Virus record (IMG/VR): IMGVR_UViG_3300020187_000159
Coordinates: 1-28,379 of that record
Reading direction: 5' to 3' (one strand)
Origin: a virus
DNA length: 28,379 nt
Part shown: positions 1 to 28,379 of the stretch, in pieces
How the letters are laid out: every line of letters starts with the position of its first letter
Numbering within the stretch: the stretch's first letter is position 1
Program-made: the position numbers and the translations under genes
Notes under the pieces: model-generated
What the model saw: the letters and a program-made list of their open reading frames with translations, nothing else
Database searches by the model: none
What the model was told of the DNA's origin: nothing

Positions 1-165
1 AATAGTCTGGGAATGTACCCGTTAGGTCCACTCGTAAACATGGTCGCAGGCGTTCTTTGGCTAGTAGTCGCTATTGCTTGGAATGATCGAGCGTTAATTG
101 TAACAAACTTTACTATCACCTTCGTTTGTGTGATAGGACTTTTACTAAACTTTGGAGTAATATGA
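1..165 (+). CDS. Small membrane protein, 5'-truncated by window edge
   Basis: Frame 1 is open from the first base to TGA at 163-165, giving the last 54 residues of a protein whose start lies outside the window. The visible part has two hydrophobic stretches (about residues 13-27 and 36-53) separated by a short polar turn (NDRA), so it looks like a two-helix inner-membrane protein. The next gene starts inside its stop codon (ATGA), which indicates translational coupling. Function is not recognisable. Similar tiny membrane proteins are common in marine phage genomes, but I cannot assign a family from the sequence alone. Confidence 0.6.
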   Translation, partial: NSLGMYPLGPLVNMVAGVLWLVVAIAWNDRALIVTNFTITFVCVIGLLLNFGVI

Positions 166-305
166 TGGAAGAATCAGATTTAGATGTAGCGCAAGTTGAA
201 CTCTCTCATGCTGAAGGCAAGATGATTATCGGAGTATCGCTATTCTGTATTGCTGTTGTTGGCGGCTTTTCTTATGCAGTACTAGCATCGATGGGGTTCA
301 TGTAA
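162..305 (+). CDS. 47-residue single-helix membrane protein
   Basis: The ORF starts with ATGATG, overlaps the stop of the upstream gene, and ends in TAA. The product has an acidic N-terminus (MMEESDLDVAQVE) followed by one hydrophobic segment at about residues 22-43, so it is probably a bitopic inner-membrane protein. It is sandwiched between two other tiny genes with four- and one-base overlaps, which argues for real translation. No family was recognised. Confidence 0.55.
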   Translation: MMEESDLDVAQVELSHAEGKMIIGVSLFCIAVVGGFSYAVLASMGFM

Positions 306-427
306 TGAGCGATACAAAAGAAGTGTTAATCGAAGTTTCACCTATTCCCGAAACTGAGGAACAGAGAAAAGCCCGAGAACTTGCCGAAATCAAGACCGAG
401 TTCGGAATTCTAGTAGAAGAAGCTTGA
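305..427 (+). CDS. 40-residue acidic soluble protein
   Basis: ATG overlaps the last base of the previous TAA; the frame stays open to TGA at 425-427. The product is short, acidic and probably helical in its second half (EEQRKARELAEIKTEFG). It has no membrane segment and no recognised family. Its stop codon lies inside the -35 hexamer of the promoter for the next transcription unit, so this gene ends the left-hand mini-operon. Confidence 0.5.
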   Translation: MSDTKEVLIEVSPIPETEEQRKARELAEIKTEFGILVEEA

Positions 428-452
428 CAAACAGGGGCTTATTTGCTATAAT
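424..452 (+). promoter_or_regulatory. Consensus sigma70 promoter for the radical SAM operon
   Basis: TTGACA (424-429), a 17-base spacer and TATAAT (447-452): all twelve hexamer positions match the host vegetative sigma70 consensus. Predicted transcription start is about 459, giving a short leader before the gene at 485, which has an AAGGTG ribosome-binding site at 474-479. A perfect promoter like this is typical of phage early transcription by unmodified host polymerase. No other convincing promoter or terminator was seen before 13917. Confidence 0.8.
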
Positions 453-484
453 AGATAGATAAACTGTTATTTCAAGGTGTTTTT

Positions 485-793
485 ATGTATCTCAATCTCG
501 GCAACTCCCTTAACTACACTACCAATGGTCGCAAGCGCAAGAAGCTACCAGCAAAGAAAGCGCATAAAAGAAAGTTCGAGACATATGTGCCTAAGCAAAC
601 GGCATATGTAAGAGAGACTCCCAACTACCCCAGTGTGACTACAGCAGCCTCTGCTGAGTCATGTTCTAAGCCTACTCGTGTGTCATACACTGGTACACTT
701 GTCAAAGGAATAGCAACTATGCACAAGTCTAATGCAGTGCCTATCATCAATGACCAAGAAGCAACCGATATTGCAAATATGAGGCGTGGTTAG
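485..793 (+). CDS. Conserved small basic phage protein
   Basis: 102 residues. The N-terminal third is very basic (GRKRKKLPAKKAHKRK), the middle is rich in Ser/Thr/Pro, and the C-terminus (TGTLVKGIATMHKSNAVPII, then NDQEATDIANMRRG) looks folded and helical. From memory this C-terminal block recurs in small uncharacterised proteins of marine T4-like phages; no function is known to me. It is the first gene after the consensus early promoter, so it is probably made early. A nucleic-acid-binding role is possible from the charge but is only a guess. Its TAG overlaps the GTG start of the methyltransferase. Confidence 0.75.
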   Translation: MYLNLGNSLNYTTNGRKRKKLPAKKAHKRKFETYVPKQTAYVRETPNYPSVTTAASAESCSKPTRVSYTGTLVKGIATMHKSNAVPIINDQEATDIANMRRG

Positions 794-1401
794 TGAAAAT
801 AGATTTTGATTTAGTGTCTAGATGGATGTATGAGATACGAGAAAATCCGAGAATGTTGGATTGTTTTTGGCCTAGTCAAATTGCAAGCAAAAAGTGGCTG
901 ATAGAAAATCTCGAGGAAGAGTCATACTGGCGTGGACATATGGGAGACATTGTAATCTTTGGCGGCTGGTATGGCGTACTTGCCCAAATGTTACATCAAA
1001 AATATCCTGGTAACTATATAAGTGTAGATGCTGATCCGTCTTGTGAAGAAGTGTTCAATAGAATAAACACAAATTCACAGATAAAGTTTAAAAATGTTTG
1101 CATGTCCGATTATGATTACAGTGATTGTCTCTTTTTAGATATGGTAATCAATACAAGCAGTGAACATGTCAGTCAAGAAGTCTATGCACAGTGGTGGGGT
1201 AACATTCCTAGGGGTACTAAATATATTGTACAGGGCAATAACTTTTTTGAGACAGATGAGCATGTGAGATGCACTGATACCCTTGAAGAATTTGTTACTA
1301 TTAACTATCTAGAAAGCGCAAAGATAAAAAAGACTCTTAACTGCGGCATGAGACCAGACGGTTCTCCTTTCTATCGTTTCATGGCAATAGGTATTAAATA
1401 A
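793..1401 (+). CDS. Class I SAM-dependent methyltransferase-like protein
   Basis: 202 residues starting at GTG overlapping the upstream stop. A Rossmann motif I-like glycine stretch is at about 53-62 (IVIFGGWYGV), followed by a beta-strand and acidic residues D79/D81 (ISVDADP) that would hold the SAM ribose, and a motif IV-like segment VINTSSEHV at 118-126. The N-terminal WPSQIASKKWL helix precedes the fold. Length fits a single-domain enzyme. The methyl acceptor is unknown. As the gene opens the enzyme series and lies two bases before the first radical SAM gene, it probably acts on the same substrate as that cluster. A methyltransferase fold is likely; a nucleic-acid target cannot be excluded. 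Confidence 0.7.
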   Translation: MKIDFDLVSRWMYEIRENPRMLDCFWPSQIASKKWLIENLEEESYWRGHMGDIVIFGGWYGVLAQMLHQKYPGNYISVDADPSCEEVFNRINTNSQIKFKNVCMSDYDYSDCLFLDMVINTSSEHVSQEVYAQWWGNIPRGTKYIVQGNNFFETDEHVRCTDTLEEFVTINYLESAKIKKTLNCGMRPDGSPFYRFMAIGIK

Positions 1402-1403
1402 TT

Positions 1404-2876
1404 ATGAATGACAAAAACAATTTAATACCTCTAACTAATTTAGATGAAGATATTAGAGGCGATCAGGTAATAGCTACACTCGATGGGGCATATAAGAGTG
1501 TCTATTTTGATAATACTAAAGATATGTTAGAGGGGCTAAATGAAGTTAGTCCTTCATTCTGTTTAGCTAAGTGGTTCAATGTTAGTATTCACATACCTAC
1601 AGGAAGAACTCATAGCTGTTATCACCCTCCTACTCACAAAGTTCCTTTAGAAGAATTAAAAGAAAATCCTGGTGCCTTGCATAATACAAAATATAAAAAA
1701 GAACAGAGAAAAAAAATGTTATTGGGTGAGAGACCTGACGAATGTTCCTTTTGTTGGCAACTCGAAGATGCTGGCAACATGTCAGATAGGGCGTACAGAA
1801 GTTTTGATGTGAATGCAGAGGGAGTAATAGAAGAAGCCCTTTCACACGGTGTATCTGGAAATCCTTCTCCCAAATATCTTGAAGTCAATTTTAGTCAAGC
1901 ATGTAATCTAAAGTGTGCGTATTGTTCTCCCCACTTGTCCACAGAATGGCATAAAGAAGTCAAGCAACACGGAGCATATATTTTAACTGATAGGTCACAT
2001 AATGATCCTTCTTTTCTGATGGGTGAAGGCGGGTGGGCCCCTGATAATTCGTTAGATAATCCCTATCTGTTAGCATTTTGGGATTGGTTCCCAACAGTTT
2101 ATAGTGAGTTGCAAACATTTAGAATGACGGGCGGCGAGCCACTGATGGATAAGAATACATTCAAAATTTTTGATTATGTAAAAAAGAATCCGTCTGACAA
2201 GTTACATTTGAGTATTACAAGTAACTGCTGTCCGCCAAAGAATCAATGGCAAAAATTTATCACTGACCTCAAAGAAATTACTGATGTCAATGCCATAGAT
2301 CATTTTATGTTATATTGTAGTTTAGATACTTGGGGCGAACAAGCAGAATACATTCGAACAGGAATGGACTTTGATGTGTTACATAAAAATGTTATTCAGT
2401 ACTTAACAGAAAGCGAAAGACATTCACTAACATTTATTGTAACCTGCAATCTTTTATGTCTTCCTAGTTTTCCTAAACTATTTGAAAACATTCTAAAACT
2501 AAGACAGACATATAACACAGATCGACAGTTAGTATGGTTTGACACTCCTATGTTACACGATCCAAAGTGGATGAGTATGAAACTTGCATCAAAAGAGATG
2601 TTACATCCGCTACTAAATATAATAGAGTTTATGCAAGAAAATAAAGAGACCACTATAAATCGTTATAAGGGATTTAAAGACTACGAGATAGATAAGTTAC
2701 AGCGACTATATGATTGGGCAGCAGAGCCTATGCAACCAGAAGAAGAAATTCTCCATAAGAAAAACTTCATTGCTCACTTTAGACAGCATGATGAAAGAAG
2801 AAATACCAATTTGAAAACAATGTTCCCAGAAATATTGCCATTTATAGAAGAATGTGAGGCCTTGATTGATGAGTAA
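1404..2876 (+). CDS. Radical SAM protein 1 with N-terminal twitch-like domain (subtype A)
   Basis: 490 residues. The core cluster motif C-x3-C-x2-C is at C167/C171/C174 (CNLKCAYC) and the SAM-binding GGEP is at 243-246. Before the core is a cysteine-rich domain (C53, C72, C114, C117, with conserved His in SCYHPPTH) that could hold an auxiliary Fe-S cluster; this placement fits the N-terminal twitch radical SAM family. Later landmarks are EYIRTGMDFDVLHKN and the C-terminal DERRNTNLKTMFPE block shared by all seven paralogues. It has about 30 extra N-terminal residues compared with the next two proteins. It should cleave SAM to the 5'-deoxyadenosyl radical; the substrate is unknown. The next gene starts inside its 3' end. 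Confidence 0.9.
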   Translation: MNDKNNLIPLTNLDEDIRGDQVIATLDGAYKSVYFDNTKDMLEGLNEVSPSFCLAKWFNVSIHIPTGRTHSCYHPPTHKVPLEELKENPGALHNTKYKKEQRKKMLLGERPDECSFCWQLEDAGNMSDRAYRSFDVNAEGVIEEALSHGVSGNPSPKYLEVNFSQACNLKCAYCSPHLSTEWHKEVKQHGAYILTDRSHNDPSFLMGEGGWAPDNSLDNPYLLAFWDWFPTVYSELQTFRMTGGEPLMDKNTFKIFDYVKKNPSDKLHLSITSNCCPPKNQWQKFITDLKEITDVNAIDHFMLYCSLDTWGEQAEYIRTGMDFDVLHKNVIQYLTESERHSLTFIVTCNLLCLPSFPKLFENILKLRQTYNTDRQLVWFDTPMLHDPKWMSMKLASKEMLHPLLNIIEFMQENKETTINRYKGFKDYEIDKLQRLYDWAAEPMQPEEEILHKKNFIAHFRQHDERRNTNLKTMFPEILPFIEECEALIDE

Positions 2877-4380
2877 CGAAAACAGTTTATTAGAATATAG
2901 GAAAAGAGTAGTTGATGAAATCAGTCCATCATTCTGTGGAGCTAAATGGTTTAACGCTACAATTTGGCTAGGTCACGGTCAAACTGCTTCTTGTCACCAT
3001 CCACCGTCACATGCAATTGATCTTGAAGAACTCAAGGACAATCCTTCGGCTATTCATAACACCAAGCACAAAAAAGAAATGCGTAAGATGATGCTCCATG
3101 GTGTTCGCCCCAACGAATGTGAATACTGTTGGAAAATTGAAGACATGGGCAAAGATCATATCTCTGACCGTGTGATGAAGTCTTTAACCTTTAAGGATGA
3201 AGAAAACTTTTCGACTGAAGAAATGGGCTGGGATGCTGATGTCAATCTAAAGACATTAGAGATAAGTTTCGACCGTACATGTAATTTTTCTTGTTCATAC
3301 TGCAATCCTTCGTTCAGTTCGTCTTGGGTGAAAGATATTAAGAAAAACGGTCCTTATCAAAACATTACAAGTGACGGCAGAGACCATTATGTTTCTACGC
3401 ACGAGTATTCAGCTAATGCTGCTGCTAAAGAAGAAGATAATCCATATATTCAAGCATTTTGGAAATGGTTCAATAGCGAGTTACAGTACGAGTTAAGAGA
3501 ACTCAGAATTACTGGCGGAGAACCTTTGATGGCAGCTTCTGTATGGAAACTGTTTGATTGGTTCAGAGATAATCCTGAACGTGCAGAAACTTTAAAGTAT
3601 GCAATTAATTCTAACTTAGTTCCGAAGAAAGAATTAATGGATAGATTAGTTGCCTCGTCTAAGAGTGTGCCTTTTCTTGACATATACACTAGCCAAGAAG
3701 CCACTGGAGCAATTGCTGAATACATTCGTGATGGTCTTGATTATGACCAATGGTTAGCAAATGTTGAACGACTAATTACTGAAGGCAAAGTAAATCAAAT
3801 CGTTTGTATGTCTACTATTAATAGCTTATGTTTGCCTGGTCTAGTTGACTTCATGGAAACTGCTAGAAAAATTAAAAGAAAGTATGGTAGACAGTATCTT
3901 ACTACTTCTTTGAATATGCTCAGATTCCCAAGTTTTCAGGCAGTAGCTATCTTGCCTCCTGAAATTAAAACTAAGTATAAGATAGAAATTGAAAACTGGT
4001 ATAAAGAAATAGTGTCAGTTATGAAAATTGATTTAGACCCATTTGGTATTCAGTTGTATTCAGAATGGGAATTGTCTCAAATCGAAAGACTTATTGACTA
4101 CTTAGATGTTATCAAAACTCCTCATTCGTTTACTGCAACTACTGACAAGTTATACAATGACTTCAGGCAGTTCTTTTTACAATATGACGAAAGAAGAGGT
4201 AAAAACTTTAGAGAAGTATTCCCGAAAGAGTATGTTGATTTTATAGACAGTATTCCAGATCCTACTCCTGATGAATCGAGAGCAAATTTAATTCCTTTGG
4301 TACATGTTCAAGATCCAGCTCCAGATCATATGACTGGCGGCGGCTATATAAGCGATGAGTTAAAAAATGGAAAGGAATGA
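2869..4380 (+). CDS. Radical SAM protein 2 with N-terminal twitch-like domain (subtype A)
   Basis: 503 residues from ATG at 2869, eight bases inside the upstream gene; a TTG one codon earlier is less likely. The radical SAM motif is C138/C142/C145 (CNFSCSYC), with GGEP at 216-219. N-terminal cysteines C23, C42, C84 and C87 align with those of the neighbouring genes (ISPSFCGAKW, SCHHPPSH, CEYCW). EYIRDGLDYDQWLANV and DERRGKNFREVFPKEY complete the shared signatures. A roughly 40-residue C-terminal tail rich in Asp, Pro and Gly is unique to this copy and contains NLIPL, also present at the N-terminus of radical SAM 1. Closest relatives by eye are the flanking proteins, which suggests tandem duplication. 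Confidence 0.9.
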   Translation: MSNENSLLEYRKRVVDEISPSFCGAKWFNATIWLGHGQTASCHHPPSHAIDLEELKDNPSAIHNTKHKKEMRKMMLHGVRPNECEYCWKIEDMGKDHISDRVMKSLTFKDEENFSTEEMGWDADVNLKTLEISFDRTCNFSCSYCNPSFSSSWVKDIKKNGPYQNITSDGRDHYVSTHEYSANAAAKEEDNPYIQAFWKWFNSELQYELRELRITGGEPLMAASVWKLFDWFRDNPERAETLKYAINSNLVPKKELMDRLVASSKSVPFLDIYTSQEATGAIAEYIRDGLDYDQWLANVERLITEGKVNQIVCMSTINSLCLPGLVDFMETARKIKRKYGRQYLTTSLNMLRFPSFQAVAILPPEIKTKYKIEIENWYKEIVSVMKIDLDPFGIQLYSEWELSQIERLIDYLDVIKTPHSFTATTDKLYNDFRQFFLQYDERRGKNFREVFPKEYVDFIDSIPDPTPDESRANLIPLVHVQDPAPDHMTGGGYISDELKNGKE

Positions 4381-5776
4381 CCAGTTATTAAAATTTAAAG
4401 AAATAGTTCTTGATCCTATCAGCCCTTCTGTGTGTAGTGCTAAGTGGCTAGAGACTACGATGTGGTTATATGACGGAGTAACTGCGTCTTGTCATCATAA
4501 CCCTTCTCACAAAATACAACTAGATCCAAATGATCCGTCGTCTTTGCATAATACTGCACAAAAAATAAATGAAAGAAAAGCTATGTTAGCAGGAGAAAAG
4601 CCTAGCGGATGTAGTTATTGTTGGAACACAGAAGATAATAATAGTATTAGTGATAGATACAGAAAGTCTCATGCACACAAAACTGCTATGCTTAAAATAC
4701 CTATGGAATTAGAAAGTGATACTGAATTATCTACCGCCAGTAAAGCGTATCAGAAAAAAGTTTTCACCAGTGTAAATGATGCATCTCCTACACATCTTGA
4801 AATTGCTTTTAGCAGAGTGTGCAACTTAGGTTGTATGTATTGTGGTCCATATTTTAGTAATACATGGGCGAACGATATCAGGGTAAACGGTCCATATGAG
4901 ATCCGAGATAAGAATCATTATGATACAAGATTCGAAGATTGGATGCCTGAAATTAAAGATGAAGAAGACAACCCCTATATAAAAGCATTTTTCCAATGGT
5001 GGCCAGAATTAAAAAAGACATTGATGAATTTGAGATTTACAGGCGGTGAACCTTTTTTACATGCAGCGATGTGGAAATTTTTAAAAGAAGCAGTATCTGA
5101 TCCCATGTATAAGGGAGATATATTAATAAATTCTAATCTGATACACAATAGAAAATTATTAGAAAAGTTTATTGATATTGCAAATATACCAATTATAGGC
5201 AGTGAAAACAAATTACGAAAATTTCAAATTCATACTAGTTGTGAAAGTAGTTTAACTGATTCTGAATATATTCGTGATGGGTTTGATGGTAAGGTTTGGC
5301 TAGAAAATGTAAATACACTGTTGTCTTCGGTGCCCAATTTAAAAATAACAGTCACTACTGCAATAAATAATATTGCAATTTGGTCATACGATGATTATAT
5401 TGATACTATAATTGACTTGAGGTTAAAATATGGCAGTCATCGAATCAATCTAAATTCTAACCGAGTATTTCATCCGGTCTATCAACAAATAGCAATGATT
5501 GATATCGAGCGGCGAATGAAACTGAAAGATATGCTTATTATTAGCAGAAAAAAATTAAAAGATTCTGGTGTCTCTAATAAATATGATTTCGATCAATTAG
5601 ATTCTTTGATAAATTATACGGGAGAGCTACATACCTCTTCACATGACTCCGCTGAAGAGAAAGCGTTGATTAAATTTTTAGATGAATATAATATCAGAAG
5701 AAATAAAGACGAAACTACACTGTCCGCCGGATATCTAGATTGGATTTATGAACTAAGAGAAAGACATGATAAATAA
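4367..5776 (+). CDS. Radical SAM protein 3 with N-terminal twitch-like domain (subtype A)
   Basis: 469 residues, overlapping the upstream gene by 14 bases. The motif is C152/C156/C159 (CNLGCMYC), GGEP at 226-229, N-terminal cysteines C23, C42, C82 and C85 in the same pattern as the two preceding paralogues (ISPSVCSAKW, SCHHNPSH, CSYCW). An insertion of about 35 residues lies between the N-terminal domain and the core. EYIRDGFDGKVWLENV is present; the C-terminal signature is degenerate (EYNIRRNKDETTLSAGYLDW), making this the most diverged of the three subtype A copies. All catalytic landmarks are intact, so it is probably active. Substrate unknown. Confidence 0.9.
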   Translation: MERNDQLLKFKEIVLDPISPSVCSAKWLETTMWLYDGVTASCHHNPSHKIQLDPNDPSSLHNTAQKINERKAMLAGEKPSGCSYCWNTEDNNSISDRYRKSHAHKTAMLKIPMELESDTELSTASKAYQKKVFTSVNDASPTHLEIAFSRVCNLGCMYCGPYFSNTWANDIRVNGPYEIRDKNHYDTRFEDWMPEIKDEEDNPYIKAFFQWWPELKKTLMNLRFTGGEPFLHAAMWKFLKEAVSDPMYKGDILINSNLIHNRKLLEKFIDIANIPIIGSENKLRKFQIHTSCESSLTDSEYIRDGFDGKVWLENVNTLLSSVPNLKITVTTAINNIAIWSYDDYIDTIIDLRLKYGSHRINLNSNRVFHPVYQQIAMIDIERRMKLKDMLIISRKKLKDSGVSNKYDFDQLDSLINYTGELHTSSHDSAEEKALIKFLDEYNIRRNKDETTLSAGYLDWIYELRERHDK

Positions 5777-7052
5777 GCCAGAAAATTTGTGTCTCATACC
5801 CTGGCTAGGATTTAGTAATAATCCTAATGGAGTTGCTCAGCCGTGTTGTATCTACAAAGGAAACATAAAAGACGAACTAGGTAATGATTTGTATGTACAA
5901 AAAACTGCTGTAAAAGATATTTTTGCTTCTGATTATATGCAAAATTTACGACAGGCATTTCGAGAAAATAAAAAACCTGTTGGTTGTGAAACTTGCTGGA
6001 AAGACGAAGCTAATGGGTATCGAAGCAAAAGAATGATATACAGTGAAAATGGTTTCTTTACAGATCCCAACTATGATGGACAGGTGGATTGGAAAGAAGA
6101 GCCAGAGTTCCCGCAAGAATATCAAATGATTATAAACAACAGTTGCAACTTGAAATGTAGATCATGTGGACCTAGCCACAGTTCGTTGTGGCAACAAGAA
6201 AATGTAAAGTTTGATGGTAATTCTGGTTTTGACATGCCATTCAAGCAAGCAGGTGATAAGCAAGGTGAATTGTGGAATACAAGACATGAATGGTATCCAC
6301 ATTTGCGGCACTTAGAAGTAGTAGGGGGAGAGCCAATGTTTATCAAGCAGTGGCATAAAGTATTTGATGAATTGATTGAATTGGGGCATTCAAAAAACAT
6401 TACGCTTGACATGAGTTCTAATTGTACTATAATTATACCAGAACTGCTATTAAAATTAAAACGAAATTTTCGCCGAGTTGGTATAGGGTTGAGCGTTGAT
6501 GGGACAGAAGATATTTATGAATACTTGAGGCATCCTGGTAAGTGGGATGAAGTATATTCTAATATGAAATTTTATAATGATTTTCATGTAGAGAATTGTA
6601 CCGGAGATCATCAAGTTTTGCTGCATCCATATAATGACAACCTAAACATTCAAGTCACATATACTATTGGCTGGTTGAATGCGTTAGATTTGATCAAAAT
6701 ACACAAATTAGTAAAAAAAGAGTTTCCTAGATTTAAAAAAATATGGAATAATATAATACATTGGCCAGAATTTATGTCAATTAACAATGCGCCAGAAGAA
6801 TTGAAAATTCTTATATCACACGAATGGGGCAGCTATGATTGGGGCGAATATGAAAATGATATTAATGCAATTGAAGATTTTATGTTTTCTACAGTAACTT
6901 CTCCAGAAGAATTTAAAAGACATTATGGTCAATTTGGCACAGTAGATACCAAAAGAAATGAAAATCTTTGGAATGTGATGCCAGAAAAATACAAGCCTCT
7001 GTTAGAAAAATATACTCACAATAGAGAAATAATCACTAACTATGAAAAATAA
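5766..7052 (+). CDS. Radical SAM protein 4 with N-terminal twitch/SPASM-like domain (subtype B)
   Basis: 428 residues, overlapping the upstream gene by 11 bases. The N-terminal domain follows the subtype B pattern: C9, then CC at 27-28 (AQPCCIYKG) and CETCW at 74-78. This resembles the usual C-terminal SPASM/twitch cluster domain moved to the N-terminus. The core motif is C127/C131/C134 (CNLKCRSC) and the SAM-binding motif is GGEP at 187-190. EYLRHPGKWDEVYSNM and the C-terminal KRNENLWNVMPEKY are the family signatures. It marks the switch from subtype A to B inside the gene array. Reaction and substrate unknown. Confidence 0.9.
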   Translation: MINKPENLCLIPWLGFSNNPNGVAQPCCIYKGNIKDELGNDLYVQKTAVKDIFASDYMQNLRQAFRENKKPVGCETCWKDEANGYRSKRMIYSENGFFTDPNYDGQVDWKEEPEFPQEYQMIINNSCNLKCRSCGPSHSSLWQQENVKFDGNSGFDMPFKQAGDKQGELWNTRHEWYPHLRHLEVVGGEPMFIKQWHKVFDELIELGHSKNITLDMSSNCTIIIPELLLKLKRNFRRVGIGLSVDGTEDIYEYLRHPGKWDEVYSNMKFYNDFHVENCTGDHQVLLHPYNDNLNIQVTYTIGWLNALDLIKIHKLVKKEFPRFKKIWNNIIHWPEFMSINNAPEELKILISHEWGSYDWGEYENDINAIEDFMFSTVTSPEEFKRHYGQFGTVDTKRNENLWNVMPEKYKPLLEKYTHNREIITNYEK

Positions 7053-8451
7053 AATAAATTATACAGATAAAGAATGGGATGATATAAAAAATAACGGTGC
7101 ATATTGTCCAGCACTGTTTAACTCCCTATATCTAAGTCCACAAAGTCAAATAACTAATTGTTGCGTGATGCAAGAGCATGATATGGATTCTGCACCAGTT
7201 GTTACTTCAGATCAAAAAGATATACCGGTAGTAGACCTATTAAATCAAGATTACTTCAGGAACGTAAGAAAAGATGCATTAAATGGCATAAAAAATGAGG
7301 CATGTAATCATTGTTGGAGATCACAAAAACATACACCGGAAAAAGAATATCGACAGACTTTTATTAAATTTTCTAAAAATTTAGACGAACAGATAAGAAA
7401 TAGTGTTTATGAAGATTATACTATAGACTTTAATGTTGTCGAAATGGAACATATGGATGTTAGATTCAGCACACTCTGCAACTTATTATGTAGATCGTGT
7501 TCTAGTGTATTTAGTAGTTCTTGGTATAAAGAAGACTTGGAATATGATAAAATAACCAGATCCCACGAGAAAAATACAAAATGGAAACATGGACTAGCTT
7601 TCAAACCAGGCGCCGCCAGTCTTTCAGTCGAATCTATTATTCCACACTTAGACACAGTGAAAAGACTTTACTTTGCTGGCGGCGAGCCAGTTATGCTAAC
7701 CGAACATTACGAAATCCTTCAATACCTAATAGACACTGGAAGAACAGATGTTAAGTTGTCCTACAATACTAACTTCAGTAAATTAATTTCCGGAAAAAAA
7801 GATATTATACCCTATTGGAAACAGTTTAAAAATATTACGATAGGTGCCAGCCTAGACGGGTCTCACGAGAAGGGTGAGTATATTAGGAAAGGCATTGTTT
7901 GGTCTGAAGTAGAAGAAAATATACAAAGATTGAAAAAAGAGTGTCCTCACATATATTTTTATGTGAGCCCCACCGTGAGTATACTAAACGCATATAATAT
8001 TACGGAATTTCACAGGGAATGGTACGAAAAAGGATATATTAAGATAAACGATTTTAGACTAAATGTATTGTATGGTCCTGAAGCATATTGTTTAGCAAAT
8101 TTACCCAGAAATCATAAAGATGCTTTAATAAAATTATATACAGAACACATCGAATGGATTTTTAAAACTTCACCAGAAACCAAGCTAATGAATTCTACTA
8201 GTCATGATATTATGACAGTATCTGACTATAATAGATTGATAAAATTTATTGACGAAACGCCAGCAAGTCCCGATTGGAAAGATAGTTGGTTTAAACATTT
8301 CTGGACAGATAAAAATAGAAAAGAAAACTTTTTTGAAATATTGCCCGAATACGAAGACTTGAAGCCCATGTTAATAGACAATTTAAAGGATAAACATTTT
8401 GACATCTCGAAAGAAATTCTTATAGAAGTGAAAAACATATATGAAAGCTAA
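7042..8451 (+). CDS. Radical SAM protein 5 with N-terminal twitch/SPASM-like domain (subtype B)
   Basis: 469 residues, 11-base overlap with the upstream gene. N-terminal cysteines are C22, CC at 40-41 (TNCCVMQ) and CNHCW at 88-92. The catalytic motif is C146/C150/C153 (CNLLCRSC), with GGEP at 213-216. EYIRKGIVWSEVEENI and NRKENFFEILPEY match the array-wide signatures. The segment between the core motif and GGEP is about 60 residues, as in the other copies. It is the last of five consecutive radical SAM genes; the oxygenase-like gene starts within its 3' end, so the enzymes are translationally coupled. Confidence 0.9.
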   Translation: MKNKINYTDKEWDDIKNNGAYCPALFNSLYLSPQSQITNCCVMQEHDMDSAPVVTSDQKDIPVVDLLNQDYFRNVRKDALNGIKNEACNHCWRSQKHTPEKEYRQTFIKFSKNLDEQIRNSVYEDYTIDFNVVEMEHMDVRFSTLCNLLCRSCSSVFSSSWYKEDLEYDKITRSHEKNTKWKHGLAFKPGAASLSVESIIPHLDTVKRLYFAGGEPVMLTEHYEILQYLIDTGRTDVKLSYNTNFSKLISGKKDIIPYWKQFKNITIGASLDGSHEKGEYIRKGIVWSEVEENIQRLKKECPHIYFYVSPTVSILNAYNITEFHREWYEKGYIKINDFRLNVLYGPEAYCLANLPRNHKDALIKLYTEHIEWIFKTSPETKLMNSTSHDIMTVSDYNRLIKFIDETPASPDWKDSWFKHFWTDKNRKENFFEILPEYEDLKPMLIDNLKDKHFDISKEILIEVKNIYES

Positions 8452-8986
8452 TCTAATATCAAAAGATTTTGCAGTGTGGGAAATAGAAGAATTCGATTTA
8501 CCAGAAGTTTCTTTCGAAGACGGCGAAGTGTACGAACAAGGAGCTAATGATCCTCGATTAAGAAACACTGTACATATACCTGATGCTGATGAAAGTAATT
8601 CGTTTTATTCTGTGTGGAATAAACATACAGATTTACTAGAGAAACAAATAAAAAAAGATAGCATTAATAATTTAACTGTTTGGCAAATGTGGATCAATGA
8701 AGTAGAAAATTTTAAATGGGGCGACTCTGGTACAGTGAGAATCCTTTCAGACTCCCCAGGATTTAATATGCAATATCATGTTGATAACCGCTTAATTTTT
8801 GGAGTGCTTCTTATCAATCTTATTGACAACACCGATTCTACTGTATTTGAAAATGGATACGTGGCGCCTTCAAAAAAAGGCACAGGAATATTCATGATGA
8901 ATAATAATGATTATCATAAAATAGATGTTACTTCAGATAGACTTATAGGATATCAAACATTAGCTGTAAATAAGTGCCTAGTATGA
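8441..8986 (+). CDS. 2OG-Fe(II) oxygenase-like protein
   Basis: 181 residues. The second half reads like the double-stranded beta-helix of Fe(II)/2-oxoglutarate oxygenases: H113-V-D115 (YHVDNRL) as the first two metal ligands, H159 (DYHKI) as the third, and R167 eight residues on as a possible 2-oxoglutarate carboxylate anchor. The order HxD...H...R and the spacing fit this family. If so, it would hydroxylate or desaturate a substrate using O2 in the cytoplasm. It overlaps radical SAM 5 and the dehydrogenase, both by about 4-11 bases. A non-catalytic cupin is the main alternative. The assignment rests on motif order only. Confidence 0.6.
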   Translation: MKANLISKDFAVWEIEEFDLPEVSFEDGEVYEQGANDPRLRNTVHIPDADESNSFYSVWNKHTDLLEKQIKKDSINNLTVWQMWINEVENFKWGDSGTVRILSDSPGFNMQYHVDNRLIFGVLLINLIDNTDSTVFENGYVAPSKKGTGIFMMNNNDYHKIDVTSDRLIGYQTLAVNKCLV

Positions 8987-9639
8987 ATATAGTAATAATA
9001 GGTCCTGGCAATGATGAGAACAGGTTTGGACGACAATTTGTAAATTTAGCAAAAAAAGATTTACATACGGTACACGAATTCTCATTTAGGACTATAAATG
9101 AATCGCCCCAAGAAATTGCTATTAGATTCAAAGAATTTATTTCAGAAATAGATACAATTAATGTCATGTTGTATAATGTTATGGCAGGGCATTATCCCGG
9201 TAACATATCAAATTTCGAACATACACATCCAGTTAATTTTGAAGAATGGAATGACACATTTATATGTAATGTTTCTTTGCCACATATGTTCTCTTTATCC
9301 TGCTTATCTAAAATGAATGAATCTTCTAGTATTATTTTTATGACTTCTACTGGATCTTATATGCCGCCCAAAGATTTAAATCTTTCGAAATATGCTGGCT
9401 ATTTTGGATCTAAATCGGCACAAAATCATTTGATGTGGGCTTTATCGGATCACAACGACAAAAAAAGTACAGTGTGTTCTATTGCTCCTCATTTCCCGTA
9501 TGAAGATAAGGTAATATCAAATAAAGTAATTTCGTCAACATATAATAAGATAATAAACATAACAAGTGCAGATAGTGGTAAAATATTTGCGTGTTGCCCA
9601 CCCTTGGGCAATATTTTCGTAGAGGAATTAAGAAAATGA
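8983..9639 (+). CDS. Short-chain dehydrogenase/reductase
   Basis: 218 residues from ATG at 8983, which overlaps the upstream stop as ATGA; a GTG nine bases earlier is less likely. The N-terminus is a Rossmann strand and glycine-containing turn (MNIVIIGPGN). CNVSLP (95-100) matches the conserved Asn region of SDRs, serines at 122/125 (MTSTGSY) precede Y140-x3-K144 (YFGSK), the classical catalytic Tyr and Lys. The glycine motif is unusual (GPGNDENRFGR rather than TGxxxGIG), as in diverged SDRs. It probably reduces or oxidises a carbonyl/hydroxyl on the cluster's product with NAD(P)H. Confidence 0.75.
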   Translation: MNIVIIGPGNDENRFGRQFVNLAKKDLHTVHEFSFRTINESPQEIAIRFKEFISEIDTINVMLYNVMAGHYPGNISNFEHTHPVNFEEWNDTFICNVSLPHMFSLSCLSKMNESSSIIFMTSTGSYMPPKDLNLSKYAGYFGSKSAQNHLMWALSDHNDKKSTVCSIAPHFPYEDKVISNKVISSTYNKIINITSADSGKIFACCPPLGNIFVEELRK

Positions 9640-10763
9640 CATTAGATAATGAAAGATTTTTTATTGAATTTTCAGATGGTGATAATCGATGGGATCCATT
9701 TGTTTTATATTTCAATGTAGCACAAAATAATATAACTGCATTTTGGAAAGAATGTTTTATTAAAAATTATATGGGATCAACAGAAGAAAATGATAATCCT
9801 CATTTACTAGACAAGCGATACATGCAAAGAGGATACACTGAAATATCTAGAAATATTGAAGTTGCATGTATAGAAATGAATTATGCCATTAACATCATCA
9901 ACACAAATTTAAATCCGGTAGGATATCCATTCATCGACTTAGAATTTACTCCTGAAAAAGTGAAAAATAAAGATATATATCGTGACCTTATGAATCAAAT
10001 ACATCACCAGTTCGAACTTTTAATTGGACAGGTATGGAATTTGAGTGATTGGTATTTAGATGCTGATGAAAAAACTCGCTGGGCAATTCACCAAATAAAC
10101 AATTATTGTCACGAAATAGAGTCGTATGTAGATGCTGAAAGTGATCTTGATGAAGGATTGGTTTATGGTCAAACCGGATTAAATTTTTGTTGCAACCAAA
10201 ACCGAGATGGCATCAAACGACAAGGCTTTGAGTATTTTGATTTAAGAGAAGAACATCTTGGAGATTTTATGCCCCAAGATCATGGATGGGGAGTAATGAT
10301 TCCATATTACAGCCAATTAGGCAAAACTCCTAGAGAAGCTTTTATGGACAACGATGAACATATTGATAAGAATAATATAACAGCTACTAGATATATGACA
10401 GGTGAAATAAACATTAGCTTGGCTGGTCCAGGTGTGGGACAAGGAATTATCACACCTGTACCTCTAGAAGGCGAGGAAATGATATTTAAAGAATGGCTAG
10501 AATCTAAAGGCTGGGATTATCATGATCCTTCTCTATGTATAGGCACGGCAATTATGGGACAGGTAGATTTTTCATTGTATCCAGGATCAACGTGGAAAGA
10601 TTTAGACTCTCTAGTAAAAAGATGTGATAATATAACTGAAATCGGGTTTGTTGATGAAAATATGAATAAAGTATTAAGTCAAAGATACGATTATACCTGG
10701 CAAGAGCAATATCAAGCTGAATTAGATTACTTTGGTCTAACAAATCCTCACTCACCAGAATAA
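9636..10763 (+). CDS. Unrecognised 375-residue protein of the radical SAM operon
   Basis: ATG at 9636 overlaps the SDR stop (ATGA); a GTG start 45 bases upstream would overlap the SDR more deeply and is less likely. The product is soluble and acidic, with no signal peptide or membrane helix. It is rich in aromatic residues and has His-containing segments (NQIHHQFELLIGQVW; DHGWGVMIPYYSQLGKTP) and a conserved-looking SLAGPGVGQG turn. I do not recognise the family. It sits between the oxygenase/SDR pair and two more radical SAM genes with almost no intergenic space, so it is probably part of the same pathway, as an enzyme, scaffold or substrate carrier. Confidence 0.75.
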   Translation: MTLDNERFFIEFSDGDNRWDPFVLYFNVAQNNITAFWKECFIKNYMGSTEENDNPHLLDKRYMQRGYTEISRNIEVACIEMNYAINIINTNLNPVGYPFIDLEFTPEKVKNKDIYRDLMNQIHHQFELLIGQVWNLSDWYLDADEKTRWAIHQINNYCHEIESYVDAESDLDEGLVYGQTGLNFCCNQNRDGIKRQGFEYFDLREEHLGDFMPQDHGWGVMIPYYSQLGKTPREAFMDNDEHIDKNNITATRYMTGEINISLAGPGVGQGIITPVPLEGEEMIFKEWLESKGWDYHDPSLCIGTAIMGQVDFSLYPGSTWKDLDSLVKRCDNITEIGFVDENMNKVLSQRYDYTWQEQYQAELDYFGLTNPHSPE

Positions 10764-10767
10764 CATT

Positions 10768-11886
10768 ATGAAAGATACTTTTTGCGTATTGCCATATATA
10801 CATGCAGTGTATAATCCATATGATTCTTCTAAAGAAGACTGTAGTGTACTTCCTTGTTGCAGATATGACTTTATGCATGAAACAGAGAATTCCGTTTCTC
10901 ATGAGCCTATAAAAAATTCTGAAATATTTCAAAGATTGCAAACAGAGCTTAGTAGTGGAGTGCAGTCTAAAGGATGCTGGCGGTGCTGGAAAGATGAATC
11001 TATAGGCATCCGGAGTTATAGGCAAGCAAATAATGAAACTTTTTCTGATGTAATTGAATCGGGTGAATATGCTGAAAAACAATTAAGATTTTTAGAAATC
11101 GTTCCTAGTAATGCATGTAACTTAGCGTGTTTGTCTTGCAACTCTGTTCTTTCTAGCAAATGGGTTCCTATTGATAACTTCATAGCTTCTGACAAAAAGA
11201 AGAACACTATTGAATTCACAGATTGGCGAACTCTTGATTTGTCCGGATTAACATATCTAAAGTTGATGGGCGGCGAGCCAATGTTTCTCAAGGACAATTT
11301 AGCGTTGTTGCAGCATCTATCAGTCAATGGTATGCTGAAGAATATTGACTTGCTTGTCATCACTAATTTAATGAATCCGCTAACTGAGAAGTGGAAGGAC
11401 TTGTTTTCAGAATGTAAATCAGTTATGATGTGTGTTAGTATAGATGCAATAGGGCCTCTTAATGAATATATTCGTGCAGATTCTAAATGGGACAGAGTGG
11501 AGAGCAACTTACAAGCTATGTTGGAGTTTTCAAAAAATATTGATATGCAAGTTTTTGTCAATACTGTTATTAGTATCTACAACGTAAACAAGTCCTTGGA
11601 AATTGAAAATTATTTTAAAGATATAAATGTACAAGCATCACAAGACCTTACTAGTTATCCTTTACATATTGATTCTAAGAGATTGCCTACTAAAATAAAA
11701 AAACAGCTTTTGGATTCGAACTGTCTTTCAAAAACAGTAATAGATAATTTAAATTTTGTTGATCAAAAAGATGGATTGATAGAAGAGTTTTTTCAGCATA
11801 CTGACGTATTAGATAAATATCATAAACGAAAGTTCGAAGATTACAACCCAGAGATGGCTAGACTACTGAGAGAAATAAATGAGTGA
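10768..11886 (+). CDS. Radical SAM protein 6 with N-terminal twitch/SPASM-like domain (subtype B, short)
   Basis: 372 residues, the shortest of the seven, starting four bases after the upstream stop. N-terminal ligands: C6 in FCVLPYIH, C25, CC at 30-31 and C70/C73 in GCWRCW. The catalytic motif is C117/C121/C124 (CNLACLSC), with GGEP at 168-171. EYIRADSKWDRVESNL is clear; the C-terminal block is reduced (HKRKFEDYNPEMARLL). The shorter length comes mainly from the region after the SAM-binding half-barrel. The FCVLPxxH opening is shared with the next gene, suggesting these two are a pair from a separate duplication. Confidence 0.9.
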   Translation: MKDTFCVLPYIHAVYNPYDSSKEDCSVLPCCRYDFMHETENSVSHEPIKNSEIFQRLQTELSSGVQSKGCWRCWKDESIGIRSYRQANNETFSDVIESGEYAEKQLRFLEIVPSNACNLACLSCNSVLSSKWVPIDNFIASDKKKNTIEFTDWRTLDLSGLTYLKLMGGEPMFLKDNLALLQHLSVNGMLKNIDLLVITNLMNPLTEKWKDLFSECKSVMMCVSIDAIGPLNEYIRADSKWDRVESNLQAMLEFSKNIDMQVFVNTVISIYNVNKSLEIENYFKDINVQASQDLTSYPLHIDSKRLPTKIKKQLLDSNCLSKTVIDNLNFVDQKDGLIEEFFQHTDVLDKYHKRKFEDYNPEMARLLREINE

Positions 11887-13180
11887 CTCCTCAAGCTGGA
11901 CAGGTCCAGATAGATATTTTAAGAAAGACAATAAAACTTTTTGTGTCTTACCTTTTGTACATATACATGTAGATACTGACGGTATATACAAGCCTTGTTG
12001 TGTAAGTCCTCGTGGATTGTCGCAGGCAGAGGGGCACATGGGTGATGTCACTAAAATTCCTGTCGAAGAGATATTTAACAGCGATGAGATGAAAAAATTT
12101 AGACTTGATGTTTTGAATGGAGTTTCTAGACCAGACATATGTGACACTTGTTATCAAGGAGACGCAGGCGGCTTTAGCACATACAGAACAGGACAAAACG
12201 AAAACTTAAATGATTTGATTGAGTCTAGTATAGAAGCTATGGAGGCCGACGGATATTTAGAACCTAAACTAAAAAGTTGGGACATTCGTTACAGTAATCT
12301 ATGTAATTTAAAATGCAGAACATGTGGCGATCCTTACAGCACTACTTGGTCAAAGGAAGAAGAGAACTTTAATGGCGGTACTTACACTGAATTGAAAGCA
12401 TTTGAAGAAGGCAAAGATCCTTTAGAGAATCAATATGAAAATGTAGAAAAGATATACTTTGCAGGCGGTGAGCCTATGATTATGCCCGAGCATTATGCAG
12501 CATTAACTAAGCTGATTGACATGGATCGTGCTAAAGAGATTCAATTATATTATAACAGCAACATGACTAAACTAAATTACAATAAACATTATATGCCTGA
12601 TTATTGGAAAGAGTTCAAAGAGGTGCGAATCGGATTAAGTATAGATCATTACGGAGATAGGGCTAACTACATACGAAACGGGTCTGTCAAATGGAATAAA
12701 ATTGAAACTAATATAAGGACATTGAAAGGATACCCTAATTTAAAATATTGGATTCAACCTACCATTAGTCTAATGAATGTGTATACCTTGACAGATATGC
12801 ACAAATATTTTTTTGAAAACAATTTAATACCTGATGTAAATAGTATAATGTTTAATATATTATACAATCCTCAACACTGGTCTGTTAAAATATTACCGAG
12901 AAATATTAAAAACGACATACAAGAAAAGATTCGTGTTCACGTTGAGTGGTTCACAGAAAACGGTGGGGCTCCCCCTGCTATAGAACAGTTTATTACTCTA
13001 TCAAAGTATCTTGACGAATCTTTTGAACTAGAACAAGAAAATAGATTCATCAGAGATTTTATCTTTAGGACTAATCAACTAGATTCATTTAGAAACGAGT
13101 CCTTTCCAGAGACCTTTCCTGAATACAGAGAATGGTGGGAAGAAATATCAAAAGATATTATAGCGGTGTCTAATATATGA
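11879..13180 (+). CDS. Radical SAM protein 7 with N-terminal twitch/SPASM-like domain (subtype B)
   Basis: 433 residues, eight-base overlap with radical SAM 6. It has the clearest SPASM-like N-terminus: FCVLPFVHIHVDTDGIYKPC then C41, followed by EEIFNSDEMKKFR and C88/C91 (CDTC), the order seen in C-terminal SPASM domains of peptide-modifying enzymes. The core motif is C142/C146/C149 (CNLKCRTC), GGEP at 196-199. NYIRNGSVKWNKIETNI and FRNESFPETFPEY are the shared signatures. Catalysis should be intact. The overlapping start of the sulfotransferase-like gene shows the operon continues. Confidence 0.9.
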   Translation: MSDSSSWTGPDRYFKKDNKTFCVLPFVHIHVDTDGIYKPCCVSPRGLSQAEGHMGDVTKIPVEEIFNSDEMKKFRLDVLNGVSRPDICDTCYQGDAGGFSTYRTGQNENLNDLIESSIEAMEADGYLEPKLKSWDIRYSNLCNLKCRTCGDPYSTTWSKEEENFNGGTYTELKAFEEGKDPLENQYENVEKIYFAGGEPMIMPEHYAALTKLIDMDRAKEIQLYYNSNMTKLNYNKHYMPDYWKEFKEVRIGLSIDHYGDRANYIRNGSVKWNKIETNIRTLKGYPNLKYWIQPTISLMNVYTLTDMHKYFFENNLIPDVNSIMFNILYNPQHWSVKILPRNIKNDIQEKIRVHVEWFTENGGAPPAIEQFITLSKYLDESFELEQENRFIRDFIFRTNQLDSFRNESFPETFPEYREWWEEISKDIIAVSNI

Positions 13181-13917
13181 AGTACTATGTATATTCTCCT
13201 TTGGGAAGAACCGGAAGCATCAGGGTGTTGCATTATATTAATAGTAGAGATAGAGCATTGGCTATTTCCAAATCTTTTCATTCACATCACGATGAAAAAT
13301 ATGGCGCACATGTTTTCAGAATCAAGAAATCTCAATCCGAAATTGTGGAGAAAGAAGAAAAATTAGATTACACCGTTGTTGATAATGTTAAACACTGGAT
13401 TTTTCCTAAAGAGTTATCTGACTTAGTTCCAGACAGTGTAGCAATGCATTCTCATACATGTATGTGGGCAAAAGACAATGATTGGACACATATTTTAACT
13501 ACTCGCAAAGATAAAACAGAACTTGCAATGAGTCTTATGATAGCTGACAGATCAGGGGATTGGTTAGCTATCCCTAATGATAAAAAAAGTGACATAAAAC
13601 CTTTTAAATTGGATACTCGCCATTATCTCTTTTGTCTTAAACTGTGTGAAGGAAGAGAGCAAGCTTTTTTAAAAGGAGTAAAAAAGGATACAGGTAAAGA
13701 TCCTATTATAATATATTTAGAAGATACTCGTAAAGAAATAGAAGAAAAGTTAGGAATGAAAATAGCTGAAAAATCATTCATGGAAAGAGAAAAACATATT
13801 AGTTCACGAAGACCCAAAGATTATATCCTTAATTATGACGAACTAAAAGAAGTGTATGATGACTTCATAGAAAACAAGGAATATTATATGAGTATTCCTT
13901 TTAAGGATTTATATTAA
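13177..13917 (+). CDS. Sulfotransferase-like protein
   Basis: 246 residues, ATGA overlap with radical SAM 7. The N-terminus (YYVYSPLGRTGSIRVLHYI) has the strand-loop-helix of the PAPS 5'-phosphosulfate-binding loop of sulfotransferases. HSHTCMWAKDNDWTHILTTR followed by KDKTELAMSLMIA resembles the 3'-phosphate-binding strand/helix with its conserved Arg. If right, it transfers sulfate from PAPS to a hydroxyl or amine. It is the last gene of the operon, which fits a finishing step. Nucleotide kinases share a similar loop, but the loop here lacks GKS/T. Moderate confidence in the family, low in the substrate. Confidence 0.6.
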   Translation: MKYYVYSPLGRTGSIRVLHYINSRDRALAISKSFHSHHDEKYGAHVFRIKKSQSEIVEKEEKLDYTVVDNVKHWIFPKELSDLVPDSVAMHSHTCMWAKDNDWTHILTTRKDKTELAMSLMIADRSGDWLAIPNDKKSDIKPFKLDTRHYLFCLKLCEGREQAFLKGVKKDTGKDPIIIYLEDTRKEIEEKLGMKIAEKSFMEREKHISSRRPKDYILNYDELKEVYDDFIENKEYYMSIPFKDLY

Positions 13918-13991
13918 CGAATACTTTAACGTAAACAAAGGATTTTCAGAATAAGTACAAGGTTAAAGTCGTAAGTTAAATAAATAGATGT

Positions 13992-14300
13992 ATGGGAGAC
14001 ATAATACAGTTTAAGACAAAAGAGATAATCGAGACTGAAGATAAAATCATCGGGCACCGTATTTCTTTTTACACAGAAGAAGAGCTAGACATTACGCTTA
14101 TAGCTTTGAATGTCTATGGCTTTGAAGAAGTCAGATTTTCACGCACGAACCTGAAAGACCTAGACCCACTTTACATAAAAAGATGTTTGATTAAGATGAG
14201 AGGTTCTAGTCTTATTTCAACACTAGGATTTAAAGTGATAAATATCATTATCACAAACATTGAAGAAGTAACGGAGAATGATTATGCCGATGAAGTTTAA
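13992..14300 (+). CDS. Uncharacterised 102-residue protein
   Basis: Alternating charged and hydrophobic residues suggest a small mixed alpha/beta domain; no Cys motif, signal or membrane segment. The start is ATG at 13992 with no clear ribosome-binding site; an out-of-frame ATG lies four bases upstream. The 74 bases before it (13918-13991) are AT-rich and hold no convincing hairpin; AATAAATA at 13979-13986 is a weak match to a T4 late element. The next gene overlaps its 3' end. Family not recognised. Confidence 0.6.
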   Translation: MGDIIQFKTKEIIETEDKIIGHRISFYTEEELDITLIALNVYGFEEVRFSRTNLKDLDPLYIKRCLIKMRGSSLISTLGFKVINIIITNIEEVTENDYADEV

Positions 14301-14463
14301 ACCATCCACATATAAAAGAGTAGGCGGTATCAAAAAAGGTACACATACTTACATGTCAGGCGCATCTAATGCAGCACTACAAGAAGCTGCTCATGCAAAT
14401 CTAACAACGCCTAAGATGAGAGACAAGATCATGAAAGAACTTGTCAGGAGAGGCGTGCTTTAA
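14284..14463 (+). CDS. Small basic protein, 59 residues
   Basis: Three in-frame ATGs (14278, 14284, 14290) are possible. GGAG at 14273-14276 is only one base from the first but seven from the second, so 14284 is the best start. The product is basic with a C-terminal helix (TTPKMRDKIMKELVRRGVL). It overlaps the gene before it and its TAA overlaps the next ATG, so the three genes 13992-14780 form a coupled unit upstream of phoH. Function unknown. Confidence 0.6.
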   Translation: MPMKFKPSTYKRVGGIKKGTHTYMSGASNAALQEAAHANLTTPKMRDKIMKELVRRGVL

Positions 14464-14780
14464 TGCCAACATACAATTTTGAGAATACTGAGACTGGTGA
14501 GATCACTCAGGAGATTATGAAAATCTCTGAGCGTGATGAATTTTTAGAAAACAATCCACAACTCAAATCTGTCATGTTAAGCGCACCTGGTACGGTCAAA
14601 GGCACTGGCGACAGAACAAAAACACCCGGAGGCTTTAAAGAAGTCTTATCAAAAATATCAGAAGCAAATCCGACTAGTGCATTGGCGTCAGACTTTGGTC
14701 ACAAAGACCACAAGTCAGTTACTACTCGGAATATAGTCCAAAAACACAGAGAAAAAGCAGGAGGTAGTATTTCAGAGTAA
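14463..14780 (+). CDS. FmdB-like small phage protein lacking zinc cysteines
   Basis: 105 residues. The opening MPTYNFENTETGEITQEIMK followed by SERDEFLENNPQLKSV resembles the N-terminal strand pattern of FmdB-type zinc ribbons (MPxYxF...), and a similar protein is common in marine T4-like phages. No cysteines are present, so no zinc site can form. The C-terminal part is a polar extension ending in a basic segment (VQKHREKAGGS). It lies directly upstream of phoH. Role unknown; regulatory function is only a family-level suggestion. Confidence 0.65.
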   Translation: MPTYNFENTETGEITQEIMKISERDEFLENNPQLKSVMLSAPGTVKGTGDRTKTPGGFKEVLSKISEANPTSALASDFGHKDHKSVTTRNIVQKHREKAGGSISE

Positions 14781-14827
14781 GTTTTATATTATGGTTCTTT
14801 AACTTTAACCCAACATAGGATATTTCT

Positions 14828-15577
14828 ATGCCAAAGAAGAATCTTCAGTTAGTACAAAACGAAAAAAATGAAAGACGTCCATCTAATAGTCTCAAGATTA
14901 CACTTGACGATATGATTACAATTTCAGCAAAGACCGAAAATCAAGGCCAGTTTATGTCCCAATACAGACATAACCCGGCCTTTTTGTTGCACGGCTGCGC
15001 TGGAACGGGGAAGACTTTCATTGCCTTATATCGTGCGTTAGAAGAAGTTCTAGATAAACAAAACGGTTATGGAAAAGTAGTTATTGTACGATCCGCAGTA
15101 CCAAGTAGAGACATTGGACACTTACCAGGAAGCGAAGAGGAGAAGACAGAAGTATACAGTGCGCCTTATCAATCTATGTGCGAGGAGTTTTTCCCCACAA
15201 AAGATAAGCCGTATAAAAGATTAGCAGAACAAAAACATTTGGAGTTTATGTGTACTTCATATGTTAGAGGCATTACATTGGATCATGCTATTGTTATCGT
15301 TGACGAGTGTCAGAACTTGAACGACATGGAACTCAATAGTATCATGACACGAGTAGGCGTTAATACAAAGATCATATTTTGCGGAGACTTCCGGCAAACA
15401 GACTTGTCTAAACGCTATGATATGTCAGGTATGAGGCAGTTTATGCTCACAACCGAAGCCATGCCATCATTCTGTTCAGTTGAGTTTGGACCCGATGATA
15501 TTGTCAGATCCGAGCTAGTCAGGGAGTATATCTTGGCCAGAATGCAGTATGAGGACGACTATAGCGTAAGTGCTTGA
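14828..15577 (+). CDS. phoH: PhoH-like P-loop ATPase
   Basis: 249 residues. Walker A is at 56-63 (GCAGTGKT) and Walker B at 154-160 (AIVIVDE), followed by QNL and the sensor-like IIFCGDFRQTD, all typical of the PhoH family. The first 30 residues are a poorly conserved extension. PhoH is a widespread marine phage gene; in bacteria the family is linked to phosphate starvation and RNA metabolism, but its role in infection is not settled. AGGA at 14817-14820 is the ribosome-binding site. The stop codon is embedded in the first arm of the repeat structure described at 15568-15652. Confidence 0.93.
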   Translation: MPKKNLQLVQNEKNERRPSNSLKITLDDMITISAKTENQGQFMSQYRHNPAFLLHGCAGTGKTFIALYRALEEVLDKQNGYGKVVIVRSAVPSRDIGHLPGSEEEKTEVYSAPYQSMCEEFFPTKDKPYKRLAEQKHLEFMCTSYVRGITLDHAIVIVDECQNLNDMELNSIMTRVGVNTKIIFCGDFRQTDLSKRYDMSGMRQFMLTTEAMPSFCSVEFGPDDIVRSELVREYILARMQYEDDYSVSA

Positions 15578-15652
15578 TTTGACTCAATAAAAAACTGTGA
15601 GGAAATCAAGTACTTACAATTATTTTAGAACCTCTAAGGAAATCAAGTACTT
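15568..15652 (+). repeat. Three-copy inverted/direct repeat overlapping the phoH stop
   Basis: AAGTGCTTGATTT at 15568-15580 is the reverse complement (one G-U wobble) of AAATCAAGTACTT at 15603-15615, and the latter recurs as a direct repeat at 15640-15652 inside the terminator. The direct repeat is 16 bases with one flanking base (AGGAAATCAAGTACTT at 15600-15615 and 15637-15652). Arm 1 can therefore pair with copy 2 or copy 3. Pairing with copy 3 would break the terminator hairpin. Confidence 0.7.
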
Positions 15653-15664
15653 GGAGGTTTTTTT
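15629..15664 (+). terminator. Rho-independent terminator after phoH
   Basis: AACCTCTAAG (15629-15638) pairs with CTTGGAGGTT (15650-15659) through ten base pairs including one U-G, with an 11-base loop, followed by seven T residues (15658-15664). It separates phoH from the promoter that begins five bases later. The right arm overlaps the third repeat copy. Confidence 0.8.
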
Positions 15665-15668
15665 ATGC

Positions 15669-15697
15669 TTGACATTCTCACCTACTTTTGTTATAAT
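15669..15697 (+). promoter_or_regulatory. Consensus sigma70 early promoter
   Basis: TTGACA (15669-15674), 17-base spacer, TATAAT (15692-15697); perfect hexamers. Predicted start about 15704. It lies immediately after the phoH terminator and opens the transcription unit containing the small genes at 15733-16390 and probably the glycosyltransferase-like gene. Confidence 0.8.
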
Positions 15698-15732
15698 AGT
15701 TTTACAGAATGAGAAAAGAGAGGGAAAAAGTT

Positions 15733-15948
15733 ATGTGGAATCTTGAAGGCATGCAAGTTTGGGGTAGTTATCTAGACTCAGTGGAAGTTTCTGGTAGAGT
15801 CACGCTTAGTCGTGTAGCATATGGCGGCAGCGTTCAGCATCACATTAAACTCGATAAAGGGCTTTCTATTGCTGAAGGTAGAGTAACTCGACCTGCGGGT
15901 GATGTTATAATCATCGAACACAAACACATTACAAGGGTGAAAGACTAA
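15733..15948 (+). CDS. Conserved 71-residue phage protein
   Basis: The frame is open from ATG 15709, but that codon would fall about five bases from the predicted transcription start with no ribosome-binding site. ATG at 15733 has GAGAGG about eight bases upstream, so it is chosen. The product (MWNLEGMQVWGSYLDSVEVS...) looks like a small beta-barrel: alternating hydrophobic strands and Gly-Gly turns (RVAYGGSVQHHIKLD). Similar proteins occur in marine T4-like phages by my recollection, without assigned function. Confidence 0.65.
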   Translation: MWNLEGMQVWGSYLDSVEVSGRVTLSRVAYGGSVQHHIKLDKGLSIAEGRVTRPAGDVIIIEHKHITRVKD

Positions 15949-16091
15949 TGATTGTAGTTTCAAATCAATATTACTCTGCCAGGTTTTCGTGTATGCAGGA
16001 AGTACTTGACTTTTTTGGTGAAGAAGTATATAATAGTCTTCTAAACAACAATCACTCAGAGCTGAGTATGAGTTATATAACACCTGCATAA
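15948..16091 (+). CDS. 47-residue unknown protein
   Basis: ATG overlaps the upstream TAA by one base, and its own TAA overlaps the next ATG by one base, so three genes in a row share TAATG junctions. The product (MIVVSNQYYSARFSCMQEVL...) has one predicted amphipathic helix and no known motif. A consensus-like promoter lies inside its coding sequence. Confidence 0.5.
   Translation: MIVVSNQYYSARFSCMQEVLDFFGEEVYNSLLNNNHSELSMSYITPA
16006..16034 (+). promoter_or_regulatory. Internal sigma70-like promoter
   Basis: TTGACT (16006-16011), 17-base spacer, TATAAT (16029-16034), lying inside the 47-codon gene. It would start transcription about 50 bases before the 99-residue gene at 16091. One mismatch in the -35. 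Confidence 0.55.
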
Positions 16092-16390
16092 TGGCAAAAA
16101 AAGAACGATACAAATTTCCTAATCCTACTGACCCGACGGCAGAACTTATTAAGCGGCGCCGATTACAGATTCTTATACATTCTTGTATCTATTATGTCCT
16201 CGATACAACTATTATAGCTGATGACAAGTTTGATAATTGGGCGCTAGAATTAGAAAAATTGCTGAAAGATAATCCCGGTCTATATAGTGATAGATTTGAT
16301 TTTGCGTTTGAAAAATGGGATAGCGCATCTGGTTTTGATTTACCCCTACGAGACCCCTGGGTGTTGTCAACTGCCCAACGGATGATTTAA
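16091..16390 (+). CDS. 99-residue protein resembling the ligase Ia domain
   Basis: Residues 26-55 (LQILIHSCIYYVLDTTIIAD then DKFDNWALELEKL) resemble the Ia domain of NAD-dependent DNA ligases, whose motif is Y-x-Y-x-x-D-x-P-x-I-S-D-x-E-Y-D-x-L. No adenylation domain follows, so this cannot be a ligase; it may be a domain remnant or a small binding protein with the same helical hairpin. The C-terminus (SGFDLPLRDPWVLSTAQRM) is distinct. It sits between a tiny gene and a glycosyltransferase-like gene. The resemblance is by eye only. Confidence 0.6.
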   Translation: MAKKERYKFPNPTDPTAELIKRRRLQILIHSCIYYVLDTTIIADDKFDNWALELEKLLKDNPGLYSDRFDFAFEKWDSASGFDLPLRDPWVLSTAQRMI

Positions 16391-16394
16391 TATA

Positions 16395-17249
16395 ATGATA
16401 GATAAAATATTTATACCTACTGTTAATCGTGTTGACAATCAGATTACTTATGACAATTTGCCAGATGCATTGAAGTCAAAAGTAACTATGGTTGTTCAGG
16501 CATGGGAAAGAGAAAAATATGATTATGATTGTGATTATTTGATTCTTCCTGATAATGATGAATATCATTTCAGCCACTACTATTGCATATCAAAAACTAG
16601 AAAGTTTATATATGAAGCTGGACAAGATATCAAGTACGCCGTTTTAGATGACGATTTGTTATTTGGCAGAAGAAATTCCAAGTACTGGACTGGCATTTCT
16701 AACATGAAAAAGTCAAAGAGAAAGTCTACTGAACAAGATGTGATTGATATGTTTGCAATGTACAGTGATTGGTTAGACGAAGAAAATACCACAATTTGTG
16801 GATGCTCTCATTCAGAGAACCCACCAGGCAACAAAGCCTTTTCACGAAATAGTTCTTTGGGCAGCGCATTATGGATAAACGGCAAAGACTTTAAAGACGA
16901 ATTATCAGAACTTGATTTGACATCTGTTAAAGTTATGGAAGATACTTATTTTCTGTTGCAGCTATTGAGTAGAGGATACGGAAATAAAGTTAGTGAAGAA
17001 TTTATTTTTTTCAATCAAAGTGTTCATAAAAAAAGCATAGCGTCAACAATATGGGATCAGCAAACTTTTGAAAATACACTAAAGGATCATCAAATTGTTG
17101 AGAAAGCTTTTCCAGGAATATTTACAATACTGTATGATGAAAATGGTGAGCGAGTACAGGGTGGTTTCAGAGATTACGGCAAAGTAAGGGTGCAGTGGAG
17201 TAAAGCTTACAATAAAAAAGTAGAGTCTTTAGAACACCTATTTATTTAA
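16395..17249 (+). CDS. GT-A-fold glycosyltransferase-like protein
   Basis: 284 residues. The N-terminus (DKIFIPTVNRVDNQITYDNL) and a following strand are typical of nucleotide-sugar-binding GT-A folds, and YAVLDDDLLFGRR at 81-93 contains a DDD that can serve as the metal-binding DxD. RKFIYEAGQDIKY before it is the usual helix. Phage proteins of this shape include glycosyltransferases that decorate modified DNA bases and others that act on surface glycans; I cannot tell which. No hydroxymethylase or other base-modification gene is in the window. No clear ribosome-binding site was seen. Confidence 0.55.
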   Translation: MIDKIFIPTVNRVDNQITYDNLPDALKSKVTMVVQAWEREKYDYDCDYLILPDNDEYHFSHYYCISKTRKFIYEAGQDIKYAVLDDDLLFGRRNSKYWTGISNMKKSKRKSTEQDVIDMFAMYSDWLDEENTTICGCSHSENPPGNKAFSRNSSLGSALWINGKDFKDELSELDLTSVKVMEDTYFLLQLLSRGYGNKVSEEFIFFNQSVHKKSIASTIWDQQTFENTLKDHQIVEKAFPGIFTILYDENGERVQGGFRDYGKVRVQWSKAYNKKVESLEHLFI

Positions 17250-17258
17250 TAAATATAT

Positions 17259-17334
17259 GCACCCTTAGCTCAACGGATAGAGCAACGCCCTTCTAAGGCG
17301 TAGGTTGATGGTTCGAATCCATCAGGGTGTACCA
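17259..17334 (+). tRNA. tRNA-Arg(UCU)
   Basis: Full cloverleaf: acceptor GCACCCT/AGGGTGT (terminal G-U), D-arm GCTC...GAGC, anticodon stem ACGCC/GGCGT with loop CTTCTAA (anticodon TCT), T-arm GATGG-TTCGAAT-CCATC, discriminator A and encoded CCA. It reads AGA, which is heavily used in the surrounding phage genes. It lies ten bases after the glycosyltransferase-like gene. Confidence 0.95.
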
Positions 17335-17348
17335 AATTTAGGAATATT

Positions 17349-18011
17349 ATGAAAAAGTTTACACACATTGAAGCACCAAAATTACCATCACTGTCTCGCA
17401 AGAATATAGACGGCAAGAGAGTATATGTAAACGATGATGGTAATAAATATCCATCTGTCACCTCAGTTCTTTCCGTTCGTGGCAAGAAAGGTATTTTTGA
17501 ATGGCGACAACGAGTAGGTGCTGAAGAAGCAAACAGAATTTCAAACAAGGCATCAACTAGAGGCACTAGAGTTCATAAACTGTGCGAAGATTATCTGCTT
17601 AACAAAGAACTTCCTGAGCTGTCACCCCTAGATTTAGATACATGGAAAAAGTTTAGACCCATTGTCGAGAGAATAGATAATATTCACTATGTAGAACCAT
17701 TTTTATACAGCAATCATCTTGGAATGGCTGGACAATGTGACTGCATCGCTGAGTTTGACGGCAAACTCTCTGTGATAGATTTCAAGACTTCTCGCAGACT
17801 AAAGAGACATGAAGGCATATCTGGATACTTTGCACAGTGTGCCGCATATGCTGTAATGTACGAAGAGCTAACTGGAATCGCTATAAATAGAACAGTTATA
17901 CTTATTGCAGTAGATGGAGAAGAGCCTCAAATATTCATTGAGAAGCGAGATAATTACACTGATTATTTGTTAGAAAGTAAGAGAATGTTTTTAAACGGTG
18001 AGTACGATTAG
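17349..18011 (+). CDS. PD-(D/E)XK exonuclease (RecB/Cas4-like)
   Basis: 220 residues. Landmarks of the RecB-type nuclease core are present in order: H76 in RGTRVHKLCEDYL, D131 in GQCDCIAEF, D144-F-K146 in VIDFKTS, and Q163-x3-Y167 (QCAAY). These give the metal-binding and catalytic set of a single-strand/end-processing DNA exonuclease. The protein lacks the Fe-S cysteines of AddB/Cas4. Similar small nucleases occur in marine T4-like phages and probably act in host DNA degradation, replication or recombination. AGGA lies seven bases upstream of ATG. Confidence 0.85.
   Translation: MKKFTHIEAPKLPSLSRKNIDGKRVYVNDDGNKYPSVTSVLSVRGKKGIFEWRQRVGAEEANRISNKASTRGTRVHKLCEDYLLNKELPELSPLDLDTWKKFRPIVERIDNIHYVEPFLYSNHLGMAGQCDCIAEFDGKLSVIDFKTSRRLKRHEGISGYFAQCAAYAVMYEELTGIAINRTVILIAVDGEEPQIFIEKRDNYTDYLLESKRMFLNGEYD
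17882..17889 (+). promoter_or_regulatory. Possible T4-type late promoter
   Basis: TATAAATA, the T4 late consensus, inside the exonuclease gene and upstream of the glycine-zipper protein, tmRNA and lysin genes. In DNA this AT-rich several copies of this octamer are expected by chance, so only its position ahead of a lysis-type gene supports it. Confidence 0.25.
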
Positions 18012-18020
18012 GAGAAAGAC

Positions 18021-18407
18021 ATGAAAATTTTAGTTTTAATTGCAGCACTAGTACCATCCCTTGCGCTTGCTCAGATTGAAATTGTTTCTGAAAAGCCTAA
18101 ATATGTTATGGTCACCCAACAAGAGTGTGAGACACGAGAAGTGTATGTCGAAAACTCACTCGGCAGTTCTATCGTAGGCGGTGTCATCGGAGCAGCTATC
18201 GGCAATGAGATTGGTGGTGGTTCTGGAAGAAAGATCGCTACTGTGGTCGGCGCTATCACAGGAGCTAATGTTGGTAGAACACGAGCCCAAAACAAAGGAA
18301 GAATGGAATATCGTAATGTTTGTCGTGATGTACAAGTACAAGTACAGCGTGGCAAGTATATCACAATGCGCTACGAAGGAAAGTTACACACAATCCTAGT
18401 AGATTAG
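18021..18407 (+). CDS. Secreted glycine-zipper (2TM) envelope protein
   Basis: 128 residues. A signal peptide (MKILVLIAALVPSLALA) with predicted cleavage after A17 precedes QIEIV; there is no lipobox Cys, so it is not a lipoprotein. Residues 48-86 form a glycine-zipper pair (GGVIGAAIGNEIGGGSG, then VVGAITGANVG) like the 17-kDa surface antigen/SlyB family, which inserts in the outer membrane. C36 and C101 could form a disulfide. AGGAGAAAGAC precedes ATG. As it lies just upstream of the lysin gene, an envelope role during infection, such as spanin-like outer membrane disruption or host-surface alteration, is possible but unproven. Confidence 0.75.
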   Translation: MKILVLIAALVPSLALAQIEIVSEKPKYVMVTQQECETREVYVENSLGSSIVGGVIGAAIGNEIGGGSGRKIATVVGAITGANVGRTRAQNKGRMEYRNVCRDVQVQVQRGKYITMRYEGKLHTILVD

Positions 18408-18410
18408 AAT

Positions 18411-18703
18411 TCGATGAAGCATGTAATAGGAAGTTTGGACAGGGGTGCAACTCCCCTCGCCTCCACCAATAAGCATCTTCCGTCCTCACTGAGGAAAGTA
18501 GATGGTAACAACCAGATTAGAGGGTGCTTATTAATGGGGGCGTTTTAGATTCGACAGGCAACTGAAAGCATGTGGAGAATAGGTGCGGGAGCTACCTTAA
18601 ATGCAACGAACTTAATAAATGCCAACGATGAAGCATTTGCTCTAGCCGCATAGGCTAGATGAGGTATGGGCACCACCTTATAATCAAAAGGGCCCAAACT
18701 AAA
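18411..18703 (+). ncRNA. ssrA: Circularly permuted (two-piece) tmRNA
   Basis: The acceptor half comes first and ends at 18468: T-arm AGGGG-TGCAACT-CCCCT, then CGCCTCC, discriminator A and CCA. An intervening segment closed by AATAAGCA (18468-18475)/TGCTTATT (18525-18532) follows. The coding half starts at 18536 with GGGGGCG, complementary to CGCCTCC with one G-U, and has the hallmark GATTCGACAGG. The tag reading frame (18621-18653) encodes ANDEAFALAA and TAG; the ALAA end is a ClpXP degron. The stop lies in a CTAGCC/GGCTAG hairpin, and an H-type pseudoknot follows (18662-18665/18675-18678 and 18667-18671/18692-18696). Outer ends are approximate. Permutation of this kind is typical of alphaproteobacterial tmRNA. 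Confidence 0.92.
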
Positions 18704-18714
18704 GGAAGACAATC

Positions 18715-19293
18715 ATGTACATAGTAGAAGATACGCTTGCTATGTTAGTCGCAGTAGTTACACTAACAGCAGTAAGTATGTTCGCTTATAATGAAAGTGA
18801 TGACACCCCAATAGATGCAGTAGAAGTAACACAGACAGTTGAAATCATTCCTTCTTGGTATGACTTTGCACACGAAGAGACTGAATGCTTGGCAACAAAC
18901 ATTTATTTTGAGGCTCGTGGCGAATCATACGAGGGTCAAAAAGCAGTAGCGTTTGTCACACTAAATAGAGTAGATAGTAACAAGTTTCCGAATGATATCT
19001 GTTCAGTTGTGTATCAAGCAAAACATTCAGATTGGTGGGCTGAACACAAAGATCGTTTAGTTCCTATTCGCAATAAATGTCAGTTCAGTTGGTACTGTGA
19101 CGGCAAGTCAGACAGAATACGAAACTCTTCTGATTACCAAAGATTATATACTCTTGCTGCTGAAGTTATTACAGGCAGACACGAAGACAATACAGAGGGT
19201 GCGCTTTGGTATCATGCAAACTATGTCAGACCAGACTGGCGACTCGCATACGCTAAAACAGTAGATATTGATGACCATATCTTTTACAAATAA
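18715..19293 (+). CDS. SleB-type cell-wall hydrolase with signal anchor (lysin)
   Basis: 192 residues. A hydrophobic segment at about 7-25 with few charges before it is a signal anchor or signal-anchor-release segment. The catalytic domain begins near residue 55: ECLATNIYFEARGE carries E66, the expected catalytic Glu of the SleB/CwlJ (Hydrolase_2) family, followed by VAFVTLNR, the C-Q-F-S-W segment and a C-terminal ALWYHANYV. The enzyme should cleave peptidoglycan, and the N-terminal anchor would direct it to the inner membrane/periplasm without a holin-made pore. Its ribosome-binding site AAGGA (18702-18706) adjoins the tmRNA 3' end. Confidence 0.85.
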   Translation: MYIVEDTLAMLVAVVTLTAVSMFAYNESDDTPIDAVEVTQTVEIIPSWYDFAHEETECLATNIYFEARGESYEGQKAVAFVTLNRVDSNKFPNDICSVVYQAKHSDWWAEHKDRLVPIRNKCQFSWYCDGKSDRIRNSSDYQRLYTLAAEVITGRHEDNTEGALWYHANYVRPDWRLAYAKTVDIDDHIFYK

Positions 19294-19294
19294 G

Positions 19295-19322
19295 TTGACA
19301 CTGGCTCATAATACTGTATAAT
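19295..19322 (+). promoter_or_regulatory. Consensus sigma70 promoter placed for a leaderless mRNA
   Basis: TTGACA (19295-19300), 16-base spacer, TATAAT (19317-19322); a second TATAAT overlaps at 19322-19327. The ATG at 19330 is seven bases after the first -10, about where transcription should begin, and there is no ribosome-binding site between. Confidence 0.7.
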
Positions 19323-19329
19323 ATAATAT

Positions 19330-20193
19330 ATGAATGAAGAAAATATAAACGCAAGAATAGTAGTCACAGGTGGATGTGGATTCATAGGATCTCACCTCGT
19401 GTACCGGCTTGCTGAAATTGGATTTGAAGTCACTGTTGTAGACGATATGCGACAAGGAGATTATGTATTTGATCTTCCGACTGTTAGATATATATTTGAA
19501 GATGTTTCTAAATGTAATCTTACCGAGATAATAAACAGACCGCTTGCTATCATACATCTAGCAAACAGTCCTAGAGTTCGTAGGTCACTTGAAGAGCCAA
19601 GAGATACTATTGACAATAACATTACTACAACTACTGCGGTATGTGATTGGGCAAGACACTGGCAGACATTTTTGTTCTTTGCCACTTCTTCTAGCACACA
19701 GTATAAAGATTCGGTAAATCCTTACACATGGAGCAAAGCAGCGTGTGAAGGTATCTTAGATTTGTATGAAGAACTTTATAATTTAAAGTTTACGAAAATG
19801 TTCTTCTACAATGTTTATGGACCAGGAGAAGCAGACTATGGTCCATACAGTACAGTAATAAGAAAGTTTAAGAAAGATTATTTGGCGGGTGAATCTCTTA
19901 CCATTTTCGGTAACGGAAGTAAAGAAAGAGATTTCACTCATGTAGACGATGTTGTACAAGGCATATTGCAACTGCTAGTAGACGAGAGACACTCAAAGGA
20001 AGTACATTTCGGCAAAGGTGATCCCAAGTCTATAGTATCAATTGCTCAAGCATTCAACACTCCAATCGTTCACAGTTTTGATAAACCGGGTGAAGCACAG
20101 ACTACTATCTGTAAAACACCTTATATAGAATGTCCTAATGATGTATTCTCATATATTGAGAATTGGTTGACGGAGAACACGATTGACAATTAG
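19330..20193 (+). CDS. NAD-dependent nucleotide-sugar epimerase/dehydratase
   Basis: 287 residues of the extended SDR family. NAD-binding GxxGxxG is G14/G17/G20 (TGGCGFIGSHLV), followed by VVDDM for the adenosine ribose; serines at 120-122 (FATSSST) and Y132-x3-K136 (YTWSK) form the catalytic set. NVYGPGE and the RDFTHVDDVV motif are characteristic of UDP-glucose 4-epimerase-like enzymes that bind nucleotide sugars. Its length is slightly short for the family. It may supply a modified sugar for host surface or virion glycosylation, possibly for the glycosyltransferase-like gene at 16395. It overlaps the gp33 gene if that uses the TTG start. Confidence 0.85.
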   Translation: MNEENINARIVVTGGCGFIGSHLVYRLAEIGFEVTVVDDMRQGDYVFDLPTVRYIFEDVSKCNLTEIINRPLAIIHLANSPRVRRSLEEPRDTIDNNITTTTAVCDWARHWQTFLFFATSSSTQYKDSVNPYTWSKAACEGILDLYEELYNLKFTKMFFYNVYGPGEADYGPYSTVIRKFKKDYLAGESLTIFGNGSKERDFTHVDDVVQGILQLLVDERHSKEVHFGKGDPKSIVSIAQAFNTPIVHSFDKPGEAQTTICKTPYIECPNDVFSYIENWLTENTIDN

Positions 20194-20476
20194 AGTAGTG
20201 GTAAACGAATTTATGGCTAACCCAGAAAAACTTACAGATGTTTTTATCATCACAAAAAAATTCAACACGGCGAGTGAGTTTTCACAGCATATTGAACGCA
20301 AAGCAATTCATACGAAATCGTCCTGCATTGACGTTCTTATTGAATATTGTACAAAAAATGATGTTGAAATTGAAAGTGCCAATAAGTTAATTAGTACCAG
20401 TCTCAAAGAAAAGATACAAGCAGAAGCACAAGAACTCAATCTTCTCAAGGTGAAATCTAATAAACTACCTTTTTAA
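20183..20476 (+). CDS. gp33: gp33-like late transcription co-activator
   Basis: 97 residues from TTG, which has GGAG seven bases upstream; ATG at 20213 (87 residues) lacks one. The segment SCIDVLIEYCTKNDVEIESA followed by NKLISTSLKEKIQAEAQELN matches the pattern of T4 gp33-like proteins, which bridge RNA polymerase and the sliding clamp at late promoters. Order gp33-gp59-gp32 is as in T4, which supports the call. The C-terminus (KVKSNKLPF) ends in a short hydrophobic tail as expected for clamp binding. Confidence 0.75.
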   Translation: MTIRVVVNEFMANPEKLTDVFIITKKFNTASEFSQHIERKAIHTKSSCIDVLIEYCTKNDVEIESANKLISTSLKEKIQAEAQELNLLKVKSNKLPF

Positions 20477-20477
20477 T

Positions 20478-21068
20478 ATGGAACCATTTGAAGTTTTTAG
20501 AATATATCTGTCTTTAAAGTTGCATTTTACAACTAAAGATTATGATATCACTCAAACGAAAGGCGCTGTTAGAGCCAAGAAGGAAACTTTTTTAAAAAGA
20601 AAAGACCTTACCTCTATCCGCAAATTGGCGAGAGACTATACTAAAAAACAAATTATAGACATTCTTGTTGCCAATTTTTCACAGGGTGACAGATGGGGTG
20701 GAATATTTGATTCATCTTGTCTAGAAACTTACAAAAAGTGGTTGACAAACAAGCGCAAAATGTTGTATAATTTTAATAATGATCTTGATTTAATTCTTAC
20801 AAGAATGGAAAAAGAAGAAATCAAATCAGCAATATTAGAAGGCACACATCCTTTAATTTTTAGAATGTATATGGGTCGTGAAATAAGTTTAGACAGTATA
20901 GTAATGCTAGAAAAGCTTAGGCCTTTTGTTGAAGAATATTATGATGATTTCGTCTTACAGGATATATGTCTTCTGGCATTAAAGTACAAACCCTTTATCA
21001 AATTTGATAAAGATAAAATTAACGCTAAACACATGGAGCAACTAAATTTAGTTTACGGCGATGAGTAA
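20478..21068 (+). CDS. gp59: gp59-like helicase loader
   Basis: 196 residues, close to T4 gp59 (217). The protein is largely helical and basic. N-terminal MEPFEVFRIYLSLKLHFTTK then DYDITQTKG and the C-terminal KPFIKFDKDK are consistent with gp59, which loads the replicative helicase onto gp32-coated forks. Position between gp33 and gp32 is the main corroboration. No ribosome-binding site is seen; it starts one base after the gp33 stop, so coupling is likely. A consensus promoter lies inside the gene. Confidence 0.8.
   Translation: MEPFEVFRIYLSLKLHFTTKDYDITQTKGAVRAKKETFLKRKDLTSIRKLARDYTKKQIIDILVANFSQGDRWGGIFDSSCLETYKKWLTNKRKMLYNFNNDLDLILTRMEKEEIKSAILEGTHPLIFRMYMGREISLDSIVMLEKLRPFVEEYYDDFVLQDICLLALKYKPFIKFDKDKINAKHMEQLNLVYGDE
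20742..20771 (+). promoter_or_regulatory. Internal sigma70 promoter in the gp59 gene
   Basis: TTGACA (20742-20747), 18-base spacer, TATAAT (20766-20771). Perfect hexamers inside coding sequence, oriented toward the 50-residue protein and gp32; could give extra early gp32 mRNA. Confidence 0.5.
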
Positions 21069-21213
21069 ATCAAATAAGTTTAGACCGCAAGAAAAACGCA
21101 TCAAGCGTATCGAGAAACGCCCTGAAAAGAAAATTGACAGGGAATTAAAGAATATAAATAAACTGGATACATCAAAGATAGACGATGTATTTGAAGATTT
21201 ATATACGAAGTAA
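21061..21213 (+). CDS. 50-residue basic protein between gp59 and gp32
   Basis: ATG overlaps the end of gp59 by eight bases and the frame closes with TAA at 21211-21213. The first 30 residues are strongly basic (MSKSNKFRPQEKRIKRIEKR), the end is acidic (SKIDDVFEDLYTK). No family recognised. It could be a small nucleic-acid or replisome-associated protein given its neighbours, but this is inference from position. Confidence 0.55.
   Translation: MSKSNKFRPQEKRIKRIEKRPEKKIDRELKNINKLDTSKIDDVFEDLYTK
21153..21160 (+). promoter_or_regulatory. T4-type late promoter upstream of gp32
   Basis: TATAAATA, predicted start about 21166, roughly 100 bases before the gp32 ATG. T4 gene 32 likewise has a late promoter upstream of its coding region. 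Chance occurrence is possible in AT-rich sequence. Confidence 0.45.
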
Positions 21214-21260
21214 TACAACGCAATATAACGCTATACAAACTATACAACGCATACTAGGAG
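21213..21260 (+). promoter_or_regulatory. Tandem 10-nt repeat in gp32 leader (possible translational operator)
   Basis: Four imperfect units in register: ATACAACGC (21213-21221), ATATAACGC (21223-21231), ATACAAACT (21233-21241), ATACAACGC (21242-21250), then AGGAG ribosome-binding site at 21256-21260. The stretch has almost no G and no self-complementarity, so it should be unstructured RNA. T4 gp32 represses its own translation by cooperative binding to an unstructured AU-rich leader. Confidence 0.5.
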
Positions 21261-21267
21261 AAACAAT

Positions 21268-22197
21268 ATGTCGTTCAATTCTTTATCTGATCTACGCAAG
21301 GCCCGTGGTAACTTCGATTCACTCATGAAAGAAGTTGAAAAACTTGATTCACCTCAGCAAAACAATCGAGGCGATGATCGAGAATGGAAAGCTACGGTAG
21401 ACCAAGCAGGTAATGGCTATGCTGTTATTCGCTTTCTTCCAGCACCACAAGGCGAAGATATGCCTTGGGCGCAACTTTGGAATCACGGATTTCAAGGACC
21501 ATCTGGTAAGTGGTACATCGAAAACTCACTTACTACACTCAAGCAAACTGACCCTGTATCAGAACTCAATTCAGAGCTTTGGAACAGCGGCGTAGAAGCT
21601 AACAAAGAAGTTGCTCGCAAGCAGAAGCGCCGACTATCATATTACGCTAACATTCTTGTAGTAGAAGATTCTGGTAATCCTTCTAACAACGGCAAAGTGT
21701 TCTTGTACAAGTTTGGCAAGAAAATCTTTGACAAAATCAAAGACGCTATGCAGCCCGAGTTTCAAGACGAGAATCCAATGAATCCTTTTGACTTCTGGGA
21801 TGGTGCTAACTTCAAGCTGAAGATTCGTCAAGTTGAAGGCTATCGCAACTATGACAAGTCTGAGTTCTCGGCAGTTAGTCCTGTATCTGACTCTGATGAA
21901 GAGATTGAAGCAATCTGGAACAAGCAGCATTCACTTGCTGAAATCATTGCTCCTTCTAACTTCAAGTCGTATGATGAACTGAAAAAGAAGCTAGATTTTG
22001 TTCTTGGATCAGCATCACGAGTAGGCACAGCAGAAAGCATTTCAGCTACTACTGGCGACTTGGCAGACGATGCGTTTCTAAAGGATGTTACGACAGCGGT
22101 TGAAAGCAGACAACAAACTGCTGCTGCTGTAGTAGATGATACAGATGATACAGATGACACCATGTCATACTTTGCTAAACTAGCGCAAGATGACTAG
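21268..22197 (+). CDS. gp32: gp32-like single-stranded DNA-binding protein
   Basis: 309 residues, near T4 gp32 (301). The N-terminal basic self-association region (SDLRKARGNFDSLMKEVEKL) is followed by an OB-fold core: GYAVIRFLPAP, then HGFQGPSGKWYIENS, FLYKFGKKIFDKI and FKLKIRQVEGYRNYDKSEF. The acidic C-terminus (DDTDDTDDT, then MSYFAKLAQDD) is the partner-binding tail. The protein has no cysteine, so the T4 zinc site (one His, three Cys) is absent; H73 remains but the Cys positions are Ser/Thr/Val. AGGAGAAACAAT precedes ATG. It coats ssDNA in replication, recombination and repair and recruits gp59. Confidence 0.92.
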   Translation: MSFNSLSDLRKARGNFDSLMKEVEKLDSPQQNNRGDDREWKATVDQAGNGYAVIRFLPAPQGEDMPWAQLWNHGFQGPSGKWYIENSLTTLKQTDPVSELNSELWNSGVEANKEVARKQKRRLSYYANILVVEDSGNPSNNGKVFLYKFGKKIFDKIKDAMQPEFQDENPMNPFDFWDGANFKLKIRQVEGYRNYDKSEFSAVSPVSDSDEEIEAIWNKQHSLAEIIAPSNFKSYDELKKKLDFVLGSASRVGTAESISATTGDLADDAFLKDVTTAVESRQQTAAAVVDDTDDTDDTMSYFAKLAQDD

Positions 22198-22214
22198 TCA
22201 ATAGTCTGTAATAG

Positions 22215-22238
22215 AAAAAGGGGCTTTGCCCCTTTTTT
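22215..22238. terminator. Bidirectional terminator between gp32 and the tape-measure-like gene
   Basis: AAAAA-GGGGC-TTT-GCCCC-TTTTTT: a five-pair GC stem flanked by A and T tracts on both sides, so it works in both directions. It lies exactly between the convergent gene ends at 22197 (plus) and 22240 (minus). Confidence 0.9.
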
Positions 22239-22239
22239 G

Positions 22240-24357
22240 TTATCTAGTTCCATTCGATTTGAATTGTGACAACGAATTGCTGTTTTCTCTACTTGAAGAA
22301 GGATTTACGAGTATTGGTTGTTGACTTCCTCCGCCTCCTCCACTCGTATTGTTATTTGTAGTATTGTAAATGTTTGTAATATTATTTGTGGTAACACTGC
22401 CAGCAGCATCAGTCATATTTGCAACAGCATCCGCAGTTGGTGTAACCGAAACTTGCGCTTCCTGTGAGTTTGGCATAATTTCAGCTGAGGTTTGATTTAC
22501 AGGAGGCTTTTCTGTGACTCCAAATCTAGATTCATCAGCTTGATTGAGAACCAAATTTTGTCCACTTGAAGAAACAGTAGTAGAAGCTTCACCGCTATCT
22601 AACTGGCTAAGTCTTTCTATTACTCTGTTAGTATCTTTTTCTGATAAATCCTCGTCAGCGAGTATGGCATTGAGTTGAGCAGTATCAGTAGTTTGCTTTA
22701 GAATTTCAGGATCAATCTCACTGTCGCCTACCCAGTCTTTATCGTAAAGGCCACTTTCTATTGCAGCGTCTAATGCAGCTTCACCTGATGTAGTAGTAGC
22801 GGCGTCTCCTATAGCTTCACCAGCAGCAGATCCACCAAAATAACCAAGTGTACCGCCTATAGCTCCCCCCAAGAAACCACCAATTGCTGCACCTGGCGCA
22901 GCACCAACTCCAAAGAATAATGATCCTATTGCCGCTCCTGCAGTTGCACCATAACTAGCCCCGACTCCTCCCGCTGCTATAGCTCCTGCTGTTCCTCCAG
23001 TTGCACTCGTTACTGCTTCTACCTTTCCCGCAGTCTCGTCTTGTTCAGTGAACGCCTGTCCAGTCTCTTTATTCATAGCACCAGATTCAACTAACTGATC
23101 TGCGTCTTTGTAACCAGTGTAGGCGTCATATGCGCCCATTCCTACTGTCAAAGGAATTGCTGCTCTACTTAGAAATCTACCTGTGCCACCAAGGACTTTA
23201 CTAGCAATACTAGTGCCACGAACAGCATCGTCAGCTACGTTTGTTCCAGCTCTTGCAACATCGTCAGCTACGTTAGTAAAAGCATCTTTCGGAGATACTA
23301 TTTGGCCGTTACTAGCATTATACGGGGCGCCTGCACTGTTTAATTTAAACCCAGGCTTTAGAGTAGGTTTGACTGAAGCAGGATTGACAGGAACATCATC
23401 TGCAAATCCTAATGCGCTTTTAATTCTGCTGAATCTACTTGGCTTAGTATTGGTGGGCGGTCTAGTACTTCTAGGTACTCCACCACGTAAATTAGTACTA
23501 CCAGGAAGTAAAGGTGGAAATCCAAAACCACCACTACTATTGTCTGACATTTTTTTTAGTTCTGCTAGAATTTCCTCAAGAAGTTCTACTTTTTTATTAT
23601 CTAGGGATTCTCTATCAATACCAGAAACAAACGTATTACCTCCTTCTGCATTCTTTTCAATTGTTGATGGAGTATCGCTTTCTGTTGTAATTCCAAGTTG
23701 TTCTACCGTATTAAGCATCCCATTGGATTGGTTTATATTCTCACGTTCAGCTTCTACATCTTCTCTTTGCTTCTTTATGACATCATCCGCAGAAGGTTTT
23801 AGGCCAAACATTTTTTCCATAGTAAATGCTTGTTTGAACGAATCCTTGAATCCAAGACCCTCGTCTGTTTTCATCATTTTTCGCCAAGCGGTACCACCTA
23901 CACTTCCTCGACCCACATCGCTGGCTAAAGTCTTTTGAGCTTTATCTAAGCCAAATTTTTCTACTAGTTCATCACCTTGATCGCCGGCAGCACTTCTTAT
24001 TCTTTCTACTTGTTTTATTAAGTCTTTGATTGCAGCTACGCTTGCTTTGCCTGTTTTTTGCTGCGCCGCTGCCATTTTTGTCATGAGAGAAGCTAATTCT
24101 TTCTTTGTTTCATCGCCCTGGTTTTCAATTATGTCTTGTATATCTTTTGTATTTTCGCCTAAGCTTTTAGCAATATCAGAAGAGACCTGAGAAATTTTAT
24201 TTGTCTTTATTCCTTCTGGCTTGCCCACATTCATTGCCGATCTAATATTAGTACTAAGTAACTTTGCACCATCACTAGTAAAGCGACCATCTGTCATGTC
24301 TCTTACTGACCCGCCGTCGAAACTTGGATCTAGTAAATTTTTAGATACTCTAAGCAT
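22240..24357 (-). CDS. Tape-measure/baseplate-hub-like tail protein
   Basis: 705 residues. The N-terminal third is helical and polar (coiled-coil-like, QGDETKKELASLMTKMAAAQ); residues about 445-530 are Gly/Ala-rich and hydrophobic (GAIAAGGVGASYGATAGAAI...), as in tape-measure proteins that insert into the membrane on DNA ejection; the C-terminus has Asn/Thr and Gly runs (TTNNNTSGGGGG). Its position, directly after the tail-assembly gene pair and overlapping it by TAATG, is where tail phages encode the tape measure and where T4 gp29 would be expected in function. Sequence identity to gp29 is not evident by eye. A hub or other long virion protein is the alternative. Confidence 0.6.
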   Translation of the reverse strand: MLRVSKNLLDPSFDGGSVRDMTDGRFTSDGAKLLSTNIRSAMNVGKPEGIKTNKISQVSSDIAKSLGENTKDIQDIIENQGDETKKELASLMTKMAAAQQKTGKASVAAIKDLIKQVERIRSAAGDQGDELVEKFGLDKAQKTLASDVGRGSVGGTAWRKMMKTDEGLGFKDSFKQAFTMEKMFGLKPSADDVIKKQREDVEAERENINQSNGMLNTVEQLGITTESDTPSTIEKNAEGGNTFVSGIDRESLDNKKVELLEEILAELKKMSDNSSGGFGFPPLLPGSTNLRGGVPRSTRPPTNTKPSRFSRIKSALGFADDVPVNPASVKPTLKPGFKLNSAGAPYNASNGQIVSPKDAFTNVADDVARAGTNVADDAVRGTSIASKVLGGTGRFLSRAAIPLTVGMGAYDAYTGYKDADQLVESGAMNKETGQAFTEQDETAGKVEAVTSATGGTAGAIAAGGVGASYGATAGAAIGSLFFGVGAAPGAAIGGFLGGAIGGTLGYFGGSAAGEAIGDAATTTSGEAALDAAIESGLYDKDWVGDSEIDPEILKQTTDTAQLNAILADEDLSEKDTNRVIERLSQLDSGEASTTVSSSGQNLVLNQADESRFGVTEKPPVNQTSAEIMPNSQEAQVSVTPTADAVANMTDAAGSVTTNNITNIYNTTNNNTSGGGGGSQQPILVNPSSSRENSNSLSQFKSNGTR

Positions 24358-24515
24358 TATTGATTACTCTTTTGTTTGTCCGCTTTTTTCTTTAAATGTG
24401 TTATTAGCATACCAACATAAACCTCTCTTTCCCAAGGCATCATATTTTCTAACTCGGTTAAACTGTAATGATGTTCTTGCATTAACAAAAAATTCGTTTT
24501 GTAATAATTTTCCAT
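24357..24515 (-). CDS. Overlooked 52-codon tail-assembly frame, probably made as a -1 frameshift extension of gp26
   Basis: On the minus strand ATG at 24515 opens MENYYKTNFL... and closes at TAA 24359-24357, which overlaps the ATG of the tape-measure-like gene (TAATG). The product includes HHYSLTELENMMPWEREVYV followed by GMLITHLKKK, a Leu-Tyr/Trp-rich helical pattern seen in the second part (T) of tail-assembly chaperones. No ribosome-binding site precedes the ATG. The same frame is open upstream to the slippery heptamer in gp26, adding RLTLSQDS, so a gp26-T fusion of about 289 residues can be made. A 64-codon ORF in another frame here (24364-24558) is treated as a shadow. Confidence 0.75.
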   Translation of the reverse strand: MENYYKTNFLLMQEHHYSLTELENMMPWEREVYVGMLITHLKKKADKQKSNQ

Positions 24516-24532
24516 CGAATCTTGAGAAAGAG

Positions 24533-25225
24533 TTAGCCGAAAAAATGTTCGTACCCATTTATCACAGTAGTATTTTTAGTATCACATTCTGTGCAGGTAT
24601 AGTCAACTTTATGAATCAACGATGGAATATTTTGAAAGAATTTGGCAGCTTCTTCGAGTACACTTATTGGTAAACTGTCAATAAATTCAATCATTTCTTC
24701 TATTGTTTCTTCTTCTGGCTTTATAATTTCTTCTCCTTGATATACATAATCAATGGAATTTAATAATATTTCTATGTCCGTCAGTTCTTTTTCATTCATT
24801 TGAACTTCGGCAGAAGGATACTTTAACATAATTCCTGTATCTTCACTCAACTCTATTTTTTGTTCTACAATTTCTGGATCACCGATCACTTGAAATTCAG
24901 TTAGGTCCATGTCATAGTTTATTTGACCTTCACATTTACCACAACTCAATATAAAAGACTGAATATTTCCTACAGACTTTGACCTCAGCTGCAAAAATAT
25001 CCATTGTAGCTGATACATTGCAAGACTTTTCGCCTCTATCTTTCCCAGAGAACAATTTTCTACAACTTGACAACAAGCAGAATACATATCTGCTGTTTCT
25101 TCGGACGCTGTAGCAAGAGTTAATATTTTATTTTCTTTTACAAGAAAAGGTCTAAATTTAATTTTCCCTTTTATTCCGGGTACATCTAATTCAAAAGTTG
25201 GTACATCAATTACAGGTAATGCCAT
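24533..25225 (-). CDS. gp26: gp26-like baseplate hub/tail assembly protein
   Basis: 230 residues from ATG at 25225, with GGAG six bases upstream; a TTG twelve bases earlier is less likely. The opening MALPVIDVPTFELDVPGIKG is typical of the T4 gp26-type baseplate family. Two CxxC pairs (C95/C98 in SCGKC and C211/C214 in CTEC) could bind zinc. The region of about 145-200 is acidic and helical (EEETIEEMIEFIDSLP). In T4, gp26 belongs to the baseplate hub. It lies immediately before the tape-measure-like gene, the position held by tail-assembly chaperones in other phages. Its last codons contain a canonical frameshift site. Confidence 0.75.
   Translation of the reverse strand: MALPVIDVPTFELDVPGIKGKIKFRPFLVKENKILTLATASEETADMYSACCQVVENCSLGKIEAKSLAMYQLQWIFLQLRSKSVGNIQSFILSCGKCEGQINYDMDLTEFQVIGDPEIVEQKIELSEDTGIMLKYPSAEVQMNEKELTDIEILLNSIDYVYQGEEIIKPEEETIEEMIEFIDSLPISVLEEAAKFFQNIPSLIHKVDYTCTECDTKNTTVINGYEHFFG
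24539..24545 (-). promoter_or_regulatory. Predicted -1 ribosomal frameshift site (U UUU UUC)
   Basis: In the gp26 zero frame the codons are CAT TTT TTC GGC TAA, giving the heptamer T TTT TTC (X XXY YYZ) two codons before the stop. A -1 slip reads CGG CTA ACT CTT and continues without a stop into the 52-codon frame. Placement and sequence match programmed sites in tail-assembly chaperone genes. Confidence 0.7.
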
Positions 25226-25249
25226 TATATTCTCCAATAGTATAATATA

Positions 25250-25936
25250 TTATTTTGTTTTGAAAAAATCACTCTTGCCAGACAATGCGTCCAACCAAGA
25301 TCTAGCTTTTGCTTTATCTGAAAACTCAAAATCTGGCAGTCTTCGTTCTTCAAGTGGGGCTTCTTCTACTTCATATGGATCAATTCCCACTTCATCGTAA
25401 ATTCTTACCCATTTTTTAGCAGAAAAAGAAATTGACATTCTCATGAGTCCTTGGTTACTCCAAGAAACTGGTGTCAAGTTGATTAGTTTAGGTGTTGCAT
25501 CAATTAATTTCCATGCAGCTAGAACATCATCTTTGGTGCTTAGTGATTTTATAGTAATATCTGCCACATAGTCAGTATAATATCTGACCTCTTTACTATT
25601 TGGATTCGCAGCAAGTGAGATCCAATCTTCAAACAATTCTCTACCAGAAAACAATTCATCCACTAAGAAGGTAAACGACATTTCTGTTGTTAAAAATTCT
25701 ATGTTCTGAGTTCTATATTCTGTCCACGCACCGATCTTTATGGGCAAGTTAGTTGCTGCAAGACCAGGTATTTGAGCCTCTTCACAGTACATGCTTATCG
25801 TTCGCATAAAATCTGGTGAAGTACCTATCAACGGCGGCGGTAAATTGAATACGACCTCAAATCTATCAGACCGCGGAGTGTGTTGAGTTCTTATCTGTGT
25901 TAAGAAATTTTCGTATTTGGTTTGTGACTTAGCCAT
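25250..25936 (-). CDS. Tail-tube-fold protein (gp19/gp54-like)
   Basis: 228 residues. RSDRFEVVFNLPPPLIGTSP, then MYCEEAQIPG, and the later ISFSAKKWVRIYDEVG follow the strand pattern of myovirus tube proteins, including the 'CEEAQIPG' turn common in T4 gp19 and its baseplate relatives. Because it is encoded among baseplate genes rather than next to a sheath gene, it is more likely a baseplate tube initiator (gp54- or gp48-like) than the main tube subunit. It overlaps the preceding gene by eight bases and precedes gp26. Confidence 0.7.
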   Translation of the reverse strand: MAKSQTKYENFLTQIRTQHTPRSDRFEVVFNLPPPLIGTSPDFMRTISMYCEEAQIPGLAATNLPIKIGAWTEYRTQNIEFLTTEMSFTFLVDELFSGRELFEDWISLAANPNSKEVRYYTDYVADITIKSLSTKDDVLAAWKLIDATPKLINLTPVSWSNQGLMRMSISFSAKKWVRIYDEVGIDPYEVEEAPLEERRLPDFEFSDKAKARSWLDALSGKSDFFKTK

Positions 25937-26504
25937 CTATTATATCTCTACTCTCTCGCCAAACTTGTTGGTTCGAGGCTCCTTGGAAGTTTTGTGTTGG
26001 CAAAAATATAGATGCTTTCCAATGTTCTGGGTCTACTTTTAAGAATCTACTGTTTACTTGGCTGTACAGATATTTTTTTATTGTTGGCTGCACACCAGGA
26101 AACTTACTGAAAGATTTTAGCATACTCCACTTAACTTCGATCTTGCTTTTATCTGTCAGTTGCTTGTCGGTATAATTCAACAATTCGCCTAGAAGCTTTG
26201 CTCTAAGCAGCGGCGGAAGATAATGTAAATTGAGTCCTACAAATCCACCAGGGATATCATCAAATGGCAAACACAGCGGGAATTGATCCCAGTACGGTAA
26301 CGTGTCTTTATGTTTGGGATCATACACATACATGTACAGATTACCAGGCTCTAACCGATTAGTGAATTCACCAATGTCCGAACGAGATGCATCACCAAAA
26401 CTTCTGATGTTGCCTGCAACTTTACGGACAGCATCTTGATACCAGCGAAAAGATCGATCATCGCCGCCAGTCTTTGTTCTTATATTTTCAAAAGGATTAG
26501 CCAT
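25929..26504 (-). CDS. Conserved T4-like virion/assembly protein, function unassigned
   Basis: 191 residues. It opens MANPFENIRTKTGGDDRSFR and contains EPGNLYMYVYDPKHKDTLPY followed by LCLPFDDIPGGFVGLNLHYL, which I recall as a conserved block in virion-associated proteins of marine T4-like phages. It lies directly after the gp4 gene, where T4 has gp53, but the sequence does not look like T4 gp53; gp2-like DNA end protection is another possibility. No ribosome-binding site precedes ATG, and a TATAAATA element ends six bases before it. Confidence 0.65.
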   Translation of the reverse strand: MANPFENIRTKTGGDDRSFRWYQDAVRKVAGNIRSFGDASRSDIGEFTNRLEPGNLYMYVYDPKHKDTLPYWDQFPLCLPFDDIPGGFVGLNLHYLPPLLRAKLLGELLNYTDKQLTDKSKIEVKWSMLKSFSKFPGVQPTIKKYLYSQVNSRFLKVDPEHWKASIFLPTQNFQGASNQQVWRESRDIIDG

Positions 26505-26509
26505 TATAC

Positions 26510-26517
26510 TATTTATA
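26510..26517 (-). promoter_or_regulatory. T4-type late promoter, minus strand
   Basis: TATAAATA reading leftward, in the 14-base gap between the gp4 stop and the 191-residue gene. Expected transcription start is close to the ATG at 26504, which would make a leaderless late mRNA. It sits ahead of a run of tail genes. Confidence 0.5.
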
Positions 26518-26518
26518 A

Positions 26519-26965
26519 CTATATACCGAGTTCTTTCTCAGTAATAATCATGAACTCCCAATTGCGGTCAAGACAAAATTCTTTAGCAGCTTCCCACTTT
26601 GCTAGATTGACACCCCATTGCTTGACTTCATTTATAAATCTTTTTGTTTTACGAGAAGGTCTTTTAGGTTCTTCTGTAAATCTCTTGGGCTTCACTTCAA
26701 CTAGACACATTCTTACTTTATCTTTGCCTTGTATCTTCACAATAAAGTCTACAAAGTACCGATGTATTTTATTGTCTAACGGTGAACGATAAGGTATTAC
26801 TATCTCTTCACTTCCCCATTCTAATACTGATGCACTGATATCGCACCAATTCATAAACTTCAATTCATAACTAGAGCGATAAGTTATTTTCGAAACATTT
26901 CCTTTGTATTTTGCTGGATTTCTAGGAACAAACTTGCCTGAATAAACTTCTTTCGAATATGTCAT
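26519..26965 (-). CDS. gp4: gp4-like head completion protein
   Basis: 148 residues, like T4 gp4 (about 150). The order GKFVPRNPAKYKGNVSKITY, then RSSYELKFMNWCD, WGSEEIVIPYRSP, RYFVDFIVKI and CLVEVKPK matches T4 gp4. The YRSxxE, D73 and E90-V-K92 residues form a PD-(D/E)XK/TnsA-like nuclease pattern, which in this family is linked to finishing the DNA-filled head before tail joining. The C-terminal part (RFINEVKQWGVNLAKWEAAKE) is the conserved helix. Its presence, with tail genes, identifies the region as a T4-type late module. Confidence 0.9.
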   Translation of the reverse strand: MTYSKEVYSGKFVPRNPAKYKGNVSKITYRSSYELKFMNWCDISASVLEWGSEEIVIPYRSPLDNKIHRYFVDFIVKIQGKDKVRMCLVEVKPKRFTEEPKRPSRKTKRFINEVKQWGVNLAKWEAAKEFCLDRNWEFMIITEKELGI

Positions 26966-26984
26966 GTACTAAACTTTTGTCCGT

Positions 26985-26992
26985 TATAAATA
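26985..26992 (+). promoter_or_regulatory. T4-type late promoter for the tail-fibre genes
   Basis: TATAAATA in the 68-base gap between divergent gp4 and tail-fibre genes; predicted start about 26998, ribosome-binding site AGGA at 27019-27022, ATG at 27034. Intergenic placement ahead of a structural gene makes this the most credible late element of the window. Confidence 0.6.
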
Positions 26993-27008
26993 AAATAAAC
27001 TAGAACAC

Positions 27009-27016
27009 TATTTATC
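27009..27016 (-). promoter_or_regulatory. Possible degenerate late promoter for gp4
   Basis: GATAAATA on the minus strand, one base off the late consensus, 44 bases upstream of the gp4 ATG. It faces the plus-strand late element at 26985, so the two leaders would overlap. Confidence 0.25.
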
Positions 27017-27033
27017 TACCAGGAAATTGAACA

Positions 27034-27507
27034 ATGGCTACTATTGTAACTAGAGCTGGCAAAGCATCTGCACTAACCACGGCAGAAATGGATGCTAATT
27101 TCACAAATTTGAACACAGACAAAATTGAAAGTGGAAGCGATGTAACTTTTGGTGATATTACAGGCGATCTCAAAGGATACGCTGAAGTTATGCTTACTAC
27201 AGATCCTGCTACTGGTTCTATAAATTTAGATTTATCAGCAGCAAATATTTTCAGATTAAATCTCACTGGAGATACAACCGTTACGTTTACTAATCCTCCT
27301 GCTGCCGGCAGCACTTCTGTTGCAACGATTGTAGCAATACAAGATGGCTCAGGCGGTCATACGATTACTTGGACAGACGGCGCTTATGCCGGCGGTGTTG
27401 TTCCTCCTGCTTCTACCGGAGCGAATGAAGTTGATATTTGGACTGCGTTTACATATGATCAAGGCACATCGTATGTAGTATCTTTATCGATGAAGGATGT
27501 TAGCTAA
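27034..27507 (+). CDS. Tail-fibre-associated protein
   Basis: 157 residues. MATIVTRAGKASALTTAEMD followed by ANFTNLNTDKIE is a signature found at the start of many phage tail-fibre or fibre-adaptor proteins. The rest is Thr/Gly/Ala-rich beta structure (ITGDLKGYAEV, NLTGDTTVTFTNPPAAG, GGHTITWTDG), consistent with a trimeric fibre or baseplate-attached knob. TAATG couples it to the next gene. It should be a late virion protein involved in host recognition. Confidence 0.75.
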   Translation: MATIVTRAGKASALTTAEMDANFTNLNTDKIESGSDVTFGDITGDLKGYAEVMLTTDPATGSINLDLSAANIFRLNLTGDTTVTFTNPPAAGSTSVATIVAIQDGSGGHTITWTDGAYAGGVVPPASTGANEVDIWTAFTYDQGTSYVVSLSMKDVS

Positions 27508-28379
27508 TGCCAATTGGTAAGTTTGGTCTAGAAAAAACCTGGAGAACTAGTGGTACTGGTACTACTACCGTCACTTCTTCTGGTAATTTTGATGTACCAT
27601 TTGGAAAACATGATATCACAGTAGAGGGCAAAGGCGGCACAGGCACTGCCGCAGTTCCTAGTAATGTGGCATCATATAATTCGCCCACCCCAGGAACTGC
27701 TGCGTCATACAATGCAGCAACACCGGGCAATGTTGCGTCATACAATGCGCCAACACCGGGCAATGTTGCATCATATAATGCACCAACACCGGGCAATGTT
27801 GCATCATACAATGCAGACTCTGGTGGTAATATCGCTACTTATAATTCAGAGCTTGCGGGAAATCCTGCATCATATAATGCACCAACACCAGGAACTGCTG
27901 CGTCATATAACCCGCCAACACCTGGCAACCCCGCTTCATATAATGCACCAACACCGGGCAATGCAGCAACATACAATGCACCGTCATCTACACCAGGACC
28001 GATTGCATCATACAATGCAGTGACATACAATGCACCATCAACAACACCTGGTAATGTGGCATCATACAATGCAGCAACATACAATGCCCCAACATTTACT
28101 CCAGGAAATGTTTCTGGCGGTGGCAACGCAGCATCATTTAATTCACCATCAACAACTCCAGGAAATGTTTCTGGCGGCGGCACCGCTAACTACAGTGCGC
28201 CAACATTTACACCAGGAACGGTTGCATCATACAATGCAGCAACATACAATGCACCAACATTTACTCCAGGAAATGTTTCTGGCGGTGGCAACGCAGCAAC
28301 ATACAATGCGCCAACAAATACTCCTGGGAATGCTGCATCATACAATGCGCCCTTCTTTGTCCCAGAGGTTAATTACGGC
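27507..28379 (+). CDS. Repeat-rich tail-fibre protein, 3'-truncated by window edge
   Basis: ATG overlaps the upstream TAA, and the frame stays open for 291 codons to the last base, so the C-terminus is missing. After about 50 residues of ordinary sequence (MPIGKFGLEKTWRTSG...FDVPFGKHDITVEGKGGTG), the rest is a low-complexity array with units such as ASYNAPTPGNV, ATYNAPTFTPGNVSGGG and their variants. The Tyr-Asn-(Ala/Ser)-Pro and Pro-Gly turns suggest an extended beta-turn shaft rather than a Gly-x-y collagen helix. There is no Cys. Long antisense and alternative-frame ORFs over the repeats are by-products of the repetition. Confidence 0.8.
   Translation, partial: MPIGKFGLEKTWRTSGTGTTTVTSSGNFDVPFGKHDITVEGKGGTGTAAVPSNVASYNSPTPGTAASYNAATPGNVASYNAPTPGNVASYNAPTPGNVASYNADSGGNIATYNSELAGNPASYNAPTPGTAASYNPPTPGNPASYNAPTPGNAATYNAPSSTPGPIASYNAVTYNAPSTTPGNVASYNAATYNAPTFTPGNVSGGGNAASFNSPSTTPGNVSGGGTANYSAPTFTPGTVASYNAATYNAPTFTPGNVSGGGNAATYNAPTNTPGNAASYNAPFFVPEVNYG
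27652..28360 (+). repeat. In-frame 30- to 60-base coding repeats in the tail fibre
   Basis: Units built on GCATCATACAATGCA(C/G)CAAC followed by ACCGGGCAATGTT recur with small changes. Toward the right a longer composite unit (AACATTTACTCCAGGAAATG then TTTCTGGCGG) appears at least three times. Copies are in frame and nearly identical at DNA level, so the array could expand or contract by recombination. Confidence 0.8.

Follow-up and report, generated by a model that had tools for sequence, protein, structure and literature searches.

A 28.4-kb virus record from IMG/VR (hereafter the window, meaning the whole stretch of DNA that was analysed) carries an exchangeable cassette of genes, seven of which encode radical SAM (rSAM) enzymes. 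The best explanation we can offer is that this cassette is a glycan-tailoring pathway of a T4-like marine myovirus, and from the sequence comparisons described below we put the probability of this explanation at about 50%. The window is assigned to a T4-like myovirus by its homologues of PhoH, gp59, gp32, a tail tube and a head-closure protein; its gp32 shares 54–56% identity with cyanophage and pelagiphage proteins.

Positions 793 to 13917 are filled by twelve ORFs, all on the same strand. The gaps between them measure 2 and 4 bases and the overlaps 4–14 bases, varying with the choice of start codon, which bears out an earlier observation of twelve tightly packed genes. A search with g1 recovered two close sister contigs, G001 and G002 (the latter comprising loci L161 and L163). 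The features of the region are as follows:

424–452, plus strand: sigma70-type promoter (TTGACA-17-TATAAT, TG before the −10 element), 12/12 match, upstream of the entire run.
485–793, plus strand: g0, conserved small phage protein (102 aa, phrog_27048), first gene 3' of the promoter, part of the constant flank; 81–94% identity in the sisters.
793–1401, plus strand: g1, class I methyltransferase-like, constant core beside the cassette; weak 3dtn match, conserved IFGxWYG motif, 82–84% identity in the sisters.
1409–13937, plus strand: exchangeable cassette g2–g12; blastn against L161/L163 finds no alignable G002 DNA except rSAM patches of about 67%.
1404–2876, plus strand: g2, N_Twi radical SAM, class A; NF033640 319 bits; orthologues in L001, L003 and L040 by the tree.
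2872–4380, plus strand: g3, N_Twi radical SAM, class B; NF033640 301 bits.
4367–5776, plus strand: g4, N_Twi radical SAM, class C by the tree; NF033640 239 bits.
5766–7052, plus strand: g5, N_Twi radical SAM, class D; NF033640 272 bits; SPASM domain N-terminal.
7042–8451, plus strand: g6, N_Twi radical SAM, long branch in the tree, no close orthologue found; NF033640 313 bits.
8441–8986, plus strand: g7, 2OG/Fe(II)-oxygenase-like (HXD..H..R).
8974–9639, plus strand: g8, short-chain dehydrogenase (SDR) with YXXXK, conserved in homologues; PF00106 E 3e-5, below the curated cut-off.
9636–10763, plus strand: g9, member of a phage family whose fold is unknown and which repeatedly accompanies rSAM cassettes.
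10768–11886, plus strand: g10, N_Twi radical SAM; NF033640 227 bits; G001 orthologue, 40%.
11879–13180, plus strand: g11, N_Twi radical SAM; NF033640 368 bits; 48% orthologues in both sisters.
13177–13917, plus strand: g12, possible sulfotransferase by motif only (GRTGS, R/S positions); a carbamoyltransferase-like gene stands there in both sisters.
13992–14300, plus strand: g13, constant right flank of the cassette; 82–84% identity in the sisters, 33–46% in L001–L003.

The preliminary description of this DNA had placed the run behind one perfect sigma70 promoter. The 12/12 site is present and is kept in both sisters, unchanged in G002 and as TTGACA-17-CATAAT in G001, but the first gene behind it is g0, not the gene that starts at 793. 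Since g0 lies directly behind the promoter, the predicted transcript comprises at least 13 genes. The promoter match alone proves little, because a second 12/12 sigma70-type site with a 16-base spacer occurs inside a gene at 6406, and the 63 promoter-like matches in the scan compare with a mean of 63.1 in shuffled sequence. No terminator-like site appeared in the scan from 13917 to the next phage genes.

All seven rSAM ORFs score as members of NF033640 (NCBIfam, N-terminal twitch radical SAM), with whole-protein scores of 227–368 bits against a curated cut-off of 170 bits. Each keeps the CX3CX2C and GGEP motifs, as had been noted at the outset, and each has four cysteines conserved near its N terminus, of which the last two are arranged as CX2C; together they make up a twitch cluster. 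Among 316 unique full-length relatives, CX3CX2C is present in all, GG[DE]P in 315 and the spaced four-cysteine pattern in 314. A tree built from 107 rSAM proteins places each of the seven window copies apart from the others (six label changes are required). Six of the seven have orthologues in other phages, g6 being the long branch without a close partner. Recent tandem duplication of a single rSAM gene is ruled out by these separate clades, most of which have orthologues elsewhere. Several of the same rSAM classes also sit in one chromosomal cluster of a Bacteriovoracaceae genome (L089). This distribution points to old paralogues that probably have different roles, not to gene amplification.

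A profile of the N-terminal domain finds its best specific match among solved structures in the twitch domain of BtrN (2-deoxy-scyllo-inosamine dehydrogenase, PDB 4m7t; E 3e-7), an aminocyclitol dehydrogenase. The likeness concerns this auxiliary domain. In BtrN the matched stretch (residues 185–256) lies C-terminal to the rSAM core, whereas here it precedes the core, giving a permuted domain order. Since the similarity is at the domain level, it does not fix the substrate.

The same profile also matches SkfB (E 1e-5), and twitch/SPASM enzymes often act on peptides. Both points count for a natural-product pathway, in which the rSAM enzymes would process a peptide to its mature form or make a diffusible metabolite, such as an antimicrobial or a signalling compound, with further steps by the oxygenase, SDR and methyltransferase and with carbamoyl or sulfo caps. 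A family member in Paenibacillus (L136) that stands beside SDR and ketosynthase genes of polyketide type, and, in phage L040, an ORF 3' of the rSAM genes that resembles an amidinotransferase (weak DDAH match), also fit such a pathway. Together with fusions of the rSAM family to TPR repeats in Elusimicrobia, the gene context of L136 shows that the family is not confined to glycans. The packed operon of the window, however, leaves no room for a precursor ORF. Within 793–13917 we found no free intergenic space and, besides the constant g0, no candidate small ORF for a RiPP precursor, in keeping with the initial remark that no precursor peptide is visible. The window cassette also lacks any peptidase, transporter or assembly-line gene, and we consider a natural product unlikely. 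As for g0, it was rejected as a precursor peptide because it is a phage gene that stays constant in the flank; in L003 a g0-like ORF lies, as judged by eye, away from the cassette.

The first calls for the helper genes fared unevenly. Those of an oxygenase and a dehydrogenase stand on motifs that are conserved in homologues. The HXD...H...R motif of g7 is kept in 4/4 homologues, but no Pfam profile matched this protein, and its membership among the 2OG/Fe(II) oxygenases is therefore provisional. The methyltransferase call for g1 is weak, with a PDB match to 3dtn over the motif region at E 0.0098 and no Pfam match. For g12, the sulfotransferase call comes down to motif-like positions (GRTGS, R110 and S119, invariant in three sequences); PDB and Pfam searches gave no match, and the predicted structure, with a pLDDT of 35, is too poor to use for a fold comparison. 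Patterns made from the single sequences of g8, g9, g10 and g12 matched no close viral relatives, and profile and neighbour searches fared better. Similarly, g11 found no relative as a single-sequence query in the genome scan, whereas an alignment query for g11 did.

Comparison with the sisters delimits the cassette, which measures 12.5 kb. G002 DNA is 88.2% identical to the window over positions 1–1408 and 87.4% identical from 13938 onward; within the cassette span, alignment is limited to short patches in g3 and g11, both rSAM genes, at about 67% identity. Most flanking proteins are 82–99% identical in the sisters (gp59 and the SleB hydrolase are lower, at 61–74%), and the best matches of sister cassette proteins to the window reach 25–49%. 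The G002 cassette contains seven rSAM genes, a g9 homologue, a g8-homologous SDR and a g7-homologous oxygenase, in an order that differs from that of the window; its last gene, in the position of g12, is carbamoyltransferase-like (474 aa). G001 contains eight rSAM genes, a carbamoyltransferase-like gene and an SGNH-like gene. In both sisters the carbamoyltransferase call is based on resemblance to proteins of L001 and L002, which are confirmed by Pfam. The more distant loci L001, L002 and L003 run from g1 through rSAM genes of classes A-B-C(-D) to a g13 homologue, with different accessory genes. The cassette of L003 has an Asp/Asn hydroxylase alongside.

Selection on homologous cassette genes is strongly purifying. 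Between G001 and G002, dN/dS amounts to 0.02–0.07 for three rSAM pairs, the carbamoyltransferase-like pair and g1, figures that come only from unsaturated pairs (dS is saturated for the g9 pair). Purifying selection, recurrence of the gene classes in the sisters and replacement of the block in one piece bear out the proposal of a dedicated unit, and in the closest relatives the classes occur together, not independently of each other. Since accessory genes vary among relatives (L001–L003), the 13-kb set is better described as a variable repertoire around a core than as a single pathway that is obligate and fixed. One could go further and regard the cassette as enzymes gathered by recombination, each acting alone and without a common product. 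The range of 3 to 21 rSAM genes across 37 related virus records and the differing accessory genes of close relatives would agree with this view, but rSAM types A/B/C/D, g9, SDR and oxygenase recur together, the paralogues are ancient and kept apart instead of recently duplicated, and selection is strongly purifying. We regard it as the least probable of the readings considered here.

The g9 family scores strongly by profile in 15 of the 37 virus records and in 0 of 13 cellular genomes. The predicted structure is of moderate confidence (pLDDT 68, pTM 0.72); the fold has no match in the PDB, and its ten matches in BFVD are all uncharacterised phage proteins. A wider scan found at least 537 viral relatives. 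Among the best 80 of these, an rSAM gene lies within two genes of g9 in 48 and none lies within four genes in 32, so that g9 is not exclusive to rSAM islands. In four inspected loci from the latter group, g9 has a QueD-like gene and a GT8-like ORF next to it, names that were read from sequence motifs (a PDB search with the GT8-like ORF was not conclusive).

Relatives of g3 are encoded on 466 IMG/VR stretches. The 37 virus records, chosen for having the family and therefore giving no prevalence, encode 3–21 members each, with 21 in a 347-kb record. Among 50,697 annotated phage records, g11-type queries matched only two Vibrio jumbo phages and one single-cell marine virus; the g5 query matched one faecal phage record. 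In 80 loci fetched with g3, the commonest neighbour cluster (99 proteins, 56 of the 80 loci) is glycogenin-like by PDB profile (E 1e-5); neighbour clusters 1 and 2 yielded no assignment. Other neighbours in viral relatives are NeuB, a cytidylyltransferase, UDP-glucose/GDP-mannose dehydrogenase, DegT aminotransferase, phosphomannomutase, epimerases, class II aldolase, carbamoyltransferase, 2OG oxygenases and SAM synthetase (MetK). Bacterial members of the family are fused to carbamoyltransferase (L119), FkbM methyltransferase (L152) or TPR repeats (L095, L101), and adjoin carbamoyltransferase (L110 directly, L092 nearby) or DegT (L119). Five loci that are binned as bacterial but show phage gene order (L082–L085 and L139) were left out of the bacterial evidence. 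The suggestion of glycan tailoring thus draws on relatives, in which glycosyltransferases and nucleotide-sugar enzymes neighbour the family, since the window cassette itself has neither. The block replacement, the fusions and neighbours of the bacterial members, the BtrN match and the GT8-like ORF beside g9 also count in its favour.

The same 80 loci bring in another explanation. Their cassettes commonly lie 3' of tail-fibre-type genes, which would suit modification of virion proteins (tail fibres or adhesins), either by a glycan or by direct protein chemistry; the hydroxylase adjoining the L003 cassette would suit it as well. In the window and in the sisters, however, the cassette lies beside PhoH and the replication genes gp59 and gp32, not beside fibre genes, and the adjacency seen in relatives could reflect a shared recombination hotspot. 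We judge virion-protein modification less probable than a natural product.

Downstream of the cassette, at 2.5–5.4 kb, the window encodes a TAGT-family glycosyltransferase and an NAD epimerase. The former (16395–17249, 2.5 kb downstream) matches PF20691 (E 1.5e-9) and an HMC-glucosyltransferase-like PHROG. As 2OG oxygenases and rSAM enzymes occur in base-modification systems, the cassette might serve DNA hypermodification by building a modified base or its sugar decoration with this TAGT protein. Yet linkage to a base glycosyltransferase is not kept in G002, which retains a seven-rSAM cassette and carries a GT4-type gene where the window has TAGT, and related cassettes adjoin tail-fibre genes with NDP-sugar genes instead. 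The absence of TAGT from that place in G002 lowers this reading, which we consider improbable and place below the two preceding ones. Natural-product chemistry, modification of virion proteins and modification of DNA are each less probable than glycan tailoring.

The glycan-tailoring pathway could operate as follows. Early in infection, a replaceable cassette would be driven by three constant elements, the phage promoter, g0 and the methyltransferase-like g1. The ancient paralogous rSAM enzymes, the putative Fe/2OG oxygenase, the SDR and the phage-specific g9 would remodel a sugar or nucleotide sugar, with oxidation, deoxygenation, epimerisation or C-methylation as candidate chemistry. A terminal decorator, g12 here and a carbamoyltransferase in the sisters, would then cap the sugar. 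The modified sugar may be put on a cell-surface glycan during infection, which would alter receptors for competing phages; alternatively, it may be placed on the phage's own fibres. The gene set, the family membership, the cassette exchange, the purifying selection and the glycosyltransferase, NDP-sugar and carbamoyl genes near the family in relatives are observed, and from there on we infer the sugar substrate, the order of the steps, the surface location, the early timing and the benefit.

Radical SAM enzymes depend on iron-sulphur clusters and are costly to supply. Despite this cost, these phages keep from three to more than 20 such enzymes, with purifying selection in the cases tested, and certain relatives carry a SAM synthetase of their own. 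The island makes it testable which demanding C–H chemistry a phage needs during infection. Should glycan tailoring prove correct, it would account for some of the hypervariable gene content seen in T4-like phages that are abundant in the sea, and would point to a large set of uncharacterised rSAM enzymes that share a permuted domain order.

Cassettes of rSAM genes in variable regions of T4-like phages have already been reported, without a function (PMC7029224, PMC5332604), and in our search of the published literature we found no paper that gives these phage cassettes one. In pelagimyophages, such cassettes are part of the host-recognition cluster, together with tail fibres and O-chain glycosyltransferases (Zaragoza-Solas et al. 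2020, PMC7029224). Pelagimyophages are likewise T4-like marine phages, and their rSAM cassettes are gained or lost in a variable region with tail fibres and LPS-type glycosyltransferases. That study mentions the rSAM genes in passing, whereas here the cassette lies beside PhoH and gp32, and we have mapped its boundaries, demonstrated block exchange and analysed partners and domain order. The T4-like environmental virus TARA_ERS488813_N000010 resembles the window in its many rSAM genes, 12 in number; in the passage that concerns them, they are treated as iron-sulphur gene content, without a pathway or cassette analysis (Nishimura et al. 2017, PMC5332604). The Vibrio jumbo phages K566 and K567, among the few annotated phage records with the family, have a cluster of three rSAM genes at 21–26% identity, and their annotation names no set of methyltransferase, SDR and oxygenase. 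All seven window proteins belong to the twitch domain-containing family NF033640 by its curated cut-off; the family name gives no substrate, and here seven distinct old paralogues stand within one operon. With promoter, g0 and g1 constant, and with the enzymes that would set the chemistry and the final cap exchanged, the cassette resembles bacterial O-antigen clusters in its mode of replacement. The window cassette has no glycosyltransferase or nucleotide-sugar gene, and for this reason we do not claim membership among such clusters. More tentatively, and with odds that we place clearly below even, six to eight old, non-redundant permuted-twitch rSAM enzymes may act successively on one glycan or nucleotide sugar, and sister phages may replace this chemistry as a whole while keeping the promoter constant. 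If so, phages would trade programmes for surface glycans in the way that bacteria trade O-antigen clusters.

Downstream of the rSAM cassette, the window contains the following features:

16091–16390, 99-aa ORF matching PF22745 (E = 4.8e-24)
16395–17249, TET-associated glycosyltransferase (PF20691)
17259, tRNA-Arg

The 99-aa ORF resembles only the N-terminal, NAD+-binding domain of NAD+-dependent DNA ligase; the remaining parts of the ligase are absent from this ORF. The adjacent PF20691 gene suggests that the phage DNA may contain glucosylated modified bases. In the sister contig G002, the position of this gene is occupied by a GT4-type gene. The phage also encodes a tmRNA (18364–18744) with the tag ANDEAFALAA as predicted by ARAGORN. 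Two Rfam models, tmRNA_permuted (18408–18653, 101 bits) and beta_tmRNA (18364–18702, 86 bits), match this same region.

Nine related viral loci contain a phage-encoded SAM synthetase (MetK) inside their rSAM operons, where this enzyme plausibly supplies SAM:

L027:8253–9350, viral MetK, with relatives in related viral loci

In three further loci (L172, L173 and L179), ORFs of 750–767 aa encode an extra domain of approximately 400 residues followed by the domain of g9, the recurrent partner of rSAM cassettes. The L173 fusion, the only one of the three compared with the PDB, found no match.

Several contigs placed in MAGs of Betaproteobacteria, Verrucomicrobia, Pelagibacter, Rickettsiales and Rhodobacteraceae (L082–L085 and L139) resemble phage contigs and carry rSAM cassettes. 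Bacterial loci encode rSAM domains fused to other domains:

L119:1066–3867, minus strand, carbamoyltransferase–rSAM fusion
L152:8948–11194, FkbM methyltransferase–rSAM fusion

A single Elusimicrobia bin (L095–L109) holds arrays of large TPR–rSAM fusion proteins from the same rSAM family as those in the window, with numerous copies spread across many contigs.

Follow-up and report, generated by a model that had tools for sequence, protein, structure and literature searches.

Probable programmed -1 frameshifting joins gp26 to a gp51-type domain at a T4-like tail chaperone locus

The tail assembly chaperones (TACs) of the lambda (G/GT), P2 and Mu types are made by programmed -1 frameshifting (Xu, Hendrix & Duda 2004; review PMC5009743). 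For the T4-like phages, Vladimirov, Gautam & Davidson 2022 (Virology 566:9-15) is cited as the work that identified the tail chaperone genes; it is also cited for a short gene accompanied by a long fusion gene in some T4-likes (PMC10885494) and, with regard to T4-like TAC-N genes, for their polyT slippery sequences (PMC12846349). The mechanism emphasized in its title is not frameshifting. The gp26/gp51 of that work, as cited, is assumed to be the pair considered here. As far as the title and these citations go, the 2022 paper seems to cover both this protein family and its slippage at poly-T, and the statement in the original prediction that no such description was known for T4-type gp26 must be withdrawn. 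In T4 itself gp51 is required and is absent from the virion (PMC3004832), as expected of a chaperone. Sullivan et al. 2010 reported that cyanophage gp51 has ~20% of the usual length and that gp51 is missing in Aeh1 (PMC3037559). Similar to the locus described below is the chaperone locus of phage Adele (Vandenendeviridae/Andersonviridae), where comparison pointed to a -1 frame that is conserved and follows a polyT motif, GTTTTT, at the end of the chaperone gene (PMC12846349). However, Adele belongs to other phage families, and its GTTTTT is not the tandem heptamer found here. A literature search for cyanophage ribosome profiling with a frameshift found nothing relevant.

The window, i.e., the whole stretch of viral DNA that was analyzed, has 28,379 nt (record IMGVR_UViG_3300020187_000159). 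On its minus strand lie, in series, a tail-tube-like gene, gp26, a -1 frame and a tape-measure-like gene; this is the position of a TAC locus, with the tape-measure gene assigned by position. The tail-tube-like or tube-initiator-like gene upstream of gp26 (25250..25936) matches the tail tube family phrog_45 (E 4e-23). gp26 (24533..25225, stop included) encodes 230 aa, from an ATG at 25225 to a TAA at 24535-24533, and is preceded by a GGAGA ribosome-binding site (25231..25235). Its final codons are CAT (24547-45) TTT (24544-42) TTC (24541-39) GGC TAA. These contain the heptamer T_TTT_TTC (24539..24545), a U_UUU_UUC of the X_XXY_YYZ form in which XXY and YYZ are zero-frame codons, the phase needed for a tandem -1 slip. 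Past the heptamer the -1 frame reads CGG CTA ACT CTT TCT and so on, and is open for 60 codons to a TAA at 24359-24357 (24357..24539 in all). This stop overlaps, as TAATG, the ATG (24357) of a 705-aa ORF (22240..24357), which is named tape-measure-like from its position, its length and a glycine-rich middle segment, and whose PHROG matches are all weak.

The original prediction had the coordinates, the slippery heptamer, the open -1 frame and the TAATG overlap right, as the sequence confirms. It had set the heptamer two codons before the stop, where a single codon (GGC) intervenes, and it had described a hidden frame of 52 codons. That frame is open and joined to gp26 as claimed, but the ATG-initiated 52-codon ORF (24357..24515) is only the distal part of the -1 frame, and the full extension after the shift is 60 codons. 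From base composition alone, the chance of 58 open codons in the -1 frame is ~0.004. The motif itself is not rare, with U_UUU_UUN present 11 times in the 48 mechanical ORFs of this AT-rich genome; thus the decisive evidence is conservation. A second in-frame TTTTTTC (25262-25268, minus strand), near the end of the tail-tube-like gene, is not kept in relatives and was judged for that reason to be probably a chance occurrence.

Two other groups of genes in the window should be mentioned. At least six genes between 1404 and 13180 (plus strand), mostly overlapping or abutting, match radical-SAM PHROG families, a paralogue cluster that is unusual for a phage. A glucosyl-HMC-glucosyltransferase-like protein (phrog_842, E 3e-18) and a nucleotide-sugar epimerase (phrog_540) are encoded at 16395-17249 and 19330-20193 (plus strand), hinting at DNA or glycan modification.

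gp26 matches PF12322 with 159.9 bits (cut-off 24.5; E 1e-46) and phrog_150 with E 4e-48. The -1 frame matches phrog_634, the 'baseplate hub assembly catalyst' gp51, with E 7e-27, together with the end of phrog_150. By these matches the hidden frame is the C-terminal domain of T4 gp51 and not a new or unknown protein. A tblastn search with the -1 frame matched 848 phage records, and most of the alignments begin at or just after the Phe codons of the heptamer, not at any start codon. The gp51 domain alone showed nothing convincing when compared with Pfam and NCBIfam, and against other chaperone families it gave weak sequence matches (phrog_37198, E no better than 0.015, 4/45).

The two T4 proteins belong to the same family as the protein described here: T4 gp26 and T4 gp51 both match PF12322, and gp51, which carries the same C-terminal domain, also matches phrog_634. 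T4 gp51 covers nearly all of phrog_150, whereas T4 gp26 ends at the C-terminal boundary of that family. When gp26 is joined to the -1 frame, the resulting chimera aligns with gp51 of T4 and of JS98 straight across the junction. T4 gp51 is thus, on the evidence of these alignments, an in-frame fusion of the gp26 domain and the -1-frame domain. T4 gp26 also has a weak match (E 0.0009) to phrog_1140, the gp28 'baseplate hub distal subunit', which may reflect a distant relation.

Conservation of the shift site was assessed in viral contigs that were selected with the body of gp26. An in-frame U_UUU_UUN occurs in 79/79 distinct viral loci (50 UUUUUUC, 28 UUUUUUU and 1 UUUUUUA), none of which shows a synonymous disruption of the heptamer, and in all 79 the gp51 domain occupies the -1 frame, beginning at the heptamer each time. 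The codon before the heptamer varies (GAT, AAT, AGT, TCT, CAT, GCT, GGT), the last base being T in all seven. The zero-frame stop also shifts among relatives, to 7, 10, 16 or 31 nt from the heptamer, while the heptamer is fixed. In a further set selected with gp26, the gp51 domain is in the -1 frame in 56/56 and the heptamer is canonical in 46/56. It should be noted that the relatives are not independent and that these locus counts are unsuited to conversion into a p-value. The pN/pS ratio is 0.084 in the -1 frame versus 0.40 in the last 50 codons of gp26, a sign of strong purifying selection on the -1 frame.

Variants of the site were also seen. In Pelagibacter phage Mosig (L014:3001-3034) and one viral contig (L170) the zero-frame stop starts 31 nt downstream of the first base of the heptamer, and the short form gains codons past the site with the -1 frame unaffected. 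In the Ackermannviridae (Kuttervirus and relatives; L183, L184, L190 and L192-L206) the gp51 domain is in the -1 frame and the sites are non-canonical, i.e., AUUUUC, GUUUUC, GUUUUUC and CUUUUUC, and resemble the GTTTTT motif reported for phage Adele. The retention of the -1 frame by some Ackermannviridae without the canonical heptamer counts against the frameshift explanation.

The -1 frame may be considered instead as an independent small gene, gp51 or 'baseplate hub assembly catalyst', with its own ATG and coupled to the gp26 stop. It is annotated as a separate CDS in many GenBank records, and in this window an ATG is found ~18 nt past the stop of gp26. However, this ATG (24515) is not conserved and is replaced by CTT, TTA, TTG or ATT in relatives. 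Upstream of it stands TCTTTCTCAAGATTCG, with an anti-Shine-Dalgarno duplex of ~-0.7 kcal/mol, as compared with the GGAGA before gp26, and the 52-codon frame indeed lacks a ribosome-binding site of its own, as originally proposed. Across relatives a usable Shine-Dalgarno sequence was looked for at any -1-frame start and 0/142 loci fell below -6 kcal/mol, whereas gp26's own start has a strong one (below -6 kcal/mol) in 72% of loci. In addition, conservation of the protein reaches upstream of any start, up to the heptamer; gp51 of the T4 type is an in-frame fusion; and a separate gene leaves the invariant U_UUU_UUN unexplained. An independent gp51 gene was rejected because both a Shine-Dalgarno sequence and a conserved start are lacking, and is considered very unlikely.

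The -1 product could also come from transcriptional slippage on the T run and not from the ribosome. All canonical loci have at least six Ts at the site. However, bacterial polymerase slippage usually needs T runs longer than six, and the commonest form, TTTTTTC after GAT, AGT or CAT, has only six. Longer runs are not favored (50 TTTTTTC versus 28 TTTTTTT), and RNA structure is enriched directly 3′ of the site, which is what slippage of the ribosome would predict. Among relatives, the 60 nt 3′ of the heptamer are more structured than shuffled sequences, with a mean z of ~-1.2 to -1.3 and flanks near 0, and about a third of the relatives have striking stem loops there (z < -2). Slippage by the polymerase is held to be extremely unlikely. 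A heptamer that arose as a side effect of AT-rich codon use at a conserved Phe-Phe, without recoding, has a negligible probability: Phe-Phe is indeed conserved at the site and the motif is frequent in this AT-rich genome, but only 28/345 (8.1%) of the other Phe-Phe pairs of the same loci read T TTT TTY, the background on which this explanation was rejected, and the -1 frame is always open and under strong purifying selection.

Programmed -1 frameshifting, which very probably yields a short and a long tail chaperone from the gp26 locus, is thus the preferred explanation. In this window no stimulatory structure was found 3′ of the heptamer (z -0.3). Such a structure commonly aids -1 shifting, but some known cases do not depend on it. 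Given the lack of a stable 3′ structure, the shift rate of this phage may be low, or the shift may depend on the heptamer alone.

Named genomes fall into two arrangements. In 14 of them PF12322 is represented by a single gene, and the gp51 domain lies in the -1 frame: S-PM2, S-CAM1, Mosig, Aeh1, phage 65, LPCS28, phi-pp2 (KVP40 species), DLP6, Desulfovibrio 7757, RL38J1 and four Ackermannviridae. Two PF12322 genes, gp26 and gp51, without a slippery site are found in T4, JS98, Aes508, phage 31 and PF-CE2. T4 has its two genes on opposite strands, unlike the one-gene arrangement of this window and its marine relatives. In Aeh1 (L016:2503-2683) the gp51 domain that was reported missing (PMC3037559) lies in the -1 frame, where it is not annotated; Cronobacter phage LPCS28 (L181) likewise has it unannotated in that frame.

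In an unrooted tree, in which gp26 is not cleanly one clade, a well-supported branch (99/98) separates the two-gene proteins from all others, which fits a duplication in that lineage. This branch and the complementary copy number are the basis for an ancestral-state reading that spans Kyanoviridae and relatives, Pootjesviridae, Ackermannviridae-like phages and several Straboviridae (the KVP40 group, Aeh1, 65 and LPCS28). Frameshifting at U_UUU_UUN would be ancestral in the T4-like chaperone and would have been lost once, in the T4-type lineage, by duplication and in-frame fusion, a history that we somewhat favor. The duplicated copies would be the in-frame fusion (gp51) and the short form (gp26), and the duplication would have replaced the recoding signal; the whole of this reading, taken together, is judged rather more probable than its opposite. 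It may already stand in Vladimirov et al. 2022.

gp26 and the gp51 domain were modeled as two separate chains. The AlphaFold model of gp26 has a pLDDT of 92.5, and its top match after VIA-align re-ranking is the HK97 tail assembly chaperone 2ob9 (2ob9_A), with a moderate Z of 7.6; the next chain has a Z of 4.9. The match covers model residues 1-85, with 83/107 residues aligned at an rmsd of 4.1. Foldseek alone gave no significant match of the gp26 model in the PDB, 2ob9 having surfaced only through the re-ranking, and a sequence search against the PDB gave no useful match. On this match gp26 is predicted to have a TAC-like fold, its N-terminal part resembling the HK97 chaperone as in a TAC-N protein. 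The gp51 domain is modeled as three helices (pLDDT 82.6), and Foldseek found no relative of it in the PDB.

The likeness of the predicted N-terminal fold is shared with the lambda/P2/Mu-type chaperones, but gp26 is longer (230 aa) and has paired Cys motifs in its C-terminal part, both here and in T4. No match was found between the gp26 sequence and the lambda-type chaperone families. Lambda uses heptamers other than U_UUU_UUN. The suggestion of the original prediction, that gp26 corresponds in the T4 branch to the tail chaperone, is supported by its adjacency to the tape-measure-like gene, by the 2ob9 match and by the T4 gp51 fusion. gp26 would then be the short form (TAC-N, the counterpart of lambda gpG) and the -1 frame the C-terminal extension of the long form (TAC-C), and comparison with relatives points to two forms that share an N-terminus, as in other TACs.

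Frameshifting at this locus could proceed as follows. Most ribosomes would read gp26 to its own stop and produce the short form. A minority would move back by one base at U_UUU_UUC, a sequence on which the two Phe-tRNAs can both pair again, enter the -1 frame and add the 60-residue gp51 domain to give the long form. If lambda G/GT is a guide, the tape-measure protein, whose gene comes next, would be coated by the short form, and the long form would use its C-terminal domain to recruit the tail tube or hub protein; both forms would depart before the virion is completed. That the shift occurs in this phage, and that its products serve as chaperones, is what we infer from these comparisons.

Hundreds of T4-like records annotate 'gp51, baseplate hub assembly catalyst' as a gene of its own or lack it; what they hold is probably the C-terminal part of a frameshifted chaperone. 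Such a chaperone would account for the cyanophage gp51 of ~20% length and for the apparent lack of gp51 in Aeh1 (PMC3037559). T4 gp51, described as essential and of unknown function, gains a testable role as the long form of the chaperone, and the phages with one gene and those with two, being complementary, provide a natural test of the importance of a fixed ratio of short to long form.
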